Source: Desulfobacteraceae bacterium (GTDB lineage: Bacteria; Desulfobacterota; Desulfobacteria; Desulfobacterales; Desulfosalsimonadaceae). Taken from it: 64,000 bases of DNA. The notes below the pieces were generated by a model that was not told the DNA's origin, ran no database searches, and saw nothing but the letters and a program-made list of their open reading frames with translations. Within the stretch, counting starts at the first letter, position 1, and every line of letters starts with the position of its first letter. Positions 1-64,000 of the stretch are shown here, one piece after another. The stretch is from NCBI GenBank assembly GCA_011390465.1, contig JAABSH010000001.1, positions 62,001 through 126,000 on the forward strand, read 5' to 3'. Both the position numbers and the translations under genes were made by a program.

Positions 1-1
1 C

Positions 2-1084
2 GGAGCGGTCACAGTGGTTGAAGTCTTTGGCACACATTGGGAAATGGGAAACGGATACGGCCAGGTGTTAAAGGAATCCCTTGTTGAAACATTGGAAATT
101 CTGAAACAATATTTCATAGATCAGCACCAGATTCCCTATGATGAAATGGCAGCTCATGCTGATGCTTTTTTCTCCCGTTATTCAAATGACTACCAGCAGT
201 TTATTCATGGCATGGCAAAAGGGTCCGGGCTTAGCCTCGATGATTGCAAAATTTTAAATGGCATGGAAACCCTGCCAGAGCTGTTAACTGAAAAATCTGA
301 ACTGCCCGCCTGTGCGTTTCTTGCGGTCCCGCCGCCCCTGACACAGCAAAACAGCACCATTATCGGCCGGAATTATGATTTTCCGCAACCTTTTGATCTA
401 ATTGCGAAAAACCTCACTGTCACGGTATTGCACGCAAATCATGCCGTAACGTCAGCAATTATCAGCATGCCCGGGCAGATATACTGCCCGTCCTGCATCA
501 ACGCGCATGGCGTTTTTATTGAGCTCAACAACGGCATGCCGTCAGGCGGTTCCTGGGTGAACAGGGACAGGGAAAGCCTTTTGATCCGGTTGTTGAAGGT
601 GTCTCAAACCGCTTCTGACCTGAACCAGGCCGATAGCCAACTGCAAGCCATTGAATCGGATTATTCCCTGATTATCAATGTGGCAGACAAAAAAAATACC
701 CGGTCTTACGAGTTTTCTTCCACCATGGGGATGAAATCGGTTATCCCGAATCTCAATAGCCCGTTTGTATCCACAAACTTTTATTTACACCCGGAATGGA
801 CCGACATTCCCACGCCAACAGACGAAAATACCTGGGTGGGGGTAACGCGCCGGAAAAATCTTTTATCCCTTGCCAAAATTGACAAACAGACCGATGCCCT
901 TCATTCCGTTGAATCCGTTATGAAAATCATGGATCAGGATATGGAAAACGGGGGTGGGAGATGGGATTTTACCATTTATCAGATGGTTTTTGACACATCC
1001 ACCTGCCGGCTGTTCTTGAAAGTCAATATGGATACGCAGCAATGGGTTGAAATTCCACTGAAAAAATTGTTAAACCCTGCGTAA
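2..1084 (+). CDS. C45-family peptidase / acyl-CoA:6-APA acyltransferase-like NTN hydrolase (5' partial)
   Basis: This resembles the C45 (penicillin V acylase / isopenicillin N acyltransferase-like) family of self-processing N-terminal-nucleophile hydrolases, which cleave amide bonds. The N-terminal GTHWEMGNGYGQ stretch matches the family's opening motif. A Cys in PACAFLAV at about residue 100 is the likely autocatalytic nucleophile, followed by IIGRNYDFP, the usual N-x-D context. A GTG at base 14 could start the protein, but the frame is open to the left edge of the window and family members usually have more residues before this motif, so the true start is probably outside. The substrate cannot be told from sequence. 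It is followed by a tRNA pair on the opposite strand. Confidence 0.75.
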   Translation, partial: GAVTVVEVFGTHWEMGNGYGQVLKESLVETLEILKQYFIDQHQIPYDEMAAHADAFFSRYSNDYQQFIHGMAKGSGLSLDDCKILNGMETLPELLTEKSELPACAFLAVPPPLTQQNSTIIGRNYDFPQPFDLIAKNLTVTVLHANHAVTSAIISMPGQIYCPSCINAHGVFIELNNGMPSGGSWVNRDRESLLIRLLKVSQTASDLNQADSQLQAIESDYSLIINVADKKNTRSYEFSSTMGMKSVIPNLNSPFVSTNFYLHPEWTDIPTPTDENTWVGVTRRKNLLSLAKIDKQTDALHSVESVMKIMDQDMENGGGRWDFTIYQMVFDTSTCRLFLKVNMDTQQWVEIPLKKLLNPA

Positions 1085-1201
1085 TTGATCACAGACGGCA
1101 TGCCGGGTTTTCCCGAAACGCCCCAATCCCAAGGTCCGGGTAACTGCCTGCCCGATATGAAATCCGGATGAAAATTCAACCGGAACAAAGGCATAAAAAC
1201 C

Positions 1202-1230
1202 AAAAAAGCACTCAGGAAAACCTGAGTGCT
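1202..1230 (-). terminator. Rho-independent terminator after the tRNA pair
   Basis: A perfect 10-bp stem (AGCACTCAGG / CCTGAGTGCT) with a 4-base loop is followed on the minus strand by five T residues. It lies just beyond the 3' end of tRNA-Glu. An A-run on the other side could let it also work for the plus-strand peptidase gene. Confidence 0.8.
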
Positions 1231-1237
1231 TAAAAAA

Positions 1238-1315
1238 TGGCGTCCCCAAGGGGATTCGAACCCCTGTCGCCGGCGTGAAAGGCCGGTGTCCTGGACCGGG
1301 CTAGACGATGGGGAC
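1238..1315 (-). tRNA. tRNA-Glu (UUC)
   Basis: Read on the minus strand the gene begins GTCCCCATCG and ends with an encoded CCA. The 7-bp acceptor stem GTCCCCA / TGGGGAC is perfect. The anticodon arm holds TTC, and the T-arm contains GGTTCGAATCC. The length is 78 nt with CCA. It sits 15 bases downstream of tRNA-Lys, probably in one transcript. Confidence 0.95.
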
Positions 1316-1330
1316 GCAAGCTTTGTTTTT

Positions 1331-1406
1331 TGGTGGGTCGTATTGGGCTCGAACCAATGACTCTCTCCTTAAAAGGGAGATACTCTACCGACTGAGTTAA
1401 CGACCC
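1331..1406 (-). tRNA. tRNA-Lys (UUU)
   Basis: On the minus strand the gene begins GGGTCGTTAACTCAG, with a perfect acceptor stem GGGTCGT / ACGACCC, discriminator A and encoded CCA. The anticodon loop CTTTTAA gives UUU, and the T-arm contains GGTTCGAGCCC. The length is 76 nt. It is the upstream member of the Lys-Glu pair. Confidence 0.95.
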
Positions 1407-1516
1407 AATGTTTTCACCGCGTCTACATAAAATGTGATTGATATATGGTTATCCATATGATGTCAACCAAAAAATAACACATTTTTTCCTTTTTTCAACC
1501 ACAATTACCGAGGGAA

Positions 1517-2965
1517 TCACTTTCTCCAGAATTCCGGCACCAGAAAAATAATCACCGTGTAAATTTCCAGCCGACCCAGCAGCATACACCAGATCAGCAG
1601 CCATTTTCCCAGAACCGGTATGCCGGCAAAATTTCCCACCGGCCCCACCAGGTTCAGGCCCGGACCGATATTTCCAATGGATGCGGCCACCGCGGAGACG
1701 GCCGTCACCAAATCCACGCCCATCCCTGCCAGCAGCACCGCGCACAGGGCAAATATGCCCATGTAAAGCGCCAGAAATCCAAGAATGCTGCGGATCACAT
1801 CATCTGAAACCCTTTTCCCGCCAAGCTTGACCGTGGTCACGGCATGCGGGTGCAGCAGATTGAAAAGTTCCTTGTAGCAGTATTTAAAACAGATCATGAT
1901 GCGCATGCATTTCATGCCGCCCCCGGTAGAACCGGCAGAGGCACCGAGAAACATTAAAATCAGCAGAATCAGTTTGGACATGCCCGGCCACTGATTAAAA
2001 TCCGCCGTGGCAAAGCCGGTGGTGGTGACAATGGAAACCACCTGAAAAGACCCGAATCGCAGGGCTTCGCCAATAGTGTGGTAAACCGGGCCGTAAATAT
2101 TAAAACTCACCACAAGGGTCAGCAATACCACAACGGCCAGAAAAAACCGGCATTCCGAATCCTTCCAGAACGCCAGGGAGTTGCCTTTTAAAAATTGATA
2201 ATGCAGGGAAAAATTAATCCCGGCCAGCACCATGAACAGCAGAATCACCAGATCAAAATACACGCTGTTGTAATGGGCGATGGAAAGATTTTTCGGGGAA
2301 AATCCGCCGGTGGGCAGGGTGGTCAGGGTATGGCACAAGGCATCATAAAATCCCATGCCGCCGATCAACAATAGCAGCAATTCCCCAAGAGACAACAGCA
2401 GGTAAACTTTCCACAGAATTTTGGCGGTATCACTGATCCGGGGCTTGAGTTTATCCGGCATGGGGCTGGGCACTTCGGCTTTGTACAGCTGCATGCCGCC
2501 GACCCCCAGAAACGGCAGGATGGCAACAGACAACACAATAATCCCCATCCCCCCCAGCCATTGAATCAGGCTGCGCCACAGCAGAATGCTCTGGGGCACC
2601 GCTTCGATATCCGTCATTACCGAAGCCCCGGTGGTGGTAAAACCGGAAACCGATTCAAAAAACGCGTCCACAAACTGATCAAACACCCCGTTCCAGTAAA
2701 AGGGCAGGGCACCGAAAAACCCCACGGCCACCCATCCAATGGCAACAATGGCCATGCCCTCCCGCTGGCTCAGAAATTCGGTCTTCGGCCCCCTGAAAAT
2801 AAAATAAAACACGGTCCCCGTCAGGGTGGTCACCGCCATGGACCCCCCCAGGGATGCGACACAGGAATCTCTGAACATCACGGCCCACAAAAGGGGAATT
2901 GACATCAAAAGTCCCAAAAGAAAGGTCAGCACGCCGACCATATAAAAGACGTACTTCCAGCGCAT
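1517..2965 (-). CDS. trkH: Trk system potassium uptake channel protein TrkH
   Basis: TrkH is the membrane subunit of the Trk/Ktr potassium uptake system and works with the cytoplasmic NAD-binding regulator TrkA. The 482-residue protein is almost entirely hydrophobic, as expected for a channel with four M1-P-M2 repeats. Filter-like P-loop segments are visible as SGFTTTGASV, TLPTGGFSP, VTTTGFATADF and SIGNIGPGLN. The length is typical of the family. The ATG lies directly after the trkA stop codon with no gap, so the two are translationally linked and transcribed trkA-trkH. The protein ends close to the tRNA cluster. Confidence 0.93.
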   Translation of the reverse strand: MRWKYVFYMVGVLTFLLGLLMSIPLLWAVMFRDSCVASLGGSMAVTTLTGTVFYFIFRGPKTEFLSQREGMAIVAIGWVAVGFFGALPFYWNGVFDQFVDAFFESVSGFTTTGASVMTDIEAVPQSILLWRSLIQWLGGMGIIVLSVAILPFLGVGGMQLYKAEVPSPMPDKLKPRISDTAKILWKVYLLLSLGELLLLLIGGMGFYDALCHTLTTLPTGGFSPKNLSIAHYNSVYFDLVILLFMVLAGINFSLHYQFLKGNSLAFWKDSECRFFLAVVVLLTLVVSFNIYGPVYHTIGEALRFGSFQVVSIVTTTGFATADFNQWPGMSKLILLILMFLGASAGSTGGGMKCMRIMICFKYCYKELFNLLHPHAVTTVKLGGKRVSDDVIRSILGFLALYMGIFALCAVLLAGMGVDLVTAVSAVAASIGNIGPGLNLVGPVGNFAGIPVLGKWLLIWCMLLGRLEIYTVIIFLVPEFWRK

Positions 2966-4327
2966 TTAAAAAAACTCCAGCTTGACGGAGAGAATTTTTT
3001 CAATTTTCGGAATCACCTGGCGTTTGGCAAACACAATGATCCGGTCATTGGGCTGGATAATGCTGTCTCCCGACGGAATTTCAATTTCATTATCCCGGAT
3101 AATGCCGATGACCAGGGCCCCTTTGGGAATACCCGTATTTTTCAGGGGTTTTCCCACAATATCGCTCGTTTCCAGGGCCACTGCCTCCAGCACCTCGGCT
3201 TTTTCATCGGTCATGGTCCGGGCGGACAGCACTTTGCCCCGACGGATATGCTGAAGAATGGTATTTACCGCGGACAGGCGGGGGCTGACCACCTGCTCCA
3301 GCCCAATGGTGTTCATCAACGAAAAATACCCGATTTTGCTCAGTTTGGTAATGGTTTTCCGGGCCCCCATTTTTTTGGCCAACAAGGACACCAGAATATT
3401 GGTCTCTTCATCATTGGTCAGGGTCACCACCACGTCCATATCCGCGATGTTTTCTTCAAACAGCAGGCTCTGGTCCGACCCGTCCCCCTGAATCACCAGC
3501 ACCTTGTTCATTGTTTCCACAATCTCCGCACAGCGCTCCGGCGACCGTTCGATCAGTTTTGTGTAAACGGATCGTTTTTCCAGGGATTTTGCCAGCCGCA
3601 GCCCGATCCGGCCGCCCCCCACAATCATGACCCGTTTGATGGGTTTCATCTGCCGATTAAAGGCCTTTAAAATACCGTCCAGCCCCTCTTCCTCGCTGAT
3701 AAAATAAATCAAATCCCCGGGATAAAGCCGGTCATTTCCCCGGGGAATAATGGTTTCCCCTTCCCGCACCACGGCGGCCACAAGGGTACGCGCCCCGATT
3801 TTATCCGACAGCTCCGGCAGCCGCACCCCGGCCAGGCGGGAATCCTTGTCCATGAGAAGCCCCACCAGCTTGAGCCGGCCTTCGGCAAAATCCCCCACAT
3901 CCACGGCCCCGGGAACGCTCATAAACCGTTCAATGGTTTTGACCACCTCAATTTCCGGATTGATGATGGTGTCAATATGCGGGGAAGCATCCTGAAACAA
4001 TTGATGATAATCATCATAATCCCGCCGCCGGATGCGGGCCAGTTTTTTGGTGGCCGGGGAAATGGTGTCCGCCATAAGGCAGGCCACCAGATTGGTTTCA
4101 TCGCTGTCCGTAACTGCCAGCAGGATTTCCGCCTCCTTGATACCGGCTTCCTCCAGCACCAGCGGACTGCTGCCGGATCCGACGATCACATTGACATCAA
4201 TCTTTTCCGATACCATGCTGATGGCTTCCGGACTGGTGTCGATCACCACCACATCCTTGTTTTCATAGGCCAGCCGGCTGGCAATATGAAACCCCACCTG
4301 GCCGGCGCCGACAATTATGATCTTCAC
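2966..4327 (-). CDS. trkA: Trk system potassium uptake regulator TrkA
   Basis: TrkA is the peripheral nucleotide-binding subunit that gates TrkH. The 453-residue protein contains two RCK units: a Rossmann motif IIIVGAGQVGFHIA at the N-terminus and a second, RVMIVGGGRIGLRLA, at about residue 233. Each is followed by a TrkA_C ligand-binding domain (DRLYPGDLIYFI and DSIIQPNDRIIVFA). This doubled architecture is normal for proteobacterial TrkA. The start is GTG at 4327, preceded by AAAGGAG. It is the first gene of the trkA-trkH pair. Confidence 0.94.
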   Translation of the reverse strand: MKIIIVGAGQVGFHIASRLAYENKDVVVIDTSPEAISMVSEKIDVNVIVGSGSSPLVLEEAGIKEAEILLAVTDSDETNLVACLMADTISPATKKLARIRRRDYDDYHQLFQDASPHIDTIINPEIEVVKTIERFMSVPGAVDVGDFAEGRLKLVGLLMDKDSRLAGVRLPELSDKIGARTLVAAVVREGETIIPRGNDRLYPGDLIYFISEEEGLDGILKAFNRQMKPIKRVMIVGGGRIGLRLAKSLEKRSVYTKLIERSPERCAEIVETMNKVLVIQGDGSDQSLLFEENIADMDVVVTLTNDEETNILVSLLAKKMGARKTITKLSKIGYFSLMNTIGLEQVVSPRLSAVNTILQHIRRGKVLSARTMTDEKAEVLEAVALETSDIVGKPLKNTGIPKGALVIGIIRDNEIEIPSGDSIIQPNDRIIVFAKRQVIPKIEKILSVKLEFF

Positions 4328-4352
4328 CCGTTGCTCCTTTTGCGAAAGACAA

Positions 4353-4408
4353 AAAGGCCATCCTGAAGTGATAATACAAAATATATTCTACACCACAGAA
4401 TGACCTTT
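4353..4408 (-). other. Hairpin in the trkA leader, possible terminator
   Basis: On the minus strand the segments AAAGGTCATTCTG and CAGGATGGCCTTT can form a 13-bp stem including G-T wobbles, with a loop of about 30 bases, followed by a short T-run. It lies between the TPR gene and trkA. It could end the upstream operon or act as a trkA leader structure. The large loop makes a simple terminator doubtful. Confidence 0.3.
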
Positions 4409-4483
4409 GCGCTTGTTTCTGATAAATAAATTTGTGCGGTTCTTCACAAGGCCGGCGTCAGCAGACACACCCTTTTGGGTGGT

Positions 4484-5164
4484 TTAACCGGCGATTTTCT
4501 CACCGGCCAGATCCGCATACATGGAATCCGGAAATTCCGATACCAGCTTCTGAAAGGCGGCTTTTGCCTTTTCCGGTTCCCCTGTTTTCGCATACAGCCG
4601 ACCCATATTGAACAAGGCCTGATCCCGGGCCGTTCCATCTTCATCATCAGCAATTTTCTCAAAATATGCCACTGCCTGTTTAAAATCGTTTTTCCCTTCC
4701 CATGCGTACGCCAGCCCGTTTAAAATCATGGATTTAAAGGCTGTATTTTCCATTTCATCCAGGGCCTGTTCATAGGCGGCGATGGCCGCATCATAGTCTT
4801 TCATCTGAAAGCAGACATCCCCGTACTGCAGGAGCGCACTTTTTCCTGCGTCCGTGGATCCGTATTTTTCAATAATATCCTTAAAATCGGTTTTCACTGC
4901 TTCATATGCTGCGGTACCGGCTTCACCGGTTTTTAGGGCATTGTAGCCGGCGATGGCGTTTCCAAACATGATCGCGGCCCGTTCTTCCGTATGGCTTTTA
5001 TAATACAATACCCCGGAGAGCACGATCACCACCGCAAGCACCGCGCCCACCGCAGTGACGATTTCTTTTTGATATTTTTTGCCGAACTCCATGGCCCTGC
5101 TCACAAACACCAGAAACGGATCCGGTTCTTCCAGCAGCTCCTTACGGGATTTTTCATCACTCAT
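4484..5164 (-). CDS. Membrane-anchored tetratricopeptide repeat protein (YfgM-like)
   Basis: The 226-residue protein has a short charged cytoplasmic N-terminus, one membrane segment at about residues 37-54 (VTAVGAVLAVVIVLSGVLYY) and then helical tetratricopeptide repeats from about residue 60 to the end (for example DQALFNMGRLYAKTGEPEKA). The layout matches the YfgM / TPR_21 group, whose E. coli member is a periplasm-facing partner of SecYEG and chaperones. The exact role here is inferred. A GGAG site precedes the ATG. It lies 43 bp after the kinase gene, so the two are probably co-transcribed. Confidence 0.75.
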   Translation of the reverse strand: MSDEKSRKELLEEPDPFLVFVSRAMEFGKKYQKEIVTAVGAVLAVVIVLSGVLYYKSHTEERAAIMFGNAIAGYNALKTGEAGTAAYEAVKTDFKDIIEKYGSTDAGKSALLQYGDVCFQMKDYDAAIAAYEQALDEMENTAFKSMILNGLAYAWEGKNDFKQAVAYFEKIADDEDGTARDQALFNMGRLYAKTGEPEKAKAAFQKLVSEFPDSMYADLAGEKIAG

Positions 5165-5207
5165 TGAATTGGCTCCATTAGATTAATTAGTATTAAACTT
5201 CAAAAGG

Positions 5208-6203
5208 TTAAACTAACTCTCGAATCCGGTTCCAACCGGATTCCGGAATTTTGGCGCCGATGACCTGGCAGACTTCATACCCGCAGGCAGATGCAATCGC
5301 CCCGCTTTTTTCAACGGAAAACCCCTTCACCATGCCAAACAAAAACCCGGATGCCCACAGATCGCCGGCCCCGGTCGTATCCACGGCATTGCCGGGTCCC
5401 TGGGGCGAAATGGCGCACACCTGGCCGTCTCTGGCCACCAGGCTGCCCCGGGGACCGATCTTCAGCACGGCTGTATCCACATGGGCCGCCATCCGCAGCA
5501 CGGCTTCGTGTTCACGCTCGTCCCCGCAGTATGCCCTTGCTTCATCTTCATTTGCAATTAAAATATCCACATATTCGCGGATAATGTCTTCCAGAACATC
5601 CCGGGACGCCTCCACCACATTAAAGCTGGCCAGATCCAGACTGACCCGGGCGCCGCCGGCTTTTGCCGCCGCCAGCACCGCCATCATCAGCTCCCGGTTG
5701 AACAGGAGATACCCTTCCACATGCACAATGGCCGCGTCTTTAAAACAATCAGGCGAAATTTCCGCGGGCAGCATCTCTGCGGACGCCCCCAGATAGGTGA
5801 ACATGGAACGCTGGGCATCCGGCGTAATCACGGAAAGCACCCGGCCGGTAGGGATATCGGAATCCAGCAGCACCGGCTCTACAAAATTATCCACCAGATC
5901 CTGATGAAAAAGCCGGGCCATGTCATCGGTGCCCATTTTTCCCAGAAACCGCCCGGCCCCGCCCAGTTTGGCCACGCCAATGGCGGTATTGCAGGCGGAT
6001 CCGCCGGACACAATGGACACGGGTGCTGATGTAAGGGCCACCAGCCGGTCAATATAGTCCTGATCCACCAGGTTCATGCCCCCTTTTTCCACCCCCAGCC
6101 GGTGCATAAACGCATCCGGTTCCCGGGCCAGAATATCAATTAACGCGGACCCCACGGCCAGCACGGTTTTCCGGTTTTCCGGGATATTGATGCCTTGTGT
6201 CAT
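5208..6203 (-). CDS. PfkB-family carbohydrate/adenosine kinase
   Basis: This is a ribokinase-superfamily (PfkB) enzyme that phosphorylates a sugar or nucleoside with ATP. The 331-residue protein has the N-terminal glycine-rich signature GGSACNTAIGVAKLGG and the C-terminal anion-hole/catalytic motif DTTGAGDLWASGF, whose Asp is the catalytic base. The opening VLAVGSALIDILA resembles bacterial adenosine-kinase-type members often seen in Desulfobacterota, but specificity cannot be assigned from sequence alone. It precedes the TPR gene on the same strand. An AGGA site is upstream of the ATG. Confidence 0.85.
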   Translation of the reverse strand: MTQGINIPENRKTVLAVGSALIDILAREPDAFMHRLGVEKGGMNLVDQDYIDRLVALTSAPVSIVSGGSACNTAIGVAKLGGAGRFLGKMGTDDMARLFHQDLVDNFVEPVLLDSDIPTGRVLSVITPDAQRSMFTYLGASAEMLPAEISPDCFKDAAIVHVEGYLLFNRELMMAVLAAAKAGGARVSLDLASFNVVEASRDVLEDIIREYVDILIANEDEARAYCGDEREHEAVLRMAAHVDTAVLKIGPRGSLVARDGQVCAISPQGPGNAVDTTGAGDLWASGFLFGMVKGFSVEKSGAIASACGYEVCQVIGAKIPESGWNRIRELV

Positions 6204-6236
6204 TATGTCGCTGTCCTGCCTGATGGTTCCAGTTTA

Positions 6237-6292
6237 GTAGGTCGGGATTCATATCCCGACATTCGGGTGTCGGGATATGAATCCCGACCTAC
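6237..6292. repeat. Palindromic intergenic repeat, GTCGGGATTCATATCCCGAC family
   Basis: A 56-bp near-perfect palindrome built from GTAGGTCGGGATTCATATCC and its complement around a TTCGGG centre. It lies between the kinase gene and the SH3-domain gene. A diverged copy is at 11568-11620, and a half-type relative (GCCGGGATTCCTGTCCCGGC) is at 9747-9771. Confidence 0.85.
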
Positions 6293-6329
6293 GAAAAGCA
6301 GCCGGCCGCTTTCTTCAAGACCAACCCTT

Positions 6330-6812
6330 TTACCACACCAGAATCTTATGAATCCAGCCTTCATCTCCGTCCGCGTGCTTCAGATGAATCCAGTTGCCTT
6401 TGCGCTCCAGCACTTTAAAGGGCACGCCCTTGATGGCCTTGAATATCACGTCATGATCCGTGCCCGGGCCGGTCCGGATATTCACCCGTTCCTCCCGGGG
6501 TTTGGTGATCACGGTATCAATTTCCGCCAGAAGGCTTTTGCTGATCCATCCAATGCTGCCTTCATAGTCTTTGATATAATACCAGGTGCCGGTTTTATCC
6601 GTGTCCAGCACGGCCAGAGGCGTATATTTTTCCACCTGCCACAGGATTTCATATTCCGGGCCCGGACCGGAGCGGACATTTGCCACATCCACGTCCACGG
6701 CTATGCGCCGGGCTGCGGCAGCATCGCCAAACACACATAACACGCAAAAAAACACGAAAACCACCACCAGCGGGTTACCTGTTTTGCCGAATCTCAAATT
6801 CCAGTACTTCAT
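6330..6812 (-). CDS. Secreted protein with two bacterial SH3 domains
   Basis: The 160-residue protein starts with a signal-peptide-like segment (residues about 15-33, NPLVVVFVFFCVLCVFGDAA). Two SH3b domains follow, each opening with the usual NVRSGPGPEYE / NIRTGPGTDHD signature and ending in a GWI motif. Such domains bind peptidoglycan or peptides in the periplasm or at the surface, so a cell-envelope role is likely. No catalytic domain is present. The start is supported by AAAGAGGTG just upstream. A palindromic repeat lies downstream of its stop and an ATCGGT-type repeat lies upstream. Confidence 0.8.
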   Translation of the reverse strand: MKYWNLRFGKTGNPLVVVFVFFCVLCVFGDAAAARRIAVDVDVANVRSGPGPEYEILWQVEKYTPLAVLDTDKTGTWYYIKDYEGSIGWISKSLLAEIDTVITKPREERVNIRTGPGTDHDVIFKAIKGVPFKVLERKGNWIHLKHADGDEGWIHKILVW

Positions 6813-6846
6813 ACGTCACCTCTTTGCTTGTTTTCCAATTCACAAA

Positions 6847-6957
6847 TCTGCTTATCCGGTTGGCTCAAGTTCAACCATCGAAATCGGTATCGGTATCGAA
6901 ATCGCTATCGAATCCGATCCCGATAAAAACACGGCAGCTTGAGTTAATCAGATAACC
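6847..6957. repeat. ATCGGT-rich hairpin element, copy 1
   Basis: A 111-bp element with imperfect terminal inverted repeats (TTATC...CTCAAG at the left, CTTGAG...GATAA at the right). Its core is made of ATCG/ATCGGT short repeats. A longer copy in the same orientation lies at 47271-47399, with nearly identical flanks and a different number of core units. Confidence 0.85.
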
Positions 6958-7007
6958 ATATTCACAAAAATACAAAACCGGTTTCCGGGTTTCAGTTTAT
7001 ATGGCCC

Positions 7008-8198
7008 CTATGCTGCCATTAAATGGGTCACGGCCTGTTCAAGCCCGTCAATGGTCAGCTCGAACATGGGAAAAATACGGCTGATGGCATTAATGGTCCG
7101 GGTGTAGGGCCACATCCGTTCCGGCACCGGATTCAGCCAGACATTGCGCGGAAATGTATCCGCCAGCAACTGGAGCCGTTCAATGCTGGCCAGGCCGCTG
7201 CGTTCATGAACGTAAATGGAGCCGTCCCGGGCCATGAGCTCATAGGGGGCCATGCTGGCGTCCCCCACCAGAATCAGACGGGTTTCCGGGTCTTTTCTGG
7301 CAAACTCATCCACGCGCACCGGTTTTTTATACCGGGACGGATCCTGCCACAGGGTATCATAAATGGTGTTGTGAAAAAAATAGGTTTTTAAATCCTTGAA
7401 TTCGGAACGGGCATAGTTAAACAGTGTCTGCACCACCGGTACATGGGGATCCATGGACCAGCCGCCGTTGTCAATGGCCAGAATCACTTTCAGCCGGTCC
7501 TTGAGGCTCCGGTCAAACACGATTTCAATTTCACCGGCGTTTTTCATGGTCTGATAAATGCTTTCATCCACATTCACCTGATCCCGGGGGCCGGAGGGAA
7601 TGAGATTCCGGAGCCGCTTTAAGGCCTCGCCCATGAGCTGCTGGGTCAGGGGGCCGGAACGGGAATAATCCTTGTACCGCCGTTCATTGGCCACTTTTAA
7701 CGCGGATTTGTTGCGGGAAACACCGCCCACCCGCATGCCTTCGGGATGATACCCGGAATGCCCCACCGGAGAGGTGCCGCCGGTGCCGATCCATTTGTTT
7801 CCGCCGTCGTGTCGCTCGGTCTGTTCCTTGAGCCGCTCCTTGAAATATTCCAAAAGTTCGTCCGGCGTCAGGTTTTTTAATGCGGATTTATCAATCCCCA
7901 GGGCGTCGGCAATTTCTTTGGGATTTTTCAGCCATTCTTCCAGCAGGGCTTTTGCAATATTATCCAGCTCCAGCCCGTCCAGATCCGGCATTTCCGCCCC
8001 TTCAAAATAATGGGCAAATATCTGATCATAGAGATCAAAGTTACGTTCGCTTTTCACCAGAATGGCCCTGGACACGGTATAAAAATCCGAAAGGGACTGA
8101 ATCAGTCCTTTGGACAGGGCTTTCTGAAGGGTGAGAAAAGCCGTGGGGGATACCGGAATCCCCGCATCTTTTAATTTATAAAAAAAATCAATAAACAT
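7008..8198 (-). CDS. VWA-containing CoxE-like protein
   Basis: The 396-residue protein is a CoxE / YehP-type von Willebrand factor A protein, usually a partner of a MoxR-type AAA ATPase. The N-terminal 200 residues are helical and charged. The VWA fold starts at about residue 237 (VILAIDNGGWSMDP). The canonical metal site D-x-S-x-S is not intact: the sequence reads DNGGWS. The start codon lies one base after the stop of the ATPase gene, so the two are translationally coupled. ATPase-VWA pairs typically remodel protein complexes or insert cofactors. The client here is unknown, because no obvious substrate gene is adjacent. Confidence 0.85.
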   Translation of the reverse strand: MFIDFFYKLKDAGIPVSPTAFLTLQKALSKGLIQSLSDFYTVSRAILVKSERNFDLYDQIFAHYFEGAEMPDLDGLELDNIAKALLEEWLKNPKEIADALGIDKSALKNLTPDELLEYFKERLKEQTERHDGGNKWIGTGGTSPVGHSGYHPEGMRVGGVSRNKSALKVANERRYKDYSRSGPLTQQLMGEALKRLRNLIPSGPRDQVNVDESIYQTMKNAGEIEIVFDRSLKDRLKVILAIDNGGWSMDPHVPVVQTLFNYARSEFKDLKTYFFHNTIYDTLWQDPSRYKKPVRVDEFARKDPETRLILVGDASMAPYELMARDGSIYVHERSGLASIERLQLLADTFPRNVWLNPVPERMWPYTRTINAISRIFPMFELTIDGLEQAVTHLMAA

Positions 8199-8199
8199 G

Positions 8200-9054
8200 T
8201 TAGAAAAGTTTCCGCCGATTGGTCAGGTTGGCGGCGGTCACATAATCCTGGCTTTTTTTAAACAAAATACCCAGATACGGGATGTCGCCTTTGGCCAGCT
8301 GTTTTGCCTTGAAATCCGGGTCTGCTTCCAGAGCCCGAATCCAGTTGATCAGCTCCCGGGTGGCGGGTTTTTTCTCCACCGCATCCACTTCCCGAAGCCG
8401 GTAAAATGTGGCCAGGGCGTTTTCCATGATTTCCGCGGACAGTTCCGGAAAATGCACATGGATGATTTTGCGCATCATTTTGGGATCCGGAAACGCGATA
8501 TGATGAAAATTGCACCGTCCCAGAAACGGGTCGGACAGGTCTTTTTTGGCATTTGAGGTAATGATGATCACGGGCCGGTGCACCGTCTGAATGGTTTTGT
8601 CGATTTCAATAATATCAAATTCCATCTGGTCCAGCACATCCAGCATGTCATCCTGAAAATCCGTGTCCGCTTTGTCGATTTCATCGATCAGCAGCACGGT
8701 GCGCTCTTCCGCGGTAAATGCCTGGCCGATTTTGCCCATTTTAATATAATCTTCAATCCGGCTCACATCCCGGGTGGAATCCCCGAACCGGGAGTCATTG
8801 AGCCGGGTGAGGGTGTCATACTGATACAGGGCCTCCACCAGCTTCATGCTGGATTTAACGTTCAATACAATAAGGGGCATGTGCAGGGATTCGGCAATGG
8901 CATAGGCCAGCATGGTTTTGCCGGTGCCGGGCTCGCCTTTGAGCAGCAGGGGCATTTCCAGTTCCATGGTGATGTTGACGATTTTTGCCAGTTCCTCATC
9001 TAAAATATATTTGTTCGCACCCTGAAAATTCATTTTCTGATCCTTTTTAAACAT
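8200..9054 (-). CDS. MoxR-family AAA+ ATPase
   Basis: This 284-residue protein is a MoxR/NorQ-type AAA+ ATPase. It has a Walker A motif (LLKGEPGTGKTMLA, near residue 40), a Walker B motif (VLLIDEIDKAD, near residue 120) and a sensor-1 Asn in IIITSNAKKDL. The C-terminal helical lid contains the usual ATRELINWIRAL stretch. It is immediately upstream of the VWA gene. MoxR-VWA pairs act as chaperone-like machines using ATP hydrolysis. The ATG at 9054 is preceded by AGGAAG. A second ATG at 9033 also has an AAGGA site, so the start could be seven codons later. Confidence 0.9.
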   Translation of the reverse strand: MFKKDQKMNFQGANKYILDEELAKIVNITMELEMPLLLKGEPGTGKTMLAYAIAESLHMPLIVLNVKSSMKLVEALYQYDTLTRLNDSRFGDSTRDVSRIEDYIKMGKIGQAFTAEERTVLLIDEIDKADTDFQDDMLDVLDQMEFDIIEIDKTIQTVHRPVIIITSNAKKDLSDPFLGRCNFHHIAFPDPKMMRKIIHVHFPELSAEIMENALATFYRLREVDAVEKKPATRELINWIRALEADPDFKAKQLAKGDIPYLGILFKKSQDYVTAANLTNRRKLF

Positions 9055-9120
9055 AATTCTTCCTGTTTTTTTGGTTTTTCTTTCATCGCAAGGCCCAAAT
9101 GCCTTTCGATTTTTGTTGAC

Positions 9121-9504
9121 CTACATCAACAATCCATCAAGTTCCTTGTAATTCTTAAATTGCGCATCCATCGATAATAATTTAGACCCATGAATAACCG
9201 CAGTTGCAATAATAATGCGATCCGCAGGGTCTCGATGATGATCGGGAAGGTTTGCAGAAAGTACTGCTATCTGCTGATCAACCGGCAGGCATAAAATTTG
9301 AGCCTGACAAAGACCTGCGTCCAGCCATTCCTCAACTGCAAAGGGAAGTTTTAAACGTCCTCTTTTTTCGAGATAAATGACCTCCCAGCAGGAAATCGCC
9401 GAAACAGCAACTATCTCGGTATTTTCTATTAAATTAATAAATTTTTTTTCAAGGTCACCAGAAACCAGCCACCTTATCCAGATATGGGTATCAAGCAATA
9501 TCAT
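9121..9504 (-). CDS. vapC: PIN-domain ribonuclease toxin, VapC type
   Basis: PIN-domain proteins of this size are RNases that act as toxins in type II toxin-antitoxin pairs. The protein opens MILLDTHIWIRWL, with the first metal-binding Asp in DTH. Further acidic residues occur in AISCWEVIYLEKRG and in DHHRDPADRIIIATA, which is the usual second acidic cluster. I start at 9504 because this ATG overlaps the antitoxin stop in an ATGA arrangement. An in-frame ATG at 9519 would add five residues with less family support. At 127 residues it has normal length and looks intact. Confidence 0.88.
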   Translation of the reverse strand: MILLDTHIWIRWLVSGDLEKKFINLIENTEIVAVSAISCWEVIYLEKRGRLKLPFAVEEWLDAGLCQAQILCLPVDQQIAVLSANLPDHHRDPADRIIIATAVIHGSKLLSMDAQFKNYKELDGLLM

Positions 9505-9728
9505 CGTAGAGCATCCCATTCTTTTTCCGGAACCGCCGGTGCAATCAAATCGTCAAAAAGTTCAGTACCGGCCAATTTTGATGGCGGTATACGATGTTTT
9601 TTGGTGGCCTGACGAACTTTTCCAGATGCAAGAATGATCACCTCTACTGTATCCACATCCATTTCCGGAGGCAAATCGATAATAATTCGGCGATTCACCG
9701 GTTTGGTTGTTAAACGTAAGGCATCCAT
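9501..9728 (-). CDS. Antitoxin of the VapC pair
   Basis: This 75-residue protein is directly upstream of, and overlaps by 4 bp, the PIN toxin gene, the typical antitoxin position. The N-terminal half (NRRIIIDLPPEM...VEVIILASG) could form a short strand-rich DNA-binding fold. The C-terminal half is acidic (FDDLIAPAVPEKEWD) and likely wraps the toxin. The Pfam-level family was not recognised with certainty. A GGAGG site lies upstream of the ATG. Such pairs are usually autorepressed at their own promoter, which would lie in the repeat-rich spacer to the right. Confidence 0.75.
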   Translation of the reverse strand: MDALRLTTKPVNRRIIIDLPPEMDVDTVEVIILASGKVRQATKKHRIPPSKLAGTELFDDLIAPAVPEKEWDALR

Positions 9729-9746
9729 GGCATCCTCCTTAGCCGG

Positions 9747-9771
9747 GTAGGCCGGGATTCCTGTCCCGGCA
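9747..9771. repeat. Short palindrome related to the CCCGAC repeat family
   Basis: GTAGGCCGGGATTCCTGTCC followed by CGGCA forms a compact hairpin. It shares the GGGATTC..TCCCG plan with the repeats at 6237 and 11568. It sits upstream of the antitoxin gene. Confidence 0.6.
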
Positions 9772-9820
9772 ATGGCTGCACCTGATCAAAACCGAATCAA
9801 GGCCAGACGCTTTATTTAAT

Positions 9821-9888
9821 CACAGAGAACACAGAGAAAAAATGGGTTTTAAGGCTTCCCTCGGTGCGCTCCGGGATCTCTGTGGTTT
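9821..9888. repeat. CACAGAGAACACAGAG mosaic repeat
   Basis: The segment starts CACAGAGAACACAGAG and ends with GGGATCTCTGTGG, giving a loose inverted repeat of the CACAGAG words. It lies just downstream of the MetE-like gene stop. Repeats of this kind are common in spacers of environmental bacterial genomes (from memory). Confidence 0.6.
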
Positions 9889-10984
9889 AAATGATATCTT
9901 TATATTTTGCCCGGATTGTATCGGACAATTCCTTGTTCATGCGCACCACCTTTTCCGCTGCCGCCAGCGGCAAGGAGCCGGTACCGCAGCTGGGGGTAAT
10001 CAGGGCCTGATCAAAAATCTGCTTTTCTGAAATTCCCGTTGCAGCGGCAAGCGTTTTCATTTCATCAGCCAATACCCGTTCAAGGGTTGCCACGGATTCC
10101 TTTTCAATGGCCGCCACATCGCCGGTGGGCACGATCCCCCAGGCAATGATCCCGCCTTTTTCCAAAAACTGCTGAATCTGCCGGGGATACAGCACAAATT
10201 TATCAAAAAACGAATACGCGTCAAAACTCACAATATCCGCAGCCGATTCCAGGATCACGGGCCATTCCGCATTGGCGCACACGTGCACCCCGGCCAGGGC
10301 CCCTTCCGCGTGCACCGCGGCCACCACTTCTTCCAGGCAATCCGAAACATCCTGGCGGGACACACTGATAAACGCGGACGATCCAAAACCGGTAAGTCCG
10401 GGTTCATCCAGAAAAACAATCACCGGCACCTGGTATTTTTGCAGTTGCCGCACCTGCCACCGGGCTTTGAGGGCAATGGTTTTCACCGCCGCATCCCGCA
10501 CCTGATCATTGTAGAAAATGGCTTTTCCGTCCTGATCCACCACGCCGGTGGCAAACGTAAACGGGCCGGTGACCTGGCCTTTGACCGCAGCCAGTTTCTT
10601 TCTTTCAGCCCCGGAAAGACCGTCCAGGATTTTAATCAGTTCAAAAAACCCCGGCGCTGCCGCAGGCGTAAGACGGAAACGGGAATCCGCCAGTTTTTCC
10701 GGGGCTTCCATTACTGCCATATATTCTTCAAAAAATGCCAGAAAGGCCTGGTCAAACGCATCCCCGGCGGTTCGAATAAACGTGCGGCCGTCATGGGTTT
10801 CCAGCCCGGGCATTCCCGGCAGAAACTGGGGAATCATCTGTTCTGCTTTGAGTCGGGGCAGCTGAATCCATATGGGAATTTCAGGGGTATACTGCATCAT
10901 CATGGCCGCCGCCGTGGCATGGTCCTCCAGGGGAAGGCTGCCGATCCAGGCCGGCCGGCAGCAGGGGGTAAAGTTTGTCTTCAT
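9887..10984 (-). CDS. Cobalamin-independent methionine synthase-like (UROD/MetE superfamily)
   Basis: The protein resembles the catalytic C-terminal barrel of MetE and lacks the duplicated N-terminal half of classical MetE. About 365 residues is the size of core-MetE / archaeal-type enzymes. Likely zinc ligands are the His and Cys in GVHVCANAEW and the Cys in TPSCGTGSLPL. Core-MetE proteins transfer a methyl group, in some anaerobes from a corrinoid protein, to homocysteine, but the donor here cannot be read from sequence. I place the start at 10984 (MKTNFTPCCRPAWIGSLP), which fits the family opening. An upstream ATG at 11074 would add 30 residues unlike the family. Confidence 0.75.
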   Translation of the reverse strand: MKTNFTPCCRPAWIGSLPLEDHATAAAMMMQYTPEIPIWIQLPRLKAEQMIPQFLPGMPGLETHDGRTFIRTAGDAFDQAFLAFFEEYMAVMEAPEKLADSRFRLTPAAAPGFFELIKILDGLSGAERKKLAAVKGQVTGPFTFATGVVDQDGKAIFYNDQVRDAAVKTIALKARWQVRQLQKYQVPVIVFLDEPGLTGFGSSAFISVSRQDVSDCLEEVVAAVHAEGALAGVHVCANAEWPVILESAADIVSFDAYSFFDKFVLYPRQIQQFLEKGGIIAWGIVPTGDVAAIEKESVATLERVLADEMKTLAAATGISEKQIFDQALITPSCGTGSLPLAAAEKVVRMNKELSDTIRAKYKDII

Positions 10985-11159
10985 AAAACCAGTATCCTGT
11001 ATTGGGTATAACCTAAAAAGACTTTCATCCTTATGAAAGCCTTTAATTTTAATTGATTTGACAATATTTGACAAGTTTTTTATCGGGTTTTTATTTGTTC
11101 AGCCACCTGGCACATTTCAGGGTTTATTTTTATTTCACGCCACCTATGGCGATAAACAA

Positions 11160-11189
11160 TTGACACATCAGTGGAAACTACCCTATTCT
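11160..11189 (+). promoter_or_regulatory. Candidate sigma-70 promoter for tatA
   Basis: TTGACA at 11160-11165 and TATTCT at 11184-11189 are separated by 18 bases, about 83 bp upstream of the tatA ATG. The -35 box is perfect and the -10 box matches four of six positions. This is assigned by eye. Confidence 0.4.
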
Positions 11190-11271
11190 GCATCAGGTAA
11201 CGGGCACCTGATTTGATCGTTTTAAATACGGAATTCTTTCAACCGCCGCAGCACGATTTTAGGAGGACATT

Positions 11272-11517
11272 ATGTTTGGCATTGGCATACCGGAACTGAT
11301 CATTATTCTGGTAATTATCCTGATCATCTTTGGGGCGGGAAAATTGCCGGAAATCGGGGCGGGACTGGGTAAAGGCATTAAAAATTTCAAAAAAGCCGCC
11401 ATAGAGGATGATAAATCTGATGACGGCACTTCGGCTAAAATAGATAAATTTGAAATTCCCGAATCCCAAACCGTGACAAAATCAAAAACAAAGCAGGAGA
11501 ATAAAAAAGACGCTTGA
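11272..11517 (+). CDS. tatA: Twin-arginine translocase subunit TatA/E
   Basis: TatA forms the pore-like assembly of the Tat pathway, which exports folded proteins such as cofactor-containing periplasmic oxidoreductases. The 81-residue protein has the standard layout: one N-terminal membrane helix ([20 protein letters not shown]), the FG-hinge and an amphipathic helix ([17 protein letters not shown]), then a charged tail. A strong AGGAGG site precedes the ATG. It stands alone, without tatB or tatC beside it, as is common in Desulfobacterota. TatA and TatB are hard to tell apart by sequence, but the short length favours TatA. Confidence 0.92.
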
Positions 11518-11567
11518 TTCCCGGCAGGGCAAAACGTTGAAGCCTTTTATCCGCCAAGAGGGGGTTC

Positions 11568-11620
11568 GTAGGATTCATATCCCGACACCTCGGAATGTCG
11601 GGATGTGAATCCCGACCTAC
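11568..11620. repeat. Palindromic intergenic repeat, GTCGGGATTCATATCCCGAC family, copy 2
   Basis: A 53-bp palindrome (GTAGGATTCATATCCCGACA, centre CCTCGGAA, then the complement ending CCCGACCTAC) follows the tatA stop. It closely matches 6237-6292. Its position after a gene would allow it to act as a transcript-end hairpin. Confidence 0.85.
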
Positions 11621-11661
11621 TGAAAACGCGATCTGCCAGGAATGCCGGCATTTTTTTTAAT

Positions 11662-11738
11662 CAGCCGCAGATACACGCGGACGGACGCGGATAATTGTTA
11701 TTTAAAATCTGCGTTTATCTGCGTGCATCTGCGGCTAA
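11662..11738. repeat. ATCTGCG-type inverted repeat
   Basis: AGCCGCAGATACACGCGGAC on the left and TCTGCGTGCATCTGCGGCT on the right form an imperfect inverted repeat, with internal repeats of the ATCTGCG word. It lies between the convergent tatA and ssb genes and could serve as a shared terminator. Confidence 0.65.
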
Positions 11739-11774
11739 TTTTTAAGACTGATTTATGCGGCGGATTCATTTCCG

Positions 11775-12260
11775 CTAAAACGGAATATCATCATCAAAAT
11801 CCGCTGGCGGCGGCCCCTGCTGCATTCCGCCGCTGTTTGAATTCTGGGCCTGGGGCGCGGACGGCTGGTTTGAATAATTGGATTGATTATTATACGACCC
11901 GCTGCCCCCGCTGCCCCCGCCGGCGCCCTTGGAATCCAGCATCTGCATGTCATTGGCCACGATTTCCGTTGTGTATTTGGTCACGCCGTCCTGCTCCCAG
12001 CTCCGGGTCTGAATCCGGCCTTCAATATATACTTGTTTTCCCTTGGCCAGGTATTGCCCGCAGATTTCCCCGAGCTTGCCGAATGCCACGATCCGGTGCC
12101 ATTCGGTCCGCTCTTTTTTTTCATTGGTGGCCTTGTCCGTCCATACCTCGCTGGTGGCCATGGTAAAATTGGCCACTGCCATACCGCTCTGGGTAAACCG
12201 CATGTCCGGGTCTTTTCCCAGATGCCCGATCAGCATTGCCTTGTTGAGTCCCCGTGCCAT
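11775..12260 (-). CDS. ssb: Single-stranded DNA-binding protein
   Basis: SSB coats single-stranded DNA in replication, repair and recombination. The 161-residue protein has the OB-fold from residue 1 to about 110 (opening [19 protein letters not shown], with aromatic DNA-contact residues such as W in SEVWTDK and EWHRIVAFG). A Gly/Asn/Gln-rich linker follows. The C-terminus is the acidic tip DFDDDIPF, used to recruit partner proteins. An AGAGGAG site precedes the ATG. Length and domain order are typical. Confidence 0.96.
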
Positions 12261-12347
12261 TTAAACTCCTCTTTTTTTCTTTTCTTATTATTTCAGTCAA
12301 CTATATAATTGAAATCTGCTTTGATCTCCGTTTCGATCCCCACCATC

Positions 12348-12447
12348 GCAGGGGCGTATGGAATACGCCCTTTTGCGGGTGGACCTGGTTGGATGTGATG
12401 CCAATCAATGATAATGCCACCCAATGGGCGAATGCCATTCGCCCCTA
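12348..12447. repeat. GGGCGAATGCCATTCGCCCC-type short palindromes
   Basis: Two small palindromes of similar design occur in the 286-bp spacer between ssb and the giant gene: GGGGCGTATGGAATACGCCC at 12351-12370 and GGGCGAATGCCATTCGCCCC at 12426-12445. A related double copy lies on the other side of the giant gene at 28874-28913. Confidence 0.7.
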
Positions 12448-12486
12448 CGAAATGATTCATCTAAAAGGAACCCCTCAAACCTAAAA

Positions 12487-12525
12487 ATTCAAGGGCATAT
12501 GCCTCAACGACATACGCCCCTGAAT
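12487..12525 (-). terminator. Probable terminator of the giant Ig gene
   Basis: On the minus strand a stem of about 15 bp (ATTCAGGGGCGTATG / CATATGCCCTTGAAT) with a 9-base loop is followed by TTTTT. It lies about 20 bp beyond the stop of the giant Ig gene. Confidence 0.65.
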
Positions 12526-12546
12526 TTTCAATTTACATTCAAAATA

Positions 12547-15500
12547 TTAAAACCTGGCCGTCCACTCCTGAGCGCTTCCGGAACACCCCGGTGCCGTGTC
12601 CTGACAGGTGGGCGTAAATACAAACTCAACCTTGTCACCGGGTTCCGGCGCCACCCGGATGATGTATGGATTATCCGTATCCGCGTCTGACGGGTCGCGA
12701 TAGGTGCCATCATAAATCTGGGCATCCGGATACGCCACTCTCAGCAGCACAGACGCTTCTCCTTCTTCAGGCGTGAGCGTCACGGTAAACGTGGACCCTT
12801 CCACCGGCGGATTGCCGTATCGATCCTGGATATACACGGTATAGGTGTATACCCCGTTGTTTTCCTGGATACTGGCAATATTCATACTGCAAATACCGGA
12901 GAAAAGAATGGGCATCCGGGCCATGATCCGGTTGGTAAGGCCGTATTTGCTTTCCTGCCATTCCATGCTTGTTGCCGGCGCACCAAGATCGCCGGTCGCC
13001 TTATAAAAATTGATGCCTTCCCCGCCGATAAAGACTGCAGACGGGCTGTCCGGATCATCCAGGGCCAGGACATGCTGGGCAAACAGGGTGGGATCATCCA
13101 CCGGATCAAAGACCGGCAGGCCGCTGTTAACCTCAGCCCATGAGCCGGAAGGCAAATGACTCGTTTCATCCAGACCAATCACATACACATTGCCGATGGC
13201 ATGGGTTTCTTCCGCGCCAAAGAAATACGTAACCGCATACAATTTATCGTTCAACCCATCCACCAGCAGATCTTTGATGGTATTGCCCGGATCACGAATG
13301 GTCCGGAAGGTGAATGTATCGCCATCGGCAAACGGTATGCTGCCCTCAGCTATTGTGAATGCTACTTCTTCGCCGGGAGATGAATATGTACCCGTGGGTG
13401 CATTGGGCAAACCTGTGGAAACCGTTCCGCGCACCGTCCACTCGGAGTCGGTTCCGTTGAATGTCACGGTCCAGGTTTCCGATTGCGTGTTTGTGCTCAC
13501 ACTTACCGAATCAATTACGCCATTGCCCTGATTGTTCAGCCCGGGAGAGGGTGGTGTTGCGCGCACCCCGCCACCGCGACCGGTATTATATGCCGTTTCG
13601 GACCACGCAGGTGTGGCTGCATCGCCGTTTGTCGTTCTCAAAACATGGACCCCGGCATCCTCGGTACCCACATAAATCACATCGTTTGTGCCGTTGGAAA
13701 GCGGATGCAGGGCAATGGTGGTCAAATGATCCCCGGTAAAAGCCCTGGTTTTGGTCCAGGTCAGACCGCCGTTATTGCTTCGATACAGGCCATTGGGAGT
13801 TGCCGCGTAAAGAATGGCAGATGCACCATGCGTGCCCGGCACCTTGACAATCTCCCGCACATCCCGGCCGTATCCCAGACCACTTTCCTGTACCTCGAAG
13901 GTGACCATGTCACCATCGGCATAGAGATTATCCTCAGCACCCGTGATTAAAAAGGACACCGCTTCATTGTCCGATACATAGGGAATATCCGTATAGGCAG
14001 TGTTCTGCTGAACTCCGGATTTCGAACCATACACAAGCCATTCCCCGGTTTCATTGGTGTTAAAAGTCCATTGGTCTCCTTTTCCATAAAACCGATTCTC
14101 ACCATCATTAATGGTGAAACTGACTTCACCGTCATCCGAGGTGTAGGGCACATCTGTATAGGCATTGGCCTGCAAACCTGCGCTGTCACCTTCTACTCTC
14201 CATTGATCCCGGGTGGTGGAGAAGGTGAATTTATCGCCCTTGGTAAAGTCCCCGGTTTCATTTTCATATATAACAAATTGTATTTCCCCTTTTTTTGACA
14301 CATAGGGGAATTCTGAAATGTTGTACTCTGGATGAACAGTTACCAGACTACTTCCGCTTACCTGGCTGCGCACTCGGAAAACTTCCTCACCATCTGGTTC
14401 AGCATCAATACAAGTGACAGTCCAGTCCTCGGTTCGTGTGGTTGCGGAAGTAAATTCAACCAGCAATTCACCTTCATCCGTCGCACTTCCGCTCAAGTCA
14501 TCATTATACCCGCCGAGATACGTCGCTGTCCAGGTATCTGCGCCGGCATCCGCGGTTGCGGAAACATCGGTCATGGTGCCGTCACTTCCGGCACCGGACA
14601 GGTCATTAAACAACGGTTCCGTCACCGTAGCGCCGGTCACGTCATAAGTAGCGGTCCAGGTTTCCGTGCGCGTGGTCAGGGAAAGACCAATATCAATCAT
14701 TTCACCCTTTGCCCCACTGTAGTCCGGGATATATGTCGGCCCGTCTACCACCAGGCCGCCCCACTGGAAGGTCTCGCCGTCCGGCGCAAACACCGCGCCG
14801 ATGCCTTCACCACCGGCCCAGACATAGTCACTGCCTGCGCCATCACACACCACGCTGAGAATGGCGCCGTTGGTGCTGATCAGACCGTTCCATTCCTCCG
14901 AATAATTCCCGTCACCTTTGCCGTTCCAGTTAAGGCCGCCGTCCAGACTGCGGTAGATGGATCCCCGTCCCAGATATCCGGTGCCGACGTACACCACGTT
15001 GGAATTGTCCGGGTCCACACAAATGGCAGAACCGCCCTTGATATAGGGATCAATCCAGTTCTGACCGGCTTTGGCATTCTCGCTGGACCGGCTGACGTTG
15101 GTCCATGTGGAACCGCTGTCCGTGGATTTATAGACCCCGCCGCCGTTGGTGCCCGCATAAATGATATTGTTGTCCTCATCCGGCGCCACGGCAATGGAAT
15201 TCACCCGGGTGGTGCGGCCGCTGTTGTTCACTTCCGCGGTCACCGACACAAATCCGTTCAAGGGTGAGGTATTGTCCCCGGGAGTCCGGAGCGTGGCAGT
15301 GGCAATCCCGTTTACCGTTGTGTCCTCGGACGGTGCGAACCACCCGCCGGTATTATATGTGAAAAAGGATACCGCCGTGCCGTCAGGTACGGCGTTGCCG
15401 TAGACATCACCCACATTCACGGAAATCTTGTCTTCCAGATTGGATTTCCAGTCTCCGGAAATGTTCAGGTATTCGGCAAAAATCCCAAACCCCTCGCCCA

Positions 15501-18500
15501 CGGGCGGACCGGAACTGATGGTAATGGTGCTGGTGACCGTGGACACCACCTTGTTATAATAATAAGTGGCTTTGATGCTTACGGGTCCGGATTTCGAGCC
15601 GCTCCGCAAAATCGCGTTGACCTGGCCGTCTTTGGTATAGGCAATGGCCGGCTCAATGGCCTCGCCGCCATTGGGACCATCGAGAATGGACAAATCCACT
15701 CTGTAACCGTCCGCCACCGGTTCCCCGAAAATATCGGTGACATCAAATATAATTCTGGAGGTGGAGATCCCACCCGTTCCCTTAATATTGATGTTGCCCG
15801 GATTGGGATTTGGATCCGGCGTCAGATCCGCAACAACAATATCATCCGGCGGCGTCTGAATGTCAACCGTGGCTGTGCCGATCACATCCGTGCCAGCGCC
15901 TGACCATATGGCGGAGATGACAACACTGCCGCCTTTTGCCGACGCAATAAAGTCTGTTGTTGCCTTTCCATTGTCTATGGTTTCTTCCTCAGTGAATGTC
16001 CCCAGTGTTAAATCATTCAACACAAATTGAACCATTTCGTCATCTACCGGGTTACCGCCGGAGTCAAACACTTCGACCGTTATCTTTGAAGTTCCGGAAC
16101 CCGTGCCCAGCAAGGTATTGGGGATTGCGGTCACAGTAATCAGGCCGGGGGTGTATGCCACTTCCGCTTCCGCTATTTTACCGCCGGCTTCCGCCCGGAT
16201 GGTGACTGTACCCGGAACATTACCGCTGACCAGGGAGGCGGTGGCAATACCGCCGGCCGTGGTGGCTGTCGCGGGAAGGCTTCCCCATTCTTCCGGATCC
16301 GTAATTAAAGGATCAGAAAAATCCGTAATGGACAAATCCACTACCACACCGTCCGGCACCGTGCCGCCACCGATCATGGTAAGGGATATGTTCACTGTGG
16401 CTGAACTGGTCCCATCTGCAGGCAGACTTTCCGGAGACACAGACACTTCCACGCCCGCAATCTGAGGACCGATGATCCGAATATCCGTTGTGGCGGAATA
16501 CCCGTCCGTGGTTTCAACCGTGATGGTATCAATGCCGTCTTCCGGCACAAACGAGGGAGCGGTGTACGTAACACTGGTTTTTCCGCCCAGGGTCAGTGCC
16601 GTATAACTGCTGAGTCCGCCATATTCGGCTATTACAGATACCACTTCATTATCCGCCACTGGATTGTCATACTGATCCATGACTGAAATCTCTAAGGTGG
16701 TGGTGCCCTTAACTGAAAGATTGCCGGTTGCCGCACTGACCTTGATCTTACCTTCCGCCGGTGAGCCGGACACGAACGCTATCTCCACCGAGTCAGAAAC
16801 ACCGCCCACTTTGGCCGTGACTTTGGCATTGCCCAGATTTGAAGGGCTGAACAGATAGATGCTTACCTCGCCGATTACACTTTCAATAGCGGCTGTATAT
16901 GCCGTTGTTTTTGCAGAATCCAGATACAGGGCACCGCCGGTGGTAAAAAATTCAACTTTTTTGTTGATGGGATTCCCTGCCGGATCCGTGATAGCGGCTT
17001 TCAGCAGCACATATGACTTGCCATCATCAGCCACCAGCTCAGTTGCGCCGGCGGTCAACGCCACCTCGCCAATGGGCGACGGGGCAAAGTGAACTTCCAG
17101 GTCTTCGGAAAGCAGACCATAATTTGCCGTAACCTGAGCCGTCCCTTCCGTGAGTGACGCAACCAGGGTTGCGGTGGCCACCCCTTCATCAGAGGTAATC
17201 TTATTCGTATCCGCACCGGCCCCGGTTTTAAACAATCCCGCGTCCGTGGTGAATGTAATGGCCTCGCCACTGATGGCAATGCCGTCCGCGTTTTTAAGCT
17301 TCACCCGAATCGTTGATTCGTCCGTGCCGTTTGCGACAATAAGCTCAGGCACCGCTGCCAGATCCGTCAGCACCACGCCGGTGAATTCCACCGCCGCTGT
17401 ATCGGAAACAGGTTGCCCTGTTTGGGTTTGCGCGGTTGCCGTAAGGGTACTGAAGACCGTTGTTTCGCTGGAAACAGCCGTGAGGGTGGTGGTTGCTTCG
17501 CCACCTGCCACGGTCAAGGTGTCGTTTTCAAAGGTCCCGGATGTAGCCACAAGTTCAACATCTACGGTTTCTTCCAGCAGGTTGCCGTTGGCGTCCGCCA
17601 GCTTTACCGTCACCTGGGTTGTATTTGCGCCATTGGCATAAATGGCCGCATCTTCCGCACTTACGCTGACAAGGGCCAAATCGCCGGGTGTCTGGGTGAT
17701 GGTGGTTTGAGCTTCCAGGGTATCGGTTGACGCTTTGATGGTTATCTCTTCCGCCCGGGTGCCGGCCCGGTACCCCATCGATGCCTGACCGCCATCATCG
17801 GTTAACACGGTTTCTAATTCAACATCACCCACAGTTCCGGATGCAGCGTTTTGAACATTATCGCCTTCCACGACTACTGTCCAGGGGCCATCGGCTGTTA
17901 CTTCCAGCCGGTAGGTCCCGGCATCCAGAAATTCCGCTGTTTCATCGGTTACCACAACACCGATTTCATTTTCCAAATATCGAATGTCACCGGTTTGTAC
18001 ATTAATAAGATGGACAATAAAATTCGCGGTGCCGGAATGGGACATTGTGAATGTCGTCAGACCGTTTGTGGTTATGTCAAATGAGTCCGTTACCTTATTT
18101 CCGGTATCCGTATATGTATTTGACGGCGTTAATGTACTGCCCGCATTGTCAAAAACTCTGGTAAAGGTTACAGGTTCACCCACAATGGGCTCTCCATTTT
18201 CCGCCGTCAGGGTTGCCCATACCGTAGATATGGATTCCCCGTCCGCCACAAGGGTATCGGGTTCAGCATTGATGATGAGGCTGGTTGTACCTGATGGCGC
18301 AAAAATAACCTCTGTTTTCTGGGTCATATTATTTGCCGCACAGGTAATTTCCGCTGTCCCGTCGACAACCCCGGCCATGAGCGATACAATGACTTTGCCG
18401 GTGGCATCCGGCGTGGTCACCTTGATGGTCTTGACGGGCTCCTGCGTAACCGCATCTTTTGTAAACCATCCCAGGGTCGAGGCAAATGTCACTTCCGTTC

Positions 18501-21500
18501 CCGCCGGCACCGGTCTGCCAACAGCATCATAAACCGTGGCGGTCAGGTTCGTGGAACTGAAGCCATCCGCCACAAGGCTCGGGTCTGCTGCCGTCAACGT
18601 AATATATCCGCCGGCCGGCACGGGAAGAACCTCAATAGGCAGGGTGATGGTTTCCAAACCGCTGGTGATTTCAATATTAGCGGTGCCGGGTGTCGATGTG
18701 GCGATAAAATCAACCGTTACCCGGCCGTTTTGGGTATAGGCGATTGCCGGAATCTGTCCCGGACCGCCGTCCTGGATGGAAAATTTCACCAGCTGCCCGT
18801 CCGGAAAAATTTCACCGTCTTCCGTAGTCAATTGAACGGTTATGGTGCTTTCATCCGAGGGCACCGCATAAACCGTATTTTTGGACGCGTAGGCGGTCAA
18901 AGCCCCAACTGCGGGCATTTCCGTCAGATCAATGGTAATATCTTCGGACAAATCCGGCCCCAAAAATACCGTTACAATGGCTTTTGGATCATCAGGTGCA
19001 TCATCCTGATATTTGATGCTGTTGTATTCAACACTGGTATAGGTTGCCGTCATGGTGCCGGATGCATCCGTGACATTTGCATTTCGTTCAATCAAGCCGT
19101 TGATTGCCCCGAAATTCAACTCCACATTGCTCACCGGCAATCCAGTGGTGGTTTCATAAACCCGGGCCAAAATTTCCGTGCTGGAAAGCCCATTTGCAGT
19201 CAGGGTATTATCGGCGGGTTCAAGCTCCAGGGTAATTCCCTTGCAAAGAATTTCAATCGGGTCTTCCTCTGAATCAGAACAAACCACTGCGGTGGATTCA
19301 CCGGTGCAGGCTTTTAAATAAGCTGTAAAATCCTCTTTTGATGCTTTGGGAGTAAAATATGCCCGGGTAGCGTTTGTTTCGTATGCTGTCTCACCACTGA
19401 AGACTGCTCCCGGCGGGGACACATTCCATATCGTTCCAGCGTCCGCTCCGGTAAAATCCGATTTCATATTCACACTAAAAGTAGATGCAAGAGAAAAAAC
19501 CTCGCCATTGACATTAATGGTCTGTGCCATAATCAGGCCAAAGCTGTCATCTTCGTCTGTGATACCGGTCGCCCTGAGCGATGACGGAAATTCAATAATA
19601 TTCACATTGGCAATTTTATCCTCGGGCAAAGGATTTCGGACTTTCTGCGTCACACTGACGCCGCGACAAGTTGCGGTAATGTTGTATTCTTCACCTTCCT
19701 GGCTGCCGGGGTAAAGAATGATGGTGGAGGCAACCCCCTGATCGTCGGTTGCTGCCGGACTGACAATGCCGGCAACTGTGGGGTCGTCATTGGAAAAATA
19801 AACCGGAATGCCCGCGGGCATGACAATGCCGTTGACGTCCGTGATCACCGCGGTCACAGGCATGGAAAACGTTCCATCCCCGTTGTTGACCACGCAATCT
19901 TCAACATCACTGCAAACCCCCAGGGCAATGTTGTAGGGCACATTGACTATGGTCAAATTTACGGTGGCAACCACCTGATTGGTGCCATATCCGGCGATTG
20001 CCCGGATGATCACATCTCCTGGCGTGCTGGATCCCAAAGCGCCGGCTTCAAAGGTGGTCTGAGCCTGTCCGGGGGTTCCGTCTTCGCCTGTGCGTCGCCG
20101 TGCCTTGTCGGATGAAATTTTTTCTCCGCCGCCGGGACCGCTGATGAGACCGAAAAGCACCTGGGTGTTCTGCACGGGATTGCCGTATTCATCCCGAACA
20201 ATGGCGGTGATGGCTGCCTGGCCGCTGCCCACCTTGATGACCGGAGGATCCACAATGAGCTCAACAGTTTCCACCAGACTGGACTGCAACGGATAAGGAT
20301 ACTGTTTGCTCACCACCTCTTCGCCGTCATCGTTTCGGTAAACAGCCGTAATAACGGCATCCCCGACAACACTTCCCGCCGTCAAAACAGCAACGGCTTC
20401 GCCATTCTCATCCGTGGTAACCTCGGAATTGATGTTTCCCTGGGTGGTGCCAAGCACTACCGTTTCTTTACTACTCACCGGGACGCCTTCATATTTCAGG
20501 ACAATGACAACATCCGTCTGACTGGGGCCATCCGGGTCGGCACCGTCGGCAATCATGAAGTCTTTTGCCGGTATAATGTCAAGGCTATATCCGCTGAATT
20601 TCACGGACGTACTTGCGGCTGTGTCTTTCAGGTCGGCAACGGCATCTGGAATATAATGCCGGGCCCACACGGTCACTGTTTCTCCCACCTGGCTCGTAAT
20701 GGTTTCCGTTACCCGGCCATCCGTATCCGTAGTCTTAATGAGAGTCTTGCTCCCATCGGAAAATACCGCGGATGCGGGTTCCGCTATGGTAAGTTCGATC
20801 TGCTGATTTGCAATGGGGGCCCCCGGAGGGCCGTCCGGCCCTTCAGCACCCGGGAGATTCAGCGTGGCAGTAATGCCTGTGCTTTCACCACTGGTTAATT
20901 CCGTGGAATTGGCTTGGATGGAGATGCGAATGTCAGAGAACGCCACCCGGGTGGTTGCAGCGTCATCCTCGCCGTAGGTCGCCGTCACCGTTGCCACGCC
21001 GTTGATTCTTTCACTGGTTAACGTTGGCCATTGACCGTCAATTTTTGCATATCCGTCTGCATCTGTTAACGCTGTGGCAGGAACGGTTCCCAGGTCGGTC
21101 TTGAGCCGGATCAGCGTATTTTTTACCGGATTGTTATTGCTGTCGCGAACCAGCAAGCGCAGATCGGTTTGGGCTTCACCGTCGGCAGGAATATCCCAGT
21201 CAGCAGCCTCAAACAATAGTTCCACATCGCCTTCAATTACATCCACCGGGGTCAGCATGACTGCAACCTGTTGAACACCACCTTCATACTCAACAGAGAT
21301 TTCCGCCTGTCCGGTAATATTGCCAGCAATCAGGGAAATTGTTACCGTGCCGTCATCATTGGTCGTAAAAGCTTTGTATGTTTGAGAATCAGTCGTCTCA
21401 TCACCGTCATCCGGAAAACTGCCCAACGTGGTTTTAAAAGTCAACGGCGTGCCGAGCGGTACAGGATCTCCGCTGGTATCATAAACCGTTGCCTTGATTG

Positions 21501-24500
21501 CGGTTGAACTGTTGCCATTTGCTGGCAGTTCCTCATCCGTAGCTTCAAGGGTGATATAACCGCCGGCAGGAAGTGGTAACACATTAATTGACAGTGTTTT
21601 AGTCATGCCGCCACTTTCCATAATTATTTTCGCCGTCCCCGGTTCTGCTGTAGCGGTAAATGTAAAAACCACCTTTCCATCTTTCGTAAAGGCCCTTTCC
21701 GGAACTTGCCCCGGCCCGCCGTTTTCAATCTTTAATTTTACCTCCTGACCATTTGGAAAAACCGTACCATCCAGCGTTTCCAATTGAACCGTTATTTCGC
21801 TGGTTTCAGTGGGAACTGCATACACATACTCTCTGGAGGCGTAGGGGATAATGTCTTGCACATCCGGCATTTTCAAGACAGAAATCTCATGCTCTTTTTT
21901 CAAATCCGGCCCGAGGTATAGTGTAACTTTTTCAACAAGATCCGCATTTTTATTTTTTGGACTTGTATAAGTTGCAGTGATAACACCGGCATCATCAGTC
22001 CTGTTTGTACGACCGTCAATTTCAATATTTCCATAAAGTGATGCAAAATTAACTTCCGTGTCAACAAGTGGAGACCCGGATTCTCTCTCAGTAATACGAG
22101 CGGTAATTTTTGTCTGAGAAAGACCATTTGCCACCAATGCATCATCTTCGGATTCTAATTCAATTTTGACTCCCCGGACATTTATGCCGATAACTTCCGA
22201 ACAAACCTTTAATTCATCCACGCCAGTATAGGCACGGACATAGGCAGTATAATCCTCTTCCGATGCCGTAGGCGTAAATCTGACATTATAGTTAGTATAA
22301 TACCATCGATATCTGCCTGCAAAATTTCCCGCCCCGTCACCAGTGCAGGGATCTGTACAAAGTCCGAACTCGTCAGTACATGATTCAAATTGTACGGGAA
22401 TACTTACCCTTTCTCCCTGAGAATTAAGCGCCCGAGTAGTGAATTCCATGGCATTGATGGTTGTCTCGACGTTATAGCTTCGCGTCACTATGCCCGTGCC
22501 TACCACATCTGTCTTATCCGGCACAAGATCCACAAAATCAACGGTTTCGCCGGCTCTGGCATTATGAACTTCCTTTGTCTCCGCAACGCCCTGACATGTT
22601 GCCGTCAAAAGATATTCTGCTCCGGCATAATCTTCTACGTAAATAATTTTTGTTGTTGCCACACCATTATCGTCAGTCAAAACCGGGCTAAGAATACCCG
22701 CTTTGGAAGGCTCGCTAACAGAAAAATGAACTGGATAACCGGCAGGCATAACAATACCGTTGACATCTGTAACAATTGCGATAGCCGGTTGACTAAAAGA
22801 ACCGTCATCAGCCTTTTCAAAACAGGCTGTACACACCCCCAAAGTTATATTTGCCGGTTCACCAACAATGGTTAGATTTTTTTCATCTGTTTTCAGATTA
22901 CTGCCATATCCTGCGACAGCAAGAATCTTAACATCATCCATAGACTCCGATCCCAATGCGCCGGCGATGAATTTTGCTTTCACCTGCCCGGGATATTCCT
23001 GTGATGCTGAAAAATTCGGCGTGACCAGACGACCGGGGTAAATCCGCTCTCCCCCTCCGGGACCGTCAATAATGGAAAATACCACCTGAGTAGATCCAAC
23101 TGGATTCCCTTTCTCGTCTTTTACATTCACGATAATCTCGGCTTCCCCCCCATTCACGGAAACCATTGATGGATTGATAATCATTTCCACTGATGCGACA
23201 TCGCCAGAAGTCATGGGAAATTCATATTCGAAAGCTACATTCGTTTCATTCGTTTCATAAACCGCAGTAATAAGCGCCATACCAACGACACTTCCGGGGG
23301 TTAGCATTACCGATACTTCACCATTACTGTCGGTAATTAACTCAACCCCTTCAAGGCCATTTAGTTTCCCCTGGGTTGTACTTAACAAAAGTTTTGCGCC
23401 ATCAACCGCCGCGCCTTCATAAGTCAGGCGAATATTGATTTCTGTTTTTTGCTCTTCATCATCAGGATTGGCAACCAGAAAGTCTTTAACTGGATCAATT
23501 TCAATGTTGTAACCACTAAACTGAACCTGGGTGGTCGCAACCGTTTCCGTTAGAATAGAGGCATCTATATCAGGATGATAGTGCGCTGCCGCAATCTCCA
23601 CGATTTCTCCCACAGCACTGGTAACACTGGTTGTCACTTCACCAACGAAATCAGTTGTAAGGATAATCTCCTGTAATCCATTTGAAAATGTTGCATTGGG
23701 CACACTGCCGTCAACATTGTTCATGGTCAGTTTGATTTTTTGATCCGCAATGGGTTGATTGCTGGGGCCTGTCAATTTTGCGGTTACCGAAGATTCCGAT
23801 ACACCTACTTCGGCTGAAGCATTTGCTGTAACTTCAATCTCAATACCCGTAAATGCAACAATCCTGCTCTGGGTTACATTTTCAGAATATTGGGCTGTGA
23901 CCGTGGCAACACCGTTTACTTTTTCACTGATAAGCGTGGCCAGCGCATATCCTTCACTATCAGTCACTGCAGATGATGTCACTGTTCCAAGGTTGGTACT
24001 GAAGTGAATAAGGGCATTTTTCACGGGATTATGATTGCCGTCCCGTGCCAGAACCGTTAATTCAGAGGAGCTCTGGCCGTTTGCCGAGATAGCGCGCGGT
24101 TCCGCGTCAAACACCAGTTCCACATCACCTTCGATTTCATCTACATTTGTCAAATTCAGGCTGACCTGCTGGGTTATATCGTTGGCTTTAACCGTGATTT
24201 TCGCCTGACCGGAGACAGTGCCCGCCATCAAAGACACGGAAACCGTACCGGAATCATTGGTGACCGTTGTATAGGTTTTGGGATCTCCGTCGCCGTCATC
24301 CGGGAAGGCGCCCAGGGTGGTTTCAAAAACCACACTGGTGCCGGCGGGCACGGGCTCACCGTCCGCATCAAATAGGGTCGTTGTCAACGAAGTTGAGCTA
24401 ACCCCATCCGCAAGAAGTTCAGCGGCCGCAATATTCAACGTGACATATCCCCCCACGGGCGGGTCAATCATTTCAATTTCCATGTTTTGGGAAAGCTGAC

Positions 24501-27500
24501 CGTAACTGGCAGTAACAATGGCCGTCTCTTCGTTCAGGGAAGATATCAGGGTTACTTCCGCAACCCCGTTGTTTTCTGTATCATCTGTACTGCTGTTAAG
24601 TGATCCAGCGGTGGTCGTAAATTGAATACTCTCGCCATTGATAATGACGCCGTCTGAATCTTTCAGTTTTACACTTATTGCGGCATTATCCGCGCCATTG
24701 GTAAAAAGAGATTGCTTATTTGATGATAAATCCGTCAGGCGAACACCGGTAAAGACCACCTCTGTCGTATCTGTTAAGCTACTGCTTTCGGCCGTGATCA
24801 CACTTGTTATGGACACTTCGCTGGCAATGGATGTCAAAGTGGTTTTCGCTTCGCCATTGGCCGTAGTCAGGGTGATCTCATCAGATCCGTTTTCAAATGT
24901 TCCGGACGTGGCCGTCAACAAAACATCCACATCGTCATTCACCAGATTACCGTTTTCATCTACTGCTTGGACAGTGACCAAGGTTGAAATTTCACCGTTG
25001 GCATAAATTTCATTATCCGCCGCTCTCACGCTGATCAGGGTCAACGGTCCAGGATTCTGCAAAATGCTTGTTTGCGCACTCACATCTTCAGTGCTTGCCT
25101 GGATGGTTACAACTTCAGCAACAGTACCCGCAGTGAATTCATAAACTGCGTGGCCGTCGGCATCTGTTATTATCTCAGCCAATTCCGGATTGGCTGGTTC
25201 ATTTGTATTCCCCGTATTGGATTCAAAGGGCACCACATTGTCCCCTTGAAGGGTAATTGTCCAAGGACCATCAGCTGTTACGCTCATTCGATAGGTACCG
25301 GGATCCACAGTTTCGAGTATCTGATTATCTAAAACAAGACCGACTTCGGTAAACAAATATACTTCACCACCACCAGCCGTATTGAACAAATCGACATCGA
25401 AAAGCCCTTCCCCGGTATGAGTGAATGTGAACTGGGTAATACCGGTTGCACTAATCTCGAACGTATCGGTAACTTTATTACCGGTGTCACTGAATGTATT
25501 GGCTATGCTTGCTGCGTTATCGTCTTCTTCCTCAAAAACCCTTGAAAATGTAATGGTTTCACCTTCTATTGGATCACCCGCTTTTGTGGTCAATGTCGCG
25601 GTAACAACGGATGTGTCCTCTCCATTGGCAGTTATTGCTGCCGGGTCGGCAGAGACCGACAGCCTTGTAAGCCCTGCTGGTTCAAAAACCACCTCGGTTT
25701 TTTGCGTCACCCCATCCGCCGGATCATCCGGGTTGGTGGCCGCTGTAATCGTCGCGGTGCCGGCCACATTACCCGCCATCAAGGATAGGGTAATGGTACC
25801 CGCTTCATTGGGCGTAAATGTGGTATAGGTTTGGGGATCATTGTCTCCGTCATTGGGAAATGCGCCAAGATCCGTTGTAAAAACCACAACAGTGCCGGAA
25901 GGCACGGGTTCATTTTTACTGTCCCGGAGATTTGCGGTAATGGTGGCGGAAGATTTGCCATCCGCCGGAAGGGTATTGGGATTGGCATTCAGCAACATAA
26001 CCGCGGGCACATTGATCGCGCTGTTATCCGTGAGCACCACATAAGCGGTCTGGGTTGCCCCATCCGAGGTACAGGTCACCGTGGCGAGTCCGGCCGCGTC
26101 TCCGGCCCAGAGCCGAACACTGGCGGTCCCGTTGTCATTATCCGTCATGGTGGTGTAGGTCATGGGATCCGCATCACCGTCTGACGGAAACGTTCCCAGA
26201 GAGGTGCTAAATATCAGCTCCTTGCCGAATGCCACGGGTTGCCCGGCGCTGGTGTATGCCCGGGCGGTGATCTCAACGGAACTGACGCCATCTGCGGGAA
26301 CATCTGATGAATCCGCTTCCAGAACAATCCAGCGGGTATCGGTGCCGCTGGCAGTTCCGGAAAAAACCACCTGTTTCTGGACCCCGAATGAATTATATTC
26401 AGCAGTGAGGGTCACCAGTGACGGTTCGCTGCCTGAAATCAGGCGAACCTCGGCCCGTCCGGTGTTATCGGTAAGGACTTGTGCCATACGGTTGCCGCTA
26501 ATGTTAAAATATCCCTGATCAGTGGTAAACACCACGGGCTGACCGTCAATGTCATTTCCATCCTGATCTTCCAGACGGGCGGTAACCGTCATGTAAGACG
26601 CACCGTTATCCGCGGGAATGCTGTTTTTATCGGTGGTCAGTTCAAAAACACCCACTGGAACGGGTTTATAGATTATCAGTTTTTTACTGCCGCTGATATA
26701 CCCGTCGGATTCGGCCAGAATTATGGTTTCAGATTCCGCGGAAGTCTGAACAAAAAAGTCGGTTGATGCGGTTCCGTCCGGGCCGGTAACGACTGTGTAT
26801 TCGGTTATGTTACCCGGACCGGATTTTTTGGAAAAACGGATTTCCACGCCTTCCAGGGCGGGATTTACTTTCGCGGTAACCGTGCTTTCATGGGATACGT
26901 TGTCCGCCGGCAGAACTTCCGGGGATGCTGTAACAGTAATGGTGCCTTCGACCGGCAAAGCGGTTATGGTGGTAGTCCGGGTCAGATCGCCGGATGTGGC
27001 GGCAATTTTGGTCTCCCCGGGTAACGTGGAAACCAGATAATCAATTTCTGCCACGCCATTCACGGTTGCTGCGGTTTCCGCGGACAGGGCCCCGGGGCCG
27101 GAATCGATCACAAAAGAAACCGTGCTGCCATCAATGATTGGATTTCCTTTTTCATCCACCACCAAAACAGAGATGCGGCTTTTGCTCACACCGTCCGCAA
27201 AAAGCGCTGACGGAGAAACCGTGAAGGTAATATCTCCACGGATGCCGGCAATATCCTGGATTATGAAAATTGCCTCTGCCATGCCGATTTTGCCGTCATT
27301 ATTGACATCCGCCTGAAGCTGAATGGTTACATCAGGGGCCAAATCAATGCCGGCCATTATTTTCAACGCCAAGATTAAATCACTAAAGTCAACAATTCCA
27401 TCTCCATTAATATCTCCGGCATTTGAATCTCCGGTGATAACGGCATTTTCATAGATATAGGCCATGCCGGCATCCACAGCGATTTCATCACTGCCGGCCG

Positions 27501-28671
27501 CACCCACAAGGGTATACTCCGCGGAAGTTGAAACTGAAATGCCAAACCAGTCATTTGAAAGACCGTCTTTGGCTGTTGTTTTTTCCTGAAATTCCCACGC
27601 ACCTTCCTTTAACTGATAGGTGTAAACCGAACCGGTCTGAATAGCGGAGTTTCTGTTTTTATAAGCACCGACAGCTACCAGATTATCGGCAATTGAGACG
27701 GAAGCCCCGAACAGATCCCCAGCCTGAAGATCTGAAGGCGCAAACATGTCCATTTGCGCCCAAATACCGTTTGTAAGACTGAAAACATAAGCAGCGCCTG
27801 TACTGCTGGATTTTCCATATGCCCCAATAACGGCATGGTTGCCGGAAATATCGATGTCAGCGCCAAACTGATCGCCGGCAATGCCGTTAATGCCGGTCAA
27901 AATGGCGCTCTGCTCCCATAAAGACCTTGTCTCATTCCAGGAAAACACAAAAACTTTACCCGTACCATTTCCCGGCGACCCCACAAAAACCGTATTTCCC
28001 TCCATGGCCACGGCCCTGCCGAACAAATCATTGGGCTGTCCGCTGGAAACTGTCAATTTCTGCTGCTGTGTCCAGCCGGTGTCTGTTTTTACAAAAATAT
28101 ACGCCGCACCCGTCCGGCTGTTTTTACCGTAGGCCCCCACCACAGCAACATTTCCGGAAATATCAAGGGAATGGCCAAAATAATCGGCAGCAACACTGTC
28201 CGACGGCACCAGTTTCTGCTGCTCAACCCAGTTGTCATCTGCATCGTTTTTTTTCAAAATATAGGCTGCGCCCGTATCATTGCTGAACTGGGCGCCGATA
28301 AGGGCGGTTTCACCGTCCAACGCTACCGCGCATCCAAATTCATCATCACTACTGCCGTCACTGGCCGTCAAGGTCAGCGGAATATCCGGCGTGGCGGCAT
28401 TGTTGTCATCATCGATGACCACCTGATTCCAGTTATTGCCACTTCGCTTGAAAATATAAGCCGCGCCCGCACCGTCAGCGTATTTCGCGCCAACCAGTGC
28501 GTAGTTTTCAGATATTGCGGAAGCGCTGCCAAACTGCGCGCCCGCCGGAATATCGTCCGGAATAATTTTTTTCTCTGATAAGGCCGCAAGGGCTTCCATT
28601 AGACCGAAACCAAGGGCCACAATAACGGTTAACACCAGAAAACTCACCCTCAATTTTCTTCCGGACTTCAT
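12547..28671 (-). CDS. Giant secreted Ig-rod protein (Big_1 repeats) with FG-GAP propeller, dockerin-like module and Asp-box propeller
   Basis: This gene encodes about 5,374 residues with no interruption. Order of parts: a signal peptide (residues about 8-30, VSFLVLTVIVALGFGLMEA); seven FG-GAP-like repeats (about 38-415, each with an FG..V/I...ALVGA...GAAYIF pattern); a dockerin-like double calcium loop (about 418-479, DINGDGIVDFSD and DVNNDGKIGMAE); about 4,000 residues of Big_1 / invasin-type Ig domains (recurring ADGxSSTxITA, DxxGNPV, GxATITA); and an Asp-box beta-propeller from about residue 4490 (STDSGSTW, SLDGGLNW, SNNGGLTW). A final Ig-like domain ends in EWTARF. No sortase, autotransporter or type I secretion signal is obvious. 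I start at 28671 because GGAGGAA lies six bases upstream. An ATG at 28692 is possible. A surface adhesin or matrix role is inferred. Confidence 0.85.
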   Translation of the reverse strand: MKSGRKLRVSFLVLTVIVALGFGLMEALAALSEKKIIPDDIPAGAQFGSASAISENYALVGAKYADGAGAAYIFKRSGNNWNQVVIDDDNNAATPDIPLTLTASDGSSDDEFGCAVALDGETALIGAQFSNDTGAAYILKKNDADDNWVEQQKLVPSDSVAADYFGHSLDISGNVAVVGAYGKNSRTGAAYIFVKTDTGWTQQQKLTVSSGQPNDLFGRAVAMEGNTVFVGSPGNGTGKVFVFSWNETRSLWEQSAILTGINGIAGDQFGADIDISGNHAVIGAYGKSSSTGAAYVFSLTNGIWAQMDMFAPSDLQAGDLFGASVSIADNLVAVGAYKNRNSAIQTGSVYTYQLKEGAWEFQEKTTAKDGLSNDWFGISVSTSAEYTLVGAAGSDEIAVDAGMAYIYENAVITGDSNAGDINGDGIVDFSDLILALKIMAGIDLAPDVTIQLQADVNNDGKIGMAEAIFIIQDIAGIRGDITFTVSPSALFADGVSKSRISVLVVDEKGNPIIDGSTVSFVIDSGPGALSAETAATVNGVAEIDYLVSTLPGETKIAATSGDLTRTTTITALPVEGTITVTASPEVLPADNVSHESTVTAKVNPALEGVEIRFSKKSGPGNITEYTVVTGPDGTASTDFFVQTSAESETIILAESDGYISGSKKLIIYKPVPVGVFELTTDKNSIPADNGASYMTVTARLEDQDGNDIDGQPVVFTTDQGYFNISGNRMAQVLTDNTGRAEVRLISGSEPSLVTLTAEYNSFGVQKQVVFSGTASGTDTRWIVLEADSSDVPADGVSSVEITARAYTSAGQPVAFGKELIFSTSLGTFPSDGDADPMTYTTMTDNDNGTASVRLWAGDAAGLATVTCTSDGATQTAYVVLTDNSAINVPAVMLLNANPNTLPADGKSSATITANLRDSKNEPVPSGTVVVFTTDLGAFPNDGDNDPQTYTTFTPNEAGTITLSLMAGNVAGTATITAATNPDDPADGVTQKTEVVFEPAGLTRLSVSADPAAITANGEDTSVVTATLTTKAGDPIEGETITFSRVFEEEDDNAASIANTFSDTGNKVTDTFEISATGITQFTFTHTGEGLFDVDLFNTAGGGEVYLFTEVGLVLDNQILETVDPGTYRMSVTADGPWTITLQGDNVVPFESNTGNTNEPANPELAEIITDADGHAVYEFTAGTVAEVVTIQASTEDVSAQTSILQNPGPLTLISVRAADNEIYANGEISTLVTVQAVDENGNLVNDDVDVLLTATSGTFENGSDEITLTTANGEAKTTLTSIASEVSITSVITAESSSLTDTTEVVFTGVRLTDLSSNKQSLFTNGADNAAISVKLKDSDGVIINGESIQFTTTAGSLNSSTDDTENNGVAEVTLISSLNEETAIVTASYGQLSQNMEIEMIDPPVGGYVTLNIAAAELLADGVSSTSLTTTLFDADGEPVPAGTSVVFETTLGAFPDDGDGDPKTYTTVTNDSGTVSVSLMAGTVSGQAKITVKANDITQQVSLNLTNVDEIEGDVELVFDAEPRAISANGQSSSELTVLARDGNHNPVKNALIHFSTNLGTVTSSAVTDSEGYALATLISEKVNGVATVTAQYSENVTQSRIVAFTGIEIEVTANASAEVGVSESSVTAKLTGPSNQPIADQKIKLTMNNVDGSVPNATFSNGLQEIILTTDFVGEVTTSVTSAVGEIVEIAAAHYHPDIDASILTETVATTQVQFSGYNIEIDPVKDFLVANPDDEEQKTEINIRLTYEGAAVDGAKLLLSTTQGKLNGLEGVELITDSNGEVSVMLTPGSVVGMALITAVYETNETNVAFEYEFPMTSGDVASVEMIINPSMVSVNGGEAEIIVNVKDEKGNPVGSTQVVFSIIDGPGGGERIYPGRLVTPNFSASQEYPGQVKAKFIAGALGSESMDDVKILAVAGYGSNLKTDEKNLTIVGEPANITLGVCTACFEKADDGSFSQPAIAIVTDVNGIVMPAGYPVHFSVSEPSKAGILSPVLTDDNGVATTKIIYVEDYAGAEYLLTATCQGVAETKEVHNARAGETVDFVDLVPDKTDVVGTGIVTRSYNVETTINAMEFTTRALNSQGERVSIPVQFESCTDEFGLCTDPCTGDGAGNFAGRYRWYYTNYNVRFTPTASEEDYTAYVRAYTGVDELKVCSEVIGINVRGVKIELESEDDALVANGLSQTKITARITERESGSPLVDTEVNFASLYGNIEIDGRTNRTDDAGVITATYTSPKNKNADLVEKVTLYLGPDLKKEHEISVLKMPDVQDIIPYASREYVYAVPTETSEITVQLETLDGTVFPNGQEVKLKIENGGPGQVPERAFTKDGKVVFTFTATAEPGTAKIIMESGGMTKTLSINVLPLPAGGYITLEATDEELPANGNSSTAIKATVYDTSGDPVPLGTPLTFKTTLGSFPDDGDETTDSQTYKAFTTNDDGTVTISLIAGNITGQAEISVEYEGGVQQVAVMLTPVDVIEGDVELLFEAADWDIPADGEAQTDLRLLVRDSNNNPVKNTLIRLKTDLGTVPATALTDADGYAKIDGQWPTLTSERINGVATVTATYGEDDAATTRVAFSDIRISIQANSTELTSGESTGITATLNLPGAEGPDGPPGAPIANQQIELTIAEPASAVFSDGSKTLIKTTDTDGRVTETITSQVGETVTVWARHYIPDAVADLKDTAASTSVKFSGYSLDIIPAKDFMIADGADPDGPSQTDVVIVLKYEGVPVSSKETVVLGTTQGNINSEVTTDENGEAVAVLTAGSVVGDAVITAVYRNDDGEEVVSKQYPYPLQSSLVETVELIVDPPVIKVGSGQAAITAIVRDEYGNPVQNTQVLFGLISGPGGGEKISSDKARRRTGEDGTPGQAQTTFEAGALGSSTPGDVIIRAIAGYGTNQVVATVNLTIVNVPYNIALGVCSDVEDCVVNNGDGTFSMPVTAVITDVNGIVMPAGIPVYFSNDDPTVAGIVSPAATDDQGVASTIILYPGSQEGEEYNITATCRGVSVTQKVRNPLPEDKIANVNIIEFPSSLRATGITDEDDSFGLIMAQTINVNGEVFSLASTFSVNMKSDFTGADAGTIWNVSPPGAVFSGETAYETNATRAYFTPKASKEDFTAYLKACTGESTAVVCSDSEEDPIEILCKGITLELEPADNTLTANGLSSTEILARVYETTTGLPVSNVELNFGAINGLIERNANVTDASGTMTATYTSVEYNSIKYQDDAPDDPKAIVTVFLGPDLSEDITIDLTEMPAVGALTAYASKNTVYAVPSDESTITVQLTTEDGEIFPDGQLVKFSIQDGGPGQIPAIAYTQNGRVTVDFIATSTPGTANIEITSGLETITLPIEVLPVPAGGYITLTAADPSLVADGFSSTNLTATVYDAVGRPVPAGTEVTFASTLGWFTKDAVTQEPVKTIKVTTPDATGKVIVSLMAGVVDGTAEITCAANNMTQKTEVIFAPSGTTSLIINAEPDTLVADGESISTVWATLTAENGEPIVGEPVTFTRVFDNAGSTLTPSNTYTDTGNKVTDSFDITTNGLTTFTMSHSGTANFIVHLINVQTGDIRYLENEIGVVVTDETAEFLDAGTYRLEVTADGPWTVVVEGDNVQNAASGTVGDVELETVLTDDGGQASMGYRAGTRAEEITIKASTDTLEAQTTITQTPGDLALVSVSAEDAAIYANGANTTQVTVKLADANGNLLEETVDVELVATSGTFENDTLTVAGGEATTTLTAVSSETTVFSTLTATAQTQTGQPVSDTAAVEFTGVVLTDLAAVPELIVANGTDESTIRVKLKNADGIAISGEAITFTTDAGLFKTGAGADTNKITSDEGVATATLVASLTEGTAQVTANYGLLSEDLEVHFAPSPIGEVALTAGATELVADDGKSYVLLKAAITDPAGNPINKKVEFFTTGGALYLDSAKTTAYTAAIESVIGEVSIYLFSPSNLGNAKVTAKVGGVSDSVEIAFVSGSPAEGKIKVSAATGNLSVKGTTTLEISVMDQYDNPVADNEVVSVIAEYGGLSSYTALTLGGKTSVTYTAPSFVPEDGIDTITVETTDGYSATTDIRIIGPQIAGVEVSVSPESLPADGTSSATVNISLTMIGGGTVPDGVVVDLSITDFSDPLITDPEEWGSLPATATTAGGIATASLVSGNVPGTVTIRAEAGGKIAEAEVAYTPGLITVTAIPNTLLGTGSGTSKITVEVFDSGGNPVDDEMVQFVLNDLTLGTFTEEETIDNGKATTDFIASAKGGSVVISAIWSGAGTDVIGTATVDIQTPPDDIVVADLTPDPNPNPGNINIKGTGGISTSRIIFDVTDIFGEPVADGYRVDLSILDGPNGGEAIEPAIAYTKDGQVNAILRSGSKSGPVSIKATYYYNKVVSTVTSTITISSGPPVGEGFGIFAEYLNISGDWKSNLEDKISVNVGDVYGNAVPDGTAVSFFTYNTGGWFAPSEDTTVNGIATATLRTPGDNTSPLNGFVSVTAEVNNSGRTTRVNSIAVAPDEDNNIIYAGTNGGGVYKSTDSGSTWTNVSRSSENAKAGQNWIDPYIKGGSAICVDPDNSNVVYVGTGYLGRGSIYRSLDGGLNWNGKGDGNYSEEWNGLISTNGAILSVVCDGAGSDYVWAGGEGIGAVFAPDGETFQWGGLVVDGPTYIPDYSGAKGEMIDIGLSLTTRTETWTATYDVTGATVTEPLFNDLSGAGSDGTMTDVSATADAGADTWTATYLGGYNDDLSGSATDEGELLVEFTSATTRTEDWTVTCIDAEPDGEEVFRVRSQVSGSSLVTVHPEYNISEFPYVSKKGEIQFVIYENETGDFTKGDKFTFSTTRDQWRVEGDSAGLQANAYTDVPYTSDDGEVSFTINDGENRFYGKGDQWTFNTNETGEWLVYGSKSGVQQNTAYTDIPYVSDNEAVSFLITGAEDNLYADGDMVTFEVQESGLGYGRDVREIVKVPGTHGASAILYAATPNGLYRSNNGGLTWTKTRAFTGDHLTTIALHPLSNGTNDVIYVGTEDAGVHVLRTTNGDAATPAWSETAYNTGRGGGVRATPPSPGLNNQGNGVIDSVSVSTNTQSETWTVTFNGTDSEWTVRGTVSTGLPNAPTGTYSSPGEEVAFTIAEGSIPFADGDTFTFRTIRDPGNTIKDLLVDGLNDKLYAVTYFFGAEETHAIGNVYVIGLDETSHLPSGSWAEVNSGLPVFDPVDDPTLFAQHVLALDDPDSPSAVFIGGEGINFYKATGDLGAPATSMEWQESKYGLTNRIMARMPILFSGICSMNIASIQENNGVYTYTVYIQDRYGNPPVEGSTFTVTLTPEEGEASVLLRVAYPDAQIYDGTYRDPSDADTDNPYIIRVAPEPGDKVEFVFTPTCQDTAPGCSGSAQEWTARF
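13880..14320 (-). repeat. Tandem ~45-residue repeats inside the C-terminal propeller
   Basis: Within the C-terminal part of the giant protein a unit of about 45 residues recurs three times in a row, with a fourth diverged copy near 13300-13450. Each has W-x-V-x-G, then YTD(V/I)PY.SD, then (E/A)VSF.I, then G-D-x-(F/W)-T-F. The units interrupt the Asp-box propeller. I did not recognise them as a named domain. Confidence 0.65.
17060..18620 (-). repeat. Internal module A, second copy, of the giant Ig gene
   Basis: This coding segment repeats the domain order of 24456-26010. It has a Big_1 domain, then one interrupted by a pre-peptidase-C-like insert (DTGNKVTDSFDITTNG here, DTGNKVTDTFEISATG in the other copy), then domains opening IYANG and sharing ATSGTFEN. 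The copies are diverged, so the duplication is old. Edges are approximate. Confidence 0.7.
18621..21570 (-). repeat. Internal module B, second copy, of the giant Ig gene
   Basis: A coding unit of about 980 codons directly follows a similar unit at 21571-24455. Shared landmarks in the same order include GGYITL, IEGDVEL, AKDFMIAD versus VKDFLVAN, SGPGGGEK versus DGPGGGER, TDVNGIVMPAG and YASKNTVYAVP versus YASREYVYAVP. Edges are approximate. Confidence 0.75.
21571..24455 (-). repeat. Internal module B, first copy, of the giant Ig gene
   Basis: A unit of about 960 codons begins GGYVTLNIAAAEL and runs to the next GGYITL. It is a tandem partner of 18621-21570. The two units differ at many positions but keep the same succession of Ig domains and short signature words, including the Cys-containing ITLGVCTAC / IALGVCSDV segment. 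Confidence 0.75.
24456..26010 (-). repeat. Internal module A, first copy, of the giant Ig gene
   Basis: This segment precedes the tandem B units and matches 17060-18620, which follows them, giving the order A-B-B-A. The most diagnostic shared part is the insert from DTGNKVTDTF to TADGPWTITLQGD, versus TADGPWTVVVEGD in the other copy. Confidence 0.7.
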
Positions 28672-28873
28672 AATTTCCTCCATACTTAACACATGCCTTT
28701 TATTTCCGCCGGATTGGCGTTTGTTTCAAAAGCGCCGCTTTTAGGAACAAGAAACAGAACCTGTCAGACGGTGTAATTTCTATTTGTCTTGTTTTTTCGG
28801 CCTTGATCATTTTCGGCCACCACCATCGTAAAATCTTATTGGGAAATACGATATTTTGCGGTTGAACCGGAAT

Positions 28874-28913
28874 GGGCAAATGCCATTCATGGACGAATGC
28901 CATTCGCCCCTGC
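28874..28913. repeat. GGGC(A/G)AATGCCATTC repeats between the two Ig genes
   Basis: GGGCAAATGCCATTCATGGA and CGAATGCCATTCGCCCCTGC lie side by side in the 288-bp spacer between the two Ig genes. They match the palindromes at 12348-12447. Nothing else recognisable was seen in this spacer. Confidence 0.7.
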
Positions 28914-28959
28914 GACTAAATCATCATCGGCCGGAATGATGGATGACATAGACCGCTTT

Positions 28960-31900
28960 TTAATATCCCAGTCCACAGGTACCCAGTTCCACCATCGTCT
29001 CCGTGCAGAGCAGGATGCTGTCATAAAAACTGGTTATTCCGCCGGCTTCCGCTGATATGCGAATTTTTATGTTGTTGGCATAGGACATGGGATAATAAAC
29101 GGTAGTTGTGGCAATGCCGTTTGTCGTTGCTGTCGGGCTGTCAATGGTTACACCCTGGGGCGGATCCAGCACGCCATTGCCGTTTTTATCCTCTCCTGCA
29201 TCCAAAATGCCGTTCTGATTGGCATCTTCAGAGGGTGCCATGGGTCCGAAAAGGGAATACATGGTGCCATCCTGATTAATATCATCACTGAACCAGGTTA
29301 TCCCCAGATCAGAAACGGACTCGGTGCCGTCGCAGGGCTGCCCGTTGAATTTGCGGCAGTTAATGGTAAAATCATTGTCGCGATCTTCATCAAAGGCAAT
29401 GCTGGTCACACTGAAATTGATCTGATTGTTGTCAGCGACGGGATTTCCATAAATATCGGTGGCAATACCGCTTACCGCCACTTCAATATGACCCTGTGCA
29501 TCACCTGTTTGAACAGTTTCAAGATTGATGCTCACCCCGATATTTGCCACCGGGCCGGCAATGGTAAGCGCGGTCACCGCACTGGCACCGGTGAAATCCG
29601 GTTCAGTTGAAGCTTCTATGACCACATCCCCGATTTTTGCGGACGGAATATTACCTGCAATTAACTGAACTTCCGCTTTTCCCGTTAACGCATCCGTGGT
29701 TGCCACGCTTTTGGTTAAATATTCCCCACCACCAGGACCTTCCACCAGCCTGAAATAGATTTTCTGGTTTCCCGCCGGCTGATCATTCATATCATACATA
29801 ATCGCCTTGATTGCCGCTGAACCGGTATCAGTGGCAATTATGCCCGGATCCGTCTTTAATACAATTTTTTTTGCGGCGCCCCCGGCAACACTAATTTCCG
29901 AAGCAGCGATTAATTCCTGACCGTTGATCACCGCAATGGCGCTCAGGGTAACTTTGCCGCTTTGATTGCCTGCCTGCAATATGGTCTTTGCTTCTCCGGG
30001 CAAATTCAACCCGACACCGGTGGTGTCCGTGGTTCCGCCAATCAGGGATCCCAAGGTGGCACTGAAAAACACCGTCACATTGTTTTTGGGAACCCCGTTT
30101 TCAGAAATCGATGCCGTAATTTCAGCGGTTTCATTGACCCGGATTGAAGCCGGATCCACCGACAAGATCATCTGGTATTTGTTAAAAACAACATTCACCA
30201 CTTCCGGCGCCACCGTACCCAAAACATCCGTATCCGCCAGTACATAAATCGTTCCGGACTGATTGGGCAGCAGATGAACGGTCACCGCTCCTGAAGCATC
30301 CGTTATATATGGCGTTGTTTCAATAAAATTGCCGATCACCGGGTCAGAGACAGGTGGCGGCGGATCGGCCGGATCATAAGAGTAAAGATCAAAAGAAATC
30401 TCTTCTCCTTCAATGGGCCGATTTTCCGCATCCCGCAACACCGCCAGAATTTCCACGGAGTCCGGATCAACTTCCTGGTAAAAAGACACCCGGGGGTCCG
30501 CGGTCAGACTCAACGTGACCCCTTCAAACAAAACAGTGGTCGTGGCAGCATCCCCGGCCTGACTTCTGGCCGTTACAACGGCCTCGCCATTATAGCGTCC
30601 GCTGGTCAAAGTGGCTTTGGCCTGCCCGTTGGCATCCGTGGTAAATGGCGTGGTAATCGTTCCGCCGGTGGTGGAAAAAGAAATCACCGCCCCTTCAATG
30701 GCCTGGTTATCCGCGGTTTTTGCGGTTGCGGTAATAATTGTCTGATCCACACCATTGGCTTTCAGCACGGATTTTTCCGCCAGGACCTGTATGTAGCCCA
30801 CGGTCCCGCCGGTAAAGGAAATCGTAATGGATTGGGTCAGCCCGGTACCGGGTACGGTTGCGCTGATGGTGGCCTGACCCGGCATACTGTCCGCGACAAT
30901 GGATGTCACTGCAGTACCGGTTTCATCCGTTGTGGTAAGCGTTATCTGGCTGGTGATATTCCCGGAACCGGGTACGCCGCCGGGAAATGTCCCCATGGTT
31001 GTGGAAAATCGTATCTGGGTTCCCACCGGCATGGGAAAGCCTGCTGTGTCAAAAACGCCTGCGGTTATGGCGGTGGAACTGCTGCCATCGGCCGGCAGGC
31101 TTTCATCTGCAGCGCTTAAGGTAATGTATCCCGTGGTTTCGGTTGGTTCCGCCACCTCGATGCAGGTCTTGTCTTTGAACTGACTGTTGCTGGCGACGGT
31201 CACCCGGACCCGGTCCCCGGAACAATCACAGGCAGTGCACAAATTATCCGTTATTACACCGGCTGTATAGGTGACAATTGCCCGGCCATTGGTGTCTGTT
31301 GTGCCGGAAACATTATCCAGTGTCGCATTGGTATTGTTTTCATAGATATCAAAATACAGAATTTCGTCCGGAACCGGGGCGTCTTCGGTGTCTCTCAGTT
31401 CGGCAATAAGGGTGGCCTGCCCGCCGGGAGCGACCTTATCCGGCATGGCGGTAAGGGATACACCGCCGGCAGCAAGGGAAGTAAAGCGCACGTCAACTTC
31501 ACCCCAGAAACCATTGGCATTGGCGGTTACTGTGGCAGTGCCCCAGGTGTTTCCGGATTTTAGGGTAAAATCCGCAATACCGTTGACATCTGTTTCTTTC
31601 TGAATATTCTTCGGCGTACCCAGGGTGGATGCAAAATTCACTTTTATCCCCTGGGCCGGGGCACCGTTATAATCCAGGACAGTGGCACGGATCAACACTG
31701 TAGCCGCGCCGTCCGCCTTGATTTCTTCAGCACCGGCCGTAACTGTAATCTCACCGACAATGGTGGCATCTTCATCAACGACTACTGTTACTGCCTTGCT
31801 GACACCATTGTTCACCCGGGCTGTAATTTCCAGATTTCCCTGTCCATATGCCCTGGCAGCGGTCCAGTCAAAGCGAAATACGCCATCTTCCGCCTGGTCC

Positions 31901-33417
31901 GGCGTCAGTTCCGCGGAATCCACAATTTGGGATTGCCCCTTCAACCGGACCTGGAGCATAAGGCGCTGATCCTCTATCCGGTTGTCGTATTTGTCCTGAA
32001 CAATGGCAGCGGTTTCAAAAGCCCCCCCTGGCGGGACTGTATCCGGGAAGGCATAGAGTATAATATGATGGGCCGGCCCGGGGACAAATTCCAGCGCCGC
32101 CTCACCAATAAACCCGTCACACGCAGCTCTTACGGTTACCGGGCCTGCAATGGTTGAAGACTGCAACATGATCTCGGCCCGGCCTTCGCTGTCCGTGATG
32201 ATTTCATCATCAGAAAGGGTGCCGGCGGTTTTAGTGAAATGCACGATTTTTCCAATGGCGGGGGTGCCGTCAATATCCGTGACCAACGCCCGGATTTTTA
32301 CCTGACTTTTGCCATCCGCAACCAGCGTGGGAGAGCCGCTGGAAACGGTGATGCTGTTTATCACAACCGCATCCGGATCCACTGCTATCGTGGTTTCCGT
32401 ATTCATCCCCAGATCACCGGCCCAGGCCGCCTGAATCATATCCGTTCCCGGTTCTTCTCCCGCTGCATAGGTTATCTGGGCAATGCCGTTGACATCCGTA
32501 AGCGCACTTTGTGTGTCTATGGTGCCTTCGCTGGCATTAACGGTCTGAGAAAAGACAACCGACGCATTGGCAACCGGATTTCCATTGACATCAGTTAAAG
32601 CGGCATAAAGATTCGTACTGCCGCCCGGTTTGACGGTTGACGGTGCGGCACGAAGGGATATTTCATGGGGAACATCCGCGGTTAAGGTTACAGTTGTCTC
32701 TGCATTCAATCCATCAACCGACGCCAGTATCGTCGCCGTACCAATTGTTTTACCGCTGATCAGCATCACCGTGGCTTCCCCATCCACATCCGTAACAACG
32801 GTTTCCGTACGATTAATTATCCCCGGTAAAGGATTGGATTCCGGAAACCGGCCAAGACTGGTTTTGAATTTTACGGAAGCCCCTTCTTCCGGATTGCCCA
32901 GGGCATCAGTGACAGTTGCAACAATTGCCACCCGGCTTTCACCGTCCGCGGTGATGGATTCACTGCCCGTGCGCAGGGTGATGGTTCCCACTTTTGTGGG
33001 ATCAAAAAACTTAACTTCCGTTTTTTGCGTAATATTATTGGATTTTGCCGTTACCTCAGCCGTGCCGGGGACACCGTCTGCAATTAACGTCACGGTAACC
33101 GTTCCGGATTCATCTGCTGTTTCGACTTTATATTCTTTTGCCCCATTGCGAAATGTGCCCCGGGTGGTCTGAAATACCACGGATGTCATCTCATACACCG
33201 GTTCATTACCCGAATCCGCCAAAGCAGCGGTAATCGTGGTGGAGGTGAGACCATCAGCGGGCAATGAAACGTCAGCCGCCGTCAGATTAATCGAAGCCGT
33301 CACCCCGGGCCCGCTGTCGCCGCCGGGACTGCCGGACTCCCCGCATCCTATGAGCATCAATGCAAGAAAACTTATTAAAATCAGCCGAAAAGTCATCTTT
33401 GCATGCACGTCTTTCAT
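28960..33417 (-). CDS. Large Ig-like (Big_1) repeat lipoprotein
   Basis: This encodes about 1,485 residues. The N-terminus is a lipoprotein signal (residues about 8-25, FRLILISFLALMLIGC) with the lipobox Cys in LIGC followed by GESGSPGG, so the protein is lipid-anchored, probably in the outer membrane. The rest is a run of roughly a dozen Big_1 / invasin-type Ig domains (LPADGLTSTTITAAL, VKANGVDQTIITA, GNPVANASVVFS). Near the C-terminus an Asp/Asn-rich stretch (DANQNGILDAGEDKNGNG) looks like a calcium loop. I start at 33417, where AAAGGAA precedes the ATG; an ATG at 33453 is less likely. The gene begins 70 bp after pilQ on the same strand, so it may be part of the pil operon. A surface-rod role is inferred. 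Confidence 0.85.
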   Translation of the reverse strand: MKDVHAKMTFRLILISFLALMLIGCGESGSPGGDSGPGVTASINLTAADVSLPADGLTSTTITAALADSGNEPVYEMTSVVFQTTRGTFRNGAKEYKVETADESGTVTVTLIADGVPGTAEVTAKSNNITQKTEVKFFDPTKVGTITLRTGSESITADGESRVAIVATVTDALGNPEEGASVKFKTSLGRFPESNPLPGIINRTETVVTDVDGEATVMLISGKTIGTATILASVDGLNAETTVTLTADVPHEISLRAAPSTVKPGGSTNLYAALTDVNGNPVANASVVFSQTVNASEGTIDTQSALTDVNGIAQITYAAGEEPGTDMIQAAWAGDLGMNTETTIAVDPDAVVINSITVSSGSPTLVADGKSQVKIRALVTDIDGTPAIGKIVHFTKTAGTLSDDEIITDSEGRAEIMLQSSTIAGPVTVRAACDGFIGEAALEFVPGPAHHIILYAFPDTVPPGGAFETAAIVQDKYDNRIEDQRLMLQVRLKGQSQIVDSAELTPDQAEDGVFRFDWTAARAYGQGNLEITARVNNGVSKAVTVVVDEDATIVGEITVTAGAEEIKADGAATVLIRATVLDYNGAPAQGIKVNFASTLGTPKNIQKETDVNGIADFTLKSGNTWGTATVTANANGFWGEVDVRFTSLAAGGVSLTAMPDKVAPGGQATLIAELRDTEDAPVPDEILYFDIYENNTNATLDNVSGTTDTNGRAIVTYTAGVITDNLCTACDCSGDRVRVTVASNSQFKDKTCIEVAEPTETTGYITLSAADESLPADGSSSTAITAGVFDTAGFPMPVGTQIRFSTTMGTFPGGVPGSGNITSQITLTTTDETGTAVTSIVADSMPGQATISATVPGTGLTQSITISFTGGTVGYIQVLAEKSVLKANGVDQTIITATAKTADNQAIEGAVISFSTTGGTITTPFTTDANGQAKATLTSGRYNGEAVVTARSQAGDAATTTVLFEGVTLSLTADPRVSFYQEVDPDSVEILAVLRDAENRPIEGEEISFDLYSYDPADPPPPVSDPVIGNFIETTPYITDASGAVTVHLLPNQSGTIYVLADTDVLGTVAPEVVNVVFNKYQMILSVDPASIRVNETAEITASISENGVPKNNVTVFFSATLGSLIGGTTDTTGVGLNLPGEAKTILQAGNQSGKVTLSAIAVINGQELIAASEISVAGGAAKKIVLKTDPGIIATDTGSAAIKAIMYDMNDQPAGNQKIYFRLVEGPGGGEYLTKSVATTDALTGKAEVQLIAGNIPSAKIGDVVIEASTEPDFTGASAVTALTIAGPVANIGVSINLETVQTGDAQGHIEVAVSGIATDIYGNPVADNNQINFSVTSIAFDEDRDNDFTINCRKFNGQPCDGTESVSDLGITWFSDDINQDGTMYSLFGPMAPSEDANQNGILDAGEDKNGNGVLDPPQGVTIDSPTATTNGIATTTVYYPMSYANNIKIRISAEAGGITSFYDSILLCTETMVELGTCGLGY

Positions 33418-33487
33418 GAAACCATTCCTTTCAAATCTGTATATGTGGGGCATTTTTTACCTTCGTATGAATCGCAATGAATGATGG

Positions 33488-35881
33488 TTAATTTTCCGCC
33501 TGCACCAGGTGTTTCTGTTCCAGCTGAACAATGCGGGGGGTCATAAAAATCAGAAGTTCCTGCTTAACGTTGCTCTGACTCTTGGCCTTGAACAGCCAGC
33601 CGATCATGGGAATTTCCTTTAAAATGGGAAACCCGCTTTCCGTGTATTTGGTATCATTTTTCACCACCCCGCCGATCACTATGGTCTCGCCGTCATCCAC
33701 CAGCAGTTCGGTTTCCGCTTCATTGGTGGAAATAATGGGATCACCGGTTTCGATAAATCCGATAATTTCATTTTTTGTGGTTTTGATAAGCAATGACACG
33801 CGACGGTCCGGGGTCACATGGGGGGTCACTTCAAGACTTAAATCCACATCTTCAAACTGAATATCAACTTCATCATCTTCGACGGTCTGGAAAGGGAATC
33901 GCTGGCCCTGTTTGATCGTGGCTTTTTTGTTGTCCAGGGTTAAAATTTTGGGCGTTGAAATAATTTTACCCTTGTTTTCCGATTCCATGGCTTTCAGGGC
34001 CGCATCAAGGACAATGGGCGTGCCCCAGGCATCCAGCCGGGTAAAATTAAGGCCAATGGTTCCCTGACCAGCGGCTGATTGCGCCGTCAGCATGGGGGTG
34101 TTCATGGCAACATTATAAGAATACTGACCGTCAAGGCCGCTTTTGTAAATATCATCGCCGCTGGCATTCCATGCAACGCCAACATCCCGGTTAAAATCAT
34201 TATTGATTTCCACAATCCTGGCTTCAATGAGCACCTGGGGCGTAACTTTGTCAATTTTATTGATGATTTCCCTGGCTTTTTCAATCTTTGGCCGGGTATC
34301 CGTGACAATCAGCTGATTGTTCCTGCCGTCTACGGTTATGGTGCCCCGATCCTTTGTCAATATATCTTTCAGATGCGGCAGAATTTCACTTCCGGCATTG
34401 GCATAGCTTATCGGGATATATTCCGTAACCAGGGGATCCAGGGTTTTCTGCTCTTCCATCCGCTGCCGGATGGCCTGAATTTTTTTCTGTTTGGCTGCTT
34501 CTTCAGCACTCAACGTTGCTGTGGTGGCGATGCGGATGATATCTCCCTGCTCGACCTTGCCCAGTTGATTCATATCCAGAATCAAATCCAGCACCTGATC
34601 CCAGGGCACGGGTTTTTCAAGGGAAATCGTGACTTCACCGGTGACATTTTTATCTACTGCGTAATTTTTCCCGCTTACCTGCTGCAGAATCTTAAACACA
34701 TTTTTAATATCGGTTTTGTAAAAATCCAGGGCGATTTTCTGGCCGGTATATTCTTTGTTTTCATTGAGCAAATCCGCGTATGGATTTTCTTCTTCCCCGG
34801 CCGTTGCCAGGGAAACTTCCGCCCCAGGCGCATTTGCCGTTGCCGTTTCCATGAATTCCTGCCATGGGGCCAGACCAGCGGATGCAAAAGGCCGGGGGCC
34901 GATGCCGGAAGCGTCAAAATGCAGGGTCAGCAGATTATTTTCCGCTACCGGCCGGTAGGGTACCCTTTCCCGAAGTTCAACCACAAGATCGGTACCATTA
35001 TTCATATCAGCCGCCGGCACCGGGCTGATGCGATCCACCGCACTTTCAAACCGGGTAGTGATCAGGGGGCGGTTGCGGCGGTATTCCGGCAACCGGGCAT
35101 TAAACACCCTGACGCGCAGGGTGCGGGGGTTAAGAGTTTGAATATCATAATCAATGACGCCTTCAGCAACGCCCACAATAATACTGGATTTTCCATTCTC
35201 CAGGGTTGAAAAATCAATCCGGTCAATTATGGTGGGGGTTGTATCAGCAGCGGATGCGCGGGACGGTTGTTCCGTCAACTCCTGTTTTGCGAGAGAAAAT
35301 GAATCTTCCGTCGCTGTTGCCGGTGCGGTTCCGGACATGGCCGATCCGCTGGTTTCCATCTCCTGCATCACGGATACGGGAATGACATCCGCCGCTGGTG
35401 CTTCAGCAACTGCTGCCGCAGTCTGATCGGGAAACACAATCTCCAGATCCTGTCCATTTCTTAACACTTCATAGGGCACATCATGGTTCAGGCCGATTTC
35501 AAGGCGGGTGTTTTTCTGGTCCGTCGATGGGGAGGCGGTGATGGATGAAATAACGCGGGTTTCTCCCGTCACTGAAGGGCTTGGATTGCCCTGAAATGTG
35601 GTTTCCGGAAACAGCAGCAGAATACCCAAAGGATTATTCTGCTTCACGGACGTATACTGGAGCTGTTTGTTGGCAGAAACAATCACCCGCTCCCCGCCGC
35701 CGGAAACCAGCGTTCTCAGGCCGGTGATCTTTTTTTGAGACGCTGCATCCGCCGGGGTGGCATCCTTTTTTTCTGAGATGGAAGCACAACCGGCAGAAAT
35801 CAATAACAGGATCGACAGAAACAGACCGCTTGCCGTCCGCCCGATTTTTTTTTGCGATACCCTTAACCTGCAATCATACAT
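33488..35881 (-). CDS. pilQ: Type IV pilus secretin PilQ
   Basis: PilQ forms the outer-membrane ring through which the type IV pilus passes. The 797-residue protein has an N-terminal lipoprotein-type signal (FLSILLLISAGC), two AMIN-like domains in the first 350 residues, an STN/N0 domain at about 390-440 (ISLEKPVPWDQVLDLIL), an N1 domain, and the secretin barrel from about 560 to the end (VLIEARIVEIN, then KTTKNEIIGFIETGDPI and GETIVIGGVVKND). A Pro/Ala/Ser-rich linker lies in the first third. A GGAGAG site precedes the ATG. It is the last pil gene of pilMNOPQ, directly upstream of the Ig lipoprotein. Confidence 0.95.
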   Translation of the reverse strand: MYDCRLRVSQKKIGRTASGLFLSILLLISAGCASISEKKDATPADAASQKKITGLRTLVSGGGERVIVSANKQLQYTSVKQNNPLGILLLFPETTFQGNPSPSVTGETRVISSITASPSTDQKNTRLEIGLNHDVPYEVLRNGQDLEIVFPDQTAAAVAEAPAADVIPVSVMQEMETSGSAMSGTAPATATEDSFSLAKQELTEQPSRASAADTTPTIIDRIDFSTLENGKSSIIVGVAEGVIDYDIQTLNPRTLRVRVFNARLPEYRRNRPLITTRFESAVDRISPVPAADMNNGTDLVVELRERVPYRPVAENNLLTLHFDASGIGPRPFASAGLAPWQEFMETATANAPGAEVSLATAGEEENPYADLLNENKEYTGQKIALDFYKTDIKNVFKILQQVSGKNYAVDKNVTGEVTISLEKPVPWDQVLDLILDMNQLGKVEQGDIIRIATTATLSAEEAAKQKKIQAIRQRMEEQKTLDPLVTEYIPISYANAGSEILPHLKDILTKDRGTITVDGRNNQLIVTDTRPKIEKAREIINKIDKVTPQVLIEARIVEINNDFNRDVGVAWNASGDDIYKSGLDGQYSYNVAMNTPMLTAQSAAGQGTIGLNFTRLDAWGTPIVLDAALKAMESENKGKIISTPKILTLDNKKATIKQGQRFPFQTVEDDEVDIQFEDVDLSLEVTPHVTPDRRVSLLIKTTKNEIIGFIETGDPIISTNEAETELLVDDGETIVIGGVVKNDTKYTESGFPILKEIPMIGWLFKAKSQSNVKQELLIFMTPRIVQLEQKHLVQAEN

Positions 35882-35896
35882 GTTTAACTCTCCAGA

Positions 35897-36679
35897 TTAT
35901 TGCTGAAGTTTCAGTTCTCTTTCACGAACAGAGACTTTTCCAAAAACGTCCAGGTATTTTTCCTCAACCACAATGCGGTCTTTCAAAATTTTTGAAAGCT
36001 GACCGCCCTTATTGCCGATATAAGTTCCTTCGCTTACCACATATCCTTTTCCGGATGATTCCTGCACCAGGGCCCGGGTTTTTTCCGGCATCCGTAAAAT
36101 AGATGTCAGCCGGAGCTGACTCATGTCAATTTTTTCAAGCGGCGTCCGGGGCACTCGTCGTTCAATTCTGGCCTGTTCTTCTGAAACCACGTCAGGCTCG
36201 GGCTGACGCAAAAAGGGTTCAAACGGATCAATCCGGCCCTTGCGGGTGTAGAACTCTTCTTTTTTGCCGATAATATTGGATATTTCTTCCCGGATCATTT
36301 CTTCGGTCATTTCTTCTGCCGTTTCTTCGATCGTTTCTTCGGTTGCTGCCTCGGAAAAATCAGTGGCGGGTGGCGATGCGGTTTCAACCGCTGGTTCTTT
36401 TGTTCTGGATGCAGGATCAATCGGTGTTACGTCCGAAACAGCCACATCCGGCTCAGGGGGAGCCGCTTCAGGCGGGGCGATTTTTTCAGCATCAGAAAGT
36501 GTCTCAGAAAGGACCGCTTCAGCAGAAGGCGCATCGGTTTTTTCCGGCCTTACGATCTGTATGCGATCGCTTTTGTAAATCAAGCCATTTGAGGCTTCGG
36601 CGCGCTGAAAATGGCCATAAAAGCAGAGTCCCAACAACAGAACAGATACGATGATACAACCATAAATTTTTGTAACCAT
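35897..36679 (-). CDS. pilP: Type IV pilus inner-membrane lipoprotein-like PilP
   Basis: PilP links the inner-membrane PilNO complex to the PilQ secretin. The 260-residue protein has an N-terminal hydrophobic segment (IIVSVLLLGLCFYGHF), a long linker rich in Pro, Ala and Glu (about residues 45-135), and the conserved PilP beta domain at about 150-260 (RKGRIDPFEPF, PLEKIDMSQLRLTSIL, then GKGYVVSEGTYIG). The domain signature is clear. The acidic linker is longer than in many PilP proteins. No lipobox Cys in the classical position is obvious. It lies 15 bp before pilQ. Confidence 0.9.
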   Translation of the reverse strand: MVTKIYGCIIVSVLLLGLCFYGHFQRAEASNGLIYKSDRIQIVRPEKTDAPSAEAVLSETLSDAEKIAPPEAAPPEPDVAVSDVTPIDPASRTKEPAVETASPPATDFSEAATEETIEETAEEMTEEMIREEISNIIGKKEEFYTRKGRIDPFEPFLRQPEPDVVSEEQARIERRVPRTPLEKIDMSQLRLTSILRMPEKTRALVQESSGKGYVVSEGTYIGNKGGQLSKILKDRIVVEEKYLDVFGKVSVRERELKLQQ

Positions 36680-36704
36680 AGTTTATCTTCTTTTATTTCT
36701 ATCT

Positions 36705-37331
36705 TTACTTTTTTTTGCCTTTGCCCGCATCCGCTGTTTCTGGTTTGGGCTCCACAAATTTATAGGTTTCAGCAGTGCATGCGATTTTCAAATCCGATCC
36801 TTTGGCAATTTGCATGTCAAATTTTTTTACATTTACAATTCTGGACATTCCGGCCAACGCATCAAAAAACGTGCCCAGATCATGATAGGTGCCGGACAGA
36901 TTCATGGTCACCGGAAGTTCCGCATAAAACTCCTTCATGACTTCCTTTTCCGGTTTAAACAATAAAAAAGAAAGGCCTGAATCCTTGCCCGCCTGGGAAA
37001 TACCGGTCAGCAAAGCAGGGACTTCATCCTTCAACGGCAATGCCCGGGCCACCACATTAAACTTGGCCTGGGCATTTTCCAGCTTTTTCTGAAAATCCGC
37101 ATACTGGGCCGCGCTGCGTTTGGTCGAGTTTAATTTTTCTTCCTGTGTGGCGATGTCTTTATTCAATTTGTTAATGTCTTCATATTTGGGCATATATAAA
37201 AAATACACAAACCCGCCCACAATCAGCGCCACCACTGCGCAGCAAATGATAATTCGCTGAATTTTTGTCAATTCGCCAATTTGTTTGATCAGCGGTTCAA
37301 GAGAATTTAATGAGATATCCTTTTTATTCAT
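36705..37331 (-). CDS. pilO: Type IV pilus alignment protein PilO
   Basis: PilO pairs with PilN in the inner-membrane alignment complex of the type IV pilus. The 208-residue protein has a short cytoplasmic N-terminus, one membrane helix at about residues 28-47 (IIICCAVVALIVGGFVYFLY), a coiled-coil segment (about 52-100) and a ferredoxin-like periplasmic domain (PVTMNLSGTYHDLGTFFDAL is the family signature). It ends in a Lys-rich tail. A GGAG site precedes the ATG. It lies 46 bp after pilN. Confidence 0.92.
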   Translation of the reverse strand: MNKKDISLNSLEPLIKQIGELTKIQRIIICCAVVALIVGGFVYFLYMPKYEDINKLNKDIATQEEKLNSTKRSAAQYADFQKKLENAQAKFNVVARALPLKDEVPALLTGISQAGKDSGLSFLLFKPEKEVMKEFYAELPVTMNLSGTYHDLGTFFDALAGMSRIVNVKKFDMQIAKGSDLKIACTAETYKFVEPKPETADAGKGKKK

Positions 37332-37377
37332 TTCTCCATTTGCCTTTTTTTTATCTTATTCGGCTGTTATTCCTGAT

Positions 37378-37941
37378 TTAGGCGGGCGTTCCCTTCTGAT
37401 CGGCGGCTTTTCGGCATTTGATATTAAACTGCTTCATGTCCACACTGTATTTATTCACCTGTCTGGAACTCTCCAGTACCACGTCCGCGAACAATCCGGA
37501 TCGCTCCAGGCGCAGCATGAACACGGCAATGGTTTCATTGTCCAGGGCATCCCCCACCAGGGTCAAATTGGTGTTGTCGGAAATCAGGCGGATCAGCTGC
37601 ATTCTTCCGGGAATCACCATCTCCGTCATTTTTGCCAGCAGTTTTGGCGGGGTTTCCCGGTAGGTTTTTAACTGGTTTACCACTTCAATCTGCTTGTTGA
37701 GGGTTTCCAGCTTTTTCTTGATCTCTTCCACCTGCCTGGCTTTTTCTTCATAGATTGCGACTTCTTTTTTCACCTTTTCCAGATCATCGGCCAGGGCTTC
37801 TTTTTTCCCGTTCAAATGGCTGTTATAGACAATCAACACCACAACCAGCAGGATAAAAGACAGAAAAAAAACCGATACCTGTCTGCGGATATTTTCCTTG
37901 GATCTGGCAGCCCGAAAGGGCAGTAAATTAATACGTATCAT
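37378..37941 (-). CDS. pilN: Type IV pilus biogenesis protein PilN
   Basis: PilN is the inner-membrane partner of PilM and PilO. It starts with the conserved cytoplasmic motif MIRINLLPFR, which docks into the actin-like PilM. One membrane helix (about residues 24-43, VFFLSFILLVVVLIVYN) and a coiled coil (about 50-95) follow. The C-terminal ferredoxin-like domain spans about 100-187. The ATG overlaps the pilM stop by 4 bp, showing translational coupling. At 187 residues the length is typical. Confidence 0.94.
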   Translation of the reverse strand: MIRINLLPFRAARSKENIRRQVSVFFLSFILLVVVLIVYNSHLNGKKEALADDLEKVKKEVAIYEEKARQVEEIKKKLETLNKQIEVVNQLKTYRETPPKLLAKMTEMVIPGRMQLIRLISDNTNLTLVGDALDNETIAVFMLRLERSGLFADVVLESSRQVNKYSVDMKQFNIKCRKAADQKGTPA

Positions 37942-38993
37942 TTGTCATCCACTCTTCTGGTTGCAAGCCCCAGAGATATGGCGGCCTGGGGTGCGATCTG
38001 TTTCAGATAAACATCATCAAACTGGTCACTGGAAACGGTTAACGCCTCAAAAGGATTTATCATATTGACTTCAGCCGAGGACTGCATGGCCAGCAGCTCC
38101 CTGAAATCCTTGATATGGGACGCTCCGCCGCTCAGAAAAATCCGGGTGATCCGGTCATCCGGGTTGGTGGAGTAAAAAAAATCCAGGGCCCGCCGGATTT
38201 CATCACACCAGTCGGAAATGCTGGAGGATACGATTTCCCGGAGTTCTTCAGATGAAAGCTTTTCCGGTTTTTCACTCAGCATGATTTTTTCCGCCTCTGT
38301 CATGGTGCAGCCGGCAACAGAAGAAATCCGCTGATAAATCTGATTGCAGCCCAGGGAGACATCCCGCAAAAATACGGAAATATTGTTCTTTAAAATATTT
38401 ACCGATGTTTTGCTGGCGCCCACATCAATGAGCGCGATATTTTCCTCCAGAACCCCGTAATTGAATTCAAAAATATTCTGCAGGGCAAAGGCATCAATAT
38501 CAATGATGCACAAATTCAAATCCGCCGCGTCAATGAGGTTGATGTATTCGTTGACCATTTCCTTTTTTGCGGCCACCAGCAGCACATTCATCTGGTTGGG
38601 ATTGTTTTCAGTCTCGCCCAGAATCTGGAAATCAAGGTTCACGTCATTAATATCAAAAGGAATATACTGTTCCGCCTCAAAATTGATGGACTCGTAGAGC
38701 TGCTCTTCAGGCATGTTCTGAACGGTGATATTCTTGACAATAACAGAATATCCCCCAATGGAAATCGCCACATTTTTCTGTTTGATATTGTAATTCTGAA
38801 AAACCTGACGAATGGCTTCCGCCACGGCCTGGGGATCCTTGATTACCCCTTCTTCAATGGCGCCGGGGTCAATATCAATGGTTCCAAATTTTTTAAGGGT
38901 CCATCCCTTTTTGGTCTCTTTTACTTCAGCGACTTTAATTGAACGGGATCCGATATCCAGCCCGACAACCTCGTTTTTGGGTCCAAATAGCAT
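37938..38993 (-). CDS. pilM: Type IV pilus assembly ATPase-like protein PilM
   Basis: PilM is the cytoplasmic actin-like component that binds the PilN tail and couples the pilus motor to the envelope complex. The 351-residue protein shows the FtsA/actin fold: phosphate-1 loop VVGLDIGSRSIKVAEV at residues 9-24, connecting segment IALIDVGASKTSVNIL near 190 and the adenosine motif IFLSGGASHIKDF near 288. It opens the pilMNOPQ operon. The 5' spacer is 631 bp. Confidence 0.95.
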   Translation of the reverse strand: MLFGPKNEVVGLDIGSRSIKVAEVKETKKGWTLKKFGTIDIDPGAIEEGVIKDPQAVAEAIRQVFQNYNIKQKNVAISIGGYSVIVKNITVQNMPEEQLYESINFEAEQYIPFDINDVNLDFQILGETENNPNQMNVLLVAAKKEMVNEYINLIDAADLNLCIIDIDAFALQNIFEFNYGVLEENIALIDVGASKTSVNILKNNISVFLRDVSLGCNQIYQRISSVAGCTMTEAEKIMLSEKPEKLSSEELREIVSSSISDWCDEIRRALDFFYSTNPDDRITRIFLSGGASHIKDFRELLAMQSSAEVNMINPFEALTVSSDQFDDVYLKQIAPQAAISLGLATRRVDDK

Positions 38994-39624
38994 AATTCAC
39001 TATCCATTTAAATTAAAATAAATACGGATTTTTGCACAACGCTTCAGGGGTATGCAACCAAATTGCTGCTGAACGGATTAAGGCTAAACTAAAAACTAAA
39101 GAAATTATATTGTGAAAGGAAAAAATATTTTCACAGAAAAAAAGATGGCTTTCATTTAAGAAGAGACGGGCTTTTGATTTCAAGGCACTTTCCTAAACCG
39201 GCTGATTGCGCACCAGCCTTTTCCGTTATATTGTCATGCCTGATAAATACGCTAAAATCAAGTGATAATCGATTTTGGTAATCGACCCGGAGACGTGCAT
39301 GTATCGACTACATATCGGTGTTCATAGTTACTTTAAATTGTTGTTATGTCAAGGAAATTATACACAAAAAAACCAATGCAATATATCTTGTGGCAATCAT
39401 TGAAGATAAACCACTATATCTTGTGTTATCACCTGTTCCGGTTTTAAATCCCGGTTTTACTATCCCCCCGCCATTTTCATAAATCACAAAACAGAACGAT
39501 GGGGGTAAAAGAGGCGTTAAATGCAAGTCTGTAGGGACCATCAAAAAAAACAACCGTGTGTTTTCTGGATTGCGGTCATATCTTTGGTGGTGTATTTGTC
39601 CCTTCTCCCGGAACAGACAGGTGT
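38994..39624. other. Long AT-rich spacer upstream of pilM
   Basis: This 631-bp gap between pilM and the HD-GYP regulator gene holds no convincing gene. A 69-codon minus-strand frame at 39344-39553 has no recognisable homology. The notable content is a pair of NrdR-box-like sequences (39378-39426). The pilM promoter should be here, but no strong sigma-70 or sigma-54 pair was seen by eye. Confidence 0.6.
39378..39426. promoter_or_regulatory. Two NrdR-box-like direct repeats
   Basis: Two sites share the word ATATCTTGTG: GCAATATATCTTGTGG at 39378-39393 and CCACTATATCTTGTGT at 39411-39426, 33 bp apart. Read on the minus strand the second is ACACAAGATATAGTGG, close to the known NrdR operator ACACWATATATWGTGT. 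NrdR sites usually occur in pairs at ribonucleotide reductase promoters. None is visible here, so the identification is tentative. Confidence 0.35.
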
Positions 39625-41199
39625 TTAAGGGCCCTGAGCTGAATCATAAATTTGTTTAAACCGGTCCCGGGCGCAGAGCGAAAGAAACAAATCCACTACC
39701 CGGGGATCAAACTGTCCCCCCCGGCCGTCTTTGATAATCTTCAAAATTTCTTTTTCCGGCATTTCCGACCGATAGGCCCGGTCAGACATCATGGCATCAT
39801 AGGCATCCGCCACCGACAAAATTCTCGCCAGCAGGGGAATTTCTTCTCCTTTCAGCCCATCCGGATAACCGGTGCCGTCATAGCGTTCATGGTGATGGCG
39901 CACAATCTTTTTTTCTTTTTCCCATAACCCCAGCTGGCTGATAATGCTTTCGCCGATCAGGGGATGCGCTTTTATTTTTTCATATTCTTCATCGGTTAAC
40001 CGGCCGGGTTTCAGCAAAATATCATCCCGGATGCCGATTTTTCCGATATCATGCAGCCGGCCGGCAAAATCCAGCACCGCCAGTTCTTCCCTGGAGCATC
40101 CATAATCTTCCGCAAGGATAATGGCGGTATCCTTTACCCGGGCGGAATGGGCCTTGGTGTATGCATCCCGGGCTTCAACGGTTTTGACAAGGGCTGACAG
40201 GGTAGACACCAGATTCTCGTAAATATTTTCATGCAATGCATGATTTTCCACCAGATAGGCTGCCTGCTGAATCATAAACGTCATGTAATACAGCTCTTTT
40301 TCGGAAAACGCCGTTGGGCTGCCCGTGGTCACGGCAATCAGCACCCCAAAAACCCGGTTTCGGATTTTCAGGGGAATGCCCATCAAAGCGCAAATGGTGC
40401 CCGAAACCCCGGCCAGGTTTTCACCGTCCGCCACCAGCGGAAGTTCGTCTTTTGCAATATCACGGATAATGCCTGTCAGGGCCTCGGATGGAACATCAGA
40501 AGCGGCAAAACCGTTTTTATCCTTTGAAAACAAGGGACCGTCACCGGTGCTGTCTTCGCGTTCGGCCCCGGCCAGGGCCAGCGGCCCGGGCAACGTGGCA
40601 TTCACCGCGTAAAACATGGCCTGACGGGCAGGGGTAATGGCGGTGGCCATTTTTACCAGGTGATTCAATACTTCGGGACCGGTGTTCAGGGACATCAGCC
40701 CGGTCATAATGCGGTTTAACACCCCCAGTTCTTCAACTTTCATCACCAGTTCCCGGTTCAGTTCCTCCAGACGCCGCTTGCTTTCCAGCTCCCGGTTCAA
40801 AAGAATATTTTTGATAAACAGCTCCCGTTCCCGCAGCACGCGCTTCAGGCAAAGGGTCATCTGGTCAAGGTTCACCGGCTTTACCAAAAAATCCACAACG
40901 CCGTTTTTCAGGGTCTGAAGGGTGTTGTCCAGGGACGGATATCCGGTCATGATCACCACGGGAATGGAATTATCATATCTTCTCAGATATTCCGCCAGTT
41001 CCAGACCGTCCATTTCCGGCATGTTGATATCCGTAAAGCAGCAGGAAATCGTCTGGTTTGTCGATTCAAACAGGCGAACGGCCTCCCGGCCGTTTTTCGC
41101 CAGAAGCACATGGTATCCCAGATTCTGAAAATGTTCACTGGCAATTTCAAGAATGGTTTCCTCATCATCGACAAACAAAATGGTTTTCTCTGATTCCAT
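39625..41199 (-). CDS. Response regulator with GAF and HD-GYP domains
   Basis: This 524-residue protein has three parts. A receiver domain (1-125) has VDDEE, the phospho-acceptor Asp in CCFTDINMPEMDG and the conserved Lys in FLVKPVN. A GAF-like sensor domain lies at about 155-315. A C-terminal HD-GYP domain (about 330-500) has HDIGKIGI, HPLIGE and HHERYDGTGYP, the metal-binding and GYP signatures of active cyclic-di-GMP phosphodiesterases. It probably lowers cyclic-di-GMP on phosphorylation by a kinase not in the window. It sits next to pilMNOPQ, and cyclic-di-GMP often controls pili and adhesins, but a direct link is only inferred. Confidence 0.92.
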   Translation of the reverse strand: MESEKTILFVDDEETILEIASEHFQNLGYHVLLAKNGREAVRLFESTNQTISCCFTDINMPEMDGLELAEYLRRYDNSIPVVIMTGYPSLDNTLQTLKNGVVDFLVKPVNLDQMTLCLKRVLRERELFIKNILLNRELESKRRLEELNRELVMKVEELGVLNRIMTGLMSLNTGPEVLNHLVKMATAITPARQAMFYAVNATLPGPLALAGAEREDSTGDGPLFSKDKNGFAASDVPSEALTGIIRDIAKDELPLVADGENLAGVSGTICALMGIPLKIRNRVFGVLIAVTTGSPTAFSEKELYYMTFMIQQAAYLVENHALHENIYENLVSTLSALVKTVEARDAYTKAHSARVKDTAIILAEDYGCSREELAVLDFAGRLHDIGKIGIRDDILLKPGRLTDEEYEKIKAHPLIGESIISQLGLWEKEKKIVRHHHERYDGTGYPDGLKGEEIPLLARILSVADAYDAMMSDRAYRSEMPEKEILKIIKDGRGGQFDPRVVDLFLSLCARDRFKQIYDSAQGP

Positions 41200-41501
41200 G
41201 GGATCTTTTAACTTCCTGTTTGGTTCGCGTACAGTGTTTATTTTTAATTTCTTATCTCTGAAATTATTGTTTTTTTGGCAGCATATTTTAAAAACGCAAA
41301 AAGTGTGAAGCGGCTAAAGTGCCTAAAATTTTGGAGGTCTTTTTCCCCAAATAAATGAAAGCAGGCTCTGACATTCATTATTTTTTGTCAAGGGATATCC
41401 TTTTTAGCTGGAGATTCTTCCCTTGAAAAGGGGGCCAAGGATGATTATGATTCTCCGGCACCACTTGTTTACGCAAATTTTAAGAGGAGACAGATTCCCC
41501 C
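41200..41501. other. Divergent spacer between the HD-GYP gene and the LysA-like gene
   Basis: The 302-bp spacer is AT-rich and must hold promoters in both directions. The segment AAGCGGCTAAAGTGCCTAAA at about 41309-41328 resembles a short spacer word I have seen in related genomes, but only one copy is clear here. No gene or RNA structure was recognised. Confidence 0.4.
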
Positions 41502-42770
41502 ATGCCTGCATCAGATGATTTCAAAAAAAGACTGCTGCCGAATCTTGCGGATATTGCCGCGCATTTCGGTACGCCATTTCACATTTATGATGAAACCGGC
41601 ATTTTAGAAACCGGCAACGCCCTGAAAGCCGCTTTTGCCCCCATCCATGGATTTATGGAATACTTTGCGGTGAAAGCCCTGCCCAATCCCGCCATACTGA
41701 AAATCATGCGCAGGATGGGATTCGGATTTGACTGCAGTTCGGTTCCTGAACTGGTGCTGAGCCGCCAGGCCGGCGGTGCCGGAGAAGCCCTTATTTTTAC
41801 CTCCAACAATACCACGGACCGGGACTTTCAGGTCGCTTTTGAAGATGGCGGCTGCATTATCAATCTGGATGATATTTCCCTGATCCCCAGACTGCCCGCC
41901 GTTCCCGAGCTGATCTGCTTCCGCTACAATCCCGGCCCCCGGCGAACCGGCAATGAAATCATTGGAAACCCGGCCGAGGCAAAATACGGCGTAAGCCATG
42001 ACCAGATTGTAGAAGCTTACAACCTCATGATGCAAAAAGGCAGCACCCGGTTCGGCCTGCATACCATGCTGGCATCCAACGAGCGCAACTACAGCTATAT
42101 TGTTGAAACCGCCCGCATGCTGCTGGATCTGGTCCGATGGATCACGGAAGAACTGGGGATCAAATTTGAATTTATCAATATCGGCGGCGGGCTGGGAATT
42201 CCCTACCGGCCGGAAGACGCACCCATTGATCTCGGGGCCATGAGCCGGGAAATCATTGATCTGTTTACCGGGTTCCAGGCGGAAAACGGGTATATGCCCA
42301 AACTGTTCATGGAAAGCGGCCGGTACATGACAGGACCCCACGGGGTGCTGGTGACCCGGGCCATCAACCGCAAGGATATTTACCGCAATTATATCGGTGT
42401 TGATGCCTGCATGTCCGCCCTGATGCGGCCGGGAATCTACGGCGCCTACCACCATATTGAGGTGCTGGGAAAAAATGCGGAATCCGGCCCCCTGGAAACA
42501 GTGGATGTGGTGGGGTCGCTGTGTGAAAATATTGACAAATTCGCAGTGCAGCGCACCCTTCCCAAAATTGATCCGGATGATCTTTTGATTATTTCAGACA
42601 CCGGCGCTCACGGCCACGCCATGGGATTTAATTACAACGCCAAACTGCGTCCCAAAGAGCTGCTGCTCCGGCAGGACGGATCCGTTGCGCTCATCCGGCG
42701 GGAAGAGACCATGGCAGATTATTTTGCCACCCTGGAGTTTGAAAAAAATATTTTCAGAAAATCCGGATAA
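41502..42770 (+). CDS. lysA: Diaminopimelate decarboxylase-like PLP enzyme
   Basis: This is a fold-III (alanine-racemase-type) PLP decarboxylase of the LysA/ornithine decarboxylase superfamily. The cofactor Lys is in EYFAVKALPNP. The glycine loop that holds the PLP phosphate is NIGGGLGIPY, and the conserved Cys-Glu at the active site is in GSLCENID. The 422-residue length fits LysA, which makes lysine from meso-diaminopimelate. Some motifs differ from standard LysA: MESGRYM where EPGR is usual and SDTGAHGHAM where DAGAYG is usual. A related substrate therefore cannot be excluded. GAGGAG lies 12 bases before the ATG. The gene is convergent with the PEPCK-like gene, 12 bp apart. Confidence 0.8.
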   Translation: MPASDDFKKRLLPNLADIAAHFGTPFHIYDETGILETGNALKAAFAPIHGFMEYFAVKALPNPAILKIMRRMGFGFDCSSVPELVLSRQAGGAGEALIFTSNNTTDRDFQVAFEDGGCIINLDDISLIPRLPAVPELICFRYNPGPRRTGNEIIGNPAEAKYGVSHDQIVEAYNLMMQKGSTRFGLHTMLASNERNYSYIVETARMLLDLVRWITEELGIKFEFINIGGGLGIPYRPEDAPIDLGAMSREIIDLFTGFQAENGYMPKLFMESGRYMTGPHGVLVTRAINRKDIYRNYIGVDACMSALMRPGIYGAYHHIEVLGKNAESGPLETVDVVGSLCENIDKFAVQRTLPKIDPDDLLIISDTGAHGHAMGFNYNAKLRPKELLLRQDGSVALIRREETMADYFATLEFEKNIFRKSG

Positions 42771-42782
42771 AAAAATGCACTA

Positions 42783-44423
42783 TCAGCACAGGGACAGACC
42801 AAAATCCTCCAGATCCAGATTATCATCAATGGAAATAATCTGAGACAGCATGGACCGCATCTCTTCGGGCACAATATCTTCATACTGCTCAAAATTTTTC
42901 ATGAATTCCGCCACCAGGCGGATGGCCCGCAATTCATATTCACCCGCGTCTTCCGCGCATTTTCTGGGATTTAAAATTTGCGCCGGCACCACATCTCCGG
43001 GCGTGCGGGCGGGAATTTCAAACTGAAATACCGGATCGGTTTCAAATTCCATTTTTGCCAACTCTCCGGAAATGGCTGCCTTGACCAGGGCCCGGGTGTG
43101 CGCCAGCTGAATGCGGTCGCTCTTAAAACTGGGCTCCCCGCTCCATCCGGTATTCACCAGCCAGCAGTGGATATTGTATTTAATAATATTTTCCATCAGC
43201 CGCTTGGCATATGCATAGGCGGGCAGGGCAATCATGGTGTCCCCAAAGGCCACACTGAACATGACCTGGGGTTCAAATTCCCCGGATTCCATCTGGCTGA
43301 ACTTGGAGGTGTACGCGGAAAGAAAGGCGTACACCGCCTGTTCCGGTGTCAGACGGGCAATGGGGGGCAGCACCCCGTAAGCGTCGCAGGTCAGCAGAAA
43401 CAGATTTTTCGGATGGTCAAACATGCCTTCCCGGTAAGCATGGGGAATATGCGTGATTGGGTAAATACAGCGGGTATTTTCCGTAAGGCTGTTGTCATGC
43501 AAATCCACCCGCCGGGTATCCATGTCAATGGACACATTTTCCAGAATAGAGCCGAATTTCCGGGTGCATTCATAGATAAACGGCTGCTGGTCTTTTGAAA
43601 TATGCATTATTTTGGCATATCCCCCCCATTCCAGATTAAACAGCCCTTTATCACTCCAGGCATGGGCGTGGTCACCGATGAGGCGCCGGTCCGGATCCAC
43701 CGCCAGGGTGGATTTGCCGCTGTCCTCCCGGCCCAGGAAAATCGCCACATCCCCGTCCTTGCCCACATTGGCCGAGCACCGCATGCAAAATATCGATTCC
43801 GGCATCAGGTAGCTGGAAAGGGTGAACACCGCCTGCCGGATTTCACCGGCATAGCTGGAGCCGCCGATGAGCACCAGCTTCTGGGTCAGATTAATAATGA
43901 TAAAAGCCGTGGAGCGGGTGCCGTCCAGTTCCGGAATGGCATGAAACCCCGGAATATGAATAATGGTAAATTCAGGGTCAAAGGTTTCCAGTTTTTTGAG
44001 ATCCCGTACCTGAAAAAACATATTCCGCACAAAAAGGCTGTGCCAGGCGGTTTCCGTTACAACGCGGATGGGCATCTGATATTCCAGCTCGCTGCCCACC
44101 AGGCAGTCCTGGACATAAACTTCCTTGTTGTGCATATAGGCCAGCATGCGATGAAACAGGGTATTAAAATGATTTTCCGAGAGTTCATTTTTTTCCTCAC
44201 TCCAGAAAATCTTTCCTTCGCTGTGGGGATCTTTGACAAAAAATTTATCTTCAGGCGGCAGCTCCGCATAGTGACCGGTGCGAACCACCAGCGGCCCCAA
44301 ATGGGCAAGCTGCCCTTCACGGTTGTTTACGATCTCCTCATACAGCACTGAAGTGGGAAGATTCCGGTAAATTCGCCTTAAATGCTTACGCCCGAAATAT
44401 TCAAGATCCAGACTTTCAACCAT
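42783..44423 (-). CDS. PEP carboxykinase (ATP)-like protein with altered active site
   Basis: The 546-residue protein aligns along its length with ATP-dependent PEP carboxykinase, which converts oxaloacetate and ATP to PEP. Shared stretches are MRCSANVGKDGDVAIF, the P-loop GREDSGKSTL, LIGDHAHAWSDKGLFN and TENTRCIYPITHIPHA. Comparison from memory with E. coli PckA shows key changes: Lys213 to Gln (YAGEIRQA), His232 to Arg (MRCSAN), Asp269 to His (GDHAH) and Arg65 to His (RTGHYAE), while the Arg in TENTR is kept. The first three are the manganese ligands. It may be a related phosphotransferase or a non-catalytic paralog rather than true PckA. AAGGAG precedes the ATG. Confidence 0.8.
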   Translation of the reverse strand: MVESLDLEYFGRKHLRRIYRNLPTSVLYEEIVNNREGQLAHLGPLVVRTGHYAELPPEDKFFVKDPHSEGKIFWSEEKNELSENHFNTLFHRMLAYMHNKEVYVQDCLVGSELEYQMPIRVVTETAWHSLFVRNMFFQVRDLKKLETFDPEFTIIHIPGFHAIPELDGTRSTAFIIINLTQKLVLIGGSSYAGEIRQAVFTLSSYLMPESIFCMRCSANVGKDGDVAIFLGREDSGKSTLAVDPDRRLIGDHAHAWSDKGLFNLEWGGYAKIMHISKDQQPFIYECTRKFGSILENVSIDMDTRRVDLHDNSLTENTRCIYPITHIPHAYREGMFDHPKNLFLLTCDAYGVLPPIARLTPEQAVYAFLSAYTSKFSQMESGEFEPQVMFSVAFGDTMIALPAYAYAKRLMENIIKYNIHCWLVNTGWSGEPSFKSDRIQLAHTRALVKAAISGELAKMEFETDPVFQFEIPARTPGDVVPAQILNPRKCAEDAGEYELRAIRLVAEFMKNFEQYEDIVPEEMRSMLSQIISIDDNLDLEDFGLSLC

Positions 44424-44523
44424 GATCGCTCCTTTATTTTCAATTGGTTAAATTTTCAGTCATATCGCCGTATACAGATACGGGGGGTGTCCGGCCGCCG
44501 GTCCCAAAAAAGATGAAGTTGCG

Positions 44524-46713
44524 TTAAATACTGCCGGTAGACGCTAACGCATAAACCACCAGTTTCTGCATCATTTTTTCCTTGGCATTTCCCGGTTTAT
44601 CCAGTGCCAGCCGCTCCAGATACGGCAGGGCCGCCGGGGGGATGCTCCGGATCGCCATTGCCTTTCCAAGGCTGGAGACTTTGCTGAAACCTTCGGTCAT
44701 CTGGGCCTTCAGCCATTTAAGGGCTTTTCCGATAACCATTTCTTCTTCCGTGAAATCCGTGCCAAAGGGAAACGGCTCAAAAAGTCCTTTTGCCTTGAAC
44801 GGCGCCATCACTTTTTCCAGCTGATCCGGATAATTGTTTCGAAACTGATCCGGAATACAGTACCCCTCATGTATTTTTCTGGCTTTTTTGGCTTTTTCCA
44901 GCAGGTCTTCCTGAAACCGGGAGTCCGTGATATTCAAAAGCTGCTGAATCACTTCCCGGTCCGTCCTGCCCCTTAAATCCGCAATGCCGTACTCTGTAAT
45001 CACAAAATCCCGCAAATGCCGGGGGATTGTGATATGCCCGTAATTAAAGACAATATTGGAAGCCGCCGACTTTCCGGCCCCCCGGATGCCCTTGCACATG
45101 AGAATGGAACGGCCGTCCGGCAGGGCATGGGCCTGGGACACGAAATTATACTGTCCCCCCACCCCGCTCACCACCTGGCCGTTTTCCAGGCCGTCGGACA
45201 CCACTGCGCCGGACAATGTCACCATCAGGCAGGCATTGACAAACCGGCCCTGCCGCCGCTGAAGGACTTTCAATGTTTCACTGTAATAAGGATTGTTTCC
45301 ATACAGCTGATTAACGTTCAGCACACTGGTCATAAATATTTTTTTGCGCTGTTCCTCGCTCATGTCATTGAGCATCTGGTACAGGCTTTCCGGCCCCAGA
45401 AAAAACCCGCCGTGAATCAATATCTCATTTTTCAGTTTATCCCCGAGACAAAGGGAAACCATCTGATCAAAATTTTTTGAATCGGTTAAATCCGCCGAAA
45501 TTTGAGTATCTCCGGCCACAATCACCTCATTGTCAAAACGGATATTCTCCCTGAAAATGCCGAACTCCGTCAAAAAAGCCACGTCTTCAGCCCTCAGCCG
45601 GGGATGCACGGCCCCTTCCGCCATCAGCAGTTCCAGGGTTTTCGGGGTCACGGTATCGGTAATCTTTTTGTCATTGAGCAGCTTCTGAATATGTTCGTTA
45701 TTATAGGTTTTGCGCTTGACCACCCCGGCATCCAGCAGCTGCAGATATCCGTCCACCAGCATTTCCGTCGAACCGGTAATGCCTTCCGCAAAAGAATCCG
45801 TGCCGCCCACCCGGTCAATGGCGTTGCCGAACTTGCCCACCATGCCGGCATCATTGATAAATTTCTTGTATTCCGCATTGTGGGCATGCCGCATCCGGAG
45901 GCCGTAGCACAGGGCATCTCCCAGGGATCCAATGCCGATCTGAAGGGTGCCGCCGTCTTTGATCAACGTGCTGGCATACATGCCGATCATGTAATCCGGG
46001 GTGGTGATGGACATTTTGGGGGCACCGAACAGGCGGGAGGTGTATTGGGGGGCATCCACCACCATGTCAAAGACATCCGGCGGGACCACGGCATCCCCGT
46101 ACATAAACGGCAGATTCTGGTTGATGGTGGCCACCAGCGCGATTTTCCGGCCCTGGTTTTCCAGCTCCCGCATGGCCGGCACAATATCCAGCGACACCTC
46201 GGGGTTGCAGCTCATGCTGTAAACGGTTTTGCCATCAATCTCTTTTTTGCACACCATCTGCGCCACCACATTAACCCCGCCGTCAATGGAATCCCGCCAG
46301 GCATGGGTATAATTGGAGCTGATGTAATTCATCTGGGCATGGTCTACATTGATATAAGAGCCTGCTTTTGCGTAAAATTCCCTGAGCTCGAAATTTTCCG
46401 GCAGATCGCCCTTGCGGAGATCTTTCATGTAATCAAGTTCCACATAACCGTCAAATTTGCGTTTTACAAACGGGCCCAAAAATCGTTGTTCCAGGTCGCT
46501 GGCACCTTTGGGTTTTTCAAGGGAGAGGGCTGTGATAAAGGTAAGTTGAAGGGCCGGGTCTTTTTTCGCTCTTTGGTACAGGGCATTTGCAAACTCGTTG
46601 GGCTTGCCAAGCCCTAAAGGCATGCCGAACACAATTTTTTTGCCCACTTTACGAATGACGTCATCCACACACTTTTCAACATCCTGATAAAATACCGGCC
46701 TTTTCCCTTCCAT
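44524..46713 (-). CDS. Acetyl-CoA hydrolase/transferase family protein
   Basis: This 729-residue protein belongs to the acetyl-CoA hydrolase / CoA-transferase family (Cat1, AarC and 4-hydroxybutyrate CoA-transferase relatives), which move CoA between acyl groups via a glutamyl-CoA intermediate. Recognisable parts are the N-terminal KIVFGMPLGLGKPNEF, the mid-protein LQIGIGSLGDALCYGLR, and the C-terminal NGQVVSGVGGQYNF and VITEYGIADLRGRTD. It is longer than the typical 430-500-residue members because of extra sequence in the middle and at the end. A GGAGGAT site precedes the ATG. In a sulfate reducer it could handle acetate or other short acids, which is inferred. Confidence 0.85.
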   Translation of the reverse strand: MEGKRPVFYQDVEKCVDDVIRKVGKKIVFGMPLGLGKPNEFANALYQRAKKDPALQLTFITALSLEKPKGASDLEQRFLGPFVKRKFDGYVELDYMKDLRKGDLPENFELREFYAKAGSYINVDHAQMNYISSNYTHAWRDSIDGGVNVVAQMVCKKEIDGKTVYSMSCNPEVSLDIVPAMRELENQGRKIALVATINQNLPFMYGDAVVPPDVFDMVVDAPQYTSRLFGAPKMSITTPDYMIGMYASTLIKDGGTLQIGIGSLGDALCYGLRMRHAHNAEYKKFINDAGMVGKFGNAIDRVGGTDSFAEGITGSTEMLVDGYLQLLDAGVVKRKTYNNEHIQKLLNDKKITDTVTPKTLELLMAEGAVHPRLRAEDVAFLTEFGIFRENIRFDNEVIVAGDTQISADLTDSKNFDQMVSLCLGDKLKNEILIHGGFFLGPESLYQMLNDMSEEQRKKIFMTSVLNVNQLYGNNPYYSETLKVLQRRQGRFVNACLMVTLSGAVVSDGLENGQVVSGVGGQYNFVSQAHALPDGRSILMCKGIRGAGKSAASNIVFNYGHITIPRHLRDFVITEYGIADLRGRTDREVIQQLLNITDSRFQEDLLEKAKKARKIHEGYCIPDQFRNNYPDQLEKVMAPFKAKGLFEPFPFGTDFTEEEMVIGKALKWLKAQMTEGFSKVSSLGKAMAIRSIPPAALPYLERLALDKPGNAKEKMMQKLVVYALASTGSI

Positions 46714-47389
46714 TTAATATCCTCCGGAAATTGCGATCACAAAAAATTAATACCAATCTGCCAACAATGGTTATTATCCTTGCCACAATCGTCAGGGGGC
46801 ATTTTCAGGCGGCATTTTTTCAGCACCCGTTCCCGGGAGGCGGTGCCGGTCAAAAACCTGTGTGCACCCATGATCATTATTTATAAAAAAACAATCCTGA
46901 CGGCTTCGTAAAAAATCGGATTTAGACGGCAACGTAAAAAGTTCCAAATTTGAGGCGCGCAAATGCCCGGCAATGAGGCGTACTTGGCGTACGTTGAAGC
47001 AGCCGGGGATGCAGCGCAACAAAAAATTTGGACTTTTTACGATGCCGTCATTTCTGGTAAAACATCATGTTGTTCGTTGCCCTTACATGAAGCCGGCATG
47101 AAACCTGATGTAAGAATTCGCGGAGGAAGGGCCTGCTGCCGGTCTGAGGTGGCTTCACGTCAAATGATTAAAATACTTTCATAAAAAATCATTATTCAGA
47201 AACAATGTCAATATCAATTCTTGCGGCGATCGGCTACAAACAGGGGCAACGGGTTAAGATTAAAATATTTTCTGCTTATCCGGTTCGCTCAAGATCAGCC
47301 ATCGAAATCGGGATCGGGATCGAAATCGCTATCGAATCCGATACCGATACCGATTTCGATCCCGATAAAAACACGGCAGCTTGAGTTAA
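46714..47389. other. Repeat-rich spacer between the CoA transferase and GlcF-like genes
   Basis: This 676-bp region has no convincing gene. It contains the MITE-like element at 46925-47049 and most of the ATCGGT-rich hairpin element at 47271-47399. The short open frames that cross it follow the repeat sequence and are not supported by a ribosome-binding site or by homology. Confidence 0.7.
46925..47049. repeat. MITE-like element with GACGGC termini
   Basis: A 125-bp element with imperfect terminal inverted repeats of about 25 bp: GACGGCAACGTAAAAAGTTC at the left and, in reverse complement, GACGGCATCGTAAAAAGTCC at the right. The interior holds GGCGTACTTGGCGTACG. A further GACGGCTTCGTAAAA segment lies just to its left (46899-46913). 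A fragment with the same terminus is at 60232. No transposase is encoded, so it would be non-autonomous. Confidence 0.75.
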
Positions 47390-47399
47390 TCAGATAACC
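47271..47399. repeat. ATCGGT-rich hairpin element, copy 2
   Basis: The 129-bp copy has TTATC...CTCAAG at the left and CTTGAG...GATAA at the right. Its core carries an extra inverted arm (TCGAAATCGGGATCGGGATC and CCGATACCGATACCGATTTC) compared with the copy at 6847-6957. Its right end overlaps the stop codon of the GlcF-like gene. Confidence 0.85.
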
Positions 47400-48709
47400 T
47401 TAAAATATTTTTCCGCATAAAGTTCCACGGCATGGGCCACGCGGATGTTTTTACCGGCGGCCTGGAGCATGTCCGACAATTGCATCATGCATGCCGGACA
47501 CCCGGTCGCCACCACTGACGCACCGGTTTTGATCACATTGTCGGCTTTTTTCTTTCCAATGCCCGCGGAAAGCCCGTAGTGCATCAGGTTAAAGCTGCCG
47601 CCCATGCCGCAGCAGGCGTCCGCATCCGGCATTTCCACAAAGGTATACCCGCTGCTGGCCCGGAGCAGTTGTCTGGGCGCGGCAGCAATGTTCAGGGTTT
47701 TTTTAAGATGACAGGGATCATGCCAGGTAACAATGGGTTTTGACCGGCTTTCGCCTGATTCTGCAGTGGCCCGCACACCGATCACATCCACCAGAAACTG
47801 ATGGATATCAAGGGTTTTTTCAGCAAGACAACAGACCGCGGCATATTGGGATGCCGGCTGACGGGCCGCCATGGCCGGCCAGATTTTTTTGATGGTGGCG
47901 GTGCAGGTGGCGCAGCCGGTGACCAGATAATCAATGGATTGGGGGTCAAAACATTTTAAATTAAGGGCGACCAGATGATTGAACGTTGTCTGGTCGCCGG
48001 CGGCCAGGGCCGGAATGCCGCAGCAGGCCTGGGATTCCGGCACAACCACCGCCACCTGATGAAAGGCTAAAACCCGCATAATGGCCATTGCCACCCGGGG
48101 GTAAACCCGATCCAGCAGGCAACCCGTAAAAAACGCCACCCGCACGCCGGTATCCGGTGCAGCGGCGGACGGATTTTTAGCGGGATTTAAGGTTTTCCCC
48201 ATGCGGTGAAACGGCACCGGCGCCAGGGAGGGCAGGTGGCGGGAAGAAAACGGCATTGTCATCAGGGCACCGCAGGAAGCAGCCGGGGGCTGCGGTGCTT
48301 TTCTCAAAAAAAGCCCCTGCCACCGGGCAGCAAAAGACAGCACCTGGTCCATCAGCACTGGACTGGATAAAACTTTTCGGAAAATCAGACGTTTAACAAC
48401 CGGCATATTTCGGTAAGCCGCAATTACCACCCGGGCGTTTAAAAAAATTTCCACCACGTTGACCCCCCGAGGGCAATTTGCCGCGCATGAACCGCACAAC
48501 AGGCACCGGTCCAGCCGCTGCCGCACTCCTTCGGGATCATCAAAAAACGACCGCATCAGCCCGTCCAGGAGCATCAGCTTTCCCCGGGCCACATCGCTTT
48601 CATTGCAGGTAAGCTGGTATACCGGGCAGACCGACTGGCAGATGCCGCACCGGGAACATTGGGCCACCTGCTGCTGCAGGGTTTTCATCACCTGGATCAG
48701 CCGGGCCAT
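47390..48709 (-). CDS. GlcF-like iron-sulfur oxidoreductase subunit
   Basis: This protein resembles the iron-sulfur subunit of glycolate oxidase and the HdrD family. Two 4Fe-4S motifs occur near the N-terminus (CSRCGICQSVCP and CLLCGSCAANCP). Two CCG domains follow (CCGIPALAAGD...GCATCTATIKKIWP and WHDPCHLKK...CCGMGG...GCPACMMQL), which bind further clusters and act in electron transfer to or from quinone- or thiol-linked partners. No flavin subunit (GlcD/E) is adjacent, so its partner is unknown. I start at 48709, about ten residues before LQQQVAQCSRCG. An ATG at 48739 has no ribosome site. The last codons and the stop lie inside an ATCGGT-type repeat. Confidence 0.82.
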   Translation of the reverse strand: MARLIQVMKTLQQQVAQCSRCGICQSVCPVYQLTCNESDVARGKLMLLDGLMRSFFDDPEGVRQRLDRCLLCGSCAANCPRGVNVVEIFLNARVVIAAYRNMPVVKRLIFRKVLSSPVLMDQVLSFAARWQGLFLRKAPQPPAASCGALMTMPFSSRHLPSLAPVPFHRMGKTLNPAKNPSAAAPDTGVRVAFFTGCLLDRVYPRVAMAIMRVLAFHQVAVVVPESQACCGIPALAAGDQTTFNHLVALNLKCFDPQSIDYLVTGCATCTATIKKIWPAMAARQPASQYAAVCCLAEKTLDIHQFLVDVIGVRATAESGESRSKPIVTWHDPCHLKKTLNIAAAPRQLLRASSGYTFVEMPDADACCGMGGSFNLMHYGLSAGIGKKKADNVIKTGASVVATGCPACMMQLSDMLQAAGKNIRVAHAVELYAEKYFKVI

Positions 48710-48843
48710 TTTTATCTTTTTTTTCCTGGAATTTACCATAAACGCATTGCAAAATCCGTTTTCAGAAGTTAAAAAATCCTTTTGTCATTTTATACCCTTT
48801 TTGTCATCTTTTTATTACTATTTTATCATAAGGAACCCTGCCG

Positions 48844-49122
48844 ATGAAAGACACCAATGGTTTTTACTATTATCCTTTTCCTGAGAATAAACGGGTCCGC
48901 ATGTATGTCAAAAAAGAAATGGACACTTTTTTTTTCCGGTTGTGGAGTGCCGATGACAAACAGCTCTGGACAGAACACGGCTGGGTGCCCTATGAGGCAA
49001 TTCAAAAAGCCGCGGACCTGTATAATACGGAAATATACGATCAAAAATCCAGGTTCAACCCGAACAAGGCCTATGACCTGACACTTGCCAAAGCACTGCT
49101 GAAATCAGAAGATGAGGCGTAA
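48844..49122 (+). CDS. Small conserved-looking hypothetical protein
   Basis: The 92-residue protein is charged and rich in aromatic residues (FYYYPFPENKRVRMYV, FFFRLWSADDKQLW, HGWVPYEAIQKAADLY). It has no signal peptide or membrane segment and no metal-binding Cys pattern. It looks like a small cytoplasmic domain. AAGGA lies nine bases before the ATG, supporting real translation. It is divergent from the GlcF-like gene and convergent with the acyl-CoA synthetase gene. I do not recognise a family. Confidence 0.65.
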   Translation: MKDTNGFYYYPFPENKRVRMYVKKEMDTFFFRLWSADDKQLWTEHGWVPYEAIQKAADLYNTEIYDQKSRFNPNKAYDLTLAKALLKSEDEA

Positions 49123-49130
49123 GCGATTGC

Positions 49131-50684
49131 TTATTTAGCGTATCGTTTCCGGAGTGTTGGTTTTTCAATTTTTCCCGTGGGATTTCGCGGCACCTGATCA
49201 AAAATAATTTTTCGCGGCTGCTTGTATCGCGGCAGGGTGCTGCAAAACTGGATAATATCTTCCTCAGATACGCAGGCCCCGGGTTTCAGGCTGATAACCG
49301 CCGCCACAATTTCCCCCAGCCGGGTATCTGGAATGCCGATAACCGCCGCATCCAGAATACGGTCATGGGTCATCAGGAAATTTTCAATTTCATTGGGAAA
49401 AATATTTTCCCCCCCGCAGATGATCACATCCTTTTTCCGGTCAATAAGCCAGATAAACCCGTCCGTGTCCTGGCGGGCGATGTCGCCGGTATGGAGCCAG
49501 CCATTGCGCAGGGTCTGGGCCGTGGCTTCAGGGTTGCGGTAATATTCTTTCATCACACCGGGCCCCCGCACCAGCAGCTCCCCGGCCACCCCGGGCGCCA
49601 CCGGGGTCAGGTCGTCGTCAACGATTCTGCACTCCCAGTCAAATCCCGGAACACCGATGGCCCCGACTTTATGATAATTTTCCGTGCCCAGATGAACACA
49701 TCCCGGGCCGGTGGCTTCCGTCAGACCGTAATTGGTATCATACGCATGACCGGGAAAATACTGTTTCCATTTCCGGATCAGACTGGGGGGAACCGGCTGG
49801 GCCCCGATATGCATCAGCCGCCACTGGTCCAGATGATAGTCTGACAGGTTAATCTCATTGTTTTCAATGGCCACCAGAATGTCATGGGCCCAGGGAACCA
49901 GCAGCCAGACAATGGTGGCCCGCTCCTCTGACACGGCCGTCAGAATCTCCACAGGAGACGCGCCCTTTAAAATAACGGTTCTGGCACCCACCATCAAATT
50001 GCCGAACCAGTGCATTTTGGCGCCGGTATGATAAAAAGGGGGAATGCACAAAAAATTGTCTGAATGCTGCTGGTTGTGATGCCGATTTTCCACATAGCAG
50101 GAAAATTCCATCTGCCGGTGGGAAAGATACACGCCTTTGGGATGACCGGTAGTGCCGGAGGTGAAATAAATGCCGGCTCCGTCATGCACGTCCAGGGGCA
50201 TATCCGGTGCTTCCGTGCTGCTTCCGGCAACAACGTCCGGATACCATTCCGCCCAGTCCGGCTTTTGGTCGTGCTTTCCCACAAATATGTAGGTACTAAG
50301 GAGAAGATCCAGCACAGGCTTGGACTGGTGGATGCGCTCAATAAATTCTTCGCCGAAAATAATGGCGTCTGCCGCGGCCAGCTGGGTGCAGCGCTGGATA
50401 TCTTTGGCCTGAAACCGGAAATTAAGGGGTACGGCAACGGCGCCGGCGCGCAGAATCCCGAAATACAGGGGCAGCCATTCAATACAGTTCATCATCAAAA
50501 GTACCACCCGGTCGCCTTTTTTAACCCCCCGGGCGATCAACGCGTTTGCAAGCTGGCTGGACTGTTGGTTAAAGGCATCCCATGTAATGGCTGTGCGTTT
50601 TCCCGCAGCCGGCACCCGTTCTATCAAAGCGGTTTCCTGACCATACAGCCGGGCATTCCGGGCCAGTATCTCCGTTATCACCAT
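49131..50684 (-). CDS. AMP-forming acyl-CoA synthetase
   Basis: This 517-residue ANL-superfamily enzyme activates a carboxylic acid with ATP to an acyl-AMP and then an acyl-CoA. The phosphate loop is YFTSGTTGHPKG near residue 175, the A5 motif is YGLTEATGPG, the A7-A8 region is GWLHTGDIARQDTDGFIWLI followed by DRKKDVIICGGENIFP, and the C-terminal catalytic Lys is in NPTGKIEKP. The length fits medium- or long-chain fatty-acid or aromatic-acid ligases. The substrate cannot be set from sequence. It stands alone, with dnaK upstream on the same strand and a terminator between. Confidence 0.9.
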   Translation of the reverse strand: MVITEILARNARLYGQETALIERVPAAGKRTAITWDAFNQQSSQLANALIARGVKKGDRVVLLMMNCIEWLPLYFGILRAGAVAVPLNFRFQAKDIQRCTQLAAADAIIFGEEFIERIHQSKPVLDLLLSTYIFVGKHDQKPDWAEWYPDVVAGSSTEAPDMPLDVHDGAGIYFTSGTTGHPKGVYLSHRQMEFSCYVENRHHNQQHSDNFLCIPPFYHTGAKMHWFGNLMVGARTVILKGASPVEILTAVSEERATIVWLLVPWAHDILVAIENNEINLSDYHLDQWRLMHIGAQPVPPSLIRKWKQYFPGHAYDTNYGLTEATGPGCVHLGTENYHKVGAIGVPGFDWECRIVDDDLTPVAPGVAGELLVRGPGVMKEYYRNPEATAQTLRNGWLHTGDIARQDTDGFIWLIDRKKDVIICGGENIFPNEIENFLMTHDRILDAAVIGIPDTRLGEIVAAVISLKPGACVSEEDIIQFCSTLPRYKQPRKIIFDQVPRNPTGKIEKPTLRKRYAK

Positions 50685-50828
50685 AATTTCATACCTGCTG
50701 TGTTTTTTATCCTGTAATCATCGCGTCATCAAAAAAAACATCGGGGAAAAATAAATCCAAGGCTTTATCAAATCATTACAAAAAGTCAATGGTATTATCC
50801 ATGATTCCGGATACCAAATTTCAGAGAC

Positions 50829-50862
50829 AAAAAAAACCCGGTCCACCGGACCGGGTTTTTTT
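50829..50862. terminator. Rho-independent terminator after dnaK
   Basis: A near-perfect hairpin (ACCCGGTCC / GGACCGGGT, 3-base loop) is flanked by A and T runs on both sides, so it can end transcripts in either direction. It lies 31 bp past the dnaK stop. Confidence 0.9.
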
Positions 50863-50892
50863 GACAACATATTTTAGAAAACACAAATTGGC

Positions 50893-52821
50893 TTATTTTT
50901 TATCTCCTTTGACTTCTTCAAAATCCGCATCCACCACATCGTCATCATCTGATGCCGCCTGTCCCTGAGACTCCGGGCCGGCCGCATCCGGACCCCCTGC
51001 CTGGGCTCCGGCCTGGGAAGCCTGCTGATACATGGCTTCGGCCAGTTTGTGAGAAGCCTGGGTCAATTCTTCGGTCAGGCGTTTAATTTCCGCGGTATCA
51101 TCCCCTTCCATGGCTTTTTTCAGCTCACCAATTACCGCTTCCACTTTGGCCTTTGTTTCCGCATCTACCTTGTCTTCCATTTCCTTCATGGATTTTTCCG
51201 TAGAATAAATCAGGGAATCCGCATTGTTTTTCACTTCCACTTTTTCCCGCAGGGCCTTGTCTTCTTCCGCATGCATTTCAGCATCTTTTACCAGATTATC
51301 GACTTCTTCCTTGGACAGCCCGGAAGAAGCGGTAATCTTGATAGACTGTTCTTTGCCGGTGGCCATGTCCTTGGCAGATACGTGCACAATGCCGTTGGCG
51401 TCGATATCAAAGGTCACCTCGATCTGGGGCACCCCCCGGGGAGCCGGCGGAATATCGGCCAGATCAAACCGTCCCATGGTTTTGTTGTAAGCCGCCATTT
51501 CCCGTTCCCCCTGGAGCACATGAATGGAAACCGCCGGCTGATTATCCTGGGCCGTGGAAAAAATCTGGCTTTTCCGGGTGGGAATGGTGGTATTTTTTTC
51601 AATCAGCTTGGTCATGACACCGCCCAGGGTTTCAATTCCCAGGGAAAGGGGCGTGACATCCAGCAGCAGCACATCTTTAACATCTCCCATGAGCACACCG
51701 CCCTGAATGGCGGCACCCACGGCCACCACTTCATCCGGGTTGACACCCTTGTGCGGCTCTTTACCGAAAATCTTTTTCACCCGGTCCTGCACCGCCGGCA
51801 TCCGGGTCATGCCGCCCACCAGAATCACCTCCTCAATGTCTGAGGCTTTCATTCCGGCATCTTTCAGGGCCGTAACGCAGGGTTTTTCCAGGTTCTCCAG
51901 AAGATCGCTGACCAGCGACTCGAGCTTGGCCCGGGTAATCTTAATGTTCAAATGTTTGGGGCCGTTGGCGTCTGCTGTAATAAACGGCAGGTTGACATCT
52001 GTCTGCAATGCGGAGGAAAGTTCCATTTTTGCTTTTTCCGCGCCTTCTTTCAACCGCTGAAGCGCCATTTTATCGCTGCGGATGTCAATACCGCTTTCTT
52101 TTTTAAATTCATCCGCCAGAAAATCGATCACCCGGAGATCAAAGTCATCACCGCCCAGATGGGTGTCGCCATTGGTGGATTTTACTTCAAAAACCCCGTC
52201 ACCGATCTCAAGAATGGAAATATCAAAGGTGCCGCCGCCCAGGTCAAACACTGCAATTTTTTCATCGGTTTTTTTATCCAGACCATAGGCCAGGGACGCG
52301 GCAGTGGGCTCGTTAATAATGCGCAGTACATTCAGGCCGGCGATTTTTCCGGCGTCCTTGGTGGCCTGACGCTGGCTGTCATCAAAATAGGCCGGTACGG
52401 TAATCACGGCATCGGTTACTTTTTCCCCCAGATATTCCTCTGCTGTGTGCTTGATATCGGAGAGAATAAACGAAGAAATTTCTGCCGGGCTGTGCTGTTT
52501 TCCCCGCAGATTAATGCGGACATCGCCGTTGGCGGCTTTTTCAATTATATAGGGCAGATTTTTGATATCTTTCTGAACTTCCGGCGAATCAAATTTTCTG
52601 CCGATCAGCCGCTTGACGCCGAATACGGTATTTTCCGGATTGGTAATGGCCTGCCGTTTTGCCACCTGGCCCACCAGGCGCTCGTTGTTTTCATTGATCG
52701 CAACGGTTGAAGGGGTGGTTCGGCCGCCTTCCGGATTGGTGATCACTTTTGTTTCATTCTGTTCTCTGATCGCAACACATGAATTGGTTGTGCCGAGATC
52801 AATTCCTATGACCTTCCCCAT
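50893..52821 (-). CDS. dnaK: Molecular chaperone DnaK
   Basis: DnaK is the Hsp70 chaperone that folds and protects proteins with DnaJ and GrpE. The 642-residue protein opens [17 protein letters not shown] (phosphate-1), has the nucleotide motifs [15 protein letters not shown] and [11 protein letters not shown], and continues through the linker [18 protein letters not shown] into the substrate domain. The C-terminal helical lid ends in a Gly/Gln/Asp-rich tail closing [12 protein letters not shown], typical of the family. GGAGG precedes the ATG. It follows grpE by 62 bp on the same strand. dnaJ is not seen in the window. Confidence 0.97.
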
Positions 52822-52883
52822 TTCTGCCTCCTTGTAACAATATATTTAAGTACACTAAGTTATGTTTTGACTCTTGAAAACCC

Positions 52884-53486
52884 CTACTTGGAAACCACTA
52901 CCATGGACGGCCTGAGCAGTCGGTCATGAATCATATACCCTTTCTGAAATTCATTTATCACCGTGTTTTCCGGTGCCTTTTCAGAGGGCTCCTGCATCAC
53001 TGCCTCGTGAAACACCGGATCAAAGGGTTTCCCCAGGGCCTCTATGGGAGTGACGTGGTGTCTTTCCAGTATTTTCAATATTTCATTTAATGTCATTTCC
53101 ACGCCTTCCTTAAAGCTTTCCGCCATTTTTTCGCCGGTGTTTTCACCCGCCAGATTCAGGGCCCGTTCCAGGTTGTCCACCACGGGCAGCAGATCCTTGA
53201 GCAGGGTTTCATTGGCATATTTACGCAACTCATCCATCTGCCGGTTCATGCGTTTTTTATAATTGTCAAATTCTGCAGACAACCGAAGCACCCGGTCATG
53301 CTCTTCATCCGCCGTCTTTTTGGCGGTTTCCAGGGCCTGGCGCAAGGCCCCGGCATTATCGGTTCCGGCATCTTCTTGCCCCCCATCTTCCGCTGCAGAG
53401 AAATCTTCTGCTGCCGGGTCTTTTTCCGTATCTTCTGATTCGATTTCAATCTTCTTTTTCTGTGATGAATGTTCAGCCAATGTCAT
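52884..53486 (-). CDS. grpE: Nucleotide exchange factor GrpE
   Basis: GrpE is the nucleotide-exchange factor that releases ADP from DnaK. The 200-residue protein has an acidic, unordered N-terminus (about 1-45), a long coiled coil (about 48-110, with VLRLSAEFDNYKKRMNRQMD) and the C-terminal beta domain (TPIEALGKPFDPVFHEAV, then NEFQKGYMIHDRLLRPSMV), the family signature. The start is the only in-frame ATG before the coiled coil. GGAGC ends one base before it, so the spacing is short and the true start could differ. It is upstream of dnaK. No CIRCE element was seen, so the heat-shock control is not clear from the sequence. Confidence 0.95.
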   Translation of the reverse strand: MTLAEHSSQKKKIEIESEDTEKDPAAEDFSAAEDGGQEDAGTDNAGALRQALETAKKTADEEHDRVLRLSAEFDNYKKRMNRQMDELRKYANETLLKDLLPVVDNLERALNLAGENTGEKMAESFKEGVEMTLNEILKILERHHVTPIEALGKPFDPVFHEAVMQEPSEKAPENTVINEFQKGYMIHDRLLRPSMVVVSK

Positions 53487-53593
53487 GCTCCAAATGTTAT
53501 GCTCCAGGTATTTTTGTCTTATTTCCCGCCAAAAGCTGTTTAATCTGCCGGGAATATAACGAATAAGGATTTTCCGGTTTAAATTTCATCAAG

Positions 53594-53621
53594 AAAGTAA
53601 GACGCAAACCGGGTTTGTCAA
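53594..53621 (-). promoter_or_regulatory. Candidate promoter for grpE-dnaK
   Basis: On the minus strand TTGACA is followed after 16 bases by TACTTT, about 110 bp upstream of grpE. The -35 box is perfect but the -10 box is weak. No sigma-32-like CTTGAA/CCCCAT pair was seen. Assigned by eye. Confidence 0.3.
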
Positions 53622-53694
53622 GGACGGATCGCTAAGAAACCAACAGATTTTCAAGAAATAAATGAAAAGCAGAAAGCCGGTGGGCCAGGGAAAT

Positions 53695-53945
53695 CTGGTT
53701 GTGAACCCTCCGTCGAATATGTGCGGATAATAAATTATAACATAACCGGGATCGATCCACGACACAGACTGCATTGTTTATCGCTGCTTCCTTCCGGACC
53801 TGACGAGGTTCACAACCGTCTGTTGCATGGCGACCGGTCAGAATAACTTATTTGTCCGAACGCAACCCTTGGGAGGGAGTTCTGCCCCGCATAAAGCGGA
53901 TTTCGGGAAACAAGGTACCGCTGACACCCCGCATATCACAACCAG
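53695..53945 (-). ncRNA. ffs: Large bacterial SRP RNA (with Alu domain)
   Basis: The RNA is read on the minus strand. The S-domain core GTCAGGTCCGGAAGGAAGCA is exact and lies at about 53785-53804. The 5' part GGGGTGTCAGCGGTACCTTG and the following AATCCGCTTTATG match the Alu-type region of the long SRP RNA known from Bacillus (comparison from memory). The ends pair: CTGGTTGTGA at the 5' side with TCACAACCAG at the 3' side, which sets the limits at about 251 nt. SRP RNA with Ffh delivers membrane proteins to SecYEG. Ends are approximate to a few bases. Confidence 0.88.
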
Positions 53946-54126
53946 ACTTCTAACTATAACAGATTTTTCCCGTTTTTCAACAAGGAAATCCGTATTTTTC
54001 TTTTATCTTTTAGGTTTCTGGGCTATAATTTTTTTTTAAAAGGCTTATCTTCAATAAAATCAAAACAAAACCTTATTGATAAAAACAGCAGATCCTGCCC
54101 CATCAGGTATTCCCTTTTATAAAAAA

Positions 54127-55608
54127 ATGACAGAAATGATGGAAAAAATGATGGAAACCATTGGCCGTCATCGCATGCTGCATGCCGGCGATGCTATCCT
54201 GATAGGGGTGTCCGGCGGCCCGGATTCCATGGCCCTGTTGCACGGGCTGGTAAAAATGGCGGGTTCCCTGGGGGTGACGCTGGGAGTGGCCCATTTAAAC
54301 CACTGCCTCCGGAAAACTGATGCCAATCGGGATGAAATGCATGTCCGACAGACCGCAGAGCAGCTTAACCTGCGTGTTTTTATAGAAAAAAAAGAAATTT
54401 TATCCCGAAAAACCGCGGGCATGTCCCTGGAAGAAACCGCCAGAAACATCCGGTATGATTTTTTTGACACGATCTGCAGACAACATGGATTTACAAAAAT
54501 TGCCGTGGCCCATCAGGCAGACGACAATGCCGAGCAGGTGCTGCTTAATATTCTCCGTGGCAGCGGCACCGCCGGCATGGCCGGCATCCCCCCGGTAAGA
54601 GGCAACATCATCCGACCCCTGATCCAGATCAGCCGCGCGGAAATTCTGGAATTTCTGGCCGCCGGCAATATCGGTTATGTAACAGATGCCTCCAACAGTG
54701 ATACGCGGTTTTTGCGAAACAAAATCCGGCACCAGCTTCTGCCGCTGCTGGCGCATCATTATAATCCGCAGATATCTTCGACACTGAACCGGATGAGCGG
54801 CCTTGCCCGGGCAGACGAAGAATGGATGAATACCCTTGTCGCGTCCCTGTATGAGAAGGCCTGCCTTCGTAAAAATCCGCATGAGGTGCTGCTTTCAACA
54901 ACTGAATTGCAAGCCCTGCATCCAGCGGCCCGGCGCCGGGTAATCCGCAAGGGAATTTTTTCGGTAAAACACAACCTGACGCGCATCTTGAACGCTCATA
55001 TAGCGGCCGTGCTGTGCCTGCTCCAAAACAACCGGGAAAACCGGCAACTGGATCTGCCGGATCAGATCAGAATCATCCGGAAAAACCAGGTCCTCATCAT
55101 CCGGAAAGAACTGAAAAATCTGCGGCACTTCCGCGGTGGAACGTCCGCGGCAGCAGCAAATTGTGATCCCTTTGAATACAGGATTACCCGACCGGAGATC
55201 ACGGCGGGAAACCCTGTTTTTATTGCGGAAACCAACCAAAAAGCATGTTTTGATATAACCCCCCGTCACAGGATTCCGGATGTAACGGCGGCTGGTGCCG
55301 GAACCGCATTTTTTGACTTGGACATGCTTGAATTTCCCCTTATCATCCGCAATATTCGCGCCGGGGACCGGTTTACCCCCCTGGGAATGACCGGCTCCCA
55401 GAAACTTAAAAAATTTTTCATCAACCAAAAAATCCCCCGGGACCAGCGGCACCGGATTCCCCTGCTGGTGAGCCGCGGCCGGATTGTGTGGGTGGGCGGT
55501 ATCCGAACAAGCGATGAGGCAAAAATCATGCCGCAAACCCGCACAGTGCTCAGCGTGACGCTTTCCGCGCACTCCCTCATGGCGCCGCCGTCACCGGAAG
55601 GTCCCTGA
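54127..55608 (+). CDS. tilS: tRNA(Ile)-lysidine synthetase TilS
   Basis: TilS adds lysine to C34 of tRNA-Ile(CAU) with ATP, so the tRNA reads AUA instead of AUG, an essential step. The protein has the N-type ATP pyrophosphatase loop SGGPDSMALLHG near residue 28, followed by VAHLNHCLR and VAHQADDNAEQVLLNILRG. The C-terminal TilS domain includes RNIRAGDRFTPLGM and KKFFINQKIPRDQRHRIPLL. I start at the ATG at 54127. A TTG at 54076 would add 17 residues with no family support, and neither start has a strong ribosome site. It is divergent from the SRP RNA. Confidence 0.92.
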   Translation: MTEMMEKMMETIGRHRMLHAGDAILIGVSGGPDSMALLHGLVKMAGSLGVTLGVAHLNHCLRKTDANRDEMHVRQTAEQLNLRVFIEKKEILSRKTAGMSLEETARNIRYDFFDTICRQHGFTKIAVAHQADDNAEQVLLNILRGSGTAGMAGIPPVRGNIIRPLIQISRAEILEFLAAGNIGYVTDASNSDTRFLRNKIRHQLLPLLAHHYNPQISSTLNRMSGLARADEEWMNTLVASLYEKACLRKNPHEVLLSTTELQALHPAARRRVIRKGIFSVKHNLTRILNAHIAAVLCLLQNNRENRQLDLPDQIRIIRKNQVLIIRKELKNLRHFRGGTSAAAANCDPFEYRITRPEITAGNPVFIAETNQKACFDITPRHRIPDVTAAGAGTAFFDLDMLEFPLIIRNIRAGDRFTPLGMTGSQKLKKFFINQKIPRDQRHRIPLLVSRGRIVWVGGIRTSDEAKIMPQTRTVLSVTLSAHSLMAPPSPEGP

Positions 55609-55647
55609 CCCTCAATTGCGGTTGGCCGGGTCCGATTATCTAAGCGG

Positions 55648-55676
55648 TTGACATTTTCATGGCCGTTATCTTAAAT
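55648..55676 (+). promoter_or_regulatory. Candidate sigma-70 promoter for ftsH-folP-coaX
   Basis: TTGACA at 55648-55653 is followed after 17 bases by TTAAAT at 55671-55676. The -35 box is perfect and the -10 box matches four of six positions. It lies about 138 bp before ftsH in a 205-bp spacer. Confidence 0.45.
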
Positions 55677-55813
55677 ATTAAGATTTACTATTTTTGAATC
55701 GTTATTATATTATAAGGATTGCGCACTGAAAAACCTGTTCATAACCGGTTTTTCAATAAAAACCGCCTGGCAGAACAAAGACGAAAGACAATCTTTTCGC
55801 AGAGGAGATACTA

Positions 55814-57670
55814 TTGAACCCGTTTAACAAAAATTTGGCACTCTGGGTCATCATCGTGCTGATGATGATCATGCTTTACAATATTTTCAACCAGCAGCAC
55901 CAGCAAACCGATACAGAGCTGGCATACAGCGAATTTCTGGCCATGGTTGAAAATGACAAAATATCCAAAGTCATTATTCAGGGAGAAAACCTGACGGCCC
56001 TTGATCCAACCGGCATCCGCTACCGGGTCTATGCCCCTGATGACAATGAAATGATCCGGATTCTCCGCACCAAAGGGGTGGCCATAGAAGCAAAGCCCGA
56101 ACAGCAGACCCCGTGGTTTATCTCTGTACTGGTATCCTGGTTTCCCATGGTTCTGCTCATCGGGGTATGGATTTTTTTCATGCGGCAGATGCAGGGCGGC
56201 GGGGGAAAAGCCCTTTCCTTTGGCAAAAGCAGCGCCCGGATGCTGTCCGACCAGACGGAAAAAATCACGTTCAATGACGTGGCCGGCGTGGATGAAGCCA
56301 AGGAAGAAGTCGCTGAAATTGTGGATTTTCTAAGAGACCCCAAAAAATATACCCGACTGGGCGGCAGAATTCCCAAAGGGGTATTGATGGTGGGAGCGCC
56401 GGGCACCGGCAAAACCCTTCTGGCCCGGGCCATTGCCGGAGAGGCCGGCGTGCCGTTTTTCAGCATCAGCGGATCGGATTTTGTGGAAATGTTCGTGGGC
56501 GTGGGCGCCTCCCGGGTACGGGATCTTTTTGTCCAGGGCAAAAAAAATGCCCCGTGCCTGATTTTTATTGATGAAATTGATGCGGTGGGCCGCCACCGGG
56601 GCGCCGGTCTGGGCGGGGGCCATGACGAGCGGGAACAGACCCTGAACCAGTTGCTGGTGGAAATGGATGGATTTGAATCCAATGAAGGGGTAATTCTCAT
56701 TGCCTCCACCAACCGGCCGGATGTTCTGGACCCGGCCCTGCTGCGGCCGGGCCGGTTTGACCGTCAGGTGGTGGTGCCCATGCCGGACATCCAGGGCCGG
56801 AAAGCCATTATTGAGGTCTACGTCAAAAAAACCCCCATTGATCCGGATGTGGACGCCACGGTGCTGGCCAAGGGCACCCCAGGATTTTCCGGCGCGGATC
56901 TCGAAAACATGGTCAACGAAGCCGCGCTGATCGCCGCAAAAAAAGGCAAGGAGCGGCTGGCCATGGTGGATTTCGAAGATGCCAAAGACAAAATCGTCAT
57001 GGGGCTGGAGCGCAAATCCAAAGTCATTAAAGATGAAGACAAAAAAAACACGGCCTACCATGAAGGCGGGCATGCCATTGTGGCCCGCCTGCTGCCGGAA
57101 ACCGATACCATCAACAAAATCACCATTATTCCCCGGGGCCGGGCCGCCGGTGTGACCTGGTTTCTGCCGGATGAAAAGGATTTTCAGCATAAAGACCAGC
57201 TGCTCAGCCAGCTGGCCGTGGCCATGGGCGGCCGGGTGGCGGAAGAGCTGGTCTTCAACCGCATCACCACGGGCGCATCCAACGATATCAAACAGGCCAC
57301 CAATCTGGCCAGTTACATGGTCCGGTCCTGGGGAATGAGCGAAAAGCTGGGACCGCTCTGTTTTGCCAAACAGGATGAACAGATTTTTCTCGGCCGGGAA
57401 ATCGCCCAGCATCGGGATTATTCAGAAGCCACGGCCCAGGTTATTGACAATGAAATTGCCCGTCTGGTCAAAGACAGTTACAAGGCCGCCAAAACAGTTT
57501 TGGAAAACAACATGGATATTCTCCACAAACTGGCGGAAATGCTCATTGAAAAAGAAACCGTGATGGGCAAAGAACTTGACGCGCTGATTCTTCAGCTGCG
57601 GCCCGGGTTTCAGTTTCCCGGGGCTGCCGCAGCAAATCCCCCATCAGATGCGGAACACCTGAAAAAATGA
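55814..57670 (+). CDS. ftsH: ATP-dependent zinc metalloprotease FtsH
   Basis: FtsH is the membrane-bound AAA+ protease that degrades misassembled membrane proteins and some regulators. The 618-residue protein has two N-terminal membrane helices (about 9-29 and 100-123) around a periplasmic domain. The AAA module has Walker [10 protein letters not shown] and Walker [12 protein letters not shown], with the pore motif [17 protein letters not shown]. The C-terminal zinc protease has HEGGHAIVA. The start is TTG at 55814, supported by AGAGGAG at an ideal distance. The stop overlaps the folP start by 4 bp. Confidence 0.96.
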
Positions 57671-58542
57671 ACCGTCCTGAATATCATCTTGCCTGGAGCG
57701 GGTTCACCCTGACCCTTGGCCAAAAAACCCGGATTATGGGAATTTTGAATATCACGCCCAATTCCTTTTCTGACGGGGACCGGTTTTTTGACCGGGATCA
57801 GGCCCTGGCCCAGGCGGAAACCCTGGTTGAGGCCGGCGCTGATATTCTGGACATCGGCGGCGAATCCACCCGGCCGTTTTCAGAGGCAGTGGACGCTGAA
57901 GAAGAAATCCGCCGGGTGGTGCCGGTAATCGCGTATCTGGCAAAAAAAATTCCCATTCCCATTTCCATTGACACCACAAAAGCCATTGTTGCCCAACAGG
58001 CCATTGCCGCGGGCGCGTCTGTTATCAATGACATCAGCGCCCTTCATTTTGACGACCGCATGGCGGAGGTGGCCGCGGCCAATGATGTGCTCCTGATTCT
58101 CATGCATATAAAGGGAACTCCCCGGGACATGCAGGTGGACCCCACCTATGATGATTTGATGGGGGAAGTGACCCAGTTTCTGACGGATGCCGGGCAACGG
58201 GCAGAACAGGCAGGCGTGGCAAAAAAAAACATCATTCTGGATCCCGGCATTGGATTTGGCAAAACCCTTGCCCATAACCTTTCTTTAATCCGGCACCTTC
58301 ATGAATTTCACCGTCTTGACCGGCCGCTTCTTTTGGGAACCTCCAGAAAAGCCTTTATCCGTAAGCTGCTTGTCCCAAAAAACCAAACCGAACTGCCGCC
58401 GGATCATCCCCTGGTGGAGACCGGCACCCAGGCATCTGTTGCCGCCGGCATCATGGCCGGCGCGCACATTGTCCGGGTGCATGACGTGGCCGGCACCCGG
58501 GCCACGGTCAAGATCATGGATGCCATCCGAAACGCCGGATAA
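57667..58542 (+). CDS. folP: Dihydropteroate synthase FolP
   Basis: FolP joins p-aminobenzoate to the pterin pyrophosphate to make dihydropteroate in folate synthesis and is the sulfonamide target. The 291-residue TIM-barrel protein shows both family signatures, GILNITPNSFSDGD and ADILDIGGESTRPFS, and later IILDPGIGFGKT and LGTSRKAFI. It begins in an ATGA overlap with ftsH and is followed after about 20 bp by coaX, so the three genes form an operon. This ftsH-folP order is common in bacteria. The length is normal. Confidence 0.96.
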   Translation: MNRPEYHLAWSGFTLTLGQKTRIMGILNITPNSFSDGDRFFDRDQALAQAETLVEAGADILDIGGESTRPFSEAVDAEEEIRRVVPVIAYLAKKIPIPISIDTTKAIVAQQAIAAGASVINDISALHFDDRMAEVAAANDVLLILMHIKGTPRDMQVDPTYDDLMGEVTQFLTDAGQRAEQAGVAKKNIILDPGIGFGKTLAHNLSLIRHLHEFHRLDRPLLLGTSRKAFIRKLLVPKNQTELPPDHPLVETGTQASVAAGIMAGAHIVRVHDVAGTRATVKIMDAIRNAG

Positions 58543-58563
58543 TCTCATTTACAGGTGAAACCA

Positions 58564-59346
58564 ATGCTTTTGGCAATTGATGTGGGCAACACCAATACCG
58601 TCATCGGGCTATTTGAAAACAACCAGCTGACCTGCGACTGGCGCATCCGGTCCACCCCGGCCATCACGGAAGATGAATTTCATATTGTGATGTCAAACCT
58701 GTTTCAGGCAAAAGCCGTCAATCCGGCCGGCATCCGGAAAACCATTATCTCCTGTGTGGTGCCGGCCATGATGAAAATCCTGGCGGATTACTGCACCAAG
58801 TATCTGGGGCATGGGCCCTGCTGGATTGATGCCGGATCCGTCACCATGCCGGTGTTATATGACAATCCGGAAGAAGTGGGCGCAGACCGGCTGGTCAATG
58901 CCATTGCAGCCTATCATATGTATAAAACCAGCCTCATTGTCATTGATTTTGGCACGGCCACCACATTCGACATCATTTCAGTCAGAGGGGAATACATGGG
59001 CGGGGCCATTGCCCCGGGCATCGGCATTGCGGCCAATGCTTTATTTCACAAGGCATCCAGGCTGCCCCGGGTGGAACTTTTTAATCCGCCGGCCACGGTG
59101 ATCGGTAAAAATACGGTGCACAGCATGAAATCCGGTATTATTTACGGGTACGCGGAACTGGTGGACGGCATGGTAGGGCGAATCAAAACAGAAATGGCTG
59201 AACAGGCGCCGGCCGATCCCGCGCCCCGGGTCATTGCCACCGGGGGACTGGCGACACTGATGCAGCATATCTCCCGGACCATTGATACGGTTGAATCCGG
59301 ATTAACCCTTGAAGGACTGCGGATTATTGGCGAAGGGGGGGGATGA
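58564..59346 (+). CDS. coaX: Type III pantothenate kinase CoaX
   Basis: CoaX phosphorylates pantothenate, the first step of coenzyme A synthesis. The protein opens with the phosphate-binding motif MLLAIDVGNTNTVIGLF and carries GADRLVNAIAAY and LIVIDFGTATTFDI in the middle, both signatures of the ASKHA-fold type III enzyme, followed by GGAIAPGI. I choose the ATG at 58564 because AGGTG lies six bases upstream and the product starts exactly as family members do. A GTG at 58555 would add three residues. At 260 residues it is full length. It is the third gene of the ftsH operon. Confidence 0.95.
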   Translation: MLLAIDVGNTNTVIGLFENNQLTCDWRIRSTPAITEDEFHIVMSNLFQAKAVNPAGIRKTIISCVVPAMMKILADYCTKYLGHGPCWIDAGSVTMPVLYDNPEEVGADRLVNAIAAYHMYKTSLIVIDFGTATTFDIISVRGEYMGGAIAPGIGIAANALFHKASRLPRVELFNPPATVIGKNTVHSMKSGIIYGYAELVDGMVGRIKTEMAEQAPADPAPRVIATGGLATLMQHISRTIDTVESGLTLEGLRIIGEGGG

Positions 59347-59355
59347 TTTTTATTG

Positions 59356-59514
59356 TCAAAGCATCTTCATGGACGCTTCCAGCTGGTCAATTTCTTTCTG
59401 AAGTTCTTTTTTTTCCGCTTCCGGCAGATCCTTTTCATTGAGCCGGCGCCGCAGAGACAAAAGGATCATTTCCTGCCGGTATTCATTGCACGTATATTTG
59501 GTTGACGGCTGCAT
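59356..59514 (-). CDS. Small charged helical hypothetical protein
   Basis: The 52-residue product (opening MQPSTKYTCNEYRQEM) is highly charged and heptad-like (LLSLRRRLNEKDLPEAEKKE, then LQKEIDQLEASM), so it is probably a short coiled coil. It starts 11 bp after the stop of the zinc-ribbon protein gene, in the same direction, so it is likely co-translated with it. An ATG at 59553 would overlap the upstream gene and is less likely. No family was recognised. The conserved-looking CNEYRQEM opening may be of use for a search. Confidence 0.6.
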   Translation of the reverse strand: MQPSTKYTCNEYRQEMILLSLRRRLNEKDLPEAEKKELQKEIDQLEASMKML

Positions 59515-59525
59515 TTTAGCTCTTT

Positions 59526-60194
59526 TCAAATAATTCCCAGTTTTTTGGCACAATCGTTATATGCGGCATAAAATAATTCATACTCATTAACCCCCCGGGC
59601 CAGTATCCGGTCCACACTGCCGATATCATCGAGATTGATGGTGATATTCACGCTTTTCAAAAACGCGGTCATATTGTCCATGGTGGCGCAGCGCCGGCTC
59701 AGCAGTCCCACGAAAACATGGCGCCGCACATTCATTTCAAGACGCTCCAGATACAGCAGCAGACCGTTTGCGTCCGCGTCACTGCCGTCAAAGGTTTCAT
59801 TTACCAGAATCATGCTATAGGTGTGATATTTCATTTTTTTCAGCGCATCCCGAATGGTATCCGCAACCGTGACGCTGTAATCCATAATTTCCAGCACGGT
59901 TTTGATCTGTTGAACAATTTTCGGGTCATTCTCACAAATAAGGGCTGTGTTTCCCTCTTCTTCCAGAAAATCAAACGGGCGCTCACTGGCATCATAATCC
60001 TCGGTTCCTTCTTCAAAATTAAACGGATTGGGAACCGCCGGCATTTGTGTTTTTTCATTTTCCACAGGCTGCTGCGGATCAACGGAAATCTTATGTTTGC
60101 ATTTCGGGCACCGGATGGACACCGCCTTGCCCTGGGGCAGCTTGTCATCGGCAATACTTAATTTGGTATTACAATTGTCACAGATAATTTCCAT
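59526..60194 (-). CDS. Zinc-ribbon protein with pseudo-receiver domain
   Basis: The 222-residue protein has an N-terminal zinc ribbon of the MJ0042 type (CDNC near residue 5 and CPKC near residue 29), an acidic linker (about 40-80) and a C-terminal domain with the alternating pattern of a response-regulator receiver (TALICENDPKIVQQIKTVLE, then SMILVNETFDG). The expected phosphorylated Asp is Asn (MILVNE), and the Lys at strand 5 is missing, so it is likely a non-phosphorylated pseudo-receiver. AGGGGTG precedes the ATG. It lies downstream of the two PilT-type ATPase genes on the same strand, so a twitching-related role is possible but not shown. Confidence 0.72.
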   Translation of the reverse strand: MEIICDNCNTKLSIADDKLPQGKAVSIRCPKCKHKISVDPQQPVENEKTQMPAVPNPFNFEEGTEDYDASERPFDFLEEEGNTALICENDPKIVQQIKTVLEIMDYSVTVADTIRDALKKMKYHTYSMILVNETFDGSDADANGLLLYLERLEMNVRRHVFVGLLSRRCATMDNMTAFLKSVNITINLDDIGSVDRILARGVNEYELFYAAYNDCAKKLGII

Positions 60195-60231
60195 TTATGT
60201 CACCCCTGTACCGCCTGCGGGTCTGAATCCT

Positions 60232-60275
60232 GACGGCTTCGTAAAACGTCCAAATTCGAATTTTTACGCAACAGC
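60232..60275. repeat. Fragment of the GACGGC terminal-repeat element
   Basis: GACGGCTTCGTAAAACGTCC opens the segment and TTTTTACG follows a short distance later, so it looks like the two ends of the 46925-47049 element with the interior lost. It lies in the 91-bp spacer between the PilU-like and zinc-ribbon genes. Confidence 0.55.
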
Positions 60276-60285
60276 CAATGGTTAT

Positions 60286-61458
60286 TTAAAACTTTGATTT
60301 CTTGCCATAGGTCATGTCAATTTCCAGCTTGTCGATCTTGCTGGTGGCCTCGCCCCGGGAACTTTTCACCAGATCGAGCCCCCGGCCCACAATGGAGCGG
60401 CGGGAGGCATAGCCGATAGCGGTTTCTTCAGAAATCAGGCCTTTTTCAAACAACGCGATAATAAAATGATCAAACGTGGACCAGCCGAAAGCGATGGATG
60501 CTTCCATCATGTCATAATAGGTTTTTCCTTCGGCTTCACCATGTAAAATGGCATCCTTGACCCGAAGGCTGGTGCCCAGAATTTCAAACGCCGCCACCCG
60601 GCCGCCGCCGACTTTCGGCAACAGCCGCTGGCAGACCACCCACCGCAGGGTATCGGCCAGCCGGATCCGGATCTGATTTTCCTCCTCAATGGAAAACATC
60701 CCCAGAATACGGTTGATGGTCTGGCCGGCATCCACCGTATGCAGGGTGGTGAAGACCAAGTGCCCGGTTTCCGCCGCGGACAACCCGATTTCAACGGTTT
60801 CCCGGTCCCGCATTTCCCCCACCAGAATCACTTTCGGCGCCTGCCGCAGGGCTGCCCGCAGACCCGTGGCAAAAGTTGAAAAATCTTTTCCCAGTTCCCG
60901 CTGGTTAAAAGTGGCTTTTTTGTGGGTGTGAATATATTCCACCGGATCTTCAAGGGTAATGATATGAACGGATTTTTCCCGGTTGATTTCGGAAAGCAGG
61001 GCGGCCAGGGAAGTGGTTTTACCGGTACCCGTGGCCCCGGTAAAAATTACAATCCCGTTTCTTTCCTGGGAGATTTTATAAAAAATTTCCGGAAGCCCCA
61101 TTTCCTTGATGGTGGGCACTTTTGTTTCCAGCTGGCGAAGCACGATGGAATAATGGCTGGACTGGGAAAACACATTAACCCTGAACCGGGCCTTTCCGGG
61201 AAGCAGATAGGAAAGATCGCAGGACCCTTCTTTGAGCAGAATTTCCAGCAGTCGCCGGTCTTTGCCGATCAGGTTGAGAGCAAAGACTTCCGTCTGAAAA
61301 GGCGTCAGCATTTTCAGCGGGGGCTTCATGTCCACCGGGGTCAGCTCACCATAGGTCTCCACCTGAAGCGGCTTGCCGGCGGTAAAATTCAAATCCGACA
61401 CACTTTCATGGGAATCCAGCATGGCTGTCAAAATATAATCGACTTCCGGTTTTTTCAT
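60286..61458 (-). CDS. PilT/PilU-type twitching motility ATPase
   Basis: This is a second PilT-family retraction ATPase. The 390-residue protein has the N-terminal PAS-like domain (about 1-110), Walker A FTGATGTGKTTSLAAL near 145, the Asp box TLEDPVEYIHTHKKATFNQR, Walker B VILVGEMRDRETV and the His box GHLVFTTLHTVDA. Hexameric PilT-type motors power pilus retraction. Compared with the neighbouring PilT it has a longer, charged C-terminal tail, as many PilU proteins do. The two genes are in the same orientation, 55 bp apart. GAGG precedes the ATG. Confidence 0.88.
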   Translation of the reverse strand: MKKPEVDYILTAMLDSHESVSDLNFTAGKPLQVETYGELTPVDMKPPLKMLTPFQTEVFALNLIGKDRRLLEILLKEGSCDLSYLLPGKARFRVNVFSQSSHYSIVLRQLETKVPTIKEMGLPEIFYKISQERNGIVIFTGATGTGKTTSLAALLSEINREKSVHIITLEDPVEYIHTHKKATFNQRELGKDFSTFATGLRAALRQAPKVILVGEMRDRETVEIGLSAAETGHLVFTTLHTVDAGQTINRILGMFSIEEENQIRIRLADTLRWVVCQRLLPKVGGGRVAAFEILGTSLRVKDAILHGEAEGKTYYDMMEASIAFGWSTFDHFIIALFEKGLISEETAIGYASRRSIVGRGLDLVKSSRGEATSKIDKLEIDMTYGKKSKF

Positions 61459-61513
61459 TTTTCAATTCCTCGTTTATTTCCGACAGTATGGGCCATTGTA
61501 AATCCGGCGACCA

Positions 61514-62596
61514 TCAGGCTTCCGTGAAATCCGCGGGCGCACTTTTCAAAAGCGGGCGGAACCGCTGTTTGTCATTGGATTTGTTGTACCCGTCCTCCGC
61601 GCTGATCCACCCCCGGTTGTATAAATCCATAATGGCGTCATCGAGCAGAATCATGCCGTATTTTTTCCCTGTCTGCATGGATGAGGGCAGCTGATGGGTT
61701 TTGCCCTCCCGGATCAGGTTCCGGACCGCAGGGGTGGCGATCAAAATTTCAAGGGCCGGGCACCGGCCTTTCCGGTCAATCCGCTTGAACAGCACCTGAG
61801 CAATCACCGCCCGGATGCTGTCTGCCAGCCCGGACCGTACCTGGGCCTGCTGGTCCGCGGGAAATACTTCCACCATCCGGTCCACGGTTTTCATGGCGCT
61901 GGACGTATGCAGGGTGGCAAAGACCAGATGACCGGTGGACGCGGCCTCAATGGCCAGGGACATGGTTTCCAAATCCCGCATTTCCCCCACCAGAATAATA
62001 TCCGGATCCTCCCGGAGGGCGCCCCGCAGGGCCGCGCTGAAAGACCGGGTGTGTACCCCGATTTCCCGCTGATTGACAATACAGCCGTGGCTTTCGTGAA
62101 CAAACTCAATGGGATCTTCCACCGTGATAATATGATCCTTGCGCACCCGGTTGGCTTCATCAATGATGGCGGCAAGGGTGGTGGATTTCCCGCTGCCGGT
62201 GGGACCGGTGATGATGACCAGACCCCGGGGCAGAGACGCCAGCTTGGCGATGACCGGCGGCAGCCCCAGCTGTTCACACCCCATGATGTTGTTGGGAATC
62301 TGCCGAAACACTGCGCCCACGCCGTTTCGCTGCATAAAAAAATTGGCACGGTATCTTGCCAGCCCGGGAATTTCATATCCAAAATCCACATCCCCGGTTT
62401 CCTCAAACACCTTGATTTTATCTTCCGGCGCGATTTCATACACCATGCTGCGAAGATCATTGTTGTCCAGGGGCTTGTATTTGATCCGTTCGATTTCTCC
62501 CCGAATCCTGAGCGCCGGCTGTTGTCCGGCAACCAGATGCAAATCCGAGGCGCCCTGATCATTCATTAATTTAAAAAACGCATCAATTTTCGCCAT
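61514..62596 (-). CDS. pilT: Type IV pilus retraction ATPase PilT
   Basis: PilT is the hexameric ATPase that retracts type IV pili for twitching. The 360-residue protein shows DLHLVAGQQPALRIRGEI at the start, Walker A IITGPTGSGKSTTLAAI, the Asp box VEDPIEFVHESHGCIVNQRE, Walker B IILVGEMRDLETM and the His box GHLVFATLHTSSA. The length is typical. GAGGAG precedes the ATG. Together with the neighbouring PilU-like gene it supplies motors for the pilMNOPQ machine about 23 kb away. pilB, pilC and pilin genes are not in the window. Confidence 0.93.
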   Translation of the reverse strand: MAKIDAFFKLMNDQGASDLHLVAGQQPALRIRGEIERIKYKPLDNNDLRSMVYEIAPEDKIKVFEETGDVDFGYEIPGLARYRANFFMQRNGVGAVFRQIPNNIMGCEQLGLPPVIAKLASLPRGLVIITGPTGSGKSTTLAAIIDEANRVRKDHIITVEDPIEFVHESHGCIVNQREIGVHTRSFSAALRGALREDPDIILVGEMRDLETMSLAIEAASTGHLVFATLHTSSAMKTVDRMVEVFPADQQAQVRSGLADSIRAVIAQVLFKRIDRKGRCPALEILIATPAVRNLIREGKTHQLPSSMQTGKKYGMILLDDAIMDLYNRGWISAEDGYNKSNDKQRFRPLLKSAPADFTEA

Positions 62597-62677
62597 TACC
62601 GGCTCCTCTTTTCCGTTTTAACCGTGCGAATATTTATTGTTTTTTTTTGACACATCAGCACCAACGGCGCACTGCAT

Positions 62678-62977
62678 TCAGGACAGGATCATCGATAGAC
62701 GCATCAGCGTGTCCACAATAAAAATTTTAAAAAAAACAACCCCCATCAGAACAATAATGGGCGCAAAATCCATGCCGCCGAAAATTGTGGGAATTCTGCG
62801 CCGAATCTGATAGAGAAGCGGCTCCGTCACCTGATTAATGAACCGGACAATGGGATTGTAGGGATCCGGGCGCACCCAGGACAGGACCGCATGGGCAATC
62901 ACAATCCACATAAACAGGGTCAAACCAATATTAACAACTTCCGCAACCGCTCTGATAAAATTACCCAATATAAACAT
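62678..62977 (-). CDS. YggT family membrane protein
   Basis: The 99-residue protein has two hydrophobic YggT segments: an N-terminal helix pair (about 5-30, IRAVAEVVNIGLTLFMWIVI) and a C-terminal helix (about 68-90, DFAPIIVLMGVVFFKIFIV). The conserved family centre is SWVRPDPYNPIVRFINQVTE. YggT proteins are integral membrane proteins of unclear role, often next to proC, as here, where proC is divergent. The ribosome site before the ATG is weak. Confidence 0.88.
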   Translation of the reverse strand: MFILGNFIRAVAEVVNIGLTLFMWIVIAHAVLSWVRPDPYNPIVRFINQVTEPLLYQIRRRIPTIFGGMDFAPIIVLMGVVFFKIFIVDTLMRLSMILS

Positions 62978-63228
62978 AGGAACACTTTCTAATCATAGAC
63001 CGTTTCTAAAACTTCTATCATCTTTAAACATCAGTATATTCAATAGAAAAATGCCTCCGGGAAGTCAAGCCATTTCCATGGCCCCCTGCATAACCCGGCC
63101 CGGAAAACGCCGGTGACGGGCCCGGCAAAACCGCCATGGATTATGATTGACATTTTCTGTAAAAATCATGATATCAGGTATCAACGCTGTTTTTACTCTG
63201 TTTTTTCATTTTTAACAGGATTTTTGTT

Positions 63229-64000
63229 ATGCTGAAACTGAACCTTAAAATCGGATTTATTGGTGCGGGCAACATGGGACAGGCCATGATCGGCGCGCTG
63301 GTCCAGTCAAAGGCCGCATTCCCGGCAAATATTTTTGTCTGTGACCTGCGCCAGGAGCAGACCGAACAGTTAAAAGCGGTCTATAACATATCGGTCCTGC
63401 CGGATCCCGGGGCCATTGTGGCCGGCTGCGATGTAATTATTTTTGCGGTTAAACCCCAGTCCATTGACTCCCTGCTGGGGAATCTGAAAGAAAAAAACGC
63501 GTTTATACCGGGTGCCGGAAAAAGAATTTTCATCTCCATTGCCGCCGGCATCCCCATCAAAACCTTTGAATCCTATATCTATGAAGGCGCGGACACGCAG
63601 CAGAAAAAACAGCTGCCGATCCTGCGGGTCATGCCCAACACCCCGGCACTGGTGCTTTCCGGTGTCTCCGGTCTTTGCGCCAATGCTTTTGCCATGCCCG
63701 AAGATACCGCCATTGCCAGAACCATTTTAAGCGCCATGGGCCAGGTTTTTGAATTTCCGGAATCTCAGATGGATGCGGTCACGGCGGTTTCCGGCTCCGG
63801 GCCGGCATACTGCTTTTACCTGGCCGAAGCCATGACAGCGGCGGCGGAAAAACTGAATTTCTCTTCCGAAGATGCGGCTGCCATGACCCTTGCCACCCTG
63901 AAGGGAGCGGTGGCGCTTCTGGAAAACCAGTCCGACAGCGCCGGCGAGTTGCGGCAGAAAGTCACTTCCCCCGGCGGCACCACGGAAGCCGCCATCCGCG
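63229..64000 (+). CDS. proC: Pyrroline-5-carboxylate reductase ProC (3' partial)
   Basis: ProC makes proline by NAD(P)H reduction of pyrroline-5-carboxylate. The protein opens KIGFIGAGNMGQAMIGAL (Rossmann fold), has VIIFAVKPQ and RVMPNTPALV in the middle, and near the window end shows VSGSGPAYCFYLAEAM and the signature VTSPGGTTEAAI. The open frame runs to the right edge with no stop, so only the last residues are missing. AGGA lies nine bases before the ATG. It is divergent from the YggT gene with a 251-bp spacer. A TTGACA at 63147 could be part of its promoter. Confidence 0.95.
   Translation, partial: MLKLNLKIGFIGAGNMGQAMIGALVQSKAAFPANIFVCDLRQEQTEQLKAVYNISVLPDPGAIVAGCDVIIFAVKPQSIDSLLGNLKEKNAFIPGAGKRIFISIAAGIPIKTFESYIYEGADTQQKKQLPILRVMPNTPALVLSGVSGLCANAFAMPEDTAIARTILSAMGQVFEFPESQMDAVTAVSGSGPAYCFYLAEAMTAAAEKLNFSSEDAAAMTLATLKGAVALLENQSDSAGELRQKVTSPGGTTEAAIR

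Follow-up and report, generated by a model that had tools for sequence, protein, structure and literature searches.

The ATP-dependent phosphoenolpyruvate carboxykinases (ATP-PEPCK; PckA, PF01293 / TIGR00224) are textbook, well-conserved enzymes, and their P-loop relatives include HPr kinase/phosphorylase, whose substrate for phosphorylation is a protein. Substrate binding in PEPCK falls to the R-loop and nucleotide binding to the P-loop; the Omega-lid shuts over both and is latched where the R-loop arginine touches the lid apex (PMC12529880). Metal site 1 is made up of a lysine, a histidine and an aspartate, and the nucleotide metal is held on the P-loop threonine (PMC4370629).

We analyzed a 64,000-nt stretch of DNA from a Desulfobacteraceae bacterium (the window) that carries a divergent PEPCK-like gene, here called dPCK (42783..44423, minus strand), encoding a protein of 546 aa. 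Like the ATP-PEPCKs, this protein has the full fold, with 45% identity to T. thermophilus PckA, and has Walker A, D268, R333, R449 and Y207 (E. coli PckA numbering). Unlike them, the dPCKs are without the Mn ligands K213, H232 and D269, without E270, L249/S250, C285 and the Omega-lid motif AGT, and mostly without R65; they have an added C-terminal tail, an operon with a CoA-transferase and a TIGR00224 score below the cut-off. HPr kinase/phosphorylase has a different architecture and dPCK matches PEPCK families only, which leaves that comparison as an analogy. The CoA-transferase shares with the 4-hydroxybutyrate/acetate CoA-transferases (PF13336) the C-terminal domain, a putative catalytic glutamate (TEM-xDG) and a GGQ motif, and differs from those ~440 aa enzymes in its length of ~729 aa and its long extra segments.

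The open-access literature yielded no paper on inactive PEPCK paralogues in Desulfobacterales and no account of a conserved PEPCK clade that lacks the catalytic metal site while under strong selection. In the genome papers of D. autotrophicum and D. multivorans, the terms searched turned up no mention of either gene.

A PEPCK fold with an altered active site

The original prediction held that the PckA fold motifs are retained in dPCK, and this proved correct. The protein matches PF01293 (PEPCK_ATP) over its full length at 551.8 bits against a cut-off of 26.5, and phmmer aligns it to T. thermophilus PckA at 1.7e-149 and to E. coli PckA at ~3e-99. An AF2 model built with 49 homologues, which replaced an earlier model from a shallow alignment (pLDDT 68), has pLDDT 87 and pTM 0.88, with values <50 at the termini only. 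VIA-align superposes this model on T. thermophilus PckA (2pc9) with Z 49 and rmsd 1.9 A over 507 residues and on E. coli PckA with Z ~46, and Foldseek is concordant on the PEPCK fold. The score of dPCK against the TIGR00224 pckA equivalog model is 512.8 bits, below the cut-off of 590.05, compared with 726 bits for the canonical paralogue from the same genome and 990 bits for the E. coli enzyme. Every dPCK tested falls below this cut-off and the canonical copies lie above it; one dPCK (L108) exceeds the threshold of a broader PEPCK model.

Residues were compared in E. coli PckA numbering, using the E. coli gene sequence, and three alignments agree. All three Mn2+ ligands are replaced as had been predicted: Lys213 by Gln197 (43833..43835, minus strand), His232 by Arg215 (43779..43781, minus strand) and Asp269 by His252, which lies in the triplet Asp251-His252-Ala253 (43665..43673, minus strand), where Asp251 is the retained D268 and Ala253 stands in for E270. 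The substrate-binding Arg65 of the R-loop is also missing, and here the original prediction of a histidine has to be corrected: the aligned residue is Leu55 (44259..44261, minus strand), in VRTGHYAEL vs VDTGIFTGR. The P-loop is rewritten, as predicted, from GLSGTGKTT to GREDSGKST, and remains an intact Walker A motif, GxxxxGK[ST] (G231-REDSGK-S238, 43710..43733, minus strand; E. coli GLSGTGKT). Arg333 is kept as Arg318 (43470..43472, minus strand). Further replacements are K212>R196, L249>R, S250>E, G251>D, C285>G and E297>Q, together with loss of the Omega-lid motif AGT. The original prediction had not remarked on this joint change of R-loop, P-loop and Omega-lid, nor on the C-terminal tail and the partner CoA-transferase described below.

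The ligands could have been present at shifted positions, and alignment with 22 canonical PEPCKs was used to check this. None were found there: there is no gap by the motifs and ~70 other invariant columns align, so the substitutions stand. The PDB listing of E. coli PckA mutants includes K213 (K213S), D269 (D269N), R65 (R65Q), S250, K254 and Y207, and thus the positions altered in dPCK include ones chosen for catalysis studies. Metal site 1, the lid apex and the greater part of the R-loop are thus gone from dPCK, and the nucleotide side is retained.

A separate canonical pckA, for which the original prediction advised a search, is present on another contig of the same genome (G000:C97:30909-32459). 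This second PF01293 gene has every canonical motif, scores 724.8 bits and encodes a protein 46% identical to the window dPCK.

Distribution and conservation of dPCK

Family searches covered 60 relatives, 389 genomes of the order Desulfobacterales and 395 genomes across the phylum, most of them draft assemblies. We found dPCK in 37 of the 389 order genomes, in about ten families. Among the 395 phylum genomes, no full-length match that extends into the tail was found outside Desulfobacterales, and a near-identity scan of genome contigs beyond the phylum returned near relatives only. One genome (G074) carries two dPCKs (L111, L116), the second without an adjoining CoA-transferase.

In a maximum likelihood tree the dPCKs form one clade (100/100) that sits beside the canonical PEPCKs of one Desulfobacterales family, f67 (100/99), and on this placement the clade is taken to derive from a canonical PEPCK. 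The canonical PEPCKs of family f1 are of two types (L045-L054 vs L055-L062), 44-46% or 33-37% identical to dPCK, which suggests, from the sequences, a replacement of the housekeeping enzyme.

Conservation was counted over 36-38 usable dPCK sequences. At four positions that are invariant in the canonical set, the dPCKs have settled on other residues: arginine at 232 (35/36, with Q in one), arginine at 249 (35/36), histidine at 269 (35/36) and glutamine at 213 (in 30). Because R232, R249 and H269 recur at this frequency across an order-wide clade, the replacements are not chance. Arg65 is present in six distant members. The ATP-site residues are kept (K254 36/36, T/S255 36/36, D268 35/36, R333 37/37, R449 37/37), as are Y207 (35/36) and K288 (31/36). 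Between close dPCK pairs dN/dS is about 0.05 (range 0.04-0.13, NG86), like that of canonical pairs, which shows that dPCK is maintained and not decaying.

The C-terminal tail (P519-C546, PEEMRSMLSQIISIDDNLDLEDFGLSLC; 42786..42869, minus strand) is conserved across the whole clade, with the consensus PEEMRxMLSQIISxDDxLDLEDFGFS[MI], and is never found in canonical copies. A search of the genome's proteins for a further copy recovered nothing but dPCK itself. We considered the tail as a bacterial-microcompartment signal and rejected this, since BMC shell proteins are absent in 9/10 dPCK genomes.

A CoA-transferase adjoins dPCK

Directly upstream of dPCK on the same strand lies a gene for a CoA-transferase / acetyl-CoA hydrolase-like protein of 729 aa (44524..46713, minus strand). 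It matches AcetylCoA_hyd_C (PF13336) at 132.5 bits against a cut-off of 23.7 and 4-hydroxybutyrate CoA-transferase 3gk7 at 3.7e-23, and falls below every NCBIfam cut-off. Its putative catalytic Glu317 (GSTEM) aligns with the TEM motif of 3eh7 in a weak segment and is invariant in 43 sequences, and the SGVGGQ motif is retained.

A CoA-transferase of ~729 aa stands directly upstream of dPCK on the same strand at 24/24 loci where the two were found together, with a gap of 4-235 nt. The gap is 100 nt in the window and holds a Shine-Dalgarno-like AAAGGAG (44429..44435, minus strand) ahead of the dPCK start. The canonical PEPCK loci that we looked at have no such CoA-transferase. While the wider CoA-transferase family is common across the order, the dPCK-linked members and two others (from G199 and G257) form a clade of their own within it (100/99). 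G199 has dPCK and the clade CoA-transferase unlinked, and the gene of G257 ends at a contig edge.

Among the 389 genomes, 35 have both genes, two dPCK only, one the CoA-transferase only and 351 neither, as counted by hand with borderline cases placed by the tree and with genomes that are related, so that the counts are not independent. The single-gene genomes (G028 and G309 with dPCK, G257 with the CoA-transferase) are all contig-edge cases. Since relatedness inflates these counts, a stronger argument is that the pair survives outside f1, where the rest of the neighborhood differs (L077, L078, L108-L112). A partnership of dPCK with this CoA-transferase clade is strongly supported. A link to the methylmalonyl-CoA/propionate pathway was also considered; MM-CoA mutase is present in 27/28 genomes with or without dPCK, and is therefore not discriminating.

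Other features of the window

A gene for a LysA-like PLP decarboxylase (41502..42770, plus strand; 289 bits, just below the lysA cut-off of 297.9) is convergent with dPCK in the window and in most f1 genomes, and probably lies outside the dPCK/CoA-transferase module. At a locus without dPCK in two genomes (L154, L160), this convergent LysA-like gene directly follows a sister CoA-transferase, which may mean that dPCK was inserted between them.

The ~680 nt upstream of the CoA-transferase (46714-47389) has no obvious gene and no Rfam match. The pilM-N-O-P-Q secretin genes (33488-38993) are closely followed downstream, on the same strand, by genes for two very large surface proteins of 1497 and 5381 aa (28960-33453 and 12547-28692, both minus strand). 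Both are built from Big_1 / Invasin_D3 Ig-like repeats, to which the larger protein adds FG-GAP repeats. The window also has a bacterial large SRP RNA (53699-53941, minus strand, 135 bits) and two tRNAs (1241-1406, minus strand).

Possible functions of dPCK

The original prediction proposed a new activity or a regulatory role. Its foundation, loss of the metal site in an otherwise conserved protein, stands, and a new role is supported by monophyly, purifying selection, the separate canonical pckA and the conserved replacement residues; the choice of a specific activity lies beyond what sequence can decide. Most likely dPCK is a neofunctionalized, PEPCK-inactive, ATP-binding partner of the CoA-transferase, serving either as a subunit that responds to nucleotide or as a kinase that acts on a new substrate. 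Loss of metal site 1, R-loop and lid apex with the nucleotide side kept makes PEPCK activity unlikely and Mg-ATP binding likely, and the near-constant position right after one CoA-transferase means that dPCK probably works jointly with that enzyme.

Given this partner we tentatively prefer, at somewhat less than even confidence, to see dPCK as an ATP/ADP-responsive subunit of the CoA-transferase that is no longer a PEPCK, by a mechanism that is conjectural. A canonical ATP-PEPCK would have been duplicated in or before the Desulfobacterales radiation to give the dPCK paralogue, which would no longer interconvert oxaloacetate and PEP. Mg-ATP would be bound at the old nucleotide site, with Arg215 and His252 occupying the space of the former Mn ion, and dPCK would act on or with the CoA-transferase as its ATP/ADP-responsive subunit. 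The hinge opening and closing of PEPCK with nucleotide could then gate CoA transfer by energy charge, with the new C-terminal tail perhaps as a docking element. The second dPCK of G074, which has no adjoining CoA-transferase, argues against this, and retention of R333, Y207 and K288 is a better fit to catalysis than to a pure sensor.

Those three residues are also why an active ATP-dependent phosphotransferase that works on a new substrate ranks close behind, as a possible though more doubtful alternative in which Arg215 and His252 assume the electrostatic role of Mn2+. Its substrate might be a small carboxylic acid, a CoA-pathway metabolite that the CoA-transferase makes or uses, or the CoA-transferase protein itself. 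The near-invariant Walker A lysine, D268, Y207, R333, K288 and R449, the new invariant charged active-site residues R232, R249 and H269 and the operonic metabolic enzyme upstream all fit such an activity, but no substrate can be named, and the latch between R-loop and Omega-loop, by which the canonical active site is closed, is altered. That dPCK retains part of the old chemistry, as oxaloacetate decarboxylation or slow PEPCK with Mg2+ only or an altered metal site, is quite unlikely: the fold, many invariant residues and the Arg65 of six distant members are consistent with it, but all three ligands have changed, a canonical pckA is in the same genome and the same E. coli positions were picked for catalysis mutants (K213S, D269N and R65Q in the PDB). 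It is improbable that dPCK and the CoA-transferase are mere neighbors that inherited gene order has kept side by side without a functional link. In f1 genomes synteny does extend over a longer stretch (DnaK, AMP-ligase, PilM-P), but outside f1 only the pair is shared, and G199 has both genes though unlinked. We give almost no weight to an ordinary PEPCK whose odd residues reflect sequencing error, misalignment or pseudogene decay; the window does come from a draft assembly of 119 contigs, but the same changes are found in 36-37 independent assemblies with full-length ORFs, and these orthologues and the low dN/dS refute error or decay as their source.

An unlikely further prospect is a two-gene Desulfobacterales system in which a PEPCK-derived P-loop protein, with Arg and His in place of the metal, couples ATP to the CoA-transferase reaction. 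Such coupling, as a metal-site-free phosphotransfer or an ATP-driven CoA transfer, would be a kind of chemistry that PEPCK family members are not known to carry out.

Since the dPCKs tested score below the TIGR00224 cut-off and one (L108) still passes a broader PEPCK model, misannotation is possible. The dPCKs score on PEPCK models, and there is a risk that metabolic models of marine sulfate reducers include them as gluconeogenic PEPCK. Their tight pairing with a single CoA-transferase clade provides a concrete, testable partner and could bring to light a new link between acyl-CoA metabolism and the ATP level.
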